Below the pieces are notes generated by a model. That model had not been told where the DNA came from. It saw nothing but the letters and a program-made list of their open reading frames with translations, and searched no databases. From positions 688,963 through 752,962 of the forward strand of contig NZ_QNRT01000001.1 of the NCBI RefSeq assembly GCF_003315245.1: 64,000 nucleotides of DNA, given 5' to 3'. This DNA comes from Arenicella xantha. Its GTDB lineage: Bacteria; Pseudomonadota; Gammaproteobacteria; Arenicellales; Arenicellaceae. This document shows positions 1 to 64,000 of this stretch, in pieces. The translations under genes were made by a program, and so were the position numbers. Numbering within the stretch: the first letter of the stretch is position 1; the number at the start of each line of letters is the position of its first letter.

Positions 1-2306
1 ATGTCTTTATGAAATACACCAGCTGATACGTAATCCGCATCATCAAAATAATATTCAAATGACAGATCCAAATTGATTGATTCCAATGGTTTCAAGAACG
101 GATTTCCAGATACTTGTCGAAAGCTACGTAATGTGGCTTGACCGTCAATGGTATCGATACTTGAGGTAATATTGTAGTTGTAACGCAAGTTGCCTAAGTC
201 AGGCCACGAAACCGCCTTTGACGCACCAAAGCGCGCGATCAACTCAGGTGTTAGCTCATACTTGATGTTCAAACTAGGCAAGATAGCATCGTAAGAGCTT
301 TCGGCTGCTTCTGAACTACTAAAACCGTTGGCAAACGCCAATTGATCAGCAGTGAAATTGCTGTTCGGGTTATTCCCAACAAGAATCAATGGGTAGGTGA
401 TACCACCGCCAACTGACGTATCTAAGTTGACATAACGCAAGCCGACGTTGCCGTCCATGCGCTTATCGCCATCAATTCCAAAGTTTAGCCGAACATACGC
501 TGAGGTATTGGTTTCAGTAGTAGAGTTGATTTCCGCCGCAATATACGGACTGTTAGCATCGCCTTCACGCCCGAATAACGGCGCGCGAAATACATTAGGA
601 ACATCAAAGTTATTACGGAACGTACCATAATCACTTACTAGCGAAGCATTACCTGCGAGAACCGTGCCACCCGGTATGCCCTGCACTCCACCGGCGAAGA
701 AATTATCGAAAGTAAATGCACTGGCCTGACTATTCGCATAGCCCGCACCATTCGCAGTACCGTCGAAGGTAGATTGACCATTTGCCCAAGTTTCTGACAG
801 GTTGCCCCAGTTATAGTTAGACCAGCGAGTGGTTTGATCTCGTTCAGACCAACGTACACCGGCTTCAACTGATTTTGCAAAATCCGAATCAAGCTCGTAA
901 TCAAAATCCAAACGAATAGCCGCTTCATCACCTTCAGACTCTTCCACATGGTCCATCGCGGCCAGCCAGAAATAATTAGCTGGATTAGTGAAGAAATCAG
1001 GGCCTTGTCCATTAGGTGCACGGAACGTTAAACCTGGTTTACCACCATTGTTAGCTAAATCCACACTGAGTCCGCCACCAACAATACCGCCAAACACTGA
1101 CAAATCTAACACGTCAGTTTCGGAGTCGACATACTGGAGGTCTGTGCTGATTTTCAACTTATCAGTGGCTTGGAATTCAAACTCCAACGAGAAATCTTGA
1201 GTCAACAAATTTGACGTTTGCTGTCTTGTTTGCGGACCTAAACCACCTGAAATATTTTCGATCGTGCCGCTTTGAAATACACCGTTACCATCATAGACCG
1301 AATCCGCCGACGGACTGCCTGCTGCGTCATCTGAGAAGAATGCAAACTCAGTCCAAGTAGTTGCTGAATCAGAACGGAGATATTCGCCTAATACGCTAAA
1401 TGTGCCGTCAGTATTTTCAAATTGAACAGCCAACGAAACCGCTTCGCGCTCACGCTGAGTAGAGGTCGTACGAATACCCGCATTGATTGGCGTATAGCGA
1501 CCAGATGTTTCATCAAACTTGTGAAAACCGAACTGCGCACCGTCGGAGCGAAAATCCAAATCCGAGTTTGAATAACTAGCCAGCACACCGACTTCACCGC
1601 CTTCAACTTCCCAACGGTCACTGTACAAGCCACTAAAAGATGGCGTCCATTCTTCCTCAAGGTCTCCATAATTGGCCTGCGCGGAGATGCTCAATACTCG
1701 CTCTTCGGAATCGAATGGTTCGCGTGTATTAAGGTTGATCGTGCCAGAAATACCACCTTCGATCATATCGGCGGTTTGGTTCTTGAAAATCTCGACGCTG
1801 CCTAACAATTCTGGTGAGACGTCTTGAAATGACAAACCACGACCGGAGTTTGCTGAGAATGTATCACGACCATTAAACTCGGAGCGAGTATTGGGCAAGC
1901 CGCGTAACGTCACGCCGGAACCCTCAGTCGAAAAGTGATCAGGGTCATTAATCGCAGCAAAACGCTCGATCGACACACCTGGTACACGCTGTAATGCCTC
2001 TAATACTGAAACATCAGGAAGTGCATTAATATCTGACGCCGAAATCGCATCAACGTGAGTGTCAGCATTCTTTTTGATGTCTTGAGCTGATTTTAAACTT
2101 GCTCTAACACCGTATACCGTTACCTCTTCGAGCATCGCCTCACTAGACTTTTTAACGTCGTCAGTTTCGACTGCATCGGCCTCAACGGTTTGCGCCCAAG
2201 TAGCCGGCTGAATGGCAGCACCGACACACATGGCAAGCATGGTCTTCTTATACGGGAACCCTCGAGCAGAAAGCTCGAAGGCGTTCTTAGATATGCGTTT
2301 CGTCAT
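1..2306 (-). CDS. TonB-dependent receptor (C-terminus beyond left edge)
   Basis: Outer-membrane active transporter that would take up a nutrient, probably an oligosaccharide, using TonB energy. The frame is open from ATG at 2306 to the left edge (about 768 codons), so the last part of the barrel is missing. An AGGAGA ribosome site precedes the start. After a signal peptide ending near TWAQ comes a motif VTVYGVRASLKSAQDIK, then the plug (ALPDVSVLEALQRVPGVSIE, RGLPNTRSEFNGRD, VEIFKNQTADMIEGG), as in Xanthomonas/Caulobacter-type receptors. The last visible residues, LSFEYYFDDADYVSAGVF, are a typical barrel motif of that class. It is divergent from the family 3 glycosidase and has a LacI-type operator about 250 bp upstream. 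The sugar substrate is inferred from the neighbours only. Confidence 0.93.
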   Translation of the reverse strand, partial: MTKRISKNAFELSARGFPYKKTMLAMCVGAAIQPATWAQTVEADAVETDDVKKSSEAMLEEVTVYGVRASLKSAQDIKKNADTHVDAISASDINALPDVSVLEALQRVPGVSIERFAAINDPDHFSTEGSGVTLRGLPNTRSEFNGRDTFSANSGRGLSFQDVSPELLGSVEIFKNQTADMIEGGISGTINLNTREPFDSEERVLSISAQANYGDLEEEWTPSFSGLYSDRWEVEGGEVGVLASYSNSDLDFRSDGAQFGFHKFDETSGRYTPINAGIRTTSTQREREAVSLAVQFENTDGTFSVLGEYLRSDSATTWTEFAFFSDDAAGSPSADSVYDGNGVFQSGTIENISGGLGPQTRQQTSNLLTQDFSLEFEFQATDKLKISTDLQYVDSETDVLDLSVFGGIVGGGLSVDLANNGGKPGLTFRAPNGQGPDFFTNPANYFWLAAMDHVEESEGDEAAIRLDFDYELDSDFAKSVEAGVRWSERDQTTRWSNYNWGNLSETWANGQSTFDGTANGAGYANSQASAFTFDNFFAGGVQGIPGGTVLAGNASLVSDYGTFRNNFDVPNVFRAPLFGREGDANSPYIAAEINSTTETNTSAYVRLNFGIDGDKRMDGNVGLRYVNLDTSVGGGITYPLILVGNNPNSNFTADQLAFANGFSSSEAAESSYDAILPSLNIKYELTPELIARFGASKAVSWPDLGNLRYNYNITSSIDTIDGQATLRSFRQVSGNPFLKPLESINLDLSFEYYFDDADYVSAGVFHKD

Positions 2307-2969
2307 GATCTAATTCTCCTTCTCTGATGGTTTTATTATTAAGTTGACGCAGAACGACCTCATAACCCAACGCTTTAATCTTGTTATTGCTAGGTTGTAA
2401 TGCATCACTCTTGTCGTGGTTTTGGCACCACTTACGAATAACCTTATGACAATCAGTAATCGATGTCATCTGATTTTGTAAAAAATTTTCAATAATTACT
2501 TTAAAAGCCACCAAACAAATCAACTTTATTGTTTAAATACAGTTAGTTAACTTACATGTAAACGGTTTCCGCTTTTTCGCCAAAAATAGCCTTATTGACC
2601 AAAAATTGGTTTATATTGAACTAATAACAGCCTAGACAGGGTATTTACCCACAATAAAAGACAACTTTATGTAATTATGTTACATTTTATTCGTGCATCA
2701 ACAGAGCGTTTGTCTATTTATTGTCGTACCACATAACAATGAACACCAAATCACTATAAATTAACTCATTAATATCAAAGACTTAAATTAATATTTAGAA
2801 CAATAGCTAGATTTGTAATCGTTTTACATATTGCATAAAAATGCAGCTGATTTTGCCAGCTGACGTAATCGCAGCACTGGTTTTACATAATAAAAACTGC
2901 CAGACTGCCTTTTGATAAACAATATACACACCATCAGCCGCTTAGAGCTGTCAACGAAGGAGACTCCCC
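2307..2969. promoter_or_regulatory. 663-bp divergent intergenic region
   Basis: AT-rich gap between the divergent receptor and bglX genes, so it must hold both promoters. Visible elements are the LacI-type operator (listed separately) and an inverted repeat ATGTAA-N5-TTACAT at 2669-2685. No open frame here has a ribosome site or recognisable product, and I could not place a convincing -35/-10 pair. Confidence 0.6.
2556..2571. promoter_or_regulatory. LacI-family-type operator
   Basis: TGTAAACGGTTTCC (2557-2570) is an imperfect palindrome around a central CG. It matches 13 of 14 positions of the LacI/GalR-family consensus TGWAANCGNTNWCA. It sits about 250 bp upstream of the TonB-dependent receptor and about 400 bp upstream of bglX. 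No LacI-family gene is in the window, so the regulator is unknown. Confidence 0.5.
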
Positions 2970-5240
2970 ATGCCCCACTCATTGCCCGCGAAACTATCAA
3001 CTGCACTGGCCAGCATAATGCTCCTGGCATCACCATTTACCAGCTCGGCATCTAACGATATAGAGCAGCGTGTCGATGAGTTACTCGCCAAAATGACACT
3101 GGCTGAAAAAGCCGGCCAAATGAATCAATACAATGGTTTTTGGGAGGTCACCGGACCCGCTCCAGCTGAGGGCGATGCAAAGAACAAGTATGAACACATT
3201 CGCACGGGCATGGTCGGGTCGGTGCTGAACATTACCGGCACCAAAGACGTGCGCGCCACCCAGAAACTTGCGGTAGAAGGATCACGCCTCGGCATTCCGT
3301 TAATATTTGCCTTAGACGTTATTCATGGCCACCAAACAGTATTCCCGATCCCCTTGGCTGAAGCCGCAAGCTGGGACTTAAACGCTATTGAAAAATCCGC
3401 TCGAATCGGTGCGATTGAAGCCTCTGCACGCGGCATCAACTGGACCTTTGCGCCGATGGTCGACATCTCGCGCGATGCGCGCTGGGGTCGCGTCATGGAA
3501 GGTGCCGGAGAAGACACTTTTCTAGGTCAAAAAGTCGCGGTTGCACGAGTGCGCGGCTTTCAAGGTGATGACCTAACTGATATCGACACCATCGCTGCCA
3601 CCGCCAAGCATTTTGCCGGCTACGGTTTCGGCGAAGCTGGGCGCGAATACAATCGCGTCGATGTCGGCACAAATACTTTATACAATATGATCCTGCCGCC
3701 ATTTAAAGCGTCAGTCGATGCTGGCGTCGCAAGTGTTATGAACGCCTTCAATACGTTAAATGGAATTCCTGCCACTGGCGATGTTTTCTTACAACGAGGC
3801 ATTCTAAAAGGCGCTTGGGATTTTAATGGCTTGGTTGTGTCTGATTGGGGCTCAGGCAAAGAAATGATGCAACACGGTTTTGCTAAAGATTTAAAACATG
3901 CAGCGCAACTCGGCGTAACCGCCGGCTCAGACGTCGACATGGAAAGCTACATGTACGTTAAGCATCTCGAAGCCCTAGTAAATGAAGGTAAAGTGGACAT
4001 TGCCTTAGTCGACGACGCCGTGCGACGTATTCTGCGACTTAAGTTCAAGCTTGGCTTATTTGATGATCCGTACAAGTACATTAACGAAGAACGCGAAGCC
4101 ACCTTATTAGGACATGCCGACCATATGGCCGCCGCATTAGATGTCGCCAAGCGCTCGATTGTTCTGCTGAAAAATCAAGGCAACTTGCTGCCACTCTCAA
4201 AAACTAGCGGGAAAATTGCAGTAATTGGCGATTTTGCCGACGATAAGAACAGCCCACTTGGTAGCTGGCGTTTCGGCTCGATCGACAACTCGGCGGTGTC
4301 ACTATTAGAAGGCTTAGCAAAGTATCGAGATGACATAGAGTTTGCGCAAGGCGTTAAAGTCGTTACTGGCGAAGAGAGCTTCGTACAAGAAATCACTGTC
4401 AACCAAACCGACGCAACGGGCATCGACGAAGCCGTCGCGTTGGCGAAAAAATCTGATGTTGTAGTAATGCTCCTCGGCGAACATGGCTTCCAATCCGGCG
4501 AAGGACGGAGTCGTACCGATCTAGGTCTACCTGGCTTACAACAAGAAATGCTCGAAGCCGTTTATGCAGTAAACCCAAATATCGTCTTACTAATTGCCAG
4601 CGGCCGACCATTGGCACTACCGTGGGCCGCGGAACATATCCCCAGCATTGCGGCAACTTGGCAACTCGGCTCGCAGAGTGGTAACGCGATTTCTGAGGTG
4701 CTTTTCGGAGACTACAACCCATCAGGAAAACTACCCGTTAGCTTTCCCTACAATGTTGGGCAAATGCCGCTTTACTACAACCGTATGAACACGGGTCGCC
4801 CAATCGACAAAGACAGCAATGTATTCTGGTCGCACTATTCCGACAGCCCTAGCGAAGCACTGTTCCCATTCGGCCACGGATTAAGTTACACCCAGTTCGA
4901 CTATAGCAAGTTAAGCATCAACGCCGATGACCCCGCCAAGGTAGACGTGAGTGTGACGGTTAAAAATGTTGGCAAGCGCGCTGGAGAAGAAGTCGTACAG
5001 CTCTACATGCACGATAAAGTCGCCTCGGTCGCCCGCCCCATCAAGGAGCTAAAAGGCTTCGAGAAAATCGAACTCGAGCCTGGCGCAACCAAGACCGTCA
5101 ACTTCACTTTAGACTCATCCAAACTCGGCTTCTTTGACCGAGAAGGAAACTGGATCGTTGAACCTGGGGAGTTTGATATATTGGTTGGATCGAACTCTCG
5201 TGAAGGTTTAACTGGGCAATTCACACTGTCGATGAAATAA
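2970..5240 (+). CDS. bglX: periplasmic beta-glucosidase, glycoside hydrolase family 3 (BglX-like)
   Basis: Retaining beta-glycosidase releasing terminal beta-linked glucose or similar sugars from oligosaccharides in the periplasm. The 756 residues are close to E. coli BglX (765). A signal peptide ends near SSAS, followed by the TIM-barrel domain with KHFAGYG and the nucleophile motif VVSDWGS (Asp292). The second alpha/beta domain follows (VVVMLLGEHGFQSGEGRSR), then a C-terminal fibronectin III-like domain (EEVVQLYMHDKVASVARP). A GAAGGAG site precedes the ATG. It is probably co-transcribed with the oxidoreductase 45 bp downstream and serves the sugar-uptake receptor opposite. Exact linkage specificity cannot be read from sequence. 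Confidence 0.92.
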   Translation: MPHSLPAKLSTALASIMLLASPFTSSASNDIEQRVDELLAKMTLAEKAGQMNQYNGFWEVTGPAPAEGDAKNKYEHIRTGMVGSVLNITGTKDVRATQKLAVEGSRLGIPLIFALDVIHGHQTVFPIPLAEAASWDLNAIEKSARIGAIEASARGINWTFAPMVDISRDARWGRVMEGAGEDTFLGQKVAVARVRGFQGDDLTDIDTIAATAKHFAGYGFGEAGREYNRVDVGTNTLYNMILPPFKASVDAGVASVMNAFNTLNGIPATGDVFLQRGILKGAWDFNGLVVSDWGSGKEMMQHGFAKDLKHAAQLGVTAGSDVDMESYMYVKHLEALVNEGKVDIALVDDAVRRILRLKFKLGLFDDPYKYINEEREATLLGHADHMAAALDVAKRSIVLLKNQGNLLPLSKTSGKIAVIGDFADDKNSPLGSWRFGSIDNSAVSLLEGLAKYRDDIEFAQGVKVVTGEESFVQEITVNQTDATGIDEAVALAKKSDVVVMLLGEHGFQSGEGRSRTDLGLPGLQQEMLEAVYAVNPNIVLLIASGRPLALPWAAEHIPSIAATWQLGSQSGNAISEVLFGDYNPSGKLPVSFPYNVGQMPLYYNRMNTGRPIDKDSNVFWSHYSDSPSEALFPFGHGLSYTQFDYSKLSINADDPAKVDVSVTVKNVGKRAGEEVVQLYMHDKVASVARPIKELKGFEKIELEPGATKTVNFTLDSSKLGFFDREGNWIVEPGEFDILVGSNSREGLTGQFTLSMK

Positions 5241-5285
5241 ACAACACACCAACTAGAGCAATACTCAACTAGAGAGGAGAACACA

Positions 5286-6377
5286 ATGTCATTTAATCGT
5301 AGACGTTTTTTAAGCTGGGCTGGCAGTGCCTCTCTATTGGCAAATACCCAGACACTATGGGCAAACGCCCCAGCGCCACGCCGTAAACTCGGTGTCGCAT
5401 TAGTTGGCCTAGGCTCATACAGCCAAGGCCAACTAGCCCCTGCACTGCAGTTGACCAGTCATTGTGAATTACGTGGCATTGTCACCGGCAGCCCCGACAA
5501 AATCCCGCGCTGGCAACAACAATACGGCATAAAAGACAGCAATGTGTATAGTTACGAAACCATGCACGAAATCGCTAACAACCCTGATATCGATGTGGTT
5601 TATGTTGTTGTACCCACCTCACTACACAAAAAATATACCCTAATTGCCGCCAACGCCGGCAAGCACGTGTGGTGTGAAAAACCAATGGCGCTAACGGCTG
5701 ACGATTGCCAAATCATGATTGACACCTGCGCCCGCAACAAAGTGCAGTTAGCAATCGGCTATCGTTTACAACACGAACCCAACACTCGCACACTCATGCA
5801 ATACGCTAAGCAACGCCCGTTCGGAGCAATCAAACAGGTAGTGGCGCGCGCTGGCTATAAAGGAGGCGCACCGTCGGCCGATGATTGGCGAATCCAGAAA
5901 GCAATGGGCGGCGGAGCCATGTACGACATGGGCGTCTACCCACTCAATGCGGCGCGTTACACCACCGGCGAAGAACCAATCGCGGTAACCGCACGACACA
6001 AAATTTATCGACCGAAGACCTTCAGCGAAGTCGATGAGGCCACATTTTTTGAATTAGAGTTCCCCAGTGGTGCTCGCGCCGAATGCGCCACCAGCGTCTA
6101 TGAATCAATGAATACACTGCGAGCAGATTGCGAGAATGGCTGGTACAAACTGGAACCGTTTCAATCCTATTCAGGAGTTCGCGGCGAAACGAGTGATGGC
6201 ACTCAATTAGTAAAAACCGTCGAACACCAACAGGCTCGACAGATGGATGACGACGCCCTGGCGATTATCAACCAGGTCGAACCACTGGTTCCTGGCATTG
6301 AAGGGCAAAAAGACATTCGTATTGTTGAAGCCATATTTGAATCCGCCAAGAATCAATCTCGACGAGTGCTTATTTAG
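5286..6377 (+). CDS. Tat-exported Gfo/Idh/MocA family oxidoreductase (GFOR-like)
   Basis: NAD(P)-dependent sugar oxidoreductase related to glucose-fructose oxidoreductases. The N-terminus NRRRFLSWAG is a twin-arginine signal, so it should be exported folded with its cofactor. Next come the Rossmann motif VALVGLGSYSQG and the family motif CEKP with Lys132 as presumed catalytic lysine. GGGAMYDMGVYPLNAARY lies in the C-terminal substrate domain. An AGAGGAGA site precedes the start. Placed 45 bp after bglX, it may oxidise or reduce a sugar released by that enzyme. The substrate is an inference. Confidence 0.85.
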   Translation: MSFNRRRFLSWAGSASLLANTQTLWANAPAPRRKLGVALVGLGSYSQGQLAPALQLTSHCELRGIVTGSPDKIPRWQQQYGIKDSNVYSYETMHEIANNPDIDVVYVVVPTSLHKKYTLIAANAGKHVWCEKPMALTADDCQIMIDTCARNKVQLAIGYRLQHEPNTRTLMQYAKQRPFGAIKQVVARAGYKGGAPSADDWRIQKAMGGGAMYDMGVYPLNAARYTTGEEPIAVTARHKIYRPKTFSEVDEATFFELEFPSGARAECATSVYESMNTLRADCENGWYKLEPFQSYSGVRGETSDGTQLVKTVEHQQARQMDDDALAIINQVEPLVPGIEGQKDIRIVEAIFESAKNQSRRVLI

Positions 6378-6382
6378 TATTT

Positions 6383-6405
6383 AGCTACAGTCAAGCTAGC
6401 TGTAG
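6383..6405. terminator. possible bidirectional hairpin in convergent gap
   Basis: CTACAG (6385-6390) and CTGTAG (6400-6405) form a short stem in the 32-bp gap between the convergent oxidoreductase and response-regulator genes. There is no clear T-run, so the call rests on position and the 6-bp stem. Confidence 0.25.
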
Positions 6406-6409
6406 ACTC

Positions 6410-7114
6410 TCAAACAGTGTTTGACGCATCATAACGATAACCAACACCGTGTATTGTTTTGATAATACTCGGTGTTAATGGGTCGATTTCAATTCGCTTT
6501 CTAAGCATTGAAATATGCTGATCTAGGGTACGACTACTGGCCAAATAATCGCGCCCCCAACACACATTAAATAGCTGCTCTCGACTAACGACATTCCCGC
6601 AGTTAGCGTGCAACAACTGTAGAATCTTACAATCACGCAAGCTCAAGTCGACACACTGCTGATTACGTTCGGCCCGCATTTCCTTGAGATTGACACGCAA
6701 GTCACCCATCGCAAACACCTCAAGTTCGCTATCAGCTGAGTTCTGCTCAGACAAGCGATAACGCCGTGTCACGGCACGCACCCTAGCCACCACCTCATGC
6801 TTACCAAATGGCTTCATAATGTAGTCATCAGCACCTAACTCTAAGCCCAACACGCGATCAATTTCCTCTGACTTTGCACTTATAAAGATAATCGCCGTGT
6901 GCTGATCGAGACGTCGGATTTCGCGGCACACATTATAGCCATCCATATTTGGCATCATAATATCCAACAACACCATTTGCGGTTGCTGCTCAGTAAATAT
7001 GCGTAACGCCTGCTCTCCGTCTTCGGCTAGTATGCAGTCATAGCCCTCGGCCACGAGAATATCGCTTAAACCCTCACGTATCAGAGAATCGTCTTCGGCA
7101 ATTAGCAATTTCAT
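6410..7114 (-). CDS. OmpR/PhoB-family response regulator
   Basis: DNA-binding output of a two-component system. The receiver domain (about 1-120) has the acidic pocket EDD at 7-9, phospho-acceptor Asp51 in LLDIMMP and Lys101 in MKPFG. The C-terminal winged helix (about 135-230) shows LSLRDCKILQLL and the recognition region RTLDQHISMLRKRIE. At 234 residues it is full length. The upstream histidine kinase overlaps it by 4 bp, so the two are translationally coupled partners. Its targets are unknown; the carbohydrate genes around it are candidates by position only. Confidence 0.93.
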   Translation of the reverse strand: MKLLIAEDDSLIREGLSDILVAEGYDCILAEDGEQALRIFTEQQPQMVLLDIMMPNMDGYNVCREIRRLDQHTAIIFISAKSEEIDRVLGLELGADDYIMKPFGKHEVVARVRAVTRRYRLSEQNSADSELEVFAMGDLRVNLKEMRAERNQQCVDLSLRDCKILQLLHANCGNVVSREQLFNVCWGRDYLASSRTLDQHISMLRKRIEIDPLTPSIIKTIHGVGYRYDASNTV

Positions 7115-8880
7115 AGCGCGCGGTCCGTATGGGATTTTTGATCGAGTTCATCGCTATCATCAGCGCTCAATGTCAGAATAAACCAAGCACCTCGTTCAGT
7201 AGTTTTAACCGTCAAGTCGCCACCGTGCGCACGAGCTAGTTGGCGCGAAATACTCAAACCAATTCCGGTACCAGAGATACCTTGGTTAAGGCGAGAGTCG
7301 CCACGTTCAAACGGCTCAAACAGGCGGTCGTTGCCATAACCTAAACCGGGGCCTGCGTCGATTACATCAAGCTGCACCGCACCATTATCAATATGCGATG
7401 TGATTTTCAACCACTTGCCACTGGCCGCGTACTTCTCGACATTACTCAACAGGTTATTGAGTACCTGTTCCAGCACACCAGCATCAATCAGCACGGGCGT
7501 ACTAGCATCCAAAACCAATTCGACCGCTATACCTTTAGCGTTCAACGCGGGCTCGAATACTTTCACAGTTTGGCGGATCACCTCGTCCACAATGACGCTG
7601 CTTTTCCGCAGCTGTACATCGTGCTGCTGTGCTCTTGAGAAGCCAAGCACATTATTAATGAGTCTGGCTAAACGCTGACTCTCAGAGCGCACCACCTCGC
7701 TGTATTTGCCTACCCGAGCACGGTCGATCTGTTCGGCTTCGTTGACTTCCGAGTCCAACATGTCCGAATACATACAGATATTAGTTAACGGTGTTTTAAG
7801 CTCATGCGACACTTGATTAACAAACGTGACGCGCTGCTCTGCCACACGCAAATCACGGCGCATCTCGCGCCAAATATAAACACTCAAGCCCAACAACACT
7901 AAACCTAATGCCAACAACGAACTAATAAATACTAGTTGCTTGAAACCACCAATAACGCCGGCCTTTGAATTGAAATAAGCGAGCCGCCAACCGTCGAGTG
8001 GATGCCCCAATAATTTCTGCGCATTGGGTTCAACATGACCGTGTACGCTCGGCTCATACGGCCCCCATTGATACACCGTCTCCTGACTTCGATCAGTTAG
8101 TTTAATTCTCGCATCACCTAACAGAGCTCGCGCATCACGGTCGTCGGGTAAACGGTTTATCAACTCAGATAACCAATACGCCTGAGCGAGCTTTTGACCG
8201 ATCAAATTATTAGCAGCATCACGATACCAAAAAAATGTTTGAGTTTCGGTACCGACATCCCATGTGGTCCAACCCGATTGTTGCGTGACTCGCTCAGAAG
8301 CGTCTGCGAGAGACTGAGCCGAGACACGACTACTTCGATACTCATCGATCGACTTAGACAAATTAACGCTGCTGTTTGTTGAGCTGGTAACGGCTGGACT
8401 CGTAATAGCGGAGCGATCATTCGTATTAGCGGCCATTAGCGGTGCTTCAATCGCTCGCACTCGAAACGCATCTTGGTCGTTCCACAAAGTTTGGGTATTT
8501 AAGACAAAGTTCTCTTCACTGCGCGAAGCCAAGGCTGCTTTCGGCGGAAACAGACGCTCACCGTCGGCATTCAAAACGAATACTTGATCGAGAATCGGGT
8601 CCGCTTGAATTAACCCCCTGATCGCGCTGATTTGCTCAGACTTAAGTGCGTTACCCTCAATCTCTAGAAACTGCAAAGCATTAAATGAATCTTGCTTAAG
8701 CCCATCGAAGTAACGATCAATAACATTGCTCGCCTCGCGCAACCTTAGATCCGCCAACACTTGAGCTTGATGATCTTGCACAATACTTTCTTGTGAGTAC
8801 AAGCGCGCCGCTAAGCTGGCTAAAACCGCCAGCGGCACAACCACCAGAATGGCAAACAATAGTGGGAACTTGTATTTCAT
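7111..8880 (-). CDS. membrane sensor histidine kinase
   Basis: Sensor of the two-component pair. It has an N-terminal membrane helix (about 5-25), a large extracytoplasmic domain (about 26-310), and a second helix (about 315-337). HisKA follows with phospho-acceptor His359 in VNQVSHELKTPLTN, then the HATPase domain with N box (LNNLLSNVEKYA), G1 box DAGPGLG and G2 box GTGIGLSI. The sensor domain includes a Ser/Thr-rich low-complexity stretch (about 155-190) and I do not recognise a ligand-binding fold in it. The signal sensed is unknown. Confidence 0.92.
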   Translation of the reverse strand: MKYKFPLLFAILVVVPLAVLASLAARLYSQESIVQDHQAQVLADLRLREASNVIDRYFDGLKQDSFNALQFLEIEGNALKSEQISAIRGLIQADPILDQVFVLNADGERLFPPKAALASRSEENFVLNTQTLWNDQDAFRVRAIEAPLMAANTNDRSAITSPAVTSSTNSSVNLSKSIDEYRSSRVSAQSLADASERVTQQSGWTTWDVGTETQTFFWYRDAANNLIGQKLAQAYWLSELINRLPDDRDARALLGDARIKLTDRSQETVYQWGPYEPSVHGHVEPNAQKLLGHPLDGWRLAYFNSKAGVIGGFKQLVFISSLLALGLVLLGLSVYIWREMRRDLRVAEQRVTFVNQVSHELKTPLTNICMYSDMLDSEVNEAEQIDRARVGKYSEVVRSESQRLARLINNVLGFSRAQQHDVQLRKSSVIVDEVIRQTVKVFEPALNAKGIAVELVLDASTPVLIDAGVLEQVLNNLLSNVEKYAASGKWLKITSHIDNGAVQLDVIDAGPGLGYGNDRLFEPFERGDSRLNQGISGTGIGLSISRQLARAHGGDLTVKTTERGAWFILTLSADDSDELDQKSHTDRAL

Positions 8881-8955
8881 TACATGCAGCGCCAGGCGCG
8901 TACTAAACTAATCATAAACAAAAATAGTAGCACACGCCGAGTCCGCTACGGCCCT

Positions 8956-10368
8956 CTATTCTTGACCCGACTGATCTTGTGAACTAGATGAACTACGTAG
9001 CGATTGTTGCTTAGAACGCTTGTAGTTTTTCTCCTTCAATAGCTTGCGGTTTTTATTCCAAGAACCCTGTTGACCCACCACTTGGACTTCCTCAAGTGAC
9101 TCTAGGCTTTGTTGTTCTAATTTAGGCGATTCAATCAACCCAGCTGCATCATCTAAAAACGCCGCGTTGGACTTCAGGGCAGCCTGCGCGCCGATAATAT
9201 CGCCTTTGTCTCGTAACTCTACCGCTTGCGCTGCTTGCTCATTTGCCACCTGCTCTATCGCCGACTCATAAGCTACTTTATCAATGGCTTGTTTAACCTC
9301 TTGAGTTGAACGAGTGAAGGTTGCCGCAATACTATTATTGGCGGTTTCAGACTGCTGGTTCGCCATATTATCGTAAGTTACTTTGACGCTTGCCACCTGA
9401 CGCTGCTGGCCCGCTTTAGAGGCTGGCACCGCCACTTCCAAAACCACGTAGTTTTGTTGTGCGCTATAAAGTTGATTCATTGACGTTACAACTCGATTGC
9501 CAATAATACTGCCATCACGCCCGACAATACGAATCGGCTGAACACCGTCCTCACAGATGATTTCTATTTGTACGTTCTGCGCAACAACCGACATTGCGTC
9601 ACCAAATTCTTTATCAAACACGCGTGCTAGGTCAGCTGAGTTTTCAACAAACTCATGGTTTCCATCACTGTAATTCGCGAGTTGAGTCATCAGGTCCTCG
9701 TTGTAACCCAAGCCTAAACCAATGGTCGAAACACTCATGCCCTCTTTGGCCAGGGACTTACCTAACTGACCCAAGGCTGACGGCGAGTCAGGACCGATAT
9801 TCGCCATGCCATCAGACAGCAACACCACTCGATTAACACGCTCTCGATCGAGATACTTTCTAACCTCAAATGCCCCCTTACTGGTACCTGCAAACAAGGC
9901 GGTGCTGCCTGCCGCTCGAATCGACTCGATTGCAGTGTAGAAACGATCTTTATCTGTAACCCGTGTCGCTGGCACCAACACATTGACAGTACTGTCGTAG
10001 GTAATGATGGATACAACGTCGTTGGACGAAAGCTTGCTGACAGCGAGAATAGCGGCTTCCTTGGCACGCTGAATTTTGTCGCCGCTCATGGAGCTAGACT
10101 GGTCTAGCACCAACGCCACATTGAGTGGCGCACGTGCCGCTAAGTCCGGCATTTCATAACCTGTTAACGAGACTCGAATATACGCATTCTGCATTCGGCC
10201 AGCTTCCATCACTGGCGTCGCCAAGCCGCTCTCTACTCGCACCTTCTGGTTTTCATTGGTATTAGGACGAGCTTGGGTTGCCTGGCTAATGCCGCAACTA
10301 AAGGTCACCATCAGCGTCGCCAACAGCCTTAGGCTAGTCGCTTTGTTATTCATCATCTGGTACATCAT
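8956..10368 (-). CDS. secreted von Willebrand factor A domain protein (YfbK-like)
   Basis: Exported VWA protein. After a signal peptide ending near ISQATQA comes a MIDAS site DQSSSMSG (DxSxS), with GSTAL and LLSDGM supplying the other metal ligands. A C-terminal half rich in Glu/Ala/Gln follows, with a basic SKQQ tail. The first ATG at 10380 has no ribosome site; GAGGA just downstream favours the ATG at 10368 or 10365. It is most like proteins annotated YfbK. The family role is not well established; metal-dependent protein binding at the cell surface or periplasm is the safest statement. Its start faces the divergent amylase gene across a 270-bp gap. Confidence 0.8.
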   Translation of the reverse strand: MMYQMMNNKATSLRLLATLMVTFSCGISQATQARPNTNENQKVRVESGLATPVMEAGRMQNAYIRVSLTGYEMPDLAARAPLNVALVLDQSSSMSGDKIQRAKEAAILAVSKLSSNDVVSIITYDSTVNVLVPATRVTDKDRFYTAIESIRAAGSTALFAGTSKGAFEVRKYLDRERVNRVVLLSDGMANIGPDSPSALGQLGKSLAKEGMSVSTIGLGLGYNEDLMTQLANYSDGNHEFVENSADLARVFDKEFGDAMSVVAQNVQIEIICEDGVQPIRIVGRDGSIIGNRVVTSMNQLYSAQQNYVVLEVAVPASKAGQQRQVASVKVTYDNMANQQSETANNSIAATFTRSTQEVKQAIDKVAYESAIEQVANEQAAQAVELRDKGDIIGAQAALKSNAAFLDDAAGLIESPKLEQQSLESLEEVQVVGQQGSWNKNRKLLKEKNYKRSKQQSLRSSSSSQDQSGQE

Positions 10369-10521
10369 TGCATTCCTCATATTGAACTATTTAATGTTGA
10401 ATCATGGTAATGACGATGCACATTTAAATGGTCAAACAAATCTAATAAGAGTGTAAAAGATTTGTAAAAAAGTTGGTCGAGCATCAATAACTGACAGACT
10501 ATATAGATCCTCACAGACAAG

Positions 10522-10567
10522 CTGCATACGTATTCATCACCGTATTTTGCGCTGAATACGTATGCAG
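10522..10567. promoter_or_regulatory. perfect 15-bp inverted repeat, probable double operator
   Basis: CTGCATACGTATTCA (10522-10536) and TGAATACGTATGCAG (10553-10567) are perfect reverse complements with a 16-bp spacer. Each arm is itself nearly palindromic around ATACGTAT, and the two centres are 30 bp apart, about three helical turns. It lies 75 bp upstream of the amylase start in the divergent gap with the VWA gene. This fits two cooperating dimer sites for a repressor or activator of starch use. The protein that binds is unknown. Confidence 0.6.
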
Positions 10568-10641
10568 AATGAGCCAAGCCCACACGACATAGTCTAGAGT
10601 TATCAACCTCATAACCACAGAGACTATGAAAGGAGCTTCCC

Positions 10642-12498
10642 TTGAACCGACCCTACACCAAATCGCGCAGATGGCGCAAATCTCTTGCACTAGCCATATT
10701 GACCAGCGTCAGCTTGACCGCCAACGCTCAATCCAATGGCGACACGTTTGTCCACTTATTCGAATGGAACTGGACTGATATCGGCCGGGAATGCACTGAG
10801 TTTTTGGGCCCCAAAGGCTTTAAAGCAGTGCAAGTACCCCCACCACAAGAACACCGCGCAAAAGACTATGGAGCACTAGACGAAGACGCATGGTGGGTTC
10901 GTTATCAGCCCATGAGTTACTCGATTGGCAATAGTCGCAGCGGCACCGAGCAACAGTTTCGCGACATGGTAAGCGAGTGCAACCAAGCCGGGGTAGACAT
11001 TTACGTTGATGCCGTTATCAACCATATGGCCGGCGACGGTGGTGATGGAACGGTAAGCAGCATGGGGCGTTACGCATCACAGAACAACTATCCCGACGTT
11101 CCCTACTCCGCGGCCGACTTTCATAATTGCGGAAAACCAGAGATCGATGGTAGCGACTATCAAAACAATGCAGCAAACGTGCGTAATTGTGACTTAGTGA
11201 GGCTCGACGACTTAAAAACAGAGTCTGAGAACGTTCGCTCTAAAATCATCGGTTTTCTTAATGGACTCACTGCCATGGGCGTCAAAGGCTACCGAATCGA
11301 TGCGGCTAAACATATGGCACCAGCCGATATTCAAAACATCGTTTCGCGGTTAAATCCAATCGCCGGCACCAATACACCGGTCTATGTGTTCCAAGAAGTG
11401 ATCGACAAAAGCCCGGGCCAAGAAGCCATTACCGCCAGCGAGTATACAAGCATCGCTGATGTCACCGAGTTCCAATGGGCGGACAATATAGGTCGTAAAT
11501 TTCAAGGACTATTCGAACCCAGCTTCGGTCAAAATGGAAAATTAGCAGACTTAGAAACAATTGGCTCTCCAGCATGGGGAATGCTGCCGAGCGACAAAGC
11601 GGTAATATTTGTTTCCAACCACGATGATCAACGCGGCGACGGGCGCTTTGCCATTGTCGATTACAATGATGAGTTCGGGCTCAACTTCATTGCCGAGGCT
11701 TACCAAATGGCGCAGCCTTATGGGTACCCCAAAATAATGTCGAGCTATTACTTTAATGCCAACGAAGACCGCTCAGTAAGTCGCCCGACCGTGCCGACCA
11801 ACTCGCCAACTGGCGGCTGCGAAGCACCCTACGGGCCAAATCGAGGCGGTAGTGAAGGTTGGGTCTGCGAACATCGTTGGACCGGCTTAGCCAACATGGT
11901 AGCGTTCCGCAAAACGGCTGAAAACCAAGCGCTGACCAACTGGTGGAGTAATGGCGCCAACCAGATTGCCTTTGGGCGCAATGGCGCCGGGTTCATAGCA
12001 ATCAACCACGAGTCATATCCGCTAGTACAACAACTTCAGACCGGCATGGCGGATGGCCAGTATTGCGACATACTGTCGGGCGATTTTGTAAATAACAGCT
12101 GCACTGGAGACATCATCACCGTGAGCTCTGGCCAAGTTAGCGTCAACCTGCCGAATCGCAATAGTGCAATGGCAATTCACACCGGGGCCAAAATTGGCGG
12201 CGGAAGCGGCAGTAATCGTCAAGTCAGCTTCACCTGCAATAATGGTTCGACGAATCTGGGCACGAGCGTGTATGTGGTAGGCGACTCAGCACAGCTCGGC
12301 AACTGGAGTCCAAACAGCGCAATTAAATTAGACCCAACAGCGTATCCAACTTGGAGTGCTACGATCTCACTCCCAGCTAACCAAGCAATGGAGTGGAAAT
12401 GTATCAAGCGGCTAGAGTCTGGTGGCGGCGTGCAATGGCAAAACGGCTCAAACAATCAGTTAGGTTCCGCATCGACCAGCACGTCGGGCTCATTCTAA
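10642..12498 (+). CDS. secreted alpha-amylase (GH13) with C-terminal CBM20 starch-binding domain
   Basis: Endo-acting enzyme hydrolysing alpha-1,4 links of starch or glycogen outside the cytoplasm. The start is TTG: AAGGAG lies at the right spacing and the nearby ATG at 10626 is out of frame. After a signal peptide ending near TANA come the GH13 regions DAVINH, GYRIDAAKH (nucleophile Asp220), VFQEV (acid/base Glu252) and FVSNHDD (Asp328). The form HLFEWNWTDIGREC is of the animal/actinomycete-like amylase type. Residues about 525-618 are CBM20 (VYVVGDSAQLGNW, MEWKCIKR). A Gly/Ser linker (GGGSGSN) joins the two. An inverted-repeat operator lies upstream and a hairpin follows the stop. Confidence 0.94.
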   Translation: MNRPYTKSRRWRKSLALAILTSVSLTANAQSNGDTFVHLFEWNWTDIGRECTEFLGPKGFKAVQVPPPQEHRAKDYGALDEDAWWVRYQPMSYSIGNSRSGTEQQFRDMVSECNQAGVDIYVDAVINHMAGDGGDGTVSSMGRYASQNNYPDVPYSAADFHNCGKPEIDGSDYQNNAANVRNCDLVRLDDLKTESENVRSKIIGFLNGLTAMGVKGYRIDAAKHMAPADIQNIVSRLNPIAGTNTPVYVFQEVIDKSPGQEAITASEYTSIADVTEFQWADNIGRKFQGLFEPSFGQNGKLADLETIGSPAWGMLPSDKAVIFVSNHDDQRGDGRFAIVDYNDEFGLNFIAEAYQMAQPYGYPKIMSSYYFNANEDRSVSRPTVPTNSPTGGCEAPYGPNRGGSEGWVCEHRWTGLANMVAFRKTAENQALTNWWSNGANQIAFGRNGAGFIAINHESYPLVQQLQTGMADGQYCDILSGDFVNNSCTGDIITVSSGQVSVNLPNRNSAMAIHTGAKIGGGSGSNRQVSFTCNNGSTNLGTSVYVVGDSAQLGNWSPNSAIKLDPTAYPTWSATISLPANQAMEWKCIKRLESGGGVQWQNGSNNQLGSASTSTSGSF

Positions 12499-12526
12499 GC
12501 TAAGCAACTTAACGTAACGTCAAACG

Positions 12527-12560
12527 ATGGCCGACCTATGATTGCACGCAGGTCGGCCAT
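12527..12560. terminator. hairpin after amylase gene
   Basis: ATGGCCGACCT (12527-12537) and AGGTCGGCCAT (12550-12560) form a perfect 11-bp stem with a 12-nt loop between convergent genes. There is no T-run on either strand, so it may act bidirectionally but inefficiently, or protect the mRNA 3' end. Confidence 0.45.
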
Positions 12561-12606
12561 ACACATAAGCCAGTACATCACGGTAATCTGAGACGCCACT
12601 AAACAT

Positions 12607-13227
12607 TTATACAACCGAAATACCTGCTCGTTGGAGCGCCATTTTAATTGCATTTGATGCATTCAATGTAATCTCAGGCAAAGGGGCTCTGACCGTTGAC
12701 TGAATCGGAATGCCCTGCAACTTGAGTGCTTCTTTGCTTGCTGAATGAGGGCTCGCAGCCGCTTTAAGCACAGGGTACGGAAGACTGGAAGCTAGCTTTA
12801 GGAGCCTCCACAAGGTATCGGTGCTTTTAGTCGGGTTGCTCACAATAGGTAGCAGCTCTAACAAACTACGGAACTCGGCCGAGCTTTCTAGACCCGACGT
12901 ATTCTCATCACACGCTTGATATAGGTTGTACGCAGAACTCGGATGGACAGCCGCGAGTGGACAAATAGCCCTGCGCGCTCCGTGCGAAAAAAGACGCGGT
13001 AGAAACAGGCTTAGCGCGGTGAAATAGTTATCACACCGCCCACTCGCCAATACTTTCTTTGCCGCATAATTGTTCAAAGAACTATCCTTGATCCCAACAA
13101 CATTGTCGATCTCCATCAACGCTATGAGTTGCTCTGGGTTTAACCAAATATCGGATACCTGAGGAAAGTGGTAATAAATAATAGGTAACGACGAGCGCCG
13201 CGCGTGACAGTCAACTTCGGATTCCAC
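12607..13227 (-). pseudogene. 5'-truncated dihydrodipicolinate synthase / N-acetylneuraminate lyase family gene
   Basis: The 206 residues match only the C-terminal two thirds of a DapA/NanA-type class I aldolase, normally about 290-300 residues. LPIIYYHFP carries the conserved Tyr and VVGIKDSS the Schiff-base Lys. The N-terminal strands of the barrel are missing, and an in-frame TGA lies at 13234-13236, just upstream of the GTG used here. There is no ribosome site. I read it as a remnant cut at about 13.23 kb, where it abuts another gene fragment on the opposite strand. The YYHFP form leans towards the neuraminate-lyase-like branch, but this is uncertain. Confidence 0.7.
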
Positions 13228-13473
13228 AAACGATCATCGGTGCTCGATGTTAAAGGAGCAGGCATGCACAGCGAGTCCGTGGTGTATACAGAAGCACTGA
13301 TCGAACAACGTGCTCATGCCATTGGCTATGCTATCGACGCTCGACGACAACGGTTTCCAGATGAGACTTCTTATCGTTACAAGCCATTAGCGGACAAAAA
13401 CATTCAGCTGAAATGGGATAGTGACAACACTATGCCGTTAAGAGACTACAACCTTCTTGATTTAAGTATCTAG
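13204..13473 (+). pseudogene. unidentified gene fragment (C-terminal tail)
   Basis: An 89-codon frame overlapping the start of the truncated aldolase. Residues after about 18 (MHSESVVYTEALIEQRAHA, then RRQRFPDETSYRYKPLAD and PLRDYNLLDL) look like real protein, while the first 15 or so are the antisense of the neighbouring fragment. This is what the tail of a larger gene that lost its 5' part would look like. I do not recognise the family. Confidence 0.4.
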
Positions 13474-13589
13474 TACGCTCACAAGTCCGAAGATATTCTC
13501 GGTTACCAATAGCTTAGCTGCTGAAACGTCAGCGCGCCTCGTTCTTAGCTTGCTAGTAACTTGGCGCACGACTTCAGTTCACAAAATTC

Positions 13590-13877
13590 TTAAACCAGTT
13601 CGACGTGTAACGTCTTACCAAGAGCCTTAGCAGCATTGTCTAATGTGTGGAGAGTCACCGAAGTGTTTGTCGGATCTAGTAGACGATCAAGCGCTGAACG
13701 ACTGGTATCCATTAGCTGTGCCATGCGCGTTTTTGAAATATTTTCGTTTTCCATTTTCTGAGAAACTTGCCAAGCGACAACACGTTTAATCGCCACCGCG
13801 CTAGCTTCAGTAAGATCAGCCGTTTCTTCAAATAAGTCATCAAACGATGAACCGATGTGTGCATTCTTCTTAGCCAT
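13590..13877 (-). CDS. XRE-family helix-turn-helix protein, antitoxin-like
   Basis: Small DNA-binding protein of about 95 residues. The helix-turn-helix is SKTRMAQLMDTSRSALDRLL, followed by VTLHTLDNAAKALG, a form common in HigA-type antitoxins and their relatives. I place the start at the ATG at 13877, giving MAKKNAHIGSSFDDL. The upstream ATG at 13907 would force the frame through a perfect palindrome that looks like its own operator. No toxin gene is visible on either side, so it appears orphaned. It may still act as an autoregulated repressor. Confidence 0.75.
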   Translation of the reverse strand: MAKKNAHIGSSFDDLFEETADLTEASAVAIKRVVAWQVSQKMENENISKTRMAQLMDTSRSALDRLLDPTNTSVTLHTLDNAAKALGKTLHVELV

Positions 13878-13884
13878 AGATAAC

Positions 13885-13902
13885 TGTACCTTTTTTGGTA
13901 CA
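13885..13902. promoter_or_regulatory. palindromic operator upstream of XRE gene
   Basis: TGTACC-N6-GGTACA is a perfect 18-bp inverted repeat with a T6/A6 centre. It starts 8 bp upstream of the chosen XRE start. The position fits autorepression by the XRE dimer. Confidence 0.6.
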
Positions 13903-14065
13903 TTCAATCAAATTAAGCGCGAGTCACATGAATGGCCTTGCTGCCCGTTCACTATAATCCCCAAGCCTACGGTAAGCTCAAAATAAACTCTAAACGCAGC
14001 ACAGCAGCAGAATCTATTTTGGCTTAGGACTATTCCGTTGCCTCCTTGCGTGTGTTTGCGCCCAT

Positions 14066-14111
14066 CGGGATTTAAGCAGCTCGCGCTGCGCGCTTCACAA
14101 CTAAAACCCCG
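14066..14111. repeat. imperfect inverted repeat with GC-rich core
   Basis: CGGGATTTAAG (14066-14076) pairs with CTAAAACCCCG (14101-14111) at 10 of 11 positions if G-U is allowed, with a CGCG-rich internal stem. It lies in the 270-bp non-coding gap between the divergent XRE and ParD genes. No T-run follows. Function is unknown. Confidence 0.4.
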
Positions 14112-14145
14112 TCCAGCTATTTTGATTAACAATATAAAGGGTATT

Positions 14146-14162
14146 AATATGTAATACATATT
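14146..14162. promoter_or_regulatory. 17-bp palindrome upstream of parD, probable operator
   Basis: AATATGTA-A-TACATATT is a perfect palindrome ending 16 bp before the parD ATG and just upstream of its GAGGA ribosome site. ParD-type ribbon-helix-helix antitoxins autoregulate by binding such sites. Confidence 0.6.
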
Positions 14163-14178
14163 GTGTTGAGGAATAATT

Positions 14179-14367
14179 ATGCCTAGAAATACCAGCGTCA
14201 CAATTGGTGAACACTTTTCCAGCTTTATCGACAGTAAAATCGAAGAAGACGAAGCTAAACTGACTGCAATACGCTCAAAGCTAGCTATGGGCGAAGCTCA
14301 ACTTGATCGAGGCGAGTTTGTAAATGGTGATGACTTTATTAATAAGCTAATTGCCAAACGTGGCTAA
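14179..14367 (+). CDS. parD: ParD-like antitoxin with internal deletion
   Basis: The N-terminus MPRNTSVTIGEHFSSFID is the ribbon strand and first helix of CopG/ParD antitoxins. The C-terminus (EAKLTAIRSKLAMGEAQLDR) is the toxin-binding tail. Family members have about 20 residues between these parts, of the pattern SGRYGSASEV then a leucine-rich helix. Here FIDSKIEEDEAKL joins them directly, giving 62 instead of about 80 residues. The missing stretch is the second helix of the ribbon-helix-helix fold, so DNA binding is doubtful. A GAGGA site precedes the ATG. The gene overlaps parE by 8 bp. Confidence 0.75.
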   Translation: MPRNTSVTIGEHFSSFIDSKIEEDEAKLTAIRSKLAMGEAQLDRGEFVNGDDFINKLIAKRG

Positions 14368-14664
14368 CTACGTACTATCGCCAGAAGCGGCAAGAAGTAT
14401 TGCTGAGATCGATACCTATACTGCTAAACAATCTGGGCCTAAACAAGCTATACGCTATTTGGAAAGCTTGTTAGACCGTTTAGAGTTTGTCTCTGAAAAC
14501 CCACAACGGGGAATGCACCGGCCTGAACTCAATATTGATTGGTTTAGCTACTTTGTTGGTTCTCACACAATTTACTACGGGTAAAAGCCGAGCAAATTGA
14601 AATTATTGATATATTGCATCAATCAATGGAACCCGCTCGCCATCTTACTAATGCTCAATCCTAG
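14360..14664 (+). pseudogene. parE: ParE-like toxin, frameshifted
   Basis: From GTG at 14360 the frame reads VANYVLSPEAARSIAEID to VGSHTIYYG, then TAA at 14582-14584. The usual RelE/ParE C-terminus is present in another frame immediately downstream (RVKAEQIEIIDILHQSMEP, then ARHL) and ends at TAG 14662-14664. One missing base at about 14576-14579 explains the break: the expected junction is YYRV. The lost tail carries conserved residues of the toxin fold, so the product is probably inactive. Confidence 0.85.
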
Positions 14665-16019
14665 TAAACAGGCTCGCGTGCGGTGTACGCCTGATACGCT
14701 TTCAAGTGGTACATCTTTAAGAAAACTGAAAACCCGGCAGACTTGTCTCTGTAGTCGTCCACATCAACTTCAAGGCGATAAAACTCATCTTCGTATTCTG
14801 CCTTTTCCACATTTTTAATGGCTTGATCGAGCGCATTCGGAAGGTCAATGCCCATAACTTCATTAGCGAGCGCATTTCCCATCTCTCGATATAGCTCAAG
14901 AAGATCATCGGCATTATCCTGCTGATAATTTATTTCTAGACTGAGTTTGAGATAGCTAGCCACATCTTCATTACCGTCGACGCGAAAAGTTACGGCATTG
15001 GCAAGCGAACGATCCCCGAATTTAAGCCTGTTGGTTTCACCACCCCAATCATTTTCTAAGATTGGCTGATAGATGAAAGGGTTAAGACCGTAGCGTTCCA
15101 ATAGATTCAGTGTGATATACGGCGACCAGCCCAGCTCCTTTAAAACCGGCGCGGGATTATCAAATCGTCTTGGCAAATTTGAATACAACCTAATTGAGTC
15201 TCTTAGTGCTTTTTTTGTATCTATAGTCGACCTGAGAAAACAATTTACCCACTCTGATGCCAATTTTGTGTTCTCTCGAAACGTTATTGCTGAAATACAT
15301 TTCGCCCTGAAGACCAGAGGCTTCGGACAAAACCGGTCAATCCGGCTAAAGATATTGTTGTACTTAACAAATAGGTGAATGGCGTAACTAAAGGGTAATA
15401 GGAACAATGATAAGCAAGGGCCAAGCACAAAGTCTTTGAATGTTCGCTGGTTAGTTAGTTTCTCGATATTATCCCCAACGTAGCTCATTGCACGTACAAC
15501 TAAAAACACGCCAATTATCGCTAATACCCAATCGAGTAAGATTTTTACTTTTTGTGTCTTCTCTTCTATATCGGCCACGACGGATATTATGGCTAGTACC
15601 GAAACAATAAGTATAAAAATGAATTCCCCTACCAGTGAAAAGGTTTGGAGACCTACCAGAAACTCTAAGATAACCAAGAAGCGTAAATTTGATTTTATCC
15701 AACTGGTAACGCTCGCAGCAAAGCTTGTATGCTCTTGTGAACTGGCGACGTATATGGCTGGTATCGCAACCAAAGCGAACCACATCATCGTTAGCTTCAA
15801 ATCAGATATGCCCCAAAAGTTAAGTAGCTTTAACCCATACACTACAGACCCTACGTAGCTCGCCAAGATTAGGATTAGCTTTAGCGATGTTGGCCCGAAC
15901 GCAAGCTTAACTAGACCAAAGACAATCTTTCTAACTTCTGGCTTGTATAGGAAAAGAATGCCAATGATAGCTAGCCATATTAGGCTCGCTATCTCTCGAT
16001 TATTTAGAATGGTATCCAT
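14661..16019 (-). CDS. unknown multi-pass membrane protein
   Basis: 452 residues in a single intact frame. The first half has about seven hydrophobic segments (roughly 10-25, 47-64, 77-92, 110-128, 130-148, 160-177, 198-220). The second half (about 225-452) is soluble and acidic at its end (KAEYEDEFYRLEVDVDDYRD). I recognise no family. AAGGGGGTGAT precedes the ATG. It is lower in GC than the core genes and lies between a dead toxin gene and a dead integrase, so it looks like cargo of the island. Its intact frame among decayed neighbours suggests recent or ongoing selection. A defence or envelope role is possible but unsupported. Confidence 0.75.
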   Translation of the reverse strand: MDTILNNREIASLIWLAIIGILFLYKPEVRKIVFGLVKLAFGPTSLKLILILASYVGSVVYGLKLLNFWGISDLKLTMMWFALVAIPAIYVASSQEHTSFAASVTSWIKSNLRFLVILEFLVGLQTFSLVGEFIFILIVSVLAIISVVADIEEKTQKVKILLDWVLAIIGVFLVVRAMSYVGDNIEKLTNQRTFKDFVLGPCLSLFLLPFSYAIHLFVKYNNIFSRIDRFCPKPLVFRAKCISAITFRENTKLASEWVNCFLRSTIDTKKALRDSIRLYSNLPRRFDNPAPVLKELGWSPYITLNLLERYGLNPFIYQPILENDWGGETNRLKFGDRSLANAVTFRVDGNEDVASYLKLSLEINYQQDNADDLLELYREMGNALANEVMGIDLPNALDQAIKNVEKAEYEDEFYRLEVDVDDYRDKSAGFSVFLKMYHLKAYQAYTAREPVY

Positions 16020-16089
16020 ATCACCCCCTTAAGGTTAAATTACTCGCTTTTAAAATCCCGACAGGCATTCCAAGCTGAATACCCCTCTT

Positions 16090-16146
16090 CTTTTTATGAC
16101 TAAATATTCTTTTTATGACTAAATATTCTTTTTATGACTAAATATT
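16090..16146. repeat. three tandem 19-bp repeats at the integrase 3' end
   Basis: The 19-bp unit CTTTTTATGACTAAATATT occurs three times head to tail (16090-16108, 16109-16127, 16128-16146), followed by a partial degenerate copy at 16147. The integrase stop codon (16138-16140, TAG on the minus strand) lies in the third copy, so the array is a duplication of the gene's own 3' end. Confidence 0.9.
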
Positions 16147-17172
16147 CTTTATCTGACTTACCAGATCCTCGCTCCTAAGGTGAGTATACCTTCGAAGCAT
16201 CTGCATCGACTTATGCCCAGTTATCGATGCAACTTGCTGATCCGACAAGCCCGCCTCTACGAACCGGCTTGTCGCCTCATGACAGAGATCATGAAACTTT
16301 AAGTTTTCAATCTCTGCTCTCTTTAAAGCTTGCGAACAAACTCTGTTAATCGTGTAAGGCTTGCGCTCTCCTGTGCACTCATGACCCCCGTTAAAAATTT
16401 GCTTAGTATCAGCTGGACTAATCTTAAACTTTAGCGCTTCCCTTAGTGTCTTATGAGCTTTTTCAGTTAACGGCACTGTTCTAATCGAATGGTTCTTGGT
16501 GTCTTTTAGCGTGATGGTTCGCTTAGACATATTGATGTCTTTGCGCGTTAGGTTAATGATTTCTCCGCGCCGCATGCCTGTGTACAAGGCCAGCCTTACA
16601 ATCCACCCTAAGAACGGGTTTGGGTGCGCGTTACAGGCAGCAATTGGCCGCTCTTCCTCATCACCTTCTAAGCGCCTGTTTCGGCCTTCACCGGCCTTAG
16701 GCTTTCTCACGTTGCTTACTGGGTTCACTGCTAAGCCAATGCCCCATTCTCTAATAGCGGTATTGTATAAATGACTGAGTAGCGCGAGGTCTAACCTTAC
16801 GGTGTTATTGCCCTTGCCGGCTTTTATGTGCCTATCTCTAAACGCGGCTATTTTATCGGCAGTTAAACTGGCTAAGCTGTAGCGACCGAAGTGGGCAGTT
16901 AGGAGTTTTGCGCAGGCTCTATCACCCGCTTGTGTGGAGGTTTTCTTAGTAGGGGTAACTTCTTCTAGGTATCTTACTAGGGCTGAGGAGATGAGTAGTT
17001 TCTCTGAATCACTGCGTTGAATATAGACGCCTCGAACAATTTCGTCGTCTGTTGTTCGTGCCCAGTCTTCGGCATCGCGCTTGATTCGAAATGTTTTTGA
17101 GACAATAGGCGCCCCTTTGCGACGGATAATCGCTTTCCAACGTCCAGAATCGGTTTAGGTGAGAGTTGCTAT
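16138..17172 (-). pseudogene. tyrosine site-specific integrase, inactivated
   Basis: The frame is continuous in similarity from about 17172 to 16138. It has the N-terminal arm (GRWKAIIRRKGAPIVSKTF), the core-binding SAM-like domain (FGRYSLASLTADKIAAFRDR) and the catalytic domain with Arg in TGMRRGE, TGHKSMQML and Tyr in RRYTHL. Three lesions are visible. The expected ATG is ATA (17170-17172) after a good GAGGT site. Codon 6 is TAA (17155-17157). The HxLR box reads HDLCH, with TGT (16282-16284) in place of the catalytic Arg codon. Only a GTG-started C-terminal piece (16138-16728) could be translated whole. It lies 123 bp from the 3' end of tRNA-Lys, the usual integration site. Confidence 0.9.
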
Positions 17173-17295
17173 GTGTACCTCAAAAATCTCAGAAGTGTAC
17201 TTAAATTGTACTTTTTGCTTCCTTACTAGGCAAATGGAGAGAAACGAACGAACTAAAAAATCCCTTTAAGTCATTGTTTCTTAAATATGTTTGAG

Positions 17296-17371
17296 TGGTG
17301 GGGCGTGCGCGGTTCGAACGCGCGACCACCTGATTAAAAGTCAGATGCTCTACCAGCTGAGCTAACGCCCC
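17296..17371 (-). tRNA. tRNA-Lys (TTT anticodon)
   Basis: The 76-nt minus-strand cloverleaf includes an encoded CCA end. Acceptor stem GGGGCGT pairs with ACGCCCC. The D arm is TAGCTCAGCTGGTAGAGCA. The anticodon arm CTGAC-TTTTAAT-CAG has anticodon TTT with flanking T and A. The T arm is GCGCG-TTCGAAC-CGCGC. It borders the decayed integrase, so its 3' end is the likely attB of the island. The gaps on both sides (17173-17295 and 17372-17565) hold no gene that I can support. Confidence 0.97.
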
Positions 17372-17565
17372 CTCTCAAAAATACGCAATCTATGTATTTC
17401 TACACTCTTGCCAAGCAAAATTTTGTTGCTCGTCGCTTGCTTATAAAAGCAACATCAAAAACGAATTTGGCGCTGCACAAACGAGGCGTGATTATCTTGT
17501 CTTAGGTATGTTCGGTCAACCCCTTTTGGCACTTTCTTTTACCTAATTTAGGAGTTTTTCCTTGT

Positions 17566-19089
17566 TTAACGGCTCAGAATAATCAGCAGCTCCAAAAGAG
17601 CGATTGATAGAGTGGAATAAATTATAGTCTTGGTCGTGTGAATATTGACTTGATGAGACGATTGTTTAGGCGCTAAACCTAGCGCAACCACCGTAGACGC
17701 AACGATTAGCGAGTAACAAAACGTCTTAAACCAAAAGCTACTCAGGGTGACATCCACGGCGCTGACAGACATAACGGCTGCCGGATCAGCGATCCCGAAT
17801 AAATGCTGCGTTGCTATAACCCCGCCGAACCACACACAAACTGCAAACCAAACAATAGCCGCAATCATCGACACAAATAAACCGATAAGTGCCGGTGCAG
17901 TTAAATATTGACTAGGTGGTACGCCCAACAATTTCAGCGCCTGTGTCTGCTTACCTCGCACTAACTCGCCGAGCCAGTTGCTCATAATACTGCCCGATCG
18001 CGCAGCAAACAGCATGCCGCCAATCGCCGGAGCTAAATACAGCACGTAGCGGCCGCCCATCAATTGAATCAAGTCGTCTGGCTTAATGAACAAGCGAATG
18101 AGTCCGGTAAGCGCTGTGTCTGACAACATCTGCACTACCGCTACCGTGGTGGTTCCGAGCATCAAACCAACCAGCGCAAAGAATAAAATGCCTGACACGA
18201 ACGACAGGTACACCGTGTAAGCGGCTATGCGCATCTCATCACGCAGCGACCGCGGCCAGTGCCACACGCTCAACCACGTAAGAATCACTTGTTTGAGCCA
18301 TACAATAAATACTAATTGCTTAGACCTGATTTTAGATAGGGCCCTATTTGAAGGCTTAGCCGACGATGACTGACCCGTGTTCGTATTAGCGTTCGTGTTC
18401 AAATGTTGCGAAGTGCTGAGCTGCGACAATAGCGATTGTTGTCGGTCGTGAAGCATAGACGCATCACCGGCTGAACCGCCCCAATCTGCAAGCGATTCTA
18501 GCTTTCCAGTTTTAAGTCTGAACACCTTAGAGGCGACGCCAGCAATATAAATCGGGTTGTGCGAAACAGTAAGGCAGGCGCACTGGTACTCTTCCGCCAA
18601 CTCAGCGACCAGCATCGCTAAAGCGCTTAAATTGTGAATATCCAACCCTGCATCAGGCTCATCAAATATTATTAGATCAGGCTGCGTCAGCAAAGCACGA
18701 GCAATACTAACTCGTCGCTGTTGGCCACCACTTAACTGGCTAATGCGTGCATTGTGCAGTTCCGGCCCAATGTTAAGTCGCGAGAGCAAGCTATCGATGC
18801 TGGTGGGGTCGTAGCGGTCAGGGTTATACCGAGCCACCAATTCTAGGTTGGCACGCACGCTTAGGTGATCAAGCAATGCGCCTTGCTGCAGCACCATAGC
18901 GACTACCGAGCCGCTGGGCACGCTAATCTCAGCTAACCGCTGCTCAGCTATAAGCGTCAATAATGTTGACTTGCCACTACCGCTACCACCAACAATAACG
19001 CAGTGCTCGCCGCGCTCGACAACTAAATCAAGCGCGTCAAACAATAGTCCATCGCCTAGCCGATAACTAAGAGATCTAATTTCGAGCAT
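17566..19089 (-). CDS. fused ABC ATPase and MlaE-like permease
   Basis: One 507-residue chain joins two parts. Residues about 1-215 are an ABC ATPase with Walker A GGSGSGKST, signature LSGGQQRR, Walker B LIIFDEPDAG and H-loop TVSHN. Residues about 270-507 are a membrane domain with about five helices resembling the MlaE/YrbE permease family (LAPAIGGMLFAARSGSIMSN, GVPPSQYLTAPALIGL). An Asn/Thr/Ser-rich linker (NTNANTNTGQSS) separates them. MlaF and MlaE are normally separate proteins. Lipid or lipophilic solute transport is inferred from the family. No MCE-domain partner is nearby. It starts directly at the queC stop, so it is co-transcribed. Confidence 0.8.
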   Translation of the reverse strand: MLEIRSLSYRLGDGLLFDALDLVVERGEHCVIVGGSGSGKSTLLTLIAEQRLAEISVPSGSVVAMVLQQGALLDHLSVRANLELVARYNPDRYDPTSIDSLLSRLNIGPELHNARISQLSGGQQRRVSIARALLTQPDLIIFDEPDAGLDIHNLSALAMLVAELAEEYQCACLTVSHNPIYIAGVASKVFRLKTGKLESLADWGGSAGDASMLHDRQQSLLSQLSTSQHLNTNANTNTGQSSSAKPSNRALSKIRSKQLVFIVWLKQVILTWLSVWHWPRSLRDEMRIAAYTVYLSFVSGILFFALVGLMLGTTTVAVVQMLSDTALTGLIRLFIKPDDLIQLMGGRYVLYLAPAIGGMLFAARSGSIMSNWLGELVRGKQTQALKLLGVPPSQYLTAPALIGLFVSMIAAIVWFAVCVWFGGVIATQHLFGIADPAAVMSVSAVDVTLSSFWFKTFCYSLIVASTVVALGLAPKQSSHQVNIHTTKTIIYSTLSIALLELLIILSR

Positions 19090-19770
19090 TTAGTCTGCGG
19101 CTAGCGCAGGATCCGGCATTCCAGCAGCAGCAAAACCAGCTGCGCGTATACGACAAGAATCGCATTCGCCACATACCTTGCCATCGGTGCGCGGATTGTA
19201 ACAAGAGATAGTCTGAGAGTAGTCGACTCCAAGACGCATCCCCTCCCTAATAATCTCTGCTTTGGTGAGTTGGATAATGGGCGCTTCGATACGGATAGTA
19301 TGACCACCGACACCGGTTTTGGTGGCCAAGTTTGCTAGCTGCTGAAACGCATCAATATACTCAGGACGACAATCTGGGTAACCTGAATAATCGACCGCGT
19401 TGGCACCGATAAAAATCGCTTGCGCCTCTAACACCTCGGCCCAACCTAGCGCGACTGACAAAAACACTGTGTTGCGTGCCGGCACATAGGTGATCGGAAT
19501 ATCTGCAGTCTCCTCGGTCGGTACCGAGATGTCACGATCGGTTAATGCCGAACCGCCAAAATTTCCTATATCGATTCGCACAACCCGATGCTCAGTCGCA
19601 CCATTGGTAAGTGCTACCTTCTTGGCACGGTCCAATTCAATGCGATGACGCTGACCATAATCCATGCTCAATGCGTAACACTGATAACCCAAGTCTCGTG
19701 CCATGGCGAGAACGGTGGCCGAATCTAATCCGCCAGAGACGAGTACCACGGCTTTGTTTGATTTGCTCAT
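19090..19770 (-). CDS. queC: 7-cyano-7-deazaguanine synthase
   Basis: ATP-dependent ligase converting 7-carboxy-7-deazaguanine to preQ0 in the queuosine tRNA-modification pathway. The N-terminal PP-loop is [13 protein letters not shown]. The C-terminal zinc site has four Cys in [18 protein letters not shown]. At 226 residues it is full length. It lies 58 bp downstream of queE, the preceding pathway enzyme, and runs directly into the ABC transporter gene. Confidence 0.97.
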
Positions 19771-19828
19771 AACGTAAAATAATCTAGTTGCTGACTAGGG
19801 TCGATCTGCTAGCGGTCTACGCCTAACC

Positions 19829-20467
19829 TTATCGCCCGGCTTCGTTATTCCAAAGAATTTTGTGTAGCTGAACTTGCATGCGCACCGCAAGCTGATCGCG
19901 AATGATCCAATCGGCTAACTGAGTAGCGGACAGCTGGTCGGCTGACGGCGAAAAGAATACGTCACACTTCTCGGTTAGACCACGTTGGTCGACGAAATCT
20001 TTAGCCCATTGATAATCATTGTCGTCACAGATCACAAACTTTAAGCAATCAGATGCTTTGATGTGATCTAAGTTTCCGTACTTGTTATTTGGTTCTTCGT
20101 TAGACGCTGGCGTTTTGATATCTAACACAATGTAAACACGCTTATCGACTTGGCTAATATCAATCGCCCCGCCGGTTTCAACTGAAACCTTATAACCTGC
20201 ATCGCAAAGGGTTCGCATTAAATCGTGACACTCAGGTTGCGCTAGCGGCTCACCACCAGTCACACACACGTGCTTTACCTGATATTTGCCAACCTCGACA
20301 ACAATGTCAGCAAGCTCCATTTTGTTGCCACCGTGAAATGCATACGCTGTATCACAATAGCTACAGCGCATCGGACATCCAGTCAAACGCACAAACACAG
20401 TCGGATAACCGATAGTGCCGGATTCGCCCTGAATAGAATAAAAAATTTCGGTAATTCGAATAGTCAC
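19829..20467 (-). CDS. queE: 7-carboxy-7-deazaguanine synthase (radical SAM)
   Basis: Radical-SAM enzyme forming 7-carboxy-7-deazaguanine for queuosine biosynthesis. The iron-sulfur motif is CPMRCSYC (CxxxCxxC) near residues 32-39. TGGEPL supplies part of the SAM site. The start appears to be GTG at 20467 with no strong ribosome site; it lies just after the terminator hairpin of the tol-pal operon, so the promoter must sit within or upstream of cpoB, or expression depends on read-through. It pairs with queC downstream. Confidence 0.95.
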   Translation of the reverse strand: MTIRITEIFYSIQGESGTIGYPTVFVRLTGCPMRCSYCDTAYAFHGGNKMELADIVVEVGKYQVKHVCVTGGEPLAQPECHDLMRTLCDAGYKVSVETGGAIDISQVDKRVYIVLDIKTPASNEEPNNKYGNLDHIKASDCLKFVICDDNDYQWAKDFVDQRGLTEKCDVFFSPSADQLSATQLADWIIRDQLAVRMQVQLHKILWNNEAGR

Positions 20468-20474
20468 AATGAAG

Positions 20475-20496
20475 AAAGGCTCCGGTTGGAGCCTTT
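20475..20496 (-). terminator. Rho-independent terminator after cpoB
   Basis: AAAGGCTCC and GGAGCCTTT form a perfect 9-bp stem with a 4-nt loop, followed on the minus strand by TTTCTTC. It lies between the cpoB stop and the queE start and separates the Tol-Pal operon from the queuosine genes. Confidence 0.75.
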
Positions 20497-20504
20497 AGCA
20501 TGAG

Positions 20505-21752
20505 TTAGTCGCTGTCGGCGAGTCGATTTTTAGCCGCGATGGCCGCATCGGATTTCGGAAAGAAGTTCACGATCTCTTGAAACAATATACGGGCTTCTAT
20601 TTGATTACCCTGCTGTTGTTCAATGTACGCCGTTTTCAACATGGCATCAGGCACACGTCGACTTCGTGGGTATTCTTGAATTAAAGTACGTAAATGCTTC
20701 TTAGCCACATCAAGGTTTCGGCTAACGTACATCGCTTCGGCAATCCAATAATGGGCATCATCAGCCGATTCTCCACGAGGATAAGCCGCAAGTTGCTTTT
20801 CAAATACACTGACCGCATCGTCAAACTTTGATTGCTTCATCAAGTCAAAACCTTGGCGGTAATAATCGCTTTCGCTCAATGCCGTAGGAATGCCATCAAC
20901 CGAACTCGAATCGGCAGTTGCCACGTCTTTGCTACCGTAATCACGGCCGTACTCGGACTCCCGACTTGCAGGCAAAGTGCTAACAGGTGGAATTGATACC
21001 ACGCCGCCTGGGCGCGCGACCTGCGCTGCCGGCTGCGAAGCTTGATTAGCCTGCTCGGTACGCTGCTGATAAATTGGGTTAGGTTGTGTCTGTTGATACA
21101 CGTTCTGATTAGGTTGCGCTTGCGCAACATCAGAGCCGTTAGGAATACCCGCAACCGCACCACCGCGATTGACATTATTACTATCGGCTGAATTATTGCC
21201 TGCTGGTTGTCCGGGGCTCGCGCCAATACTTCGGTCAATCACCGGCGGATAGCCTTGGCTCGACGAATTAACTGTGCCATTAGACAAAGCCGGCGCAGTT
21301 ATTATGCGCTCCTCAACTTGGTCAGAAGCAGGATACTCGGCACCAGCACTAGTTTCACTGGAAGTTAAATCCGAAGGCATCGGATTTAATTCGCTACCTC
21401 CCTCATTACTATTAGGGAAGCGCGACGACTGTTGTCCAACACCAGTACTGTTAGGAACATTCGATGTAGAGGACATAGAACCAGCGCCAACCTGATTCGC
21501 CGCAGGGCGAACTAAGCCCGCGGACTGTCGATCAGTCGATGGTGCTGTGGTTGAACTACGCTGTAGTTTACGCAACTGAAATTGCTGACGCTCTACCATG
21601 TCTCGCAGTTCTGCAATCTCACGACGCATCTCCTGCATTTCCAATAATAGATCGCCTTGCGAACTACCTTGCTGCGCATAAGCCACAGACAAAATCGGGG
21701 CAACACACAGTGTTACCCCGATGAATTTTAATAACGTTGTTACTCTTCGCAT
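20505..21752 (-). CDS. cpoB: cell division coordinator CpoB (YbgF) with long linker
   Basis: Periplasmic partner of TolA that coordinates peptidoglycan synthesis with outer-membrane constriction. It has a signal peptide ending near AYA, then a coiled coil (about 33-66, LLLEMQEMRREIAELRDMV) for trimerisation. C-terminal TPR repeats (about 280-415) include YRQGFDLMKQSKFDDAVSVF and DDAHYWIAEAMYV. Between them is a roughly 200-residue Ser/Asn/Gln/Pro-rich linker, making 415 residues against 263 in E. coli. It is the last gene of the tol-pal operon and is followed by a terminator. Confidence 0.93.
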   Translation of the reverse strand: MRRVTTLLKFIGVTLCVAPILSVAYAQQGSSQGDLLLEMQEMRREIAELRDMVERQQFQLRKLQRSSTTAPSTDRQSAGLVRPAANQVGAGSMSSTSNVPNSTGVGQQSSRFPNSNEGGSELNPMPSDLTSSETSAGAEYPASDQVEERIITAPALSNGTVNSSSQGYPPVIDRSIGASPGQPAGNNSADSNNVNRGGAVAGIPNGSDVAQAQPNQNVYQQTQPNPIYQQRTEQANQASQPAAQVARPGGVVSIPPVSTLPASRESEYGRDYGSKDVATADSSSVDGIPTALSESDYYRQGFDLMKQSKFDDAVSVFEKQLAAYPRGESADDAHYWIAEAMYVSRNLDVAKKHLRTLIQEYPRSRRVPDAMLKTAYIEQQQGNQIEARILFQEIVNFFPKSDAAIAAKNRLADSD

Positions 21753-21781
21753 AAAATGATCTACCTAAATCAACTCAACAG

Positions 21782-21838
21782 GCTAAGGGATAACAATACT
21801 CTAATCCCTTAGCACTGCTGGCTCACCCGAAGGTGAGC
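21782..21838 (-). other. two hairpins between pal and cpoB
   Basis: In the 95-bp pal-cpoB gap, GCTAAGGGAT (21782-21791) pairs perfectly with ATCCCTTAGC (21804-21813). GCTCACC (21821-21827) pairs with GGTGAGC (21832-21838). In minus-strand RNA the second loop is C(UUCG)G, an exceptionally stable tetraloop. There is no T-run, so mRNA stabilisation of pal or partial attenuation of cpoB is more likely than full termination. Confidence 0.6.
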
Positions 21839-21847
21839 GATAGTTAA

Positions 21848-22369
21848 TTAGTACTTAATTTCGACGCGACGATTTTGCTGCCAAGCTGCTTCAGTATGAG
21901 CTGGATCAGCAGGACGCTCTTCGCCGTAAGAAATTGTTTGAATTGTGCTTTGCGCACCTTCTGAGTTCATGAACTCAGCAACCGCTTGTGCACGACGCTC
22001 ACCTAACGCTAAGTTGTAGTCACGTGTGCCACGCTCATCGGCATGACCTTCTAAGGTTACACGCGCTCCGCCATTAGCACCCAAATATTGTGCATGACGC
22101 TTAGCAATCACAGTTGAACGACGGTCGATAGCTGAACTATTGTATTCAAAATACAATACTTTGTAGTTCAAAGGATCGCCTTCAATTCCCAAGTCACGCA
22201 GTTCTTGCGCAGTCAAACCAGTGTTAAATAGCGTTTGATTGCTAGTATCTTCTGAAACTGGCGCAGTAGTTGTTGTGTCACTAACGGCGCCTGAGTCTTT
22301 CTTATTACCGCAAGCAGAAACAGTAAGTGCCAGCACGATGGTCAAAAGCAGACCTAATTTACGATTCAT
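21848..22369 (-). CDS. pal: peptidoglycan-associated lipoprotein Pal
   Basis: Outer-membrane lipoprotein that binds peptidoglycan and TolB. The lipobox is LTVSAC with Cys20. The OmpA-like domain (about 75-173) has LEGHADERGTRDYNLALGE and QNRRVEIKY. At 173 residues it matches the family. It lies between tolB and cpoB in the conserved order. Confidence 0.97.
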   Translation of the reverse strand: MNRKLGLLLTIVLALTVSACGNKKDSGAVSDTTTTAPVSEDTSNQTLFNTGLTAQELRDLGIEGDPLNYKVLYFEYNSSAIDRRSTVIAKRHAQYLGANGGARVTLEGHADERGTRDYNLALGERRAQAVAEFMNSEGAQSTIQTISYGEERPADPAHTEAAWQQNRRVEIKY

Positions 22370-22409
22370 ATTTCACTCCAAGAATGATTTGTTATTTTGC
22401 CGTGTTATT

Positions 22410-23732
22410 TTACTTGCGTAATGGCGACCACGCCGGCTCACGTACGTCACCACTTACTAATTCCAATCTTGTTCGAACGCGACCATCTGACGAGGCCACG
22501 ACTAAAGCTGGCTCGTAGCCCTGCTCTGTCTTATACAATACCATGTCTCCATTCGGAGAAAAACTAGGACTTTCATCATATTTTGCATTGGTGAGCCAAG
22601 TCGTTTGACCGTCTTCCTCACGCATTACTATGATTTGCCCGCCCTCATGCACCATGGTCATATGCGTTCCGCTCGCATTATATGATGCATTTGCATTTTC
22701 GTCGCCCTCAAATGTCATTCGAGACACCGATTTATCATACAGGCTATAACTATAAATTTGTGGCTTTCCGCTACGGCTAGAGGTAAATAAAACACTATCT
22801 CCTCGCGGCGACCAAGCTGGTTCAGTGTCGATACCATAATGCGTTGTTACGCGCTCATGCTGCTCGCTGGCAAGCTCGTAAATATACACGTCGGGGCTAC
22901 CATGACGCGACGTGCTATAAGCAATTTTAGTGCCGTCAGGCGACCAAGCCGGAGCTGAGTTAACCCCTTTAAAACTAGCAATAGTCTTACTCGTGCCTGA
23001 TTGCAAATCGACCATTTGCACCACTGGGCCACGATCAGAAAACGACACAAATGCAAGCTTGGAGCTGTCTGGCGACCAACTTGGCGACAATATCGGTTTC
23101 CAAGACCCGTAAACTTCACGAGCTCCAAAACCATCCCAATCGGCTACCATTAAACGAAAGCGAAACCGTTGGTATTCAATCTCGGTGCGAGTCACATAGG
23201 CCATGCTTGACTGAAACGCACCAGACCCTCCGGTAAATGCTTGATAGACCGTGTCAGAAACAACATGCGCCGCGGTGCGTAATTCACGTTCACTTAGATT
23301 TGATATGCGCTTACCATTGCCGATCTCTTGCTGACGAGCAACATCGAACATACGAAACTGCACTTCATATTTACCGCCATCCAAGACCCAGACTTCGCCG
23401 ATAACTAAAACCTCGGCGTCAACAAACCGCCAGTCTTTAAAACTAACCTCTTCATAACGCGATGGAAAACTGGGATAACGGTCAACTGGAACAGTTTCAA
23501 ATTTGCCAGTGGCGTTTAAATCAAACGCCACAATCTCATGAATATTATGCTCTAGCACACGCCCATCGAGCACCTTGAAAGGCACAACAGCAATCGGAAT
23601 CCCTTTTACCTTAGCGCCCGAAATACTGATATCTACCTGTGCAAATGCAGTAGATACTTGGAACGCGGCGGCCAAGAGCACGAACAAAAGAAGGTTTTTC
23701 AAACTCTGTGCTGGTTTCATAAGATTACTCAT
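22410..23732 (-). CDS. tolB: Tol-Pal system protein TolB
   Basis: Periplasmic protein linking TolA and Pal. It has a signal peptide ending near AFA, an N-terminal alpha/beta domain (about 30-165), and a six-bladed beta-propeller. The propeller has repeats of the form SPSWSPDSSKLAFVS, APAWSPDGTKIAYST and EPAWSPRGDSVLFTS. At 440 residues it is full length. The tolA stop lies 2 bp upstream of its start. Confidence 0.97.
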   Translation of the reverse strand: MSNLMKPAQSLKNLLLFVLLAAAFQVSTAFAQVDISISGAKVKGIPIAVVPFKVLDGRVLEHNIHEIVAFDLNATGKFETVPVDRYPSFPSRYEEVSFKDWRFVDAEVLVIGEVWVLDGGKYEVQFRMFDVARQQEIGNGKRISNLSERELRTAAHVVSDTVYQAFTGGSGAFQSSMAYVTRTEIEYQRFRFRLMVADWDGFGAREVYGSWKPILSPSWSPDSSKLAFVSFSDRGPVVQMVDLQSGTSKTIASFKGVNSAPAWSPDGTKIAYSTSRHGSPDVYIYELASEQHERVTTHYGIDTEPAWSPRGDSVLFTSSRSGKPQIYSYSLYDKSVSRMTFEGDENANASYNASGTHMTMVHEGGQIIVMREEDGQTTWLTNAKYDESPSFSPNGDMVLYKTEQGYEPALVVASSDGRVRTRLELVSGDVREPAWSPLRK

Positions 23733-23734
23733 TC

Positions 23735-24679
23735 CTACTCTTTTAAATCGATAGTGAGATTGATGTTTTGCAATTTGACGTGAGCCGTTTGATCTTCTTC
23801 AGGCGTGGGAAAGGGTAGCGGATTAGCCTGCAGCACTGCAGTTTCGATACTTTCATCAAAACTCTGAAGGCCGCTAGATTTTACGATACGCGTGCCTTCA
23901 ACTTCGCCACGTGGAGATAGTTTAATATTGACCACCGCTGAACGCCAACGTTCGGTACCAGGAGCGACGCGCCACTTTGCTTTAATCGCACTTTTAATCA
24001 AATCTGCATATTTGCTTTGCACCGTCGCGGTTCGCTCTCCGGCTCGACGATCAGCTTGAATTCGTTTTGCTGCTTGTTCTTCGGCTTCCAACATGTCGGC
24101 TAGCCGTTTACGGTCAGCCTCTTCAAGCTCGCGCTGAGCCCGCTCTTCATCCAAACGTTTGCGTTCAGCCGCTGCTTTTTTTCGGTTAGCCTCTTCTTGG
24201 GCTAACTGTTTTTCCTTTTCGGCTTTACGTCGCTTTTCCGCTTCAATGCGCTGCTTTTCTTCTTCCAGCGCCTTGTCCTGTTCTTTTTTACGTTGCAATG
24301 CAATTGCTTTGCGCTGTTCCTCAAGCTGCTCGGTTTTTACTTGTTCCTGCTTTTGCTTGTTTTTCAGATCAGCAATACGCTGCTCTTCTAGCTTCGCTTC
24401 ACGCTTAAGTTTCTCTAAGCGCTCTCGCTCAAGCCGCTCTGCATCTCGTTTACGCTGCTCGTTCTTGAGAATTTCTTCTTTTTGTTCCTCGAGCTTGCGG
24501 TCATCAATAACACTAGCATTGATTGTATCCACCTTTTCAGCGTCAAATGACTCAACCACATCACGCTTAGCGGTGTAATTAAACACCACCAAGCCGATCA
24601 CCACTAGATGGATAACGCCAGCAGCAATATATGCCAGCATTTTATTGGTTGCCCCTACTCGTTTGCGTCGATCACTCAT
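23735..24679 (-). CDS. tolA: Tol-Pal system protein TolA
   Basis: Inner-membrane protein that spans the periplasm and transmits force from TolQR to Pal. An N-terminal helix (about 12-32) is followed by a long Lys/Glu/Arg/Gln helical domain (about 55-210) full of KRxxEE-type repeats. The C-terminal globular domain III is about 215-314 (YADLIKSAIKAKWRVAPGT and GLQSFDESIETAV). It sits in the order tolQ-tolR-tolA-tolB. Confidence 0.96.
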   Translation of the reverse strand: MSDRRKRVGATNKMLAYIAAGVIHLVVIGLVVFNYTAKRDVVESFDAEKVDTINASVIDDRKLEEQKEEILKNEQRKRDAERLERERLEKLKREAKLEEQRIADLKNKQKQEQVKTEQLEEQRKAIALQRKKEQDKALEEEKQRIEAEKRRKAEKEKQLAQEEANRKKAAAERKRLDEERAQRELEEADRKRLADMLEAEEQAAKRIQADRRAGERTATVQSKYADLIKSAIKAKWRVAPGTERWRSAVVNIKLSPRGEVEGTRIVKSSGLQSFDESIETAVLQANPLPFPTPEEDQTAHVKLQNINLTIDLKE

Positions 24680-24695
24680 CGCTATATCTTATCGC

Positions 24696-25121
24696 CTACT
24701 TTTTGTCTGGAATCGGTTCGGTCACCAAACTAACGGTTTCTACGCCCGCTTGTTTAAGCAACACCATCGCTTTAATTATGTCATCGTATATCGCTTGCTT
24801 AGCGCCACGTACTAAAAAATCAGTTTTGGGCTTTAGACTGTGCACTGCGCGAGCATAGCGCAATACTTCTTCAGAGCTTTTAGCTTGATCATCAATAAAC
24901 AGCTGACCACTCGCATCAACCGTCAAAATGACTGGCTCTGGTGCTTCAGAATTCGCCTCAACCGGACTCCCGTCGGTTTGTGGCAAATCAATTTTCACCC
25001 CTTCGGTAAGCAACGGTGCCGTGACCATGAAAATAATTAGCAACACCAACATCACATCAATGTATGGCACTACATTAATCTCGGCAATTGGCTTGCGTTT
25101 ACGGTCTCGATAGCTACTCAT
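24696..25121 (-). CDS. tolR: Tol-Pal system protein TolR
   Basis: Ion-channel and motor partner of TolQ. It has one membrane helix (about 20-38) with the proton-carrying Asp22 in VVPYIDVMLVLLIIFMV, then a periplasmic peptidoglycan-binding domain. At 141 residues it matches the family. This helix is the local reference for recognising the VWA proteins at 32.3-34.4 kb. Confidence 0.97.
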   Translation of the reverse strand: MSSYRDRKRKPIAEINVVPYIDVMLVLLIIFMVTAPLLTEGVKIDLPQTDGSPVEANSEAPEPVILTVDASGQLFIDDQAKSSEEVLRYARAVHSLKPKTDFLVRGAKQAIYDDIIKAMVLLKQAGVETVSLVTEPIPDKK

Positions 25122-25130
25122 AATTAGCGC

Positions 25131-25892
25131 CTAGTCTTTCTCTATCGCCAATTGGCGATTAACGATACTGATGAACTCTTCCATGAAGATCTCATACTGA
25201 CCGACCAATTTTTCAACATGATATGAAAAACGGTTGTAGGCAATAACCGCTGGAATCGCAGCAAATAAACCCATTGCTGTAGCAATCAGCGCTTCGGCAA
25301 TACCTGGTGCAACACTTGAGACGGTAGCCTGTTTAGTAGATAAACCGAGCGCTCTAAAAGAATTCATAATGCCCCATACCGTGCCAAATAAGCCGACGTA
25401 CGGGCTGGTGGAACCAACCGTCGCTAGAAAAGGTATCTGCGACTCCAAGTGATCAATCTCGCGACTAAGCTCGACTCGCATCGCACGCTGAACCGCGTCC
25501 AGCAAATCATTATTATTGGCATAACCACGCTCCGTAAGACGCTGATACTCTCGATACCCAGCAACAAAAATCTCGGACATGCCGGAAGCGCGCTTGGTCT
25601 CAGCGCCCCACTGATTGTAGAGCGACTGCATACTACCGCCGGACCAAAACTCGCGCTCAAACTGCTTAGTCAAACGACGTTCACGGCGCAACATCAAAAA
25701 CTTGGAAAAGATAATTGACCACGAGACCAATGATGCCAGAAACAGCATCAACATCACTAACTGCACAGTGAGGCTTGCCTCTAACATGAGCGACATGATC
25801 GACATATTATCTTGCATCGCCACTTCGACTACCGCAGTAGCAGCTTCACCATTAAGCGATTCAGGCTGTAAGCCTTGGTTTTCAATACCCAT
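25131..25892 (-). CDS. tolQ: Tol-Pal system protein TolQ
   Basis: Channel subunit of the TolQR proton-driven motor. It has three membrane helices. The conserved core is PYVGLFGTVWGIMNSFRALG, followed by VAPGIAEALIATAMGLFAAI. GAGGAAT precedes the ATG at 25892. The N-terminus is about 20 residues longer than in E. coli (253 against 230). Confidence 0.97.
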   Translation of the reverse strand: MGIENQGLQPESLNGEAATAVVEVAMQDNMSIMSLMLEASLTVQLVMLMLFLASLVSWSIIFSKFLMLRRERRLTKQFEREFWSGGSMQSLYNQWGAETKRASGMSEIFVAGYREYQRLTERGYANNNDLLDAVQRAMRVELSREIDHLESQIPFLATVGSTSPYVGLFGTVWGIMNSFRALGLSTKQATVSSVAPGIAEALIATAMGLFAAIPAVIAYNRFSYHVEKLVGQYEIFMEEFISIVNRQLAIEKD

Positions 25893-26017
25893 TAACTATT
25901 CCTCAAGGACCGAGCCACACTAAGTAGCTCGGACATATATTCAATTCGGATTTATACCCTTTTACTGACCGTTGATGAGCCAACCAACGCAACGTTGCGC
26001 GACGGCCCTACCGAGAG

Positions 26018-26440
26018 TTACAACGAGAGCGCTATTCTCAGCGGATCAGGCATGGCGGTTAATTTAAACGAAGCGCTGTCTAAAGTCGCTAACTTTATAG
26101 TGGCTTTACACAGTAATTGCGATTGATTATAGATTTTCTGCTGCAACTCCAGCTTAACCTTACCCACATGCAATACAGCAGCCGTGATTATCAGCTCATC
26201 GAACAACTTGGCTGGCTTGTCAAAACTAAGCTCAGCGTGACGCACAACGAACATAATGCCATCGTTGTTTTGCAAATCAGCGACATCGAAGCCAAGCGAA
26301 TTTAGCCACTCGCAACGACAACGCTCCATAAAATTTAGATATTTAGAGTGATATACCACGCCACCGGCATCGGTATCCTCATAATAGACTCGTTGGCGAA
26401 ACTCAAAACTCGCCAACTCTGACTCAGCAGACTCAAGCAT
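26018..26440 (-). CDS. ybgC: acyl-CoA thioesterase YbgC
   Basis: Hot-dog-fold thioesterase associated with the Tol-Pal operon. The active-site motif is [17 protein letters not shown] with catalytic Asp. I chose the ATG at 26440, which overlaps the end of ruvB (GATGCTTGA). A TTG at 26446 is the alternative. The 125-bp gap to tolQ contains a hairpin with arms CCGAGC and GCTCGG (25910-25932). Confidence 0.95.
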
Positions 26441-27485
26441 CGCCAAACAACTTAGCTTGCGGACTGACCGTTGGCTCTAAGTTCGCCGGCGCTTGTAATC
26501 CGAAGTATGCCCACGAGCGTTTGGTTACCATGCGTCCGCGTGGCGTTCGCATCATAAAGCCCTGCTGAATCAAAAACGGCTCAATCACATCTTCGATAGT
26601 GCCACGTTCCTCGCCGATGGCAGCAGCCAAACTGTCGATGCCAACCGGCCCCCCATCGAATTTTTCCATAATCGCGGTTAACAATTGACGGTCCATCCAA
26701 TCCAGCCCTTGCGGATCAACTTCCATCATATCCAAGGCTCCACGAGCCATGTCTTCGGTCAATTTACCGTTGCCTTTTACCTCGGCGTAATCACGTACTC
26801 GGCGCAACAAGCGGTTAGCAATTCGGGGAGTACCACGAGCGCGATCGGCAATCGTTTGCACACCATCAACTTCAGTGGGAACACCCAATATGTCTGATGA
26901 ACGCTGCACGATTTTAGCTAGATCATCAGAATTGTAATATTCAAGCCGCTGCACAATGCCGAAGCGATCTCGTAAAGGCGACGTTAGCAAACCGGCACGA
27001 GTAGTGGCACCGATTAATGTGAATGGGGGCAATGACAGCTTCACGGTGCGCGCTGCAGGCCCTTCGCCAATAACAATATCCAACTCAAAGTCTTCCATTG
27101 CTGGATACAAAATTTCTTCTACCACTGGGCTCAATCGATGGATCTCATCGATAAACAAAACATCATATGGCTCGAGATTGGTTAACACCGCAGCCAAATC
27201 GCCGGCGCGCTCAAGCACTGGCCCCGAGGTTTGACGGACTCGCGCCTTCAATTCACGCGCGATAATGTTCGATAACGTAGTCTTACCTAGCCCCGGCGGA
27301 CCAAATAACAACACATGATCTAGTGACTCTTTGCGAGTTCGCGCCGCTTGAATGAAGATCGACAGCTGCTCCTTTAACTTTGGCTGACCGACAAAATCAA
27401 CTAAGTACTCAGGGCGTAGCGCGCGATCAACCACATCGTCTTCGCCAAGCTGTAAATCAGGATTAATTGGATTCTCTTCCATCAT
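26433..27485 (-). CDS. ruvB: Holliday junction branch-migration helicase RuvB
   Basis: Hexameric AAA+ motor that drives branch migration with RuvA. Walker A is GPPGLGKTT, Walker [10 protein letters not shown] and sensor 1 GATTRAG, with the C-terminal winged helix ([12 protein letters not shown]). At 350 residues it is full length. It lies 5 bp after ruvA and overlaps ybgC. Confidence 0.98.
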
Positions 27486-27490
27486 AGGCC

Positions 27491-28090
27491 TTATAAAACG
27501 TTACCCGAAAGATGGCGCAGCGCCTGACGAATCAAGTCCTCGCTACTGAGGTCTTTGTCCAACGACTTAACTACTCTTGATGCATCGATAGGTCGATAAC
27601 CGAGCGAGACTAATGCTGCAATTGCGTCTTGCTCCTGACTTGGCGCACCGTCAGGACGATTCGACTCGAGCACGACATCACCAAATTCTTTGGTTAGCCG
27701 ATCTTTCATCTCCACCAATAGACGCTGCGCAGTTTTTTTGCCAATTCCCGGCACTTTGCACAGCTGCGTGACGTCGTCATTAACCATACACTGCACAAGC
27801 TCCTCAGCCGACAGGGTTGAGAGCACGGCTAGCGCTACTTTAGGGCCAACACCATTCACTTTAATGAGACTGCGAAACAACTCGCGCTGCTGTTTACTGG
27901 AAAAGCCAAACAATAACTGAGCATCTTCGCGGACCACCATATGTACGAATAAGGTCACCGCTTCGCCGGTGGCGGGGAGATCAAAAAAGGTGGTCATCGG
28001 CGCTTCAAGCTCGTAGCCGATACCGTTTACGTTAATCATTAAAGCCGGAGGCTGCTTTTCCATTAGAAGCCCTTGTATCCATCCAATCAT
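27491..28090 (-). CDS. ruvA: Holliday junction-binding protein RuvA
   Basis: Tetrameric protein that binds four-way DNA junctions and loads RuvB. It has an N-terminal OB fold (MIGWIQGLL), two helix-hairpin-helix motifs ([15 protein letters not shown] and [15 protein letters not shown]), and a C-terminal domain III that contacts RuvB. At 199 residues it is full length. Its ATG overlaps the ruvC stop (ATGA). Confidence 0.98.
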
Positions 28091-28608
28091 AATATTTTAT
28101 ACCCTGCCTCGCGGACGGTAGTATTGATTTGTTGATGGTGCGCATGACACACGGCGGCAGCCAGTGCATCCGAAGCATCTTCTTCTGGCGCAGTCCGCAG
28201 CCCCAGAAGAACACGCATCATGTGCTGGACTTGAGCTTTATCGGCTCGGCCGCGACCAACTACCGTTTTTTTGATTTCGGTCGCACTGTATTCCACAATT
28301 GGTAACGAATTATTGACCGCAGCTAACATCGCCGCGCCGCGCGCATGCCCAAGCACCAATGCCGACTGCGGGTTCTTCGCCAAAAACACACGTTCAATTG
28401 CCACCATGTCTGGCTTAGTCTGCTCAATAATGTGCTGCAATCTCGCGTAGATATCATGCAATCGAATGGCCAACTCACCTTTCGGTAACTTCAGCGATTC
28501 AGAGTACACGTATTTCAGATCGGAGCCTCGCGCAGTGATGACCCCAACCCCAGTAATTCTGGAACCAGGATCAATCCCTAAGATGGTGATGGGACTCCGA
28601 TTATTCAC
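28087..28608 (-). CDS. ruvC: Holliday junction resolvase RuvC
   Basis: Dimeric endonuclease resolving Holliday junctions. The RNase H-like fold has the first acidic residue in GIDPGSRITG, Glu in MVAIERVFL, and C-terminal acidic residues in EEDASDALAAAVCHAH. At 173 residues it is full length. It overlaps ruvA by 4 bp and follows yebC by 15 bp. Confidence 0.98.
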   Translation of the reverse strand: MNNRSPITILGIDPGSRITGVGVITARGSDLKYVYSESLKLPKGELAIRLHDIYARLQHIIEQTKPDMVAIERVFLAKNPQSALVLGHARGAAMLAAVNNSLPIVEYSATEIKKTVVGRGRADKAQVQHMMRVLLGLRTAPEEDASDALAAAVCHAHHQQINTTVREAGYKIL

Positions 28609-28623
28609 ACTCGATGCAAGGCC

Positions 28624-29367
28624 TTATTCTTGCTCGAACATCGATTCAGGAAAATCAGCATTGCTATATACATCTTGCACATCATCAAGGTCTTCCAAAG
28701 CATCGATCAATCGCATGACCTTCTCAGCATCGTCCTGCGAAAGACTGATTTCATTAGCCGCACGTTGAATTACTTCAGCGGACTCTATTTCAATGCCAGC
28801 CTCAATCAAGGCGCCTTCGACTTTAGTATGCTGCTCCGGCGGCGATGTGATCTCAATAGTGCCATCATCATGCGGCACAATGTCTTCTGCCCCAGCTTCT
28901 AACGCAACATCCATCACCGCTTCTTCATCAGCACCTTCAGGCAACAGAATCACGCCGACCTTGTCAAACATATACGCAACCGAGCCTTCGGTACCCATAT
29001 TGCCATTGTATTTGCTGAACGCATGTCGAACTTCAGCTACTGTGCGATTTTTATTGTCGGTGGAACACTCGACTAACACCGCGATACCCGATGGCGCATA
29101 GCCCTCGTAACGAATATCTTCATAGCTAACACCGTCTAAATCTCCAGTGCCCCGCTTAATCGCCCGCTCAACCGTGTCACGCGTCATATTCGCGCCGAGT
29201 GCTTTGTCGACAGCGATTCTCAAGCTTGGGTTCGCGTCAACGTCACCACCACCTTCACGGGCAGCCACTGTGATTTCACGAATATGCTTGGTAAATACTT
29301 TGCCACGCTTTGCGTCTTGAGCGGCCTTGCGGTGCTTAATATTAGCCCACTTACTATGTCCTGCCAT
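28624..29367 (-). CDS. yebC: YebC/PmpR family protein
   Basis: Conserved cytoplasmic protein of the YebC/PmpR/TACO1 family. Members are described as transcription regulators or as ribosome-associated factors that relieve stalling. The N-terminus [20 protein letters not shown] is diagnostic, followed by [19 protein letters not shown]. At 247 residues it is full length. It heads the yebC-ruvCAB block. Confidence 0.96.
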
Positions 29368-29519
29368 GATGATACCGTCTAGATGTTACTCAAACGCGTA
29401 TTCTAACATTGGCTCAGCCCCATTCGCAGGGGAATTCACCGCGGATTAATAAAATCTTATTGCGAAGCTTACTCATTGGACTGAACGAATCATACTTAAC
29501 TAAGCATCGACTGCCGATA

Positions 29520-30944
29520 TCAATCCATGTCTATTTTGACTTTTCGTAGCTTCTTGATCCACGTGCCGGGCTCAGCTTCACCAGTCGGGTAGTAACCATT
29601 CAGCACGCGCAACTCCATTTCTGCAGTAGCCGCATTGAGCTTAGCGTCACGTGCCAGCGACTCAAACGTCTCACCTGGCTTGAGTCGTTCATAGTAGATC
29701 TCGGTGACATAATCGTCAGTGCGATCCTTAGCCGTCATCCGCCTAAATGACCTTATAATTTCGACAAATTCACGATCTTGCTCAGCGGTAATTTGATTAT
29801 TCTTAGCGATCCCTAGAAAGTGAAATGTATTTCGCGCAACCATAGCAAGTGCCACACGCTGCGCTGGGCGCGCGCCGATCATTCCTAAGTCTCGAGTCGC
29901 GTCCGGATGGATTTTTTGCAGGTCAACCAAATCGTCGGGGTACTTGGCTTTTATGGCTTCCTCACTCGTTACTTTTATGTCGAGTGTCGGCTCGATACTT
30001 ATCTTCAGCTGCGCGGTCTTTTGCGCATCTTTCAAAACAATTTTCGCCCCCTTAAGATCAAAGCTCCAGGTATCAGGGTATAAAAAAGTGATGTTGAGGT
30101 TCTCATTGCTATAGCGCTTATAACCTTTGGGCGCGGTTCGCCGGTAATTCGGCCCGTATACGATTCCAGAAACAGCCTCGCGATATTCATCTCGGCCGAC
30201 ATACCCTTCGCCCGGCGGCAAAACACCAGCGTCTTCAACAACCTTACGCAAACGTTGGTCAGTACGCGGATGGGTCGCGGCTAGACCATGATGTGATGGC
30301 GCTTGATTTGAGACTTGCGCAAAAAAAGTCCCAAAATCTGCCAATTGCGATAAAGCTCCAATCAGCTGACTCGGCTCGTAACCCGCGGCGTACAAGTATT
30401 TTGATGCAAAGGAGTCAGCCTCAAGCTCTGCAAGCCTGGAATATTTGAACCTATTGACATCGCTTTGCGCCATCATCGCGTCCCCTAAACTACTGTTGCC
30501 TACCAAAATACTGGCTACAGTCGCGAAAAATCGATTGCGCCGATCGCGAGCAACCGACTCTTTAACATGCCCCGCGATGTTGTGACCTAACTCATGCGCC
30601 ATTACGCCAGCAAGTTCGGCCTCAGAATTCAATACATTAAGTAAGCCGCGATTGATATACACGACCTCATAACCCGCTACTCGCGCATTAGGGATTGGAA
30701 TATCTTGAATAATGAAGGTGTAGTTTTTATCCGCCTGCTCGCTTTGTGCCAACACTCGGTTACCGACCTTAGTCACATATTCATTCAGTTCGGGATCATC
30801 ATACTCCGGGCCTTCAGCCATCAGAGCAAGGTGCCGCTTTAGGTCAATCCCTGCAGTTGGAACCGCGCCCCATAAATCACTTGTCAGCAAACTTAGAGCG
30901 ACCAGCAGCATCAGTTGCTTGAGCAGTAAACGGTTAGAATTCAT
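29520..30944 (-). CDS. M48 family periplasmic metalloprotease, BepA-like
   Basis: Exported zinc protease. A signal peptide ends near LWGA. HELGH (residues 117-121) gives two His ligands and the catalytic Glu, and ELEAD (about 173) the third ligand. The C-terminus (about 410-474) has a LysM-like module starting KPGETFESLARDAKLN. BepA/YfgC relatives degrade or assist outer-membrane proteins, but those have TPR tails, which this lacks. It is the last gene of the 13-gene envelope operon, 27 bp after a lipoprotein gene, so a role in maturing or clearing that machine is plausible but inferred. Confidence 0.87.
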   Translation of the reverse strand: MNSNRLLLKQLMLLVALSLLTSDLWGAVPTAGIDLKRHLALMAEGPEYDDPELNEYVTKVGNRVLAQSEQADKNYTFIIQDIPIPNARVAGYEVVYINRGLLNVLNSEAELAGVMAHELGHNIAGHVKESVARDRRNRFFATVASILVGNSSLGDAMMAQSDVNRFKYSRLAELEADSFASKYLYAAGYEPSQLIGALSQLADFGTFFAQVSNQAPSHHGLAATHPRTDQRLRKVVEDAGVLPPGEGYVGRDEYREAVSGIVYGPNYRRTAPKGYKRYSNENLNITFLYPDTWSFDLKGAKIVLKDAQKTAQLKISIEPTLDIKVTSEEAIKAKYPDDLVDLQKIHPDATRDLGMIGARPAQRVALAMVARNTFHFLGIAKNNQITAEQDREFVEIIRSFRRMTAKDRTDDYVTEIYYERLKPGETFESLARDAKLNAATAEMELRVLNGYYPTGEAEPGTWIKKLRKVKIDMD

Positions 30945-30971
30945 TAAAACGCTCCGGGCAATCAGCCAACA

Positions 30972-31670
30972 TTAGTTAGCTCTCATATTCAATTCAGTCT
31001 CATCTGTTTGAGAAAAGAACCGGACTAGTTGACTCCCCATCCCCTCGCAAGCATCTCCTTGAACTTGAGCCAAAAATGGAATCGGAATCACAAACGCCGG
31101 CATGTAAGACGTGCCAACGGCTTCAGTGCTAACTCGCCCCACCTCGGTGAAGCTCGCTATGTCCCAAATTGTAGTCTCGTAATCACTCGTATCTTCCCAA
31201 GTGCTAAACCCGAAGCAACCTCCACCACCAGGTCCGATTGAACAACTCATGCTGCCAGCCCCGTCAGTGCGCTCAGTCGAGCCTTCAACCCACACGAAAT
31301 AGCGGATTTTCATGGCTTCGATTTTTGCTGCAACTAACGGCTGGTCTAGCACCTGTTTTAACTTGGCGGGTCGCAATGGCGCAGTTCTGGCTTCAAACCA
31401 AGGATAAAATGCATCAACGAATTCAGGCTCACCGATAATTCTCACTCTGTCGGTGCCTCGAGCTAGCTTATTGCCAATACACGCAATTAGCGACGACTCA
31501 GTTTGAACCTCGGCTGTTTGGTGACGCCCTAACACTACCATTGCATCGCCTTGATTGAGCTCAACATTGTCTCGCAACCGTACCTGGTCGACATTAATTG
31601 TGGTACACGCTGATGCCAATACCGATAATAGCAATGCGCCACAAACACGAGGCAAACTTATTTGTATCAT
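30972..31670 (-). CDS. unknown lipoprotein
   Basis: 232-residue lipoprotein with lipobox LASAC (Cys22). The mature part includes a glycine-rich, Cys-containing loop (SMSCSIGPGGGGCFGFSTWE) and ends with Cys in QGDACEGMGS. I do not recognise a family. It overlaps the upstream lipoprotein gene by 4 bp (ATGA) and sits within the envelope operon, so it probably belongs to the same machine on the periplasmic or outer-membrane side. Confidence 0.8.
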   Translation of the reverse strand: MIQISLPRVCGALLLSVLASACTTINVDQVRLRDNVELNQGDAMVVLGRHQTAEVQTESSLIACIGNKLARGTDRVRIIGEPEFVDAFYPWFEARTAPLRPAKLKQVLDQPLVAAKIEAMKIRYFVWVEGSTERTDGAGSMSCSIGPGGGGCFGFSTWEDTSDYETTIWDIASFTEVGRVSTEAVGTSYMPAFVIPIPFLAQVQGDACEGMGSQLVRFFSQTDETELNMRAN

Positions 31671-32347
31671 TCTTCCACCTCTTCATCTTGTGCTTTGGTG
31701 TTGAGCTCAGCTTGCGACTGGGTTGCTAACTCAATACTTGAACTAGACTCTGCATTACGCTTCACTAGCGCCCTAATTCTAGCTTGACGAGCAAACCCAA
31801 TAGAAAGCTGAGCACCGACATCGCGCAATGCAATATTGGCCGCCGAACTAAAACCTGCCCCACTTGAACCCAGCATTGCAGTAGGCGTTTTTCCATACCC
31901 CTTAATAATCCAGTCCGCTATTTTTTGTTCATCAGCATCCACCAGCTTTATTCGATATTTGATCCAAATTTCATATTGGTTCAACTTAGTCTCACGCGGC
32001 GCAGTGTACTGCATATCTAAAATTTCGGGTTCAATTACCAGTTGACGATCTGGGCTATCAAGCGGAACCACAGTCATCAAACTGCCAAAAATCTGATTGA
32101 ACATCACCCTTTGCGCATCGGTGAAATCCAGCGTTTGTAAGGCACGCTTCTTCTCGGTTTCGGTATATCGGTAATTTTCAAAATCATCGGTGTACCTAAT
32201 CGCCCCAACGATTGGCAAACGTTCGATTAGGGGCGTCGGAATATTACTTTTAACTACTACGTTACTGGCGCAGCCGCTCAGCAACAAAGCCAACAACATC
32301 AGAAGATACCGCATTGAATTGAGTCGACTGTGGTGTTTATCTGACAT
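31667..32347 (-). CDS. unknown lipoprotein
   Basis: 226-residue lipoprotein with lipobox LLLSGC (Cys26). The mature domain contains a beta-rich stretch (DRQLVIEPEILDMQY, QYEIWIKYRIKLVDADE) reminiscent of envelope lipoproteins that measure or bind partner proteins. GYGKTPTAMLG looks like a loop and is not a full nucleotide-binding motif. The C-terminal tail is acidic and Ser/Gln-rich. It overlaps the VWA gene upstream by 11 bp and the next lipoprotein by 4 bp, so all three are coupled. Confidence 0.8.
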   Translation of the reverse strand: MSDKHHSRLNSMRYLLMLLALLLSGCASNVVVKSNIPTPLIERLPIVGAIRYTDDFENYRYTETEKKRALQTLDFTDAQRVMFNQIFGSLMTVVPLDSPDRQLVIEPEILDMQYTAPRETKLNQYEIWIKYRIKLVDADEQKIADWIIKGYGKTPTAMLGSSGAGFSSAANIALRDVGAQLSIGFARQARIRALVKRNAESSSSIELATQSQAELNTKAQDEEVEE

Positions 32348-33338
32348 TGCTATTCAAACCTATAAACGTTCCATTATTTTGTTCAGCCAACTGACGCATC
32401 AAATTCGCGTATCGCGTGGCAGAGCTATTCGGCCCCGTCGCAGAGTTAACTAACACCGGAAAACCAACTCCATGAATACGCACTAACGTCTCGCCCTGCG
32501 CATTCGCTTCATTGAGTTCTGCAACGGCTTTGACCACGCGCGCCACTGAACGCCCTTGGTAGTCATCGCCCATTACGTACAGACTTATTTTCTTATTCTT
32601 ATCAAAATGTTGCTTGATTGCACGCGTAATTCCGCCGACTGGCGTGGAGGCACTAAATGCCGACCAATCATTAAGCTTACGAATAATGTCGCGCCGCCGC
32701 GCTGGTGTGTCAGGCATGAAGCGGTCACGATATTGTGGAAACATATAGATGCCCTCATTATTCATAACCTGTATACCTTTCACTTTAGGATAGATCGTCA
32801 GTGTGCTTTGCACCTCACGCACCAACTTTGGCCAAGCCGACGTCTTCATACTGCCTGAGCTATCAATAATAAAAATAATGTACTCAGAATCAACTGGCAC
32901 GCCGGCCACGTATTCATTGAGCTTTTTGCGCCCTTTTAATAGACGCTGCATTTCTCGGCTAAGTGACTGCAATGCGATTTGCAAATCTTCAAGTTGGGAT
33001 GCGTCATCGGCACCGTTATCGTCCACACTGGCTTGACGCGAATTCAACACGTCGAATTCACTACGCAAAATAGCGACTCGACGCTGATCTTTACCAAGCT
33101 GCTGCTGTTTAGCATTCAACTCGGTTTCTAAATAAGCCACCTGCCCACGAATCTCAAAGAGCCGCTCCTGTAGCGCCCGCACCAGCCCTTTGTCTTGAAT
33201 GATCGACTCCTCCAGCACTGTTGGCTGACTAGGCTTAACAATAACCAGCAGCAGAATGATGGCACCAAAACCACAACAAATAATATCGAGAAATGAAATG
33301 TTCGCATCTTCGCTGCGACGGCGGACTCGACGACTCAT
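32337..33338 (-). CDS. VWA protein with TolR/ExbD-like membrane helix (paralogue 2)
   Basis: About 333 residues from the ATG at 33338, which overlaps the upstream stop as ATGA. An earlier in-frame start at 33395 lies inside the neighbour. After a basic N-terminus (MSRRVRRRSEDAN) comes one helix with Asp18 in ISFLDIICCGFGAIILLLVI. A Gln/Arg-rich coiled coil (about 45-110) follows, then a VWA domain with MIDAS DSSGSM and a conserved metal-site Asp in YVMGDDYQG. The helix layout and Asp match TolR Asp22 of this window. I infer a stator-like subunit of an ion-driven complex with the MotA/TolQ-like protein at 35.7 kb. Confidence 0.85.
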   Translation of the reverse strand: MSRRVRRRSEDANISFLDIICCGFGAIILLLVIVKPSQPTVLEESIIQDKGLVRALQERLFEIRGQVAYLETELNAKQQQLGKDQRRVAILRSEFDVLNSRQASVDDNGADDASQLEDLQIALQSLSREMQRLLKGRKKLNEYVAGVPVDSEYIIFIIDSSGSMKTSAWPKLVREVQSTLTIYPKVKGIQVMNNEGIYMFPQYRDRFMPDTPARRRDIIRKLNDWSAFSASTPVGGITRAIKQHFDKNKKISLYVMGDDYQGRSVARVVKAVAELNEANAQGETLVRIHGVGFPVLVNSATGPNSSATRYANLMRQLAEQNNGTFIGLNSNVR

Positions 33339-34411
33339 GGCCAATCCCTCGCAGGGGTCACAAAAGAGCCCCGAGAACGAACAGCCAAACGCCAAAATGC
33401 CGCGGCTGCGTAAGGATCACCTTCCAAGGGTAGTAAAAAGGTGTTCACAGAAACGTCTTCTAGTATCCGAACAGCATCACTAAAAACACGTAGTCGCTGA
33501 TACCCTGTAATGCTCCCGCTAGTGGGCGCATTACCGCCTTGGGTCGGAAGGCCGTCGGTGATCAAAAAGATATTATCCGGTCGTGGCTGCATAGCCATAG
33601 CAGCCTCAAACACTCGATGCATATTGGTGCCATTTTCAGGCACGACTGAGTTCATACCTTGCACCGCCGAGGCGATGGAGAGACGGTCCGCTACTTGATA
33701 CCAAGAATTAATTTCATCGCCAAATACCGCACTCACATCCTCATTGAAGGTCAATACTTGAAAGTCACTCGACAACGGCAAGTTAGCCACAATCCATTGC
33801 GTAATATCCAAGGTTCGCCCCCACTTCTGCGAGCGTAGCTTCATCTCTTTACTCATGTTTCGACGACGCAATATGTTCACAATGCTCTCATCCAACATGC
33901 TCGCCGAGGCATCGACTAGAATCAGAACCTTCTCACCGCCTAAGCGGACTCCGGTAAGATATTGCCGCTCACCATCGCCAGTGAACTGATACGCTTTATT
34001 GCCTGCTGGAATTTCATTTTCGAGGGCTTGTTTTTGCCGTTCTAGCTTAGCAATTTGCTTTTTTAAGCCCGGCACATCCACCGCCGAGTCAGGCTGAATC
34101 TCCTCTAGTAGACTCTTCAACTGATTGATGTCGTCCTCAATTTTGCGTGCTAGACCTTGCGCGACTACCGATTCATCACTGACATCACTAATTGTGTTGC
34201 GAATACGTGCCAAGTTCGCTTCACCTTGCAAGATCTCCTCCTCCAAGAGGTTAAGCTCTGACATCAACTGCGGCTCTAGTGTATTCACCGGCGCATCTGT
34301 GACGTGCTTTAGCAATAAAAAAATAAGCACCGCAGCACCTAAGCCACAGGACATAATATCCAAAAAAGACAGGCTGAATGTTGAGGTGTTGCGGATTCTT
34401 TTGCGCGCCAT
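33335..34411 (-). CDS. VWA protein with TolR/ExbD-like membrane helix (paralogue 1)
   Basis: 358 residues. The basic N-terminus MARKRIRNTS leads into one helix with Asp18 in FSLSFLDIMSCGLGAAVLIF. A coiled coil (about 50-140) follows, then a VWA domain with MIDAS DASASM, Thr in NGTNMHR and Asp in FLITDGLP. It is a distant paralogue of the next gene, with the Asp at the same residue number and a shared SFLDI-x-x-CG-x-GA pattern. The VWA domain faces the periplasm if the helix orients like TolR. Two unequal paralogues suggest a heteromeric pair inside a TolQ-like ring. Confidence 0.85.
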   Translation of the reverse strand: MARKRIRNTSTFSLSFLDIMSCGLGAAVLIFLLLKHVTDAPVNTLEPQLMSELNLLEEEILQGEANLARIRNTISDVSDESVVAQGLARKIEDDINQLKSLLEEIQPDSAVDVPGLKKQIAKLERQKQALENEIPAGNKAYQFTGDGERQYLTGVRLGGEKVLILVDASASMLDESIVNILRRRNMSKEMKLRSQKWGRTLDITQWIVANLPLSSDFQVLTFNEDVSAVFGDEINSWYQVADRLSIASAVQGMNSVVPENGTNMHRVFEAAMAMQPRPDNIFLITDGLPTQGGNAPTSGSITGYQRLRVFSDAVRILEDVSVNTFLLPLEGDPYAAAAFWRLAVRSRGSFVTPARDWP

Positions 34412-34430
34412 ATTATTCAGTCAAACCGGT

Positions 34431-35720
34431 CTAAATCACTCTAATCACAGTGAGCACTCCGTCTGCCACGTGCGACGCTAGACGATCGTTAGGACGCAAA
34501 CTCTGACGTGCTTCATCATTCAAAATAAAAATCTTGCCGTTGCTAATAAGTCGCTTTAGATTCGGCTCACCTTGGCTCACCACAAGACTATTCGAAGTTG
34601 CCGCGATATGGGCCTGCTCGATTGCAATTGCGGTGCCCGCAAACAGCACATGAGTAGCCGCATTGGGGCTCGTCTCAGCACTTACGTTGCGGCTTGGCGC
34701 TGAGCGCGAAACCTCCAGCGTCGAAGCACCGGACGGCTGATTAGCAATCGGTAGCGTGGTGATATAGCGAGCCACATCGGTATCCACTAATTCAGACAAC
34801 ACTGCTGGAGCTGGATCTGGCGACCCAATTACCGCTAGTCTTGACTTGGACAACTGCGTTGGAACAACTCCATCGAATAGCGCATTTAAATCAATGTAAA
34901 CATCAGCAAAAGCACGTTCTTGACTCCGCTCAACAACACGCTCAAAAAACGGGGCAAGTAGGTCATGCCAATCTTTCGCCTCAATACTAATACTGTGCAA
35001 CTGCGCATGATGCTGGACGGTAACCTTAGCCTTACCAAACTCCTCAATTTGTTTGGCCACATCGGCGAGTTGATCAAATAGCTGCTGCTCGGAACTCGCA
35101 TCATGTAGCGGATCAAAACGATCACTTTGTATAAAGCGTGACTGCAAGCCTTTAAGTAAGGCTTCTTGCATCAAATGTATCCCGACATCTTGCAAAACAT
35201 CAAATTCAATGAGCGATACTTGGCCATCTTGACATCGTAGTCTTGAGAGCACCGTTTGATGTAATTGGAGATCAATATGCAGATACTCACCGTGCTTCGA
35301 CGCCAGCCCCGCCGCGGCTAAGACCGCTTTATTAACGAGTCCTGATACATTTAGACCGCACGACTCAGCAATCCCCAACAGCAACTGCAGATTAGCATCA
35401 CGATAATGCGGGGGCACGGATACCACCAAAGTCTCAAGTTGATGAGTCCCACGCAGCTCGGTCAAGTGGCTCCAAATAAGGTCACCTGCATGGCGCATAC
35501 CAGCCTGGTTAGCGGGGATTGCACTTTGATCACACTGCAACCAGTAGCGCTGATTGATTTCTTGCGGCGCGAGCCGACAATGAGCGATTGGGCGCAAACT
35601 CGAGTCAGAATCAAACACTACTGAATCGCCTTTCAACCAGGCGTAACCCGGCCCAGCCTGAACCACTGAATCAGTCTGAAGCAAAATATTATTATCGTTA
35701 ATATGCAGAATTGTGTGCAT
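34431..35720 (-). CDS. Hsp70/actin-fold ATPase-like protein
   Basis: 429 residues with no signal peptide, so cytoplasmic. The region about 60-330 follows the Hsp70/actin plan: ETLVVSVPPHYRDANLQLLL resembles the segment before the second lobe, and a helix-strand pair is seen in GLVNKAVLAAAGLA. The phosphate loop expected as a Gly-rich DIGGGT motif is degenerate here (HIDLQLHQTVLSRL), so ATP hydrolysis is doubtful. The C-terminal 100 residues are unassigned. It sits between the channel subunit and the VWA genes, suggesting a cytoplasmic regulator or assembly factor. Confidence 0.65.
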   Translation of the reverse strand: MHTILHINDNNILLQTDSVVQAGPGYAWLKGDSVVFDSDSSLRPIAHCRLAPQEINQRYWLQCDQSAIPANQAGMRHAGDLIWSHLTELRGTHQLETLVVSVPPHYRDANLQLLLGIAESCGLNVSGLVNKAVLAAAGLASKHGEYLHIDLQLHQTVLSRLRCQDGQVSLIEFDVLQDVGIHLMQEALLKGLQSRFIQSDRFDPLHDASSEQQLFDQLADVAKQIEEFGKAKVTVQHHAQLHSISIEAKDWHDLLAPFFERVVERSQERAFADVYIDLNALFDGVVPTQLSKSRLAVIGSPDPAPAVLSELVDTDVARYITTLPIANQPSGASTLEVSRSAPSRNVSAETSPNAATHVLFAGTAIAIEQAHIAATSNSLVVSQGEPNLKRLISNGKIFILNDEARQSLRPNDRLASHVADGVLTVIRVI

Positions 35721-35749
35721 GCTTATTTATCTTGGGCCTCGGTCGTAGG

Positions 35750-36568
35750 TTAGCTTTGTAGGTGCCTGATCAAACTATGGTCACAATGGTCTTGAGTCTC
35801 CATCACCATACGCTCCTGCATTAGCGTAAGCTGATGAGTTAAAAACATAATCACAATGCTAATAAGCAAGGCGACGAACGTAGAGTTAAACGCCACGCCC
35901 AAACTCGCCGTCACCGCAGCAATATTGCCGGCAACCGCTTCATGAGCGTTCCCGAGCGCAGTTCCGATGCCGCGCACCGTGCCAATAAAGCCGATCGACG
36001 GAATCGCCCAAGTAATGTACCGCACCATCGACAATTCAGAATCCAAGCGATCCGCCTCGGTATCACAAATGTCTCGCACCACAGTCGAAACATCGGCAAC
36101 GGAGGCGGTTGATCCGTATCGATTCAAGGCTGCCCTCAGTGCTCTCGGTAATAAAAATTTTCGTTCCGGTAGTGGCAACGCTTCCAGCGGCCTAGACAAC
36201 TTACGCGCATCCTCAGGCAGTACACGTCGCCCCTCTTCAATACTAATTAAGGATTGGTTTAATAATCGTCGCTGCGCTACCACGGCTTGCGCTTTCAAGC
36301 CCATAATCGCCATAACCCAAAGCATCAGAATGAAACATGTTTCCTGCTCGTAGTCTTTCAGCACAACCCATGCCGACCGCTCGATCTTAGCTATTTCTCC
36401 GGACTCAGTTTGTGCCGCGATGGCCTGCCTTTCAGCCTCCAAAACCGCATCAGCATTTGGCCTAACCAAGCCCACATAAATTGTGTGCACAACCACAAAC
36501 GAGAGGACTAATGCCACAACTTGATAAAAGAACTCAGATTTTTGAAGCTTCATATTGATTGATTTCAC
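35750..36568 (-). CDS. MotA/TolQ/ExbB-family channel subunit
   Basis: Up to 272 residues. The listed start is GTG; the ATG at 36553 (MKLQKSEFF) is equally possible. Membrane segments lie at about 14-35, 76-98, 183-205 and 220-245. The diagnostic core AIPSIGFIGTVRGIGTALG, then AAVTASLGVAFNSTFVALLI, aligns with TolQ of this window (YVGLFGTVWGI, IAEALIATAMGLF). Such proteins form pentamers around two copies of a TolR/ExbD/MotB-type helix. None of those partners is adjacent, but the two VWA proteins downstream carry a matching helix. This is the key subunit linking the operon to ion-motive force. Confidence 0.9.
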   Translation of the reverse strand: MKSINMKLQKSEFFYQVVALVLSFVVVHTIYVGLVRPNADAVLEAERQAIAAQTESGEIAKIERSAWVVLKDYEQETCFILMLWVMAIMGLKAQAVVAQRRLLNQSLISIEEGRRVLPEDARKLSRPLEALPLPERKFLLPRALRAALNRYGSTASVADVSTVVRDICDTEADRLDSELSMVRYITWAIPSIGFIGTVRGIGTALGNAHEAVAGNIAAVTASLGVAFNSTFVALLISIVIMFLTHQLTLMQERMVMETQDHCDHSLIRHLQS

Positions 36569-36590
36569 TATTATTATTGGTTCATCTCAG

Positions 36591-36872
36591 TCAAATATCG
36601 ACCGGGAATGGTACGGGCAGATCTTCGGAAATTTCTTCAGAGGGAATAAAGTCCTCATCGTTTTGTCGCGATGCGTCTCGTGCCTGCTGCTTGGCTTTTT
36701 TTATCGACGCTGGGTCTGCAGGTATCTCTATACGTTGCTCTTGATCTTCCACGCCCTCAGCGACCGGATTATCGCTGGCTTGCACCTGTGCCCTACTTGT
36801 TTCTGGCGAGGCTAGTAAAACACAGCCCGCTAACAGTAAAACCATTGCAAAATTATTTATCGCCACTCGCAT
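36591..36872 (-). CDS. small exported acidic protein
   Basis: About 93 residues from the ATG at 36872, 1 bp after the upstream stop. A longer frame from 36950 lies within the neighbouring gene. The hydrophobic N-terminus ends ASPETSRAQ, a good signal peptidase I site. The mature part is short, charged and probably unstructured (ASIKKAKQQARDASRQ, then an acidic tail). I recognise no family. Its place before the channel subunit suggests an accessory of the complex. Confidence 0.65.
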   Translation of the reverse strand: MRVAINNFAMVLLLAGCVLLASPETSRAQVQASDNPVAEGVEDQEQRIEIPADPASIKKAKQQARDASRQNDEDFIPSEEISEDLPVPFPVDI

Positions 36873-36873
36873 A

Positions 36874-38991
36874 CTAGTTACTCTTATTAAGCCCAGCGTA
36901 ACGGGCAACACGGAAGCCAACATCAAACTTGCCTTTAGCGCCATAGTCACGATACGCCAAACGAAGCTGGGGTAGATAGCCTTTGGCCCAGCTGGCTCCG
37001 CGAATCACATGGAACTCGCCAATACTTGGTCCCAATGGGTCTTTAAGAATGGCGCTGCCGAGCTCAGTATTACCTCTAGCCGAATACCAATCATTTACCC
37101 ACTCGGCAGCGTTGCCCGCCAAGTCATGCAAACCACGATGATTTTCAGGGAATCGGCCGACCGGACTTGGCCCGCGATAGCCATCATCATAATCAGCCAA
37201 GGTAAAAGCCAATAATTCGGCCGCTTTTTGATCTGCAAAATTGGCTACTTTTGTAGCTGGCGTGTTGCTCGCCCCCCATGGATACACTAACAAACCATCA
37301 CTCTTGTTGCGTGCTAGCCATGCCCATTCAACCTCGGTCAAAAGTCGATATCCATTCGCTGCGGGATTAAGCCCTGAAACATATCCAGACACGGTTTGAT
37401 AAAATGGATCAAACCCCTCTAGTTCGCTTAACCAATTACAATATAGCGCCGCTTCTTGCCAGCTAATATTAACTGCGGGAGCTTTGTTAGCATCTAGGCT
37501 CTTGCCTTTGTAGTTCCCCGAATTATGGGTTTTCTTGAATGCTCTAAACTGCTTGTTAGTGGTTTCATGCACAGCCACATAGAATGGCTTGGTTAATTCG
37601 GCCTGGTATTCGACCTCATTCGAGCGACGCCCATTTTCTCGTCGTGACGAGCCCATCTTGACCAAGCCCAAGGTTTTAAACAATTTCATTTGATGGCCGA
37701 CTCGATTGGTATATTCGGCCGGAACTTGAGCCCAATAGTGCTGTTCTTCAGTCAACAGGTTAATACTAATAAGCTGCTGATTCGTTCGGGTTGGAACCAC
37801 CTCTAGAGTTTGCGAACGGTAGCCAGGCTTACGCACGCTAATTGTGTGCGGCAATGTGTTTAACGCAAGAGTCTGAGACCCACTGCCGCGTACTGCCCCA
37901 TCAACCAACACGGTGGCATCGGCCGGCGAAACACTTAATCGAACATTGATAATATCCGGCTCCAGCGCCACGTTAGACACTTGCTTTTGATTTGGTTCGA
38001 GCAGCAACACTTGATCTGCCAGCTTAAAACCGGCCTTGTACACTTTGACTGATTGCTCTGCATGCGGTCGCACGCTGAGGCTTAATGGCGTAACACCTTT
38101 GAACTGCTGATTTAATACCACCGCAGCCCCAGTTGGCTCGCTGCTTAACTCCAGTATGCCGTCAGCCGGCTCCAGGCTAATAGTGGGGATCACCAAGCCT
38201 TGCTCCGCCACCACAGCTATAGTTTGTGAAAACGGTTTATATTTCGCGGCCTCAATTACCAGCTCATGGGTCCCTTCTTCTAGCTTGGTAGCAATCGGTG
38301 TCTCACCAAGCAATTCACCATCAACAATAACCGCTGCGCCAGATGGCTCGGAGGTGAAAGAATATTCAGCCCAGGCAGGCACTAATGCCATAGAGAGCGT
38401 TTGAGTTTCGCCCTTACCGCGCACAAGAATACTCTGAGTCGAGGGTCTGAATAATGGTGCATCCACGGTGATTTGTCGTTTGCCAGCGGGGATACCAGTG
38501 ATTACCCCAGGTATCGACCCAGCCAGCTCGCCGTCCACCAACACCTTAGCTTCGAGCTGCTCGGGCAATACTATTTCGAGCGCGCCAGGGAGTCTCTGTA
38601 GAACCAATTCGAATTGTTGATGCCGTTGCTCGGACACGTCTATGGACTGCGATACTGGCGCATAGCCATCGGCAGACACAGCCACTTGATAGGTGCCCGG
38701 CAGCACCAGCATTCGATTACCCAATGGCAACTTAATATATGCGCTGATCGAGATGTTTGCCGCCACACGGTTGAATTTTTCAGGACTATTTAACGAGGCC
38801 GAGATTGCACGTAACTCAATACTTTTGGCCAAAGAGATGAAGGTAATAAACAGCAAACTAAAAAATCCGATAACGATTAATGCCCAGTGTGTACCTGTCA
38901 TCTTAAACCTTGCTCGCGACGTCTCCCCCGTAGGCGCTTGAAAATCAACCGGCGCAATAATGCGATTTTCAGATGTATCTAACTTTGTCAT
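36874..38991 (-). CDS. membrane-anchored PEGA-repeat protein with SUMF1/FGE-like domain
   Basis: 705 residues. It has a short cytoplasmic N-terminus, one helix (about 33-55), about five PEGA-like beta repeats (about 75-420) recognised by VLVDGELAGSIPG, VIVDGELLGETPI and VLVDGAVRGSG, and a C-terminal SUMF1-type domain (about 430-700). The SUMF1 part has WQEAALYCNWLSELEG, LHDLAGNAAEWVNDWY, RGASW and VGFRVAR. The paired catalytic Cys of true formylglycine-generating enzymes are absent around RGASWAKGYLPQLRLAYRD, so a binding rather than oxidising role is likely. PEGA domains often bind envelope surfaces. It is coupled to the next gene in the operon. Confidence 0.87.
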   Translation of the reverse strand: MTKLDTSENRIIAPVDFQAPTGETSRARFKMTGTHWALIVIGFFSLLFITFISLAKSIELRAISASLNSPEKFNRVAANISISAYIKLPLGNRMLVLPGTYQVAVSADGYAPVSQSIDVSEQRHQQFELVLQRLPGALEIVLPEQLEAKVLVDGELAGSIPGVITGIPAGKRQITVDAPLFRPSTQSILVRGKGETQTLSMALVPAWAEYSFTSEPSGAAVIVDGELLGETPIATKLEEGTHELVIEAAKYKPFSQTIAVVAEQGLVIPTISLEPADGILELSSEPTGAAVVLNQQFKGVTPLSLSVRPHAEQSVKVYKAGFKLADQVLLLEPNQKQVSNVALEPDIINVRLSVSPADATVLVDGAVRGSGSQTLALNTLPHTISVRKPGYRSQTLEVVPTRTNQQLISINLLTEEQHYWAQVPAEYTNRVGHQMKLFKTLGLVKMGSSRRENGRRSNEVEYQAELTKPFYVAVHETTNKQFRAFKKTHNSGNYKGKSLDANKAPAVNISWQEAALYCNWLSELEGFDPFYQTVSGYVSGLNPAANGYRLLTEVEWAWLARNKSDGLLVYPWGASNTPATKVANFADQKAAELLAFTLADYDDGYRGPSPVGRFPENHRGLHDLAGNAAEWVNDWYSARGNTELGSAILKDPLGPSIGEFHVIRGASWAKGYLPQLRLAYRDYGAKGKFDVGFRVARYAGLNKSN

Positions 38992-38992
38992 A

Positions 38993-40636
38993 TTAACGTT
39001 GCGCTTGTTTACTCTCAGCGGAGGTTACATTGCCGACTATCGGCTGCGTACATACAATAGATATCTTGATGATGTCATCACCACCGGCATGCAACTCCAG
39101 CTCACGACGCACATCATGAAACCCCAAACGTTCGCCGGAGACCAAATACCGACCAGGCTTTAATGCTAGATTCTTTTGCGTAAATCGACCAAGCACTAGC
39201 GGCTTGGAGCCATCTCGAACCAGCGTAACCGACGTCGCTGAATCCGACGTCAACGCAACCTTTAAGTTGGTGTCGATGCGTTGAAACGCAGACTCTATTT
39301 GCGTAATTTGAGCAAGCAAGCTCGGCCCCGGTGATCGTATCGCTTTGGCATCAGCCAAGACCGTTTCCGCGTGTCGACGTTGCGCCTCGCGAGCCAGAGC
39401 GAGTTGATCACTTAAAACACTTTCTATTTCAGCTTGCAGTTGCGCACGAGCACTTGCTCGGATTTTCCCTAATTTAGCCGTGATTTGATTGGGGTCACGC
39501 TGCAGAACAACTTGATAATTTGATAATGCACTGCGCCATTGCTCGTTAGCTTCAAGCTGTTTCGCCGAACTTAACAGAGCACTCAGTGATGAGCGCTTAT
39601 CGGATGCTAATGATTGCCGATAAGCAGCAGCGGCAGTCGGGTCATTTGGGCGTATTGTCAACGCTGACGAAAAAGCGTTTTTCGCGGCCGTATACTGAGC
39701 CGCAAACAATGAGTTGAAACCCGCAGTCATGGCATCACGGTAACGCTTATCAACAATATCTTGCTTCACTCGGTCCAAACCAACCAGTGCCGGCTCGTAA
39801 GCGGCATCAAGCGCGAGCGCCTCTTCATATCTAGACTGCGCTTGCAGCGCCGTAGTCAACTCATCATTGTGTTTGAATCGCTCTTCCACATCCTTAGCTT
39901 GACTTACGATTAGCAAGACTTGATCGAGTGTCTTTGCTCGGTCTAGACCTTTAAGGGCCTCAATGTTATTTCGTTCGAGCCTCAGTGCTTGCTCAAATAG
40001 ACCACGAGCCAAGTCTGTTTTGCCGAGGCTAATCGCGTCCTCACCGGCGGCTAATTTTGCGTCTAATACTTCGGGGACCAATCCAAGCAAAGCCTCCAAA
40101 CTCGAACGTGAAGTTTGATACGCTTGGATCGCCTCCGCAAATTGTTGCCGCTTATAGAACTCATCTCCCGACGTAGCGCTGCCTAACGCACTCGAAAAGC
40201 GGTCGTCCGCCCATTCCCTAACATCTTTACTTTCTAAGTTTTTTTTAAGCGTTAATACATCGGCTAAAATATCTTGCGCATCGGCTCGAGCCTCAGCTCC
40301 TTGGCTCTCGTCCCATGGTGCGACGACGTCAATGACAGCTTGTTCAACTTGACTCGTTCCATCCAGCTGAACAAGCTTACTCACTTTAGCTTGAGTTGAC
40401 TCCGGCGTTGGCGTCAGCATTACAAACAGAACAGCGGCAACGGCTAGCAAGCCAAATGCCGCCAACATAAGGTTAAACTCAGAATGCCACCATCGCGAAG
40501 TCACGCGTAACTCGATACCCGAACCTTTGCCTTCCAAGCCTTCGCGTGGTTTACTCAAAAGTTCGCCCGGCGCGGAATACGCAGCAGGTTTAATGGCAGT
40601 GCCAAGCTTGACCGAATCGGTATCTAAATCATTCAT
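38993..40636 (-). CDS. membrane-anchored TPR-like protein with PEGA-like C-terminus
   Basis: 547 residues. A cytoplasmic N-terminal tail (about 1-52) precedes one helix (about 54-73, LMLAAFGLLAVAAVLFVML) and a long periplasmic helical region of TPR-like repeats (about 110-420). Repeats include GKTDLARGLFEQALRLERNN, YTAAKNAFSSALTIRPND and WRSALSNYQVVLQRDPNQ. The end (about 450-530) resembles one PEGA repeat (LALKPGRYLVSGERLGFHDV). The design parallels the PEGA-SUMF1 protein encoded next: tail, helix, large periplasmic scaffold. The stop lies 1 bp before that gene. Confidence 0.82.
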   Translation of the reverse strand: MNDLDTDSVKLGTAIKPAAYSAPGELLSKPREGLEGKGSGIELRVTSRWWHSEFNLMLAAFGLLAVAAVLFVMLTPTPESTQAKVSKLVQLDGTSQVEQAVIDVVAPWDESQGAEARADAQDILADVLTLKKNLESKDVREWADDRFSSALGSATSGDEFYKRQQFAEAIQAYQTSRSSLEALLGLVPEVLDAKLAAGEDAISLGKTDLARGLFEQALRLERNNIEALKGLDRAKTLDQVLLIVSQAKDVEERFKHNDELTTALQAQSRYEEALALDAAYEPALVGLDRVKQDIVDKRYRDAMTAGFNSLFAAQYTAAKNAFSSALTIRPNDPTAAAAYRQSLASDKRSSLSALLSSAKQLEANEQWRSALSNYQVVLQRDPNQITAKLGKIRASARAQLQAEIESVLSDQLALAREAQRRHAETVLADAKAIRSPGPSLLAQITQIESAFQRIDTNLKVALTSDSATSVTLVRDGSKPLVLGRFTQKNLALKPGRYLVSGERLGFHDVRRELELHAGGDDIIKISIVCTQPIVGNVTSAESKQAQR

Positions 40637-40671
40637 ATGTCACGCTGCGATGATCACCTATCGCCGATTTA

Positions 40672-41949
40672 CTAGTCATCCTCTTGGTTAACGCCGGAAG
40701 CATCATTTACAGTCTCTGAAAGCGCCCCCTCTTCAAGGATGAACATTTCCCCTAAAATGCGTCGCCACTCACCAAATTGATCCTCGACGGTACCAGTGAG
40801 CGTCACGCTTCGGTCCTGAAGGTCGACAATGCTCGGCGCCAGTTGCGACTCTAGCGACTCGCCCAGCTCGCGTAACGCATCACTATGAGACAAGGCCTCA
40901 TCAGACTTTAAAAGACTCAATCTAAACAAATTTGCACCGGCAAAAATCCCCATGTGACCGGCAAACCTGGTAGTACCCCGATCACCTTCAACCGCAGCCA
41001 AAACGCCACCGGCAATCGCTAAAACGCTCGCCGCCTTTTGCTTGCGCGCTTGCGCATCCAGTTGCCGAGCATACAAAACTTGCTTGTAGCTTAACTTACG
41101 CCACTCTTGGTATGGACCCTCCATCTGACGGTTAAAGGTGCGGTAGTAGTCTTGAATGACATCCACAAACAAGTCATTGCGAGCTCTGACCCTTTCGACT
41201 CGTTGCATCATTGGGTCCGAATTAGCCGGAACACGCAACAACGAAATACGACCGTCATCGGTCTCAGCCAAATATTCACTGAAAGCATCAGGCACAAAAT
41301 CACGCGCAAACAGGACTTTAGTGATAGTTCGAATTTGACGTAATTCATCCGCTGACAATGACGCCTGATAATTAAACAACGCGTTGGCTATTTCACTAAA
41401 AGTAGCTTGAAAGGGATCGCCAGGAAGGTCAATTTCAGGATGATAAGCGTAGGAACTAGCTTGCTGCTCAAATGCTTGATCCAACCAAACACGCCCGCTA
41501 CTGTCTTCTGCCTTGACCTTGATTTTAACAAACTCGCCGTTCGACTCGATCAGTTTGCCTGTGACAATAACGTCCATCGGCAAAGTCCGCTTTGGTAGTG
41601 CTCTAACGATGCCCCACGCATTACTCTGCTCGAGAGTCTCCTTTAACTGAGAAGTAAACCATACCGATTCACTCTGCCGGACACTGGAATACGCTAAGTC
41701 ATCAGCATCAAGATCGACCTCACCCGGATGAAATAGAACAATGCCTACATCTAACAAAGTTGATTCATCAATAAGTTGCTCTTGCGCTTCATCGACGCGA
41801 GCTATTTTGACCGACTTAGTTTCATGATACTCGAACGTTGAACAAGCACTCGCCAGCAAAGCAACAAAGATGCCGCACAGCAGCTTTCCAACAACCGAAC
41901 TCATGTTTGTATTTGATTGCCACATCGCTAGCTCAAGCATATCGTTCAA
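40672..41949 (-). CDS. unknown lipoprotein
   Basis: Lipoprotein with lipobox LLASAC. The start is uncertain: TTG at 41949, ATG at 41940 or ATG at 41904 are all in frame, and only the first two follow an AGAGG. The mature region has an alpha/beta part (DVGIVLFHPGEVDLD, VWFTSQLKETLEQSNAWGIV) that loosely recalls CsgG/FlgO-type envelope lipoproteins. A helical middle (RKQKAASVLAIAGGVLAAVE) and an acidic C-terminus follow. It may anchor the complex to the outer membrane; that is inference from lipidation and operon context. Confidence 0.75.
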   Translation of the reverse strand: MNDMLELAMWQSNTNMSSVVGKLLCGIFVALLASACSTFEYHETKSVKIARVDEAQEQLIDESTLLDVGIVLFHPGEVDLDADDLAYSSVRQSESVWFTSQLKETLEQSNAWGIVRALPKRTLPMDVIVTGKLIESNGEFVKIKVKAEDSSGRVWLDQAFEQQASSYAYHPEIDLPGDPFQATFSEIANALFNYQASLSADELRQIRTITKVLFARDFVPDAFSEYLAETDDGRISLLRVPANSDPMMQRVERVRARNDLFVDVIQDYYRTFNRQMEGPYQEWRKLSYKQVLYARQLDAQARKQKAASVLAIAGGVLAAVEGDRGTTRFAGHMGIFAGANLFRLSLLKSDEALSHSDALRELGESLESQLAPSIVDLQDRSVTLTGTVEDQFGEWRRILGEMFILEEGALSETVNDASGVNQEDD

Positions 41950-41956
41950 CCGACCT

Positions 41957-42961
41957 CTAGTTACTCTTGTAATTGTAATACTCTTCCCAGAGCTTCTTCT
42001 TTAATTCTGGGTCGGTTTCTTGTTCAGCGGCTTCGCGGATCTGGCGCGCAACAATATCGTCATTTTTGCGTAAATCAGACTGCCTATCGTCAAGCTTATC
42101 AGCGTCATCGCCTGACTCGGCTTGTTGCGGGTCTTGGCCGCTCGATGTTGACTCGGTGCTGCCGGTTTCAGACGACTCACCGCCAGCGCTCGAATCACTA
42201 GCCGTCGCATTGCCTTGTTGGTTTGAACTAGATGAAGCCGAAGGCGCTGGTGACTTTTTAGATGATTTGGACTCGCGCGACTCATCGTACTCCTCGAATT
42301 CGCCTACCCCGCCAAGTTGATCATCAGTGTTTTCGTTTGCGCGATCTTCGGCATATTGCTTTTCTCTCGCAATTTCTTCATCGAAGTCACCTAACGTTTC
42401 TTCCAACTCCTTTTCTAGCTCCTCGAGCTCTTGTTCACTGAGACCACCACGACTATCAAACTCTGGCTCCTCGAACTCACCGGCGGCAATCGGCTCAGGC
42501 TCGTCAAAGGTAACACCATCGGTTACTGTTGGCTCGGCTTCATCGCCGTCCGCCTCGTCGCTTTCCCATTCATCCGGTGGCTCGGCACCCTGAGTACCAT
42601 TGCTAGCGCCTTGCTGCTCTGACTCTGCGTCAGAACCCGGCTCTCCAGCCTCCCCTTTTGCGCCTTCTGTGTCACCGCCCTCTGAAGATTGGGATGGCGA
42701 AGACGGCTGGCCCGGCAGCGACGGAGGTTGTGGCAACGACGGAGGTTGTGGCAGCGACGGAGGTTGTGGCAACGATGGAGCAGATGGGGAACCCGCCCCT
42801 CCTCCGCCAGCAGTCGGAGGCAATGGCAGCGAGGGACCACTCGGGCCGCCGGCCCCACCACCACTATTGATCGGCTTAGCGCATGCAGCTACTAACAATA
42901 CAAGCGATACGCTGACGCATAACCGCGCTACCTTGGTGTGTGAAACGAAACATTTATTCAT
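41957..42961 (-). CDS. Pro/Gly/Glu-rich low-complexity lipoprotein
   Basis: 334 residues with lipobox LLVAAC (Cys27). The mature part is almost entirely low complexity. There is a Gly/Pro/Ser stretch with SLPQPP hexapeptide repeats encoded by an 18-bp tandem repeat, then acidic Glu/Asp/Ser/Gly-rich segments. The last 35 residues (DDIVARQIREAAEQETDPEL, then KKKLWEEYYNYKSN) are helical and look like the conserved functional tip. A tethered, extended chain with a binding end would suit spanning the periplasm. Plus-strand open frames here are artefacts of base composition. Confidence 0.8.
   Translation of the reverse strand: MNKCFVSHTKVARLCVSVSLVLLVAACAKPINSGGGAGGPSGPSLPLPPTAGGGGAGSPSAPSLPQPPSLPQPPSLPQPPSLPGQPSSPSQSSEGGDTEGAKGEAGEPGSDAESEQQGASNGTQGAEPPDEWESDEADGDEAEPTVTDGVTFDEPEPIAAGEFEEPEFDSRGGLSEQELEELEKELEETLGDFDEEIAREKQYAEDRANENTDDQLGGVGEFEEYDESRESKSSKKSPAPSASSSSNQQGNATASDSSAGGESSETGSTESTSSGQDPQQAESGDDADKLDDRQSDLRKNDDIVARQIREAAEQETDPELKKKLWEEYYNYKSN
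42714..42780. repeat. 18-bp tandem repeat inside lipoprotein gene
   Basis: Three full copies of an 18-bp unit (GGCARCGACGGAGGTTGT on the plus strand; 42714-42731, 42732-42749, 42750-42767) plus a partial copy. They encode SLPQPP repeats in the minus-strand lipoprotein. Copy number could vary in frame between strains. Confidence 0.9.
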
Positions 42962-42993
42962 TAGTCAAACACTCTCATCTGCATGGATTTAAA

Positions 42994-44481
42994 TCAGCCC
43001 TTTTCCGATTTGCTACGTGGGGCCCGCACCTTAATATTACGTGACAACTCGTCACTAGCAATCATATGACCACGATCTATTAGCGGTCGATATCGTAAGC
43101 GCTTAACGGCTCTCTTGGCGCGCTTGATCAGGTCTGGATAAGGATGCGCCTCTTCAATTTCGCCGAAACTGCGCACACGTCCGAACTTCCCAAGCTTAAA
43201 CTTCAGCGGCACCAAAACCGTCGGAAACCGGTCTTCAACCGGCGGCCTAGTGCGGGAATAATAAAAATCTGGCAGCAGTATTGGATTCTGAAAACTTGCA
43301 AAGAGCTGGTGGCTAACTGGCAGCTCTTGAGCCGATTCCCATGCTGACTGATAGTACAACGCGGCACTATCACGATGACTATATAACAGGCTTAAGTCAC
43401 CTAAATTTATCAGCGCCTTCACTGCGTGCTCTGTCGCTCCCTCAGCATTGGCCTTTTCTAAGTACCTTAGTAAATATCGCTCGGCATTTGCAAAGCCGTT
43501 GGGTACGGAAATAATTTTCTTCTGTGGAAAATCAAGCTTTCGCTCCTGCCATTCAGCCGGCAACCTATATCGCTCGGTCGCGGTGTCTACTTTAATCGTA
43601 CTCCTCAAAAAATACACTAAAGCCAATTCACCGTAAGGCATTACATAACGATTGAGCGGCTCTTTCTCATACTTTTTTATTGCGTACTTAAGATACTTTT
43701 CTGCTTGCTCAAGATACATTAATCCAGCTTCACCGGCATTGGGGCGATATTCAAAACGATTAATAAATTCGTTACCCAACCTTACCACCATGTCAAACGC
43801 TAGGGCATCCCTTTCCTGCTCTGACTGGCCTTCAAGCCAAATAATTCGATTAATACTGTCTTGTGCTGCCTCTAGATTCCCTTTTGCAGACGCCAGCTCA
43901 AACATCGCACCGAGAATCGGGCGCTGCTCCAGACTGTTAACACCATGATTGATTTTGCTAAGGTGTAACGCATTCGCGAACATCTTACGCGCCTCGTCAA
44001 GTCTACCCGCGCTCATCAAGGCTTGACCGTAACTTAGATAAGCCTCGCCAAGGTTGGCACTAAAAGCATCTTCACTATCTTGCAACTCGAGAATTCGTTT
44101 AAATAGGATCTCAAGGTTCAGACTTACCTCAGGGGTCAAATCGACTATTGGCTTGGAAGGAACATTTTTTTCGCGAGTAGGTAGATCAACACTTGGCGAA
44201 TTGTCTTTGTCGCCATCAACCGTTGAGTCCACACCTAGTTGACTGGCAAGTGGCGGCTCCGTCTCTGGCTCTGGCTCTGGTCGCTCGATTTCGCCGTCAA
44301 CAGCATTAGTTTGCGACTCTGAAGCATCAATCGTCCATGCGCCTTGTACTTGCTGAGCAAATACCGGCCGGATAACACTAGCGATAGAAATTAACAGCAC
44401 GCCAAAACAAAGCCGGCGTGTCGCGCGACTGACCGCAAGCCGACATAACAATAAGTCCGCATTCTCGATTTTTCTGATCAT
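42994..44481 (-). CDS. exported TPR protein with TonB-like C-terminal domain
   Basis: About 495 residues from the ATG at 44481, preceded by AGGAG. A frame extending to 44580 lacks a ribosome site. A signal peptide ends near RPVFAQ. A Pro/Glu-rich stretch (ERPEPEPETEPPL) is followed by TPR repeats (about 110-390), such as LGEAYLSYGQALMSAGRLDEA. The end (about 410-490) resembles a TonB C-terminal domain: FPTVLVPLKFKLGKFGRVRS, then KRAVKRLRYRPLID. It is the first gene of the 13-gene operon and may carry motion or contact to the outer membrane, as TonB and TolA do. Confidence 0.8.
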   Translation of the reverse strand: MIRKIENADLLLCRLAVSRATRRLCFGVLLISIASVIRPVFAQQVQGAWTIDASESQTNAVDGEIERPEPEPETEPPLASQLGVDSTVDGDKDNSPSVDLPTREKNVPSKPIVDLTPEVSLNLEILFKRILELQDSEDAFSANLGEAYLSYGQALMSAGRLDEARKMFANALHLSKINHGVNSLEQRPILGAMFELASAKGNLEAAQDSINRIIWLEGQSEQERDALAFDMVVRLGNEFINRFEYRPNAGEAGLMYLEQAEKYLKYAIKKYEKEPLNRYVMPYGELALVYFLRSTIKVDTATERYRLPAEWQERKLDFPQKKIISVPNGFANAERYLLRYLEKANAEGATEHAVKALINLGDLSLLYSHRDSAALYYQSAWESAQELPVSHQLFASFQNPILLPDFYYSRTRPPVEDRFPTVLVPLKFKLGKFGRVRSFGEIEEAHPYPDLIKRAKRAVKRLRYRPLIDRGHMIASDELSRNIKVRAPRSKSEKG

Positions 44482-44770
44482 GGTCTCCTGTAATCTATAG
44501 CTTGAATCTTTTACCCAAGGTTGTCTAACATTAATAATGACCGCGTATTCGCAAGAATTAGCACGCCGATTTCTCAACATCAGATTTTAATAGTGGAAAA
44601 ACAAAACCCTTACTCGGTTTATTCTATCTAATGACTCGGTACTAAATACGGTAACTGACTTACGGTGAGCTAAATGTCAGCACAGCTTATACTGATAAAT
44701 GTTTCGATACAGCGTATTGAGCACTATAGCTAAGTTTGTAAGTAAAACTGATTTTTCAGCCATTTGTGAA

Positions 44771-45787
44771 TTAGTATATTCTAGGCTCAATTTCCAACTC
44801 AACGCCAAATTTCGACAAAATATCGGCTTGTATCTGCTTTGCATAGTTGAGTATGGCTGAACCACTACGCCTCTGCGGATTGCAAATAACGAGTGCTTGT
44901 TTTTGATGCACCTGCACACCGTTCACCGCCTTTTGCTTCCATCCAGCTTTGTCGATAAGCCATGCCGCGGCCAACTTGTATGAACCGTCAACCGCGAAAC
45001 TTACAAGCTCAGGAAATTCGTCGCGCAACTTTTTATGCTGCTCAGCGCTCACTACCGGATTCTTGAAAAAACTACCGACATTAGGAGTTTGTTTCGGGCT
45101 GGGCAGTTTACGAGCCCGAATGTCACAGACTGCTTTGAACACATCTAGAGGGCTTTTCGCCTCACCGACTTCAGCGGCCAATGCTGGGTAACTCAAATTG
45201 CATGCCGTGTTTTTCGACAAGCGGAATCTAACCGCTGTAATTACTAGCTTGTCGTTGAGTGAGCGCTTAAAAATGCTATCTCGATAAGCAAATTCACACT
45301 CATCATTAGTCAACGAGACCGGTTCACCAGTAGCGCGGTCGAGGCACTCTACCGCAACAATGGTATCTTTAACTTCAACGCCATAGGCTCCAATATTTTG
45401 GATTGGCGCAGCCCCGACCAGACCTGGTATTAAGGCCAGATTTTCAAGGCCACTCCAGCCATGCTCAACTGTATAAGCAACCAAGGTATGCCAGTTTTCT
45501 CCTGCCGCAACGACCAGCTCGACAAACTCCTCCATGTCACTAACAACATCGATTCCTCGCAAGCGATTCAGAATCACCAACCCTGAAAAATCCTTACTTA
45601 GTACAGTATTGCTGCCTTCACCTAATACCAATATCGGCAACTGATGTTCACCAGCAAATACCAACGCTTGCTTAAGTTCAGCGAGACTGCCTACCGCTGC
45701 GAGATGAGTTGCCTGAGCCGGCACTGCCAAACTGTTATAGGTTTGCAGCTCCGCATTTCTAATGATCTTCAATTGCCCCATACCCAC
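44771..45787 (-). CDS. murB: UDP-N-acetylenolpyruvoylglucosamine reductase
   Basis: FAD- and NADPH-dependent enzyme giving UDP-MurNAc for peptidoglycan. The FAD-binding motif is LVLGEGSNTVLSKDFSGLVI. NVGSFFKNPVVS holds the active-site serine region. The long type I form (338 residues) matches E. coli. The 289-bp gap from its stop to the envelope operon start (44482-44770) must hold that operon's promoter, but I cannot pick convincing -35/-10 boxes. Confidence 0.97.
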   Translation of the reverse strand: MGMGQLKIIRNAELQTYNSLAVPAQATHLAAVGSLAELKQALVFAGEHQLPILVLGEGSNTVLSKDFSGLVILNRLRGIDVVSDMEEFVELVVAAGENWHTLVAYTVEHGWSGLENLALIPGLVGAAPIQNIGAYGVEVKDTIVAVECLDRATGEPVSLTNDECEFAYRDSIFKRSLNDKLVITAVRFRLSKNTACNLSYPALAAEVGEAKSPLDVFKAVCDIRARKLPSPKQTPNVGSFFKNPVVSAEQHKKLRDEFPELVSFAVDGSYKLAAAWLIDKAGWKQKAVNGVQVHQKQALVICNPQRRSGSAILNYAKQIQADILSKFGVELEIEPRIY

Positions 45788-45810
45788 TCCAATGAGATAT
45801 CACAGCCGAT

Positions 45811-45846
45811 AAAAAACCCAGAGCAGTGTGCACTGAACTCTGGGTT
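45811..45846 (-). terminator. Rho-independent terminator after aspS
   Basis: AACCCAGAG (45815-45823) and CTCTGGGTT (45838-45846) form a 9-bp stem followed on the minus strand by six T. It lies between the aspS stop and the murB start. Confidence 0.85.
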
Positions 45847-45877
45847 GGTGTCGAACACTTATGCATGGGAGTCCAAA

Positions 45878-47701
45878 CTAACTGGACTCTCCCTCTTCCT
45901 GCGTAGCGTTTTGCGCTGCTTGGGCGGAAGCACTTAGGCGGATATGCAAATCACGCAATTGCGTTTTATCTACACCGCTTGGCGCGTCAGTCAGCAGACA
46001 CGACGCTTTTTGTGTTTTTGGAAACGCAATAACATCGCGAATAGAATCAACGCCAGACATCATCGCGACAATTCGGTCTATGCCGAACGCAATACCACCG
46101 TGTGGCGGAGCACCGTAACGCAGAGCGTCTAACAAGAATCCAAATTTCTCTTCGGCTTCTTGGTCATCAATACCTAGCGCGGTAAACGCTTGCTTTTGCA
46201 CGTCAGTCTGATGAATACGAATGGAACCACCACCAAGCTCAGTGCCATTCAACACCATGTCATACGCTCGTGATAATACGTTGCCAGGATTGCTCGATAA
46301 CTCGTCGAGCTGATCAAGCTTAGGCGCTGTAAATGGATGGTGTAGCGACGTCCAACGTCCACTAGTACTGTCTTTCTCAAACATCGGAAAGTCGATAACC
46401 CACATCGGCGCCCAAGTGCCTTTCAGCAAACTCAGATCTTCGCCTAATTTATTGCGTAAGGCGGCTAATGAGTCATTAACCACTTTTGCCGTGTCAGCAC
46501 CAAAGAACACTAAGTCTCCGTCTTGCGCTTCAACGCGCAACATTATGTCGTTAAGCGCAGCATCTGATAAGTTCTTGACGATAGGCGACTGCAGACCATC
46601 ACGGCCAGCCTCCAAATCATTGACCTTGATATACGCCAACCCTTTAGCACCATAATTACCAACAAAGTCTGCGTAATTATCGATTTCCTTGCGGCTAAGT
46701 CGAGAAGAACCTTTAGGTACTCGCAATGCAGCCACTCGCCCATGACCAGAATTAGCGGGCCCAGAGAACACTTTAAAATCCTCTTCTTTAACCAAATCAG
46801 TAACCGATACCAGTTTCAGCGGGTTACGCAGATCTGGGCGGTCAATACCGTATTGCTCTATCGCATCAGCATAGGTCATGCGCGGAAACTCGGCTGGCAA
46901 CTCAACATCTAAGGTGATTTTGAATAGATCACGAATCATGGTTTCCATCATGTCCATGATTTCGTCTTCATTCATGAACGACGTTTCAATATCCAACTGA
47001 GTAAACTCAGGTTGACGATCAGCACGTAAATCCTCATCACGAAAACAGCGTGCGATCTGATAATAGCGCTCAAATCCAGCAACCATTAACAGCTGCTTAA
47101 ACAGTTGCGGAGATTGCGGCAAGGCAAAAAACTCACCAGCATGAACGCGGCTTGGCACCAAATAATCACGCGCACCTTCAGGTGTGGATTTGGTCAAAAT
47201 CGGAGTTTCTATATCAACAAAATTTTCAGCTTCAAGAAAATCTCGAAAATACTTAGTGACGCGACTCCGCAAACGGAAAATCTTCTGCATTTGCTCACGT
47301 CGTAAATCTAAGTAGCGGTACTTTAAGCGAACCGCCTCACTAACATCATCTTCGTCTAACTGAAAAGGAATCGGGTCAGAGCGATTTAACACATTAATTT
47401 CAGTCGCGTAGACTTCCACCATACCAGTTGGCAAATCACTATTGGTCGTACCTTCTGGACGCGCGCGTACCTTAGCCGTGACTTGCAGCACATGCTCATT
47501 GCGCACTGTGTCTGCCACTGCAAAGGCGTCCACCGCATCTGGGTCGACGACCACTTGCAATAGACCCGACGCGTCGCGCAAGTCGATAAAGATCACGCCA
47601 CCATGATCACGGCGTTTTTGAGCCCATCCAGAGACGCTAACAACAGTATCAATTAGGGATTCATTAACTTCGCCACAGCGGTGACTACGTAGTGCTTTCA
47701 T
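45878..47701 (-). CDS. aspS: aspartyl-tRNA synthetase
   Basis: Class II synthetase charging tRNA-Asp (607 residues). I chose the ATG at 47701, after GAGAGAAGA, giving [14 protein letters not shown]; upstream in-frame codons lie within the DUF502 gene. An N-terminal OB fold binds the anticodon ([19 protein letters not shown]). Motif 1-2 residues ([30 protein letters not shown]), a GAD insertion and motif 3 ([14 protein letters not shown]) mark the bacterial type. Confidence 0.97.
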
Positions 47702-48383
47702 TCTTCTCTCGTTTAGCTTTTGCAGCTTGCTTTGCTTTGGTACGTTGTAGTTCATCAGCCATTTTCTTGGCTTCAACCGGGTCGTCAAGCGGGTTAACCA
47801 CACCGGCTGACAAAATCATTTTTAATCCGACTTCCACCGGCACATTGAGGCGCATCACTTCAGACGGAGGCACCATAATATAAAATCCTGATGTAGGGTT
47901 TGGCGTAGTAGGTACATAAATGTTGATCAAATCTTTACCCACAACCTGCTGAAATTTTTTCGGTGTATCTCCCGTTACAAACGCCAGCATCCACAAACCA
48001 CGCCGCGGATACTCTACCAACACCACTTCTCTAAATGATTGGCTTGCATCCGCGAATAAGCTTGCAGTAATTTGTTTTACTGCACCATATACCGTGCGCA
48101 CCAGCGGGATTCGAGCGAGCACAGACTCCCAAGCGCTAATCAGTCGACGACCAAAGAAGTTGGCCACGATCAAGCCAGTAACAATCACCAACGCCAGGGT
48201 TAGAATAACGCCAAGCCCTGGAATCTGAAAACCAATCAGCGTCTCAGGTCGCAGCGAATGCGGCAGTAACAATAAACTGCGGTCGATCAAACGAATCGCA
48301 AATGACAATACGACATAGGTCGCCACCAATGGCAACCAGACCAATAGGCCTGCAACAAAATAACGACGCAGCCAAATCATCAT
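47685..48383 (-). CDS. DUF502 membrane protein
   Basis: 232 residues with two membrane helices (about 10-30 and 55-75), then a soluble domain with the family motifs [30 protein letters not shown] and [14 protein letters not shown] Lys/Ala-rich tail ends it. The function of the family is unknown. It overlaps aspS by 17 bp and follows the FmdB-like gene by 3 bp, so all three are one transcript. Confidence 0.92.
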
Positions 48384-48386
48384 GAC

Positions 48387-48665
48387 TTACTCGGCTCCGG
48401 CGCTAGCAGGACCTGCAGAAGAGCTCGACTTGGTATCTGAGGAAGCCTCAGATCCGGCCGCCTTAGCGGCCGCAGGCTTACCCGAATTTTTAAAATCAGT
48501 CTCGTACCAACCGGTTCCTTTTAGCTTGAACGCGGCAGCGGTGATCTGTTTTTGCAAGGCTGGAGCCTGACACTCAGGGCAATCCGTCAGTTTTGCGTCA
48601 CTCATTTTTTGCAACGCTTCCAAGGAATGACCACAGTCAGCACAGCGATATAGATAGATTGGCAT
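48387..48665 (-). CDS. FmdB-family zinc-ribbon protein
   Basis: 92 residues. MPIYLYRCADCGHSLEALQK with a second CPEC pair forms a zinc ribbon typical of the FmdB regulatory-protein family. WYETDFKN follows, then a low-complexity Ala/Ser tail. The biochemical role is not established. It is the first gene of the fmdB-DUF502-aspS group. Confidence 0.93.
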   Translation of the reverse strand: MPIYLYRCADCGHSLEALQKMSDAKLTDCPECQAPALQKQITAAAFKLKGTGWYETDFKNSGKPAAAKAAGSEASSDTKSSSSAGPASAGAE

Positions 48666-48744
48666 GGAAAATTACTCGTAGATTTCTAAAATAGGCTTGT
48701 CGCCCGCATTCCTGCAGCCTATAACTAGGCCGCGCATTATACCG

Positions 48745-50085
48745 CTAACTGCCGGCGATCGTCATATTTTCAATGACAATTGACCCACATTCGGTATTTC
48801 CGCGTGTATCGTAGTCATTGCCCAGCGCCACCATATGCTGATACATGTCCAGCAAATTGCCCGCAATGGTGATTTCTTCAACCGGATACTGAATCACACC
48901 GTTCTCAACCCAGTAACCGGCAGCGCCGCGCGAGTAGTCGCCCGTAACCATATTGATGCCCGAGCCAATGAGTTCTGTCACCAGTAAGCCTGTAGTCATT
49001 TGACTCAATAACTCAGCAAAATCTTGACCCGTGTTCGAGACTCTAAGGTTGCGCACTCCACCAGAATTAGCGGTTGACTGCAAACCCAGCTTGCGAGCGG
49101 TATATGAGGCCAAGACGTAGCCCTGTAAGACACCGCCGCTGACTAAGCTACGCTGCGCCTGTGTCGCGGTGCCCTCACCATCATGGTAGGCACTGCCAGC
49201 AGCGCCAAGAATATGAGGGTTTTCGGTAATCGAGACAAAGTCTGGCAACACTTGTTGACCGACTTTATCTAACATAAAACTAGCCTTTTTATAGATTGCG
49301 CCGCCTTTTAAGGCACCAATAAGATGGCCAATAAGCGATTTAGCTGACGAAGGATCAAACATAACTGGCGCTTGGCATGAACCAATCTGCTTTGCACCTA
49401 AGCGTTCAACGGTGCGTCGCGCAGCAGTTAAACCGATTTCTTCTGCGGTCTGTAATTTTAGGGGGTTTCGATTGCTGTCATACCAATAGTCGCGCTGCAT
49501 TGAGTCATCTTTGCCGCCAATAACTGAACACGAAATACTATGTTGACTACTTGACGTCTCACTCAAAAAGCCATGGGAATTAGCGTAGACCGCACACCCA
49601 CTGTAAGAGTTCACTGACGCTCCCTCAGTGTTACTAATTCGACTGTCTGCATCCAGCGCTGCCGACTCACACTGCAACGCGATATCGGCTAACTGACTAA
49701 CATCGTCAGTCCACGGATGATATAAATCAAGATCGAGTGGCTTAGTTGCCATGCCATCGGCATCGGCTAGACCAAGACAATCATCGGCCCCGGTATAGCG
49801 TGCGATCGACATAGCCGCATCTACCGATGCTTTTATACCCGACTCACTCAGATCCGCACTACTAGCCGAACCAGTCTTATGCTCTCGATAAACACTCACC
49901 ACCAGTTGTGCGTCGTTATGCTTCTCTACTGTCTCTAACTCGCGCTGGCGAGCGGTCACCGAGACACCGGTGCCTAAATGTAACGACACCTCAGATTGAT
50001 CAGCGCCTGACTGCTTCGCGTATTCCAAGGCGAATTGTGCTGCGTCGGTCAAATTAACTCCCACGCCGGTGTTTAACTTACTCAT
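48745..50085 (-). CDS. pmbA: metalloprotease-associated protein PmbA (TldE)
   Basis: Partner of TldD in a cytoplasmic peptidase complex that trims modified peptides such as microcins. PmbA/TldE itself lacks the zinc motif, as seen here. Conserved segments are [19 protein letters not shown] and [13 protein letters not shown]. At 446 residues it is full length. It overlaps tldD by 4 bp, so the two subunits are made together. Confidence 0.95.
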
Positions 50086-51530
50086 AATTGCACTCCGCCA
50101 ACGGTTAACGCGTCCATTTTCAATGTTGGCTGACCTACTCCAACCGGCACACTTTGGCCATCTTTACCACAAACACCGACGCCCGAGTCGAGCGACATAT
50201 CAGTGCCGACCATGCTAATCGTTTGCATCGCTTCAGGACCACTACCAATGAGCGTCGCGCCTTTAACCGGCGCGGTGATCTTACCGTCTTCAATGAGATA
50301 CGCTTCACTCGATGAAAATACGAACTTACCAGACGTAATATCAACCTGACCACCACCAAAGTTCACCGCATATAAGCCTTTTTTAACGCTGCGAATAATT
50401 TCTTCAGGATCATGCTCACCAGCATGCATATAAGTATTGGTCATACGCGGCATAGGCAAATGCGCAAACGATTCGCGTCGACCATTGCCAGTTACTGACA
50501 TCCCCATTAACCGCGCGTTATGTTCGTCTTGCATATAACCTTTAAGAATGCCTTTTTCGATCAGCACGGTGTTCTGTGTTTGATTACCTTCATCGTCAAC
50601 ACTCAATGAACCACGGCGATCGGCGATTGTGCCATCATCGACCACAGTGCATAACTCACTGGCGACTTTTTCCCCGATACGACCTGAAAACGCAGAGGTA
50701 CCCTTCCGATTGAAATCGCCTTCAAGGCCGTGACCAACCGCCTCGTGCAACAAGATACCGGGCCAACCAGGTCCAAGCACAACAGGCATAGTACCGGCAG
50801 GAGAATCAATTGCTTCTAAACTTACCAATGCTTGGCGAACCGCTTCATGCGCATAATGTTCAATAGTTTGATGATCAAAATAATCGAAACCAAAACGACC
50901 ACCACCGCCCATAGAGCCGCGTTCACGCTTACCGTTCTGTTCAACAATCACCGATACATTGAGGCGAACCAGCGGACGAACATCTGGGATTTGCCGGCCA
51001 TCGCTGGTAACAATTAATACCACTTCGTATTCACCAGACAGGCTCGCCATGACTTCGACGACACGAGAGTCGTGACTGCGAGCCGCACGATCGGCATGCT
51101 CCAAAATAGACACCTTTTGGGCATCGCCAAGTGCCGCTATCGGATCGGCCTGCTGATACAAGGGTTTGATGCCTTGCGGGCGCCATTGCCGAGTTTGCTG
51201 TGCATCCCGACCTTGTCGACCAATCGCTCCGACCACATCGGCAGCCGCTAAAATAGCGGGAGCATGCAAGTCCTCGCTGTAAGCAAAAGCCGTTTTCTCG
51301 CCACATACAGAGCGTAAACCAACCCCTTGATCTATGTTGAAGCTACCACTTTTAACCACGCCCTCATCCAGTGACCAGCTCTCATGTTTGGAGTATTGGA
51401 AATACAGGTCGGCGAAATCACAGCCCGCAACATTGGTGAGGCGACTCATGGTCGAACTAATATCCGCATTCGACAAACCGGTGGGCTCAAGCAAGGTTGC
51501 TTGGGCGATCTCAAAATGGTTTTGATTCAT
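50082..51530 (-). CDS. tldD: metalloprotease TldD
   Basis: Catalytic subunit of the TldD-TldE peptidase. The zinc motif is [20 protein letters not shown], and a later Cys-containing segment ([15 protein letters not shown]) is conserved in the family. At 482 residues it is full length. It is directly upstream of pmbA and 15 bp after the nitrilase gene. Confidence 0.96.
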
Positions 51531-51545
51531 AGTATTCTTTGTAAG

Positions 51546-52391
51546 TTAGAGCCGCCGGTGCAAATGCACGGGGAAGCGCTCTTTGAGGGATTCTATCTTT
51601 GTGAGGTCGATTTCGGCAAAAACCAAGCCCTGACCATCAGTTTGCTCGGTAATAATTTCGCCCCAAGGGTCGATTATCATGCTGTGCCCCCACGTGCGGC
51701 GGCCACTTGCGTGTTTTCCAACCTGTGCGGCGGCCGCGATAAACACTTGATTCTCTATAGCTCGACAACGAAGCATGGTCTCCCAATGCGCTTTACCGGT
51801 CTCATAGGTAAATGCTGCAGGCACGCAGATCAACTGAGCACCACGCTGAGCCAAAAGTCGATACAGCTCGGGAAAGCGCAGATCATAACAAATTGTTAGT
51901 CCAAGCTGCAGAGGCAAATCATTGAAGACCAACTGTTTCGGAGAGGTTTGCTCAATCGACACAACACCTGCTCGATAGGTGTCGGATTCTCGATACTGGT
52001 GCGACGCCCCGGGCTGTGTGTCCACATCGAACAGATGCAACTTATCATACGCCGCAACCAATTTACCTAAGGGATCAAACAATAACGAACGAGCATACGG
52101 CTTAGTCCTATTAGCCCCATCACTCTCAACGACAGCGAGTGAGCCTAGTAAAATCGCCATCTGCTTGCTAGCCGCTAACTCAGACAAAGCCGATTGGACT
52201 ATGCCTCCGCTCGCCAACTCGACATATTGCAACGCCTTACTAGAAGGCATTTGCACGGCATTCTCTGGCAACACCAGTAGATCCAATAGAGGACTCGCAT
52301 CAACGGCAGCGGCGATTACATTCAGGTTTTCTTGCACATCCGGACCTGAACTCATTTCCAAGCAACCGATGCGCAACATTGTTTTAGGCAT
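51546..52391 (-). CDS. carbon-nitrogen hydrolase (nitrilase family, Nit1/YbeM-like)
   Basis: 281 residues with the Glu-Lys-Cys triad in VLPENAVQM, YDKLHLFDV and TICYDLRFPELYR. The family includes deaminated-glutathione amidase and omega-amidases. HLFDVDTQPG and the compact size favour the deaminated-glutathione amidase group. It lies between yhdP and tldD, an order common in Gammaproteobacteria. Confidence 0.9.
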   Translation of the reverse strand: MPKTMLRIGCLEMSSGPDVQENLNVIAAAVDASPLLDLLVLPENAVQMPSSKALQYVELASGGIVQSALSELAASKQMAILLGSLAVVESDGANRTKPYARSLLFDPLGKLVAAYDKLHLFDVDTQPGASHQYRESDTYRAGVVSIEQTSPKQLVFNDLPLQLGLTICYDLRFPELYRLLAQRGAQLICVPAAFTYETGKAHWETMLRCRAIENQVFIAAAAQVGKHASGRRTWGHSMIIDPWGEIITEQTDGQGLVFAEIDLTKIESLKERFPVHLHRRL

Positions 52392-52406
52392 AAGGTTTGC
52401 CGACGC

Positions 52407-55400
52407 TCACCGATCCAGCGCCGGAGACTCAAGCTCTTGCGCTTCTGAAGCTCTCTCCAATTCAGCCGATTCTAACTGAGTGTCGAGCTTCGTGTCATCG
52501 AGCGGCACCAATAACGAGTCAGAGGGCTCTTGTTGAATTGTGTCGTCACGCGCTAACGCGAGATTTTGCATGGACTTATCAGGCTCTGGCGCACTAGTCA
52601 GCGGCTCTGGCTCATTACTCTTCATCTCCACCATCTCGAAGTCCTCCCAGCTTCCGAGCGCGCGGTAGCTTCTGAAACTAGACTCACGCATTTCATCTTT
52701 GAATAACCGCTGCGTAATAAACACCACCGCTCCAGCAGTAGGGTTGGCCAGCGCACTTAAAAGTGCCAGATTACCGCCAAGCTCGGGCGACAGATGAACT
52801 TCCATATCAATTAGTTCCTGCGCTAAATCAAGCTTACCTTCCATTCGCACAAATACCGCGGGAGTAAATATATAAGCCTCACGGAAAATCGCCTCTCCGT
52901 CTGCCAGCAGACCGGTGTAGCGCATACGATCGAATCTCAAACCCGATGCAAACACATCTCGAAAATCAAAGATCAAACGTCGCGCGATTGCATTAAAGTT
53001 AAGCAGACCAAGCAGCTTTCCTGACCCAGGCTCAACCTGAACCAACTCCCCATCTCGGATCCGCAGATCAAATTCACCATTTAATCGCGCATAGTCAAAT
53101 TCATGTGGCGCACCAATCCAGTTCACATTGCCACTCAAGGTGCCAGTGCCGCGCTTAATGATGCCATCGAAACTCATATCGGTAAGAGCACCTTCGGCCT
53201 CATCGATCACGGTATTGAAGTCAAATGAGGATATGGATCCAGCGGCATCCGTATTTCGCCAACCACCACGCGCCACGGTACGGATGCCATTTTGCTCTAG
53301 CAAAAACTCCTCAGTCAGCCACTCACTGCCCTTAGGTTTACCGCTAAACACTAATTTACCTAAATTCTTCCCGCTCAATTTGAATGTGTCTGCAGTCAAC
53401 GATATTGCGGGGTAATCGGCAGGCTGTAAACTATAGTCTATTGGCGCTGGCTCACTTATTCCATCGGGCGCTTCAACGATATCCACATACGCTAAATTAA
53501 ATGTATACGACCCGAGTTCAGCACGCGGCTGCATTTGCATAGTGCCTTTGACATTATCTCCATCTAATGTCCCAACCCAGTTAAAACCATCAACGGAGAC
53601 CGCCGAGACCTGCAGAGGGCCAAATTCACGACCCAATAAAACTGGGTTCGCAGCACGGATCGATAACGACCGCATCGCGTCGAGAAAAGCAGTATTTTCG
53701 GAAACTTTGCGCGGCTCGAAGCTTGCTAAGTCTATGATCGCTGACAACCAGTCATCGAGATTAATATCATCATTTTCAATCACGAAATGAACACCCGATT
53801 TCAGCGGCAATGACGCATCTGCTCCAAGGCTGATCAGCGCCTTATCAAATAGTGACGACGAGGCACTCGCAGTATTTCCCTCAAGTCGCACCTGCATATC
53901 CTCTTGCAGGCTTATCGCCATGGAAGGCACCGTGGACTTACCGCCCAAGGTCATCGATAACCGCATGTTAGTTTCTGCATCGGCCGACTTGCCCAGTGGC
54001 GCTGGCGCCGAAACAGCAATACCCTTAAGATCAGAAACCCCAGAAATAGTCACTTCGGGACCATCAATCAGCAAATCGCCCTGCCAAGCGGCGTTGCCGT
54101 CAAACCACGTTAACATGTGCTCACCAAGCCAAGGCTCGAGTGCATCCGCGGCAAGCCGTCCAGTTGCCAGCAACTTCATAACCGGTGGCTGAGCTTCGGC
54201 GACCGTAATCAACTTACCGCTTGTGGGCCCGCCCAAAAAGAACGCATTAATATCGGAGGACGTAACGCTTCGCTCGGTGAATTCAACAGTACCGTTAATT
54301 TTTGAAATCGGCACTCCCTCCGGCAGCAAACCTCGACCATTGCGCACAATCGCAGTACCTTGCACTGCGGCGTCTTCGATCTTGTTCAACGGAATGCTTA
54401 CCGCGATATCAATATCAACTTGCCCATTAGTAGCTTGAACCGGCAACTCGTCTAATTGATCCGCTGGATTGATTAGCGGCCCTTTGAACAAAAAGTCCAA
54501 GCCCTTGACCAATGAGGTACTGGTTTTACCATTCACCGTTAAGGTTCGATCAGTTTGAAAAAGCTTAGATATCTGCAGCTGGCCATCGGTCACCTCGTCG
54601 CCATTCAACCACAGCTCATCAGGAACAATACTGAGCAGTTCATTGCGAATAGTTGCCGTGCCACGCCCACGTTCTGCGGCTGGCCAATCACGCTGATAAC
54701 CATAGTCGACAAGCACATCATTAAAACGCGCGCGCGCTTCTAACTGAGCTTTACCAACCTTCAATGCGTTCCGCGAAACTTCACCTCGATAGCTGACTCG
54801 ACCATTAGTAAACTCGCCACTTTTAAATGCATTGACCGACCAGTCTCGAAACTTATCCAGTCGATCATCTAACGGCAGATAATTAATTATCTGACTCACA
54901 TCTGACACGCTGAACTCAGCGCTCGCATTGAGCATTAGCGGACTCGCATCTGAACTGGCTGGATTGCGCACTAAATCACCGCCCTCAAAACTGAGTTCAC
55001 TCACCGAGTCAATAGTAAACAGTTCGCCAAAACTCGCCACCTCACGAACTTTACTATCTAACCGACAGGTTGCATTCAAACCAGAAATGCTCAAAGTTTC
55101 ATCAACAAACTCACCTTCAATCAGGGCGATGGTTATGTTGCCATTGGTATTAATGCGCCAAGTAAATTCGCCCGTGGCTCGCTCCACAGGGAATGGCTGC
55201 TGATACCAGCGCGGCCAATCAAACTGCGCTCCTTCGGTGTAAAACTCAAACACGCCGCCCTGCTTGGATGCTGACAACTGCCCGCTCAAGCGATTCATTC
55301 CAGGTGCATCACCGGTTGATTTAAAGCTCACATCGGACGCAGCCGCACGTAACTCCCACTGCTCGATCGCCAACAAAGGTCCCGAGAACTCAAACTCAAC

Positions 55401-56246
55401 ATCATGCAACCGACCATTTAGGTTTGCGTCCAGTATCCAACCAGCTTCACGCGACAACCCAGCTAAACGAATAAAGTCTCGAATCCGCTCAACATCGAGT
55501 TGCGTTAGCTGCAGTTGACCCACGCCATTCTCGACTTCCAGCGAGATATCTTGCGCGCGCAGCAACCGCTGCTTCTGATCACCTAGCACCTCTAACGAAG
55601 CATCCCAAAGCTTGTCAGAAAGCATGTTGCCTGTCGCAGTAGCCGTAAACGCCAGCGGGCCTTTGGAGGTGGTAATGGCAGCTTGAATGGTACGAACCTG
55701 TTCCACTCGTTGATAGACAAAAGAAATATTTCGATAACGCTTTAGTTGGTCAGCTTGGCCACGCCACAGCAACTCTCCGTCATGCCATGCTGCCGCTTTT
55801 TGATCAAGCAGCCACGACAGCAATCGCTTCGGCGTAGCCGGCCCATCCGAGCTAGACGACAAGGCAATACCCGCCACTTGCAGTTGCCCGCTAGGCAAGG
55901 AAACAATCTCCAGCATCGGTTTTTCAACCGCAAACTCAGTAAACTTCGGCCAGAACTTAAGCAACGAACCGGGGCTCACAGCGGCCGACAACGAGTTAAA
56001 CGCTAAAGCGGGTTGATTAGGTAGATCACCGGCCACACTCAAATTACTAATCTGCACATGCGGCGTAAACCCTTGCCAATCAGTGCGTACCGAGCCAACA
56101 CTAACGGCTCGATCAAACAAAGAAGAAAGATTAGCTTCTAATAGGTCTTTATGTGATTCAGCATAACTAAAATACGCGGCCAAACTGCCCCAAAACAGCA
56201 AATACAAAAAGCCCAAAGTTAACAGAAAGTTTCTCAGAAACTTCAT
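52407..56246 (-). CDS. yhdP: YhdP-like AsmA-family envelope lipid-transport protein
   Basis: About 1279 residues, an AsmA/TamB-type giant with one N-terminal membrane helix (about 5-25) and a long periplasmic beta-groove. YhdP, TamB and YdbH move phospholipid to the outer membrane. I use the ATG at 56246, after AAGGG; TTG at 56264 is the alternative. The conserved C-terminal block is LLGLLNFNAIARRLIFDFRD to NLALLSALANPTAGAVVFI. After it comes a 90-residue acidic low-complexity tail. It is flanked by rng and the nitrilase gene, as in related genomes. Confidence 0.92.
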   Translation of the reverse strand: MKFLRNFLLTLGFLYLLFWGSLAAYFSYAESHKDLLEANLSSLFDRAVSVGSVRTDWQGFTPHVQISNLSVAGDLPNQPALAFNSLSAAVSPGSLLKFWPKFTEFAVEKPMLEIVSLPSGQLQVAGIALSSSSDGPATPKRLLSWLLDQKAAAWHDGELLWRGQADQLKRYRNISFVYQRVEQVRTIQAAITTSKGPLAFTATATGNMLSDKLWDASLEVLGDQKQRLLRAQDISLEVENGVGQLQLTQLDVERIRDFIRLAGLSREAGWILDANLNGRLHDVEFEFSGPLLAIEQWELRAAASDVSFKSTGDAPGMNRLSGQLSASKQGGVFEFYTEGAQFDWPRWYQQPFPVERATGEFTWRINTNGNITIALIEGEFVDETLSISGLNATCRLDSKVREVASFGELFTIDSVSELSFEGGDLVRNPASSDASPLMLNASAEFSVSDVSQIINYLPLDDRLDKFRDWSVNAFKSGEFTNGRVSYRGEVSRNALKVGKAQLEARARFNDVLVDYGYQRDWPAAERGRGTATIRNELLSIVPDELWLNGDEVTDGQLQISKLFQTDRTLTVNGKTSTSLVKGLDFLFKGPLINPADQLDELPVQATNGQVDIDIAVSIPLNKIEDAAVQGTAIVRNGRGLLPEGVPISKINGTVEFTERSVTSSDINAFFLGGPTSGKLITVAEAQPPVMKLLATGRLAADALEPWLGEHMLTWFDGNAAWQGDLLIDGPEVTISGVSDLKGIAVSAPAPLGKSADAETNMRLSMTLGGKSTVPSMAISLQEDMQVRLEGNTASASSSLFDKALISLGADASLPLKSGVHFVIENDDINLDDWLSAIIDLASFEPRKVSENTAFLDAMRSLSIRAANPVLLGREFGPLQVSAVSVDGFNWVGTLDGDNVKGTMQMQPRAELGSYTFNLAYVDIVEAPDGISEPAPIDYSLQPADYPAISLTADTFKLSGKNLGKLVFSGKPKGSEWLTEEFLLEQNGIRTVARGGWRNTDAAGSISSFDFNTVIDEAEGALTDMSFDGIIKRGTGTLSGNVNWIGAPHEFDYARLNGEFDLRIRDGELVQVEPGSGKLLGLLNFNAIARRLIFDFRDVFASGLRFDRMRYTGLLADGEAIFREAYIFTPAVFVRMEGKLDLAQELIDMEVHLSPELGGNLALLSALANPTAGAVVFITQRLFKDEMRESSFRSYRALGSWEDFEMVEMKSNEPEPLTSAPEPDKSMQNLALARDDTIQQEPSDSLLVPLDDTKLDTQLESAELERASEAQELESPALDR

Positions 56247-56298
56247 GAAATTACCCTTTGCCAAAATTTAGGCAGGCCTGATTGGATAATCACTTGTC

Positions 56299-57777
56299 TC
56301 ATGCCAGCGCGATATCGTAATCTTGTTGTGACAACAATGGATCAGCTTGTAGGCTGATTGGGCGGTCAATAAATTCTTGCAAGTCTGCAAGGCTGCTCGC
56401 CTCTTCGTCAAGTAACAACTCGACCACTCGAGGTGCTGCGACAATCGTATACGCTTGAGCCTTATATTGTCGATCTTCGCGCAAAATCTCTCGCAGAATC
56501 TCATAACAAACTGTTTGTATGGTTTTAACCGTGCCGCGCCCTTCACAGGTAGGACAGGCCTCACACAGTATCTGCTCTAAACTCTCCCGTGTGCGCTTTC
56601 GCGTGATTTCAACCAAGCCCAATGGCGAGATATCCGTAATGTTTATCTTAACTCGATCTTTGGCAAAAACCGCATCGAGCGCCGCCAGCACTTGTTTCTT
56701 GTGGTTTTGACTCTGCATATCGATAAAATCGACAATAATAATTCCACCTAAATTACGCAACCGCAGTTGATGGGCGATCTCGGTTGCGGCTTCCAAGTTA
56801 GTCTTAAATAGGGTCTCTTCCTGACTATGCCGACCGACGTACGACCCCGTATTCACATCAATCGTAGTCATCGCCTCAGTCTGATCGATAATCAAATCAC
56901 CGCCAGATTTTAGTTTAACCTTACGCTGCATAGCGTTCTCAATTTCTTGCTCGATCGAGTAAAGTCCAAATAATGGCTGCTCGCCAGGATAATACTCAAG
57001 CTTATCGACTAACTCTGGCATAAAGTCGCGAGCAAAATCACGCGCCTTTTCATAGCTCTCGCGTGAATCTATGCGGATTTTCTCTACGTGATCGTGAACC
57101 AGGTCTCGCATGGTCCTAAGTGACAGCGGCACGTCTTCGTGAATTAAGGTGGCTGGCTGCGCACCTTTGAGTTTGCTACTCACGTGCAACCACAGACGCT
57201 GTTGAAACAGCATATCATTGGCGATATCGGCTTCAGTCACTGATTCAGCAAGGGTACGGATGATAAAACCACCAGTTAAATCATGCTGTTCAATTTGTCG
57301 TTGCACTACATCACGCAAGCGTTCCCGCTCGTCAGCACATTCTATTTTTTGTGAGATCCCGATCTCGTTGCCATTCGGTAAGTACACCAAGTTCCTCGAA
57401 GGCATGCTCAACTCAGTGGTTAACCGTGCGCCTTTACTACCAATGGGATCTTTGAGCACCTGCACATAAATATGCTTGCCTTCATGCACTAACTCTTGAA
57501 TTGGTGGAATATCGCGCATTGCAGCGCCACTAAACGCGGGGTCATTTCGAGCGATATCCGCAGCGTGTAAAAATCCATTTTTGTCCAAACCAATATCGAC
57601 AAAAGCAGCCTGCATACCAGGCAATACACGCACCACTTTGCCTTTATAGATACTCCCGACCAGCCCACGCGATAAGGTTCGTTCAATGTGCAGTTCTTGC
57701 AGCACACCGTTTTCGACTACCGCTACACGCGTCTCACGCGGTGTAACATTGATAAGTATTTCTTCTTTGCTGGCCAA
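56299..57777 (-). CDS. rng: ribonuclease G
   Basis: Single-strand endoribonuclease of the RNase E/G family, processing 16S rRNA 5' ends and decaying mRNA. The S1 domain lies near 35-120 (GSIYKGKVVRVLPGMQAAFV). The catalytic acidic motifs are MTTIDVNTG and IIIVDFIDMQ. The zinc-link Cys are in CEACPTCEGRG. At 492 residues with no long C-terminal scaffold it is RNase G rather than E. The start appears to be TTG at 57777, with only a weak AGG upstream. Confidence 0.95.
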   Translation of the reverse strand: MASKEEILINVTPRETRVAVVENGVLQELHIERTLSRGLVGSIYKGKVVRVLPGMQAAFVDIGLDKNGFLHAADIARNDPAFSGAAMRDIPPIQELVHEGKHIYVQVLKDPIGSKGARLTTELSMPSRNLVYLPNGNEIGISQKIECADERERLRDVVQRQIEQHDLTGGFIIRTLAESVTEADIANDMLFQQRLWLHVSSKLKGAQPATLIHEDVPLSLRTMRDLVHDHVEKIRIDSRESYEKARDFARDFMPELVDKLEYYPGEQPLFGLYSIEQEIENAMQRKVKLKSGGDLIIDQTEAMTTIDVNTGSYVGRHSQEETLFKTNLEAATEIAHQLRLRNLGGIIIVDFIDMQSQNHKKQVLAALDAVFAKDRVKINITDISPLGLVEITRKRTRESLEQILCEACPTCEGRGTVKTIQTVCYEILREILREDRQYKAQAYTIVAAPRVVELLLDEEASSLADLQEFIDRPISLQADPLLSQQDYDIALA

Positions 57778-57829
57778 CTGGTTTAACTGCCTGATCGGTT
57801 CTCGGCTGCAGCGACCGCCATAGACGCCG

Positions 57830-58411
57830 TTACAGCCAGTTCATTTCAATAGTGCCTAGTAGCTCATTAACCTCTCGCAACGGTAACCCCACCACATTGC
57901 TATAACTACCCTGAATCGATTTAACCCAAGCTGAAGCAAGCCCTTGGATCGCGTACGCACCGGCTTTATCTTGCGGTTCGCCACTTTTCCAGTAGGCGTG
58001 CATCTGCGCATCCGTGATGGTTGCGAATTCGACGTCGGTGAGCCCCAACTTGACACTCAGTTTATCATGAACCATTAAGCAAACCGCAGTCATTACCTGA
58101 TGTTTAGCCGCGCCTAAGCTTTGCCATATCTGCTGGGCGTGCTCGAAATCACGAGGCTTAGCGTAAATTCGCTCACCTTGAACCACGACAGTATCAGCCG
58201 CCAATATTGCATACTTAGCAGGATCGAGCTCAGCGTAGGCGGCACGGGCTTTTTCTCGCGCCATCCGGGTGACATAGTCTTCTGCCAGCTCTTCCTCTCG
58301 ACGGCTCTCATCGATATCAGGCACATGAACCGTAAACGGTACTCCCATGGTATTGAGCAGGTCACTGCGACGTGGAGACCCAGAAGCAAGAATCAGTTGA
58401 ATATCTGTCAT
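57830..58411 (-). CDS. maf: Maf-family nucleoside triphosphate pyrophosphatase
   Basis: House-cleaning pyrophosphatase hydrolysing non-canonical or dTTP/UTP substrates. The N-terminal motif is LILASGSPRRSDLLNTMG, with AADTVVV and DKAGAYAIQGLAS downstream. At 193 residues it is full length. It lies 2 bp after rlmH and 52 bp before rng. Confidence 0.95.
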   Translation of the reverse strand: MTDIQLILASGSPRRSDLLNTMGVPFTVHVPDIDESRREEELAEDYVTRMAREKARAAYAELDPAKYAILAADTVVVQGERIYAKPRDFEHAQQIWQSLGAAKHQVMTAVCLMVHDKLSVKLGLTDVEFATITDAQMHAYWKSGEPQDKAGAYAIQGLASAWVKSIQGSYSNVVGLPLREVNELLGTIEMNWL

Positions 58412-58413
58412 GG

Positions 58414-58887
58414 CTAATCGCCTCTATGATAGGGTAAGTTGGCGTTAATACTCCACGCACGATAGAGCTGTTCAGCTAGCATGACTCGCACCACCGGATG
58501 CGCAAATGTCATTGCTGACAAAGACCACTTTAACCTTACTTGTTGCAGATAGTTCGGATCAATCCCCTCAGGACCACCAATCAATATCGCGATGTCTTGA
58601 CTATCATCAATCCACGACTGCAAATGAGTTGCGAGACCTTCAGTGTCAATATGCTTGCCGCGACGATCCAGTGCTATTGTCAAATACGATTCAGGAATAG
58701 CCGCTGTAAGCAGCGCAGCCTCATCACGAAGAATTCTGGCCGTGTCTGCATTTTTACCACGCTTTTTAGCAGCGATTTCATGCAACTCCAGTTGACATAG
58801 GGCAGGCATACGCTGCGCGTATTCGCGATAGCCCTGCTCAACCCAAGCTGGCATTTTAGTGCCAACTGCCAACAGCTTGATCCGCAT
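58414..58887 (-). CDS. rlmH: 23S rRNA pseudouridine-1915 N3-methyltransferase
   Basis: SPOUT-class methyltransferase acting on assembled ribosomes. At 157 residues with AILIGGPEGI (SAM knot) and the C-terminal LYRAWSINANLPYHRGD it is diagnostic. It lies 9 bp after the nadD-rsfS gene, keeping the usual rsfS-rlmH order. Confidence 0.97.
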   Translation of the reverse strand: MRIKLLAVGTKMPAWVEQGYREYAQRMPALCQLELHEIAAKKRGKNADTARILRDEAALLTAAIPESYLTIALDRRGKHIDTEGLATHLQSWIDDSQDIAILIGGPEGIDPNYLQQVRLKWSLSAMTFAHPVVRVMLAEQLYRAWSINANLPYHRGD

Positions 58888-58896
58888 AATTAAGTG

Positions 58897-59898
58897 CTAA
58901 GCATCTTCTTGTTCGCGATGCTTCTTCACCAATGCGCGAACGTCTTCATCCCAAAGTTTTTCAAGATCATAATACTGTCGGACCTCTGGACGCATGACAT
59001 GCAAGACCACATCACCAAAGTCAACTAATACCCATTCGCCAACATCGGCACCATCTTCGTTCAAGGGTTTTACTCCTTGTCGACGTAGCGAGTCGGACGC
59101 TTCACGCGCCAATGCTTTTACGTGTGTATCTGAGGTGCCACTCGCGACCACCATGTAGTCTGCGAAGTCTGAGATATCGGCAATGTCTATTACCTTGATG
59201 TCTTGCGCCTTGATATTCTCAAGCGCCTCAACAACCTGGTCTTTAATTTGTTCTGGATTCATATTGGGTATTTTATACAGTTGATGTTCGCGAATATAGG
59301 CCAAAACAGCACTCGGCAAAAAATCATGTGCCAGCGGCCCCGGAGCGGTTTCAAGCTCATGCCGCAATCGCGTAGAGGAAATATTGATATCGGTGTGTTC
59401 AAAGCACCAAATCCGGCCCGCATTGTATTGCAATAACTCATCCGCTGACGAGACAAATCGATCACTAAGCTCAGATGGCACCTCAATTGGGTAACCTGGG
59501 CGACGTAATACTAGCCAATTGCTCATATCCAGCAGCTCAGGATACCGATGCCAACTTGGTAAACTCATCAAACTATCAGCACCAATAATTACAATTAGCG
59601 ATGCTCGTGGAAATTGTTGCTTAAAAAACTCAACAGTATCCACAGTATAAGACTTGTTCGGTCGCTGCACTTCATGATCATCGGCCACGAACTGTTGGTG
59701 CCCGGCTAGTGCCAGCTGCAGCATAGCGAACCGATGTTCAACATCGGTGTTGACTGAAGTCTTATGTGGTGGTCGAGCACTTAGCAGCCAATGAATTTGA
59801 CTAAATGGCAGGTGACTGGCGGCTTGTTCGACCGCACCCAAATGACCATTGTGTACCGGGTCGAACGTGCCCCCAAAAAGCCCGATCAACTCAGACAT
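58897..59898 (-). CDS. nadD-rsfS: fused nicotinate-nucleotide adenylyltransferase and ribosomal silencing factor
   Basis: One 333-residue frame carries two proteins that are normally separate. Residues 1-212 are NadD, which makes deamido-NAD, with FGGTFDPVHNGHLGAVE and ISSTRLR. Residues 213-333 are RsfS/YbeB, which binds L14 and blocks subunit joining in starvation, with DYMVVASGTSDTHVKALA and VLHVMRPEVRQYYDLEKLW. The internal ATG at 59262 begins the second domain but lacks a ribosome site, so a true fusion is favoured. The ATG at 59898 directly follows the proA stop. Confidence 0.92.
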   Translation of the reverse strand: MSELIGLFGGTFDPVHNGHLGAVEQAASHLPFSQIHWLLSARPPHKTSVNTDVEHRFAMLQLALAGHQQFVADDHEVQRPNKSYTVDTVEFFKQQFPRASLIVIIGADSLMSLPSWHRYPELLDMSNWLVLRRPGYPIEVPSELSDRFVSSADELLQYNAGRIWCFEHTDINISSTRLRHELETAPGPLAHDFLPSAVLAYIREHQLYKIPNMNPEQIKDQVVEALENIKAQDIKVIDIADISDFADYMVVASGTSDTHVKALAREASDSLRRQGVKPLNEDGADVGEWVLVDFGDVVLHVMRPEVRQYYDLEKLWDEDVRALVKKHREQEDA

Positions 59899-61167
59899 TT
59901 AGCTCCGCACATGTCCGTCACCAAACACTACGTATTTTTGAGAAGTTAAGCCTTCAAGGCCAACCGGGCCACGGGCATGCAGCTTATCGGTACTAATGCC
60001 AATTTCAGCACCTAAGCCGTACTCAAATCCGTCAGCAAAACGCGTTGATGCATTGATCATTACGGAACTTGAATCCACCTGCCGCATAAAAGATCGACCT
60101 CGCGTATAACTCTCAGTCACGATACTCTCGGTGTGGGCCGAGCTATAACGCGCGATATGTTCCACCGCTTGATCAAAACTATCAACGGTTTTAATCGATA
60201 AAATAGGACCTAGGTATTCGGTTGACCAATCCTCGTCAGTCGCTGCATTCATAGCGATGATCGCTCGAGTTTTTTCACAACCACGCAACTCAACACCGTG
60301 CGCGACATAACGCTCAACCAAACTCGGAAGCAACTCATTCGCAATGTCTTTATGGAGCAACAAGGTCTCCATGGCGTTACATACCCCGTACCGATGAGTT
60401 TTTGCATTAAACGCAATGTTTATCGCTTTCTCCAAGTCGGCATCACGGTCAATATACACATGACAGATGCCATCCAGGTGTTTAATCACTGGCACGCGGG
60501 ACTCATTGCTGATTCGCTCAATTAGACTCTTTCCGCCGCGCGGGACGATCACATCGACATACTCCGACATGGTAATTAATTCGCCCACCGCCTGCCGGTC
60601 AGTGGTTTCTACTACTTGCACCGAATCTGCGGACAAACCAGCTTGTTCGAGACCACGAGATATACATGCCGCCACCGCTTTGTTTGAATTGATCGACTCG
60701 GAACCACCTCTGAGTATCGTGGCATTGCCGGATTTGATACACAAAATCGCCGCATCGACAGTTACATTAGGTCGCGACTCATAAATAATGCCAATAACAC
60801 CTAATGGAACCCGCATCTGACCAACTTGAATCCCACTCGGACGGTATGCCAAGTCGGTAACTTCGCCAATTGGATCGGCTAGTGTTGCAACTTGGCGACA
60901 ACCATCGGCCATGGCGTTAATTCGATCGTCAGTCAACTCGAGTCGATCCAGCGTTGGGGCATCTAAACCACGCTGCTGGCCCTGCTGCATATCGATAGCG
61001 TTAGCGCTCTGAAGACTTTCACGTGATTGCTCTAGCTGCTCGGCGATAGCCAGCAACGCCGCATTCTTTTGCCCGCAAGTAGCTGCGGCCATATGCCGTG
61101 CAGCAGCGCGCGCGCGCGCGCCCATGGCTTGCATATATTCTGTTACATTCACTGCTGTTTTGTCCAT
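59899..61167 (-). CDS. proA: glutamate-5-semialdehyde dehydrogenase (gamma-glutamyl phosphate reductase)
   Basis: NADPH-dependent second enzyme of proline biosynthesis. Conserved segments are [32 protein letters not shown] and the active-site region [12 protein letters not shown] with the catalytic Cys. At 422 residues it is full length. The N-terminus contains an eight-unit GC dinucleotide run encoding GARARAAAR. It is followed directly by nadD-rsfS. proB is not in the window. Confidence 0.97.
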
Positions 61168-61306
61168 GTATTCACGGTCGCCGGTTTTGCGCCGGACTGC
61201 CTACCTTTATTAACTGTCTACTTTAATCGATTACTACTATCGATTACTACTCGAAGCGACGACGTCGATACTCGCGAAAACATCAGTCGCTGCAATGTGA
61301 CGCACA

Positions 61307-62350
61307 TTACGCTTTAGCCTTTAGCGAAAGCTCTACCCCGCAAAGTCTGGCGCATAACTGCTCAATCTGAAACCACAGAGTGCCAACCTCTTGATACCGC
61401 TGCCCCTTGACCGTTTGATCCAAATGCGCCGCCCGCTCCAGCAAGTCGTACCATTGATTTGACCCAAGACGCGCCAATGCGGCATTTACGATCGGTTCAC
61501 GTTTACTCCAAACCCGATTCTGCTTAAACAACATGCTGCGGCTCTCGCCAGACGCAAGACCTGCCGCTAAAACGGCATGCAAACGTATTTCTCGCACCAA
61601 TGACCAAACCACAATCACTGGCTCTACACCTTCTGACTGTAAGCGCTGCTGAATCCGTAGCGCCCGATTCAAATCACCAGCCAAACAGCTATCAGTCAAC
61701 GCATAAACATCAAACCTCGCCTGATCAGCCAAACTCTCCGTGACCAATTTCAGTGTAACTGCACCATCTGGAGCCAAAACCTGCAGTTTATCTACCTCTT
61801 GGGCAGCCGCAAGCACATTGCCCTCCAGCTGAGCGGTCATCATTTCAACCACACCACTTTCGACACGCAATGAACGGCTCTGAAGTCTTTTTTTCAGCCA
61901 AGCTGGAAATTGCTGCGCGCCAACATCTGGTCCGTCAACGACCCAACCAATAGACTCTATAGCACTTACCCATTTTGCACTGCGTTGACGTTTATCCAGC
62001 GCCGGCATCATCACAATAAGCACATCATCTTCGCTCGGATGGCCACAATACTCGGTAATTGCTTTGGTGCCGGGAGCGCCTAATGATTTAGGAACTCGCA
62101 ACTCAATAATTCGGCGCTCGGAAAAGAGCGACATAGACTGCCCTGCGCCCATCAACGCTGACCAATCAAAGCCAGCTTCTAATTGATACTTGATTCGCTC
62201 ACTAAACCCTAGCTCTCTGAGGGCTGCGCGCGCGCCGTCTAAAGCTTCCTCAATAAGCAGCGGCTCATTGCCATTTAATAAAATCAGCTTCGGCAGTTTA
62301 CTTGCATTGGCGGCCAGTCGGCCAGCCAAGTCATCCAGCGCCACTCGCAT
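61307..62350 (-). CDS. holA: DNA polymerase III delta subunit
   Basis: Clamp-loader subunit that opens the beta clamp. At 347 residues it shows LILLNGNEPLLIEEALDGAR at the N-terminus and family segments EGNVLAAAQEVDKLQVLAP and DVYALTDSCLAGD. It lies 12 bp after lptE, the standard leuS-lptE-holA-nadD order, here with proA inserted before nadD. Confidence 0.95.
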   Translation of the reverse strand: MRVALDDLAGRLAANASKLPKLILLNGNEPLLIEEALDGARAALRELGFSERIKYQLEAGFDWSALMGAGQSMSLFSERRIIELRVPKSLGAPGTKAITEYCGHPSEDDVLIVMMPALDKRQRSAKWVSAIESIGWVVDGPDVGAQQFPAWLKKRLQSRSLRVESGVVEMMTAQLEGNVLAAAQEVDKLQVLAPDGAVTLKLVTESLADQARFDVYALTDSCLAGDLNRALRIQQRLQSEGVEPVIVVWSLVREIRLHAVLAAGLASGESRSMLFKQNRVWSKREPIVNAALARLGSNQWYDLLERAAHLDQTVKGQRYQEVGTLWFQIEQLCARLCGVELSLKAKA

Positions 62351-62362
62351 GAGCGTGGTCGA

Positions 62363-62911
62363 CTAATTCGACGGGCTTGATTGGCCGGGCTGGTAGTCGG
62401 TAATAGTCGAAAGCTGTCGCAAAATACGCAGAACCGCATCCTGCTCCATGCTTTCGAGCAACTCTTCTTCCTCAGACTCGGACTCAATCACTAACTCTGG
62501 ATCAAAGTTATAACGCCTAAATTCACTAACAACGGTACGTTCACGCAACAACTCGCCTTCTAAGCCTTCAAGCGTATAAACAACTTTAAACGTAAGGTTA
62601 TAGCTGTTTGCCTTACCACGCTCATCGATGGTTCCAACACTTCGCTTCGAGCCAGCCTCGCTGACGTTCAACACCACATCAGCGGCGCCTTTAGAACTTG
62701 CCAACTCGGCACCAGCTTTAGTTAGCAACTCCTGCAACTCGTCCTTGAACGAGCCTTCAGGCGCTATCACGTACATATTTTTTATCCCGTCGGATAACGG
62801 AATGTTACCGCGCAAATGAAACCCACAGGCGCTAACAGCCACGACAAGAACTGCGACGGCAACTAAGCGCAGCGCACGTTTGGAACGATGGAAAAGCGGA
62901 TTTTTCAGCAT
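62363..62911 (-). CDS. lptE: LPS-assembly lipoprotein LptE
   Basis: Outer-membrane lipoprotein plugging LptD in LPS export. The lipobox is VAVSAC, followed by GFHLRGNIPL as in the family. I chose the ATG at 62911, after AAGG; an in-frame start at 62980 would add an unlikely basic leader. GCATACG and CGTATGC (62949-62955 and 62966-62972) form a hairpin in the gap from leuS, without a T-run. Confidence 0.94.
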   Translation of the reverse strand: MLKNPLFHRSKRALRLVAVAVLVVAVSACGFHLRGNIPLSDGIKNMYVIAPEGSFKDELQELLTKAGAELASSKGAADVVLNVSEAGSKRSVGTIDERGKANSYNLTFKVVYTLEGLEGELLRERTVVSEFRRYNFDPELVIESESEEEELLESMEQDAVLRILRQLSTITDYQPGQSSPSN

Positions 62912-62988
62912 ATTCTGAACCTTAATTCGTTTCTTATTAGAGTGACGGGCATACGTTGATTTTAGCGTATGCGAAGCCACTCGCGGGA

Positions 62989-64000
62989 TTAATTTGCCAC
63001 AATATTCACTAGCTTATTGGGCACAACAATCACTTTCCGAACTGTAAGACCGTCCAAAAAGCGCTGCACATTCTCTTCATTAAGCGCATCAGCTTCAACG
63101 GAGGCTTTATCGGCCGAGGCTGAGACATTGATTTTACCGCGCAACTTACCGTTCACCTGCACAACATAGGTGATCTCATCCTGCACCAATGCCGCCTCAT
63201 CAACAGTCAAGAAGTCAGCATCAAATAGCCAACGCTGATCACCATACTGCTGCCAGAGGTAATCGCACAAATGCGGCGTCACGGGGGCCAGTATTTTCAC
63301 CACAGCATGCCCGACTTCCGCTTTGATCGCATCCGCATCGTCACCCATTGAATCCCAGTCCGCTTTCTCTGCGGCGTTCATCAACTCCATTGCCGCGGCA
63401 ACAACGGTATTAAACTGTTGGCGCTCGTAATCAAATACAACGCGTTTAATAATCGTATGTAGCGTAAGGCGCAGCGCTTTGATGCTTGAATTTGAGCTGT
63501 CCACGCCCGCAACCGGCTTGAGTCTACTCGACTGCAGCGCTGCGGAGTGCTTATCAAACCAGTTCCAAACCCGACGCAGAAATCGTGACCCGCCAGCAAT
63601 CGCATCATCATTCCACTCCAACGACTGATCGGGCGGCGAAGCAAACATCGTGAACAAACGCACAGTGTCAGCGCCGAATCGATCTATCATACTCTGCGGA
63701 TCGACTCCGTTTTTCTTCGACTTGCCCATCTTTTCGGTGGTGATTACCACCGGCTTGCCATCAGCGATCAACGTCGCTCCAGTAATGGAACCACGATCAT
63801 CACGACTAATCGAGACTTCACTGGCCTCGTAAAATTCTTCCTTGCCATCACCGACGCGCCGATAAAATGTGTCAGCGGTGACCATGCCTTGAGTTAACAA
63901 CCGAGTGAATGGCTCATCGGAATCAATCAAACCAACATCGCGCATCAATTTATGGAAAAAGCGCGCATACAATAAATGCATTACCGCGTGTTCGATGCCA
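62989..64000 (-). CDS. leuS: leucyl-tRNA synthetase, C-terminal part
   Basis: The frame is open to the right edge, so only the last about 337 residues are present. They begin GIEHAVMHLLYARFFHKLM and include the KMSKS-type motif EKMGKSKKNGVDPQ. The anticodon-binding and C-terminal domains follow, ending VRKVIVVPNKLVNIVAN. It is the first of the leuS-lptE-holA group. Confidence 0.97.
   Translation of the reverse strand, partial: GIEHAVMHLLYARFFHKLMRDVGLIDSDEPFTRLLTQGMVTADTFYRRVGDGKEEFYEASEVSISRDDRGSITGATLIADGKPVVITTEKMGKSKKNGVDPQSMIDRFGADTVRLFTMFASPPDQSLEWNDDAIAGGSRFLRRVWNWFDKHSAALQSSRLKPVAGVDSSNSSIKALRLTLHTIIKRVVFDYERQQFNTVVAAAMELMNAAEKADWDSMGDDADAIKAEVGHAVVKILAPVTPHLCDYLWQQYGDQRWLFDADFLTVDEAALVQDEITYVVQVNGKLRGKINVSASADKASVEADALNEENVQRFLDGLTVRKVIVVPNKLVNIVAN

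Follow-up and report, generated by a model that had tools for sequence, protein, structure and literature searches.

We analysed a window of 64,000 nucleotides from the genome of Arenicella xantha (contig NZ_QNRT01000001.1), in which 13 open reading frames, all on the minus strand, span positions 29520-44580 and are separated by 1-35 bp or overlap, in agreement with the original prediction of 13 tightly packed minus-strand genes. We refer to these genes as A to M, in the following order:

42994..44580, minus strand: A, exported TPR protein with a TonB-C-like end (TPR; TonB_C in relatives; hydrophobic N-terminal stretch); extended form only
41957..42961, minus strand: B, Pro/Glu-rich lipoprotein, probably disordered, with a conserved C-terminal motif (alignment, lipobox heuristic); core
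40672..41949, minus strand: C, lipoprotein with a TolB-N/PelC/CsgG-like alpha/beta domain (structure model); core
38993..40636, minus strand: D, with a single TM helix between a cytosolic tail and a TPR region, and an end that is PEGA-like by eye; core
36874..38991, minus strand: E, cytosolic tail with a docking-type motif, one TM helix, about five PEGA stretches and a SUMF1/GldK-like head without the FGE cysteines; core
36591..36950, minus strand: F, small exported protein whose extreme C-terminus is conserved; probably starts at ATG 36872
35750..36568, minus strand: G, MotA/TolQ/ExbB-type channel subunit (Pfam, motifs); core
34431..35720, minus strand: H, cytosolic protein with an Hsp70-nucleotide-domain fold, no substrate domain and an FHA-like end; extended form
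33335..34411, minus strand: I, VWA protein 1, with an Asp-bearing N-terminal TM helix, a coiled coil and a VWA domain with MIDAS-type residues; core
32337..33395, minus strand: J, VWA protein 2, built like I; likely start ATG 33338; core
31667..32347, minus strand: K, lipoprotein, possibly C-related (lipobox, hhalign); extended form
30972..31670, minus strand: L, lipoprotein with a conserved Cys besides that of the lipobox (lipobox, alignment); extended form
29520..30944, minus strand: M, exported M48 metalloprotease (Pfam M48, HExxH); extended form

As called, the longest overlaps are E/F (-77) and I/J (-61); the in-frame ATG at 36872 for F would leave an E/F gap of approximately 1 bp, and that at 33338 for J an I/J overlap of -4 bp. 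The A reading frame opens at 44580, and position 44481 is an in-frame ATG inside it. Scans for promoter- and terminator-like sites across the 13-gene set gave no excess over shuffles. Just downstream of the set, the same window encodes a TolQ-TolR pair (TolQ Pfam 3.9e-39; TolR by sequence).

We found that G, as proposed originally, is a MotA/TolQ/ExbB-type subunit by Pfam (MotA_ExbB, E 6.2e-14, 52.3 bits vs a cut-off of 22.9), with profile comparison to TolQ and MotA of the PDB reaching only E 0.26-0.32 and its third helix falling below the hydropathy threshold used. The motifs GTVxGI and FNST are present in 119/120 and 114/120 rows, P190, T197 and T230 are invariant in 18 aligned rows, and the conserved Thr/Pro region aligns with the GTVxGI stretch of TolQ. 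Thr and Pro residues conserved within the helices that line the pore of the ring subunit are a feature of MotA/TolQ/ExbB-type 5:2 motors. The predicted twin VWA proteins were recovered in part by Pfam, with I matching VWA_2 slightly below the cut-off (E 2.7e-5) and J giving a weak VWA match (0.073). Profile comparison relates I to J at 99.7%, and in a tree of 43 loci chosen from the 105 having both genes they form two separate, reciprocal clades (support 100/100), which points to an I-J heterodimer. An Asp close to the cytosolic side of the membrane occupies the N-terminal TM helix of I in 20/20 rows (alignment A2; 113/118 rows in the wider set) and that of J in 19/19 rows (alignment A3; 102/108 in the wider set), in both cases in the same frame as in the TolR of the window. 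The claim that the locus lacks TolR/ExbD/MotB must be given up, as both VWA proteins have an Asp-bearing N-terminal helix; judging from these TolR-like helices, I and J appear to fill the MotB/ExbD/TolR role. Williams-Jones et al. 2025 (PMC12204202) have predicted a core of this kind; their section 8 describes a TolQ-like gene with a heterologous vWA gene pair and no tolR/exbD, places it in Proteobacteria, models a pentamer of G-like subunits together with two vWA helices and points to an Asp in the N-terminal helix of the vWA pair.

D had been read as a TM-TPR-PEGA protein; its TPR part is matched by Pfam below the curated cut-offs, and the PEGA part by Pfam in 0 of 17 members. By eye, the end of D looks PEGA-like. 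One clade carries a kinase domain in D. We do not claim a D-tail motif: a strict pattern occurs in 4/67 D rows with H and 0/17 without, and a loose pattern in 38/60 vs 2/8, hardly above the 28% and 21% obtained in shuffles. In E, both predicted domains are matched by Pfam, as five PEGA stretches and a SUMF1 domain. The E head matches PorK/GldK (8.1e-27) and FGE (6.4e-30) of the PDB almost equally well, and the NCBIfam GldK model scores 77.1 bits vs a cut-off of 350. Of 105 E rows whose end is intact, none has two Cys in its last 75 residues, and no Cys is found in the aligned stretch among 97 parsed rows; a sulfatase-activating role of E was rejected for lack of the cysteine pair. By these alignments E would consist of PEGA arms carrying a cysteine-less SUMF1 head.

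The Hsp70-like character proposed for H is borne out by an AlphaFold2 model with the fold of the Hsp70 nucleotide-binding domain, followed after residue 355 by approximately 75 residues of beta structure and no substrate-binding domain. The glycine-rich phosphate loop, an Hsp70 motif, was not visible by eye in 18 aligned H rows. The end of H that follows residue 355 gives FHA matches in relatives, and a clear FHA domain is present in H at two loci. We observe that a motif in the cytosolic E tail covaries with H, being present in 61/66 loci with H vs 0/11 without in a first set, from which 6 H-bearing and 3 H-less unreadable rows were left out, as were 3 rows of unknown H status, all with the motif. 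The pattern behind these counts had been loosened once this first set had been seen; in a second set, in which 4/28 loci were unreadable and 6/28 had no E, it was found in 7/11 loci with H vs 0/7 without, so that 4/11 H-bearing loci are without it. The strict pattern occurs in 44/73 E rows with H vs 2/17 without, both exceptions being contig-cut loci. On the tree of G, which carried long-branch warnings for L039 and for the TolQ outgroup, the H-less label forces at least four changes. The covariation suggests that H may contact the E tail in the cytosol.

Among the remaining proteins, A had been described as TPR with a TonB-like end: the TPR is found by Pfam below the curated cut-off, and the TonB_C match, at E 0.062 a weak one in the window, reaches E<=0.01 in 7/15 relatives; A also has a hydrophobic N-terminal stretch at residues 57-75. 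B has its C-terminal motif in 87/96 rows and a heuristic lipobox-like site in 68/96, and F a C-terminal motif in 78/98. The model of C comprises an alpha/beta domain, a 74-residue helix, a Gly-rich helical hairpin and a small beta end. In a fold search it resembles PelC, TolB, CsgG and FlgT, most matches spanning just residues 42-201 and none being obtained past residue 201; a PDB sequence search with C gave nothing useful. On this model, we regard C as a candidate outer-membrane lipoprotein containing a domain of TolB-N/PelC/CsgG-like type. K has a lipobox-like site in 69/73 rows and is possibly related to C (hhalign 82.9% over 135 columns). L has such a site in 61/69 rows and no match in a PDB sequence search; kinship of L with C was rejected (hhalign 51%, 36 columns only). 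M is confirmed as an M48 protease (Pfam 2.2e-25), with HExxH in 50/50 rows.

Next, we investigated the distribution of the set. Loci were collected via the MotA-like gene, and the 80 named loci are the best 80 of 593 confirmed stretches. Among these best 80, exactly these 13 genes in the same order are found in 28/80 and all 13 in 31/80, a recurrence beyond chance, and the genes around the set vary between loci. The expected co-occurrence is observed, with no scattering of the genes. Distant loci retain a seven-gene core, B-C-D-E-G-I-J. We distinguish two architectures, a compact one consisting of the core and an extended one that adds A, H, K, L and M. H is absent from the compact form, in which G, I, J and the struts are retained, and F was not detected by profile in distant compact loci. 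Against best-hit bias, we drew a second sample from 370 genomes of the class, of which 32/370, a minority, have a strong VWA1 match; the 28 non-genus ones among these were all taken. Neighbours from the set are kept in 28/28 of these loci; several of the contigs are short, and E is seen in 22, G in 27 and J in 25 of the 28. From one family outside the class, 5 of 9 genomes were fetched, and B-C-D-E-G-I-J occurs in order in 5/5 loci. As regards a mobile element, VWA1 had no plasmid match in 72,556 records. No clear recurrent cargo gene lies beside the loci, the largest unassigned neighbour family occurring at 11/80 of the best 80 of 593 stretches.

We propose that the 13-gene set, conserved in marine bacteria, probably builds an ion-powered, envelope-spanning machine whose moving part is two different VWA proteins. 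G would form a ring-shaped inner-membrane channel, and one I and one J a two-stranded inner partner in place of MotB/ExbD/TolR, giving a presumed 5:2 ratio. Ion flow, through uptake and release of an ion at the Asp of both N-terminal helices, would turn the I-J pair within the G ring, the coiled coils would transmit the motion to the periplasm and the two VWA heads would pass it on. D and E would act as struts of the inner membrane that extend their TPR and PEGA/SUMF1 regions toward the outer membrane, C as a receiver presumably located there, and B (and F where present) as disordered tethers that end in docking segments. The extended form would further have H docked on the E tail from the cytosol, with A, K, L and M supplying outer-membrane parts and a protease. 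The output would most likely be mechanical work at the outer membrane, namely assembly, export or tethering of something. An ion-driven VWA envelope machine, the original interpretation, remains the best reading, with part of it supported, and we regard the trans-envelope mechanism outlined here as likely.

Regarding what such a motor would do, it may act at the outer membrane to power the transit or positioning of proteins or polymers, as the GldL-GldM motor of T9SS drives the ring of SUMF1-fold GldK. The near-equal match of the E head to PorK/GldK, the resemblance of C to the ring-forming export lipoproteins CsgG and PelC and the M48 protease agree with this, whereas the sub-threshold GldK score, the absence of an identified outer-membrane barrel or cargo and that of a recurring cargo gene beside the best 80 of 593 stretches speak against it, and we consider it quite possible, if short of probable. 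A fuller version seems somewhat unlikely to us: an undescribed machine class of Gammaproteobacteria and one other proteobacterial family, in which an ion-driven motor with a heterodimeric VWA rotor would drive a PEGA/SUMF1 cage of the inner membrane against TolB-N/CsgG-like lipoproteins that form a ring at the outer membrane, for T9SS-motor-like export or assembly of surface material, with a degenerate Hsp70-FHA protein as cytosolic control docking on the SUMF1-strut tail. Alternatively, by pulling on the lipoproteins B, C, K and L, the motor could keep the outer membrane attached to the cell wall or remodel it, in the way of Tol-Pal. The TolQ/ExbB-type channel, the lipoproteins themselves, the likeness of C to the N-terminal domain of TolB, among others, and the TonB-C-like end of A in relatives fit such a role; it is nevertheless rather unlikely, since the TolQ-TolR pair just downstream means that the set is not its substitute, Pfam gave no Pal/OmpA-type cell-wall-binding domain in the scanned genes, and only a minority of the class has the set.

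A sensor or signalling role, in which the VWA pair would gate G and inform cytosolic H about the state of the envelope, with no mechanical output, would account for the cytosolic type of H, its tracking of the E-tail motif, the kinase domain of D in one clade and the FHA domain of H at two loci. This appears improbable, as the compact form has no H and nevertheless contains G, I and J along with the struts, and kinase and FHA are both rare. Finally, a loose grouping of envelope genes unrelated to each other, joined by chance or common regulation, towards which the uninformative promoter and terminator scans leave room, is contradicted by the recurrence of the gene set, with the order kept among the best 80 of 593 stretches and the core in distant loci with other surroundings, and we judge it very improbable.

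The 2025 prediction (PMC12204202) covers the motor core. The original claim of no named system holds for the whole 13-gene set, for which none was found within the literature searches made; beyond the core, neither the machine nor what it does appears to have been described. New here are the compact and extended architectures, the C fold, E as a PEGA/cysteine-less SUMF1 protein, H as an Hsp70-type nucleotide-domain fold with an FHA end in some members, and the link between the E tail and H. The machine would extend the short list of systems known to run on 5:2 ion motors (flagellum, Ton, Tol-Pal, T9SS and Zorya) and would give the vWA motor core its likely partners. The seven-gene core offers a minimal set for reconstitution. 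An I-J heterodimer in the G ring, contact between the E tail and H, and C at the outer membrane are predictions. The extended form is present in cultivable marine hosts, including Microbulbifer, Exilibacterium, Marinibactrum and Thalassomonas.

When compared with known systems, the set shares with the TPH-vWA motors (PMC12204202) a TolQ-like gene beside two different TM-vWA genes and no tolR/exbD in the set, a likeness of gene layout. The main text of that paper makes no mention of sumf1, pega, hsp70, dnak, m48 or formylglycine, and its section 8 describes no such neighbours, unlike the present set. H shares the nucleotide-binding-domain fold of Hsp70/DnaK but has an FHA-like end in place of the substrate domain, and E differs from the formylglycine-generating enzyme in being without its active-site cysteine pair near the C-terminus. 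Zorya ZorAB also has a MotA-type subunit, with a very weak ZorA match (E 0.055, 0.021), whereas here the partner has VWA; a Zorya defence island was rejected (NCBIfam ZorA 12.4 bits vs 500; among ten scanned proteins, PADLOC gave no partner of a defence system above E 1e-4). With Tol-Pal and Ton (TolQR, ExbBD) the set has in common a MotA_ExbB channel and an Asp-bearing partner helix; here the partner is a putative heterodimer with VWA heads rather than TolR with its periplasmic domain, no TolA/TolB/Pal-type genes are recognised in the set, and TolQ-TolR is encoded separately nearby. T9SS GldKLMN likewise places a channel-type motor next to a SUMF1-fold protein, whereas here E, whose GldK score is below the cut-off, has an inner-membrane TM anchor and PEGA arms, and VWA proteins take the place of GldM.

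The 13 minus-strand genes with short gaps or overlaps that had been predicted here are indeed present as 13 ORFs, separated by 1-35 bp or overlapping, which we lettered A to M by transcription order. A is an exported TPR protein, B, C, K and L are lipoproteins, F is a small exported protein and M an M48 protease. The operon is preceded by genes that we take from their sequence to be murB and aspS, and followed by what are presumably, on the same basis, yebC-ruvC-ruvA. The regions concerned are:
29520-44580, minus strand: the 13-gene operon
24696-25892: TolQ and TolR pair, a few kb downstream of the operon (TolQ, Pfam 3.9e-39)
52407-56264, minus strand: 1285-aa ORF upstream of tldD/pmbA-like genes, adjoining an RNase E/G gene
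Two MotA/TolQ-family motors, the operon's G and the TolQ/TolR pair, are thus encoded close together. Because TolQ and TolR genes adjoin the operon, we rule it out as a Tol-Pal replacement in this genome.

Scanning the G alignment against one genome per species yielded at least 593 confirmed stretches, and among the best 80, which we analysed with 13 gene profiles, the closest named relatives of G are from Arenicella. The co-occurrence proposed as a check in the original prediction is borne out in these 80 loci, with the precise order A-B-C-D-E-F-G-H-I-J-K-L-M in 28 and all 13 genes in 31. In most of the remaining loci a contig end truncates the set, or M or the terminal genes are missing from the stretch. 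Hosts include Microbulbifer, Exilibacterium, Porticoccus, Marinibactrum, Aestuariicella, Pseudomaricurvus and Thalassomonas. As the set recurs and its flanks differ (the most frequent outside neighbour family occurs in 11 of the same 80 loci), the 13 genes together make up an extended form that is self-contained. K and L lie between A and B on the opposite strand, not behind J, in loci L079, L084 and L090, as does K alone in L121. In three loci, Pfam recognises a protein-kinase domain at the N-terminus of the TM-TPR protein D with a score above its cut-off; in L084 and L121 the catalytic motifs look partly degenerate by eye:
L079, 5245-7341: kinase-bearing D
L084, 5215-7617: kinase-bearing D
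L121, 5252-7573: kinase-bearing D

When examining wider taxa, we observe matches to I (VWA1) in 41 of 61 genomes of the window's order, and a compact form, B-C-D-E-G-I-J in order without A, H, K, L and M, in 11 of 13 more distant loci, the other two being contig ends; F has no profile match in the distant compact loci. Both forms occur in one genome of the window's genus, G004 (L038 and L039). Across the class sample, VWA1 matches (E<=0.001) were found in 53 of 370 genomes, 32 strong (E<1e-40) and the others weak and partial. All 28 stretches from strong genomes outside the genus were fetched, several being short contigs, and contain G (27), J (25), E (22), D (18) and the Hsp70-like H (14), with G behind J rather than before H/I in two (L135, L138). 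Of the 397 genomes sampled across the phylum, 12 match, nine of these (G445, G458, G464, G523, G587 and four more) belonging to one family outside the class, f211; five of the nine were fetched, and each carries the seven-gene core in order.

Next, we investigated the motor core. Pfam identifies G as a MotA_ExbB-domain protein. Of 120 G rows, 119 contain GTVxGI and 114 contain FNST, and the G profile matched TolQ and MotA in the PDB weakly (E 0.26-0.32). I and J (VWA2) begin with a helix containing Phe-Leu-Asp, whose Asp is invariant in the aligned rows (20/20 and 19/19), is kept in 113/118 and 102/108 rows of a wider set including partial ORFs, and lies in the same frame as the Asp of the window's TolR. 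This helix leads into a coiled coil and then a VWA domain, and DxSxS is present in 112/118 rows of I and 108/108 of J. The two are homologous (hhalign 99.7%) and form reciprocal clades with 100/100 support, in a tree of 43 of the 105 loci having both; the separation of the two, maintained in compact as well as extended loci, points to a putative obligate heterodimer.

The best reading of these sequences is that a G ring and an I-J pair would form an ion-driven motor, whose VWA heads may act on the periplasm-spanning struts D and E (TM-PEGA-SUMF1) and on an outer-membrane lipoprotein assembly of C with B, joined in the extended form by K and L. Its output could be export or assembly, the leading though less-than-even candidate; tethering or reshaping seems a somewhat weaker candidate, and signalling is improbable.

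The observation behind the original prediction stands, and its interpretation, an envelope machine matching no named system, stands in part; the motor core is of a known kind. Williams-Jones et al. 2025 (PMC12204202) describes TolQ-like genes of unknown function with a heterologous vWA pair and no tolR/exbD, the pair having a conserved Asp and being modelled by AlphaFold3 inside a TolQ-like pentamer. The G-I-J core is almost surely the same, matched by published description rather than by sequence. PEGA, SUMF1, Hsp70, DnaK, M48 and formylglycine are absent as terms from the main text, and no description of the whole set was found in the literature searched (mostly open-access journal papers). 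Within that literature, we regard as new the complete gene set, its compact and extended forms, the folds assigned to its proteins, and the link between H and a motif in E's cytosolic tail that tends to be present where H is.
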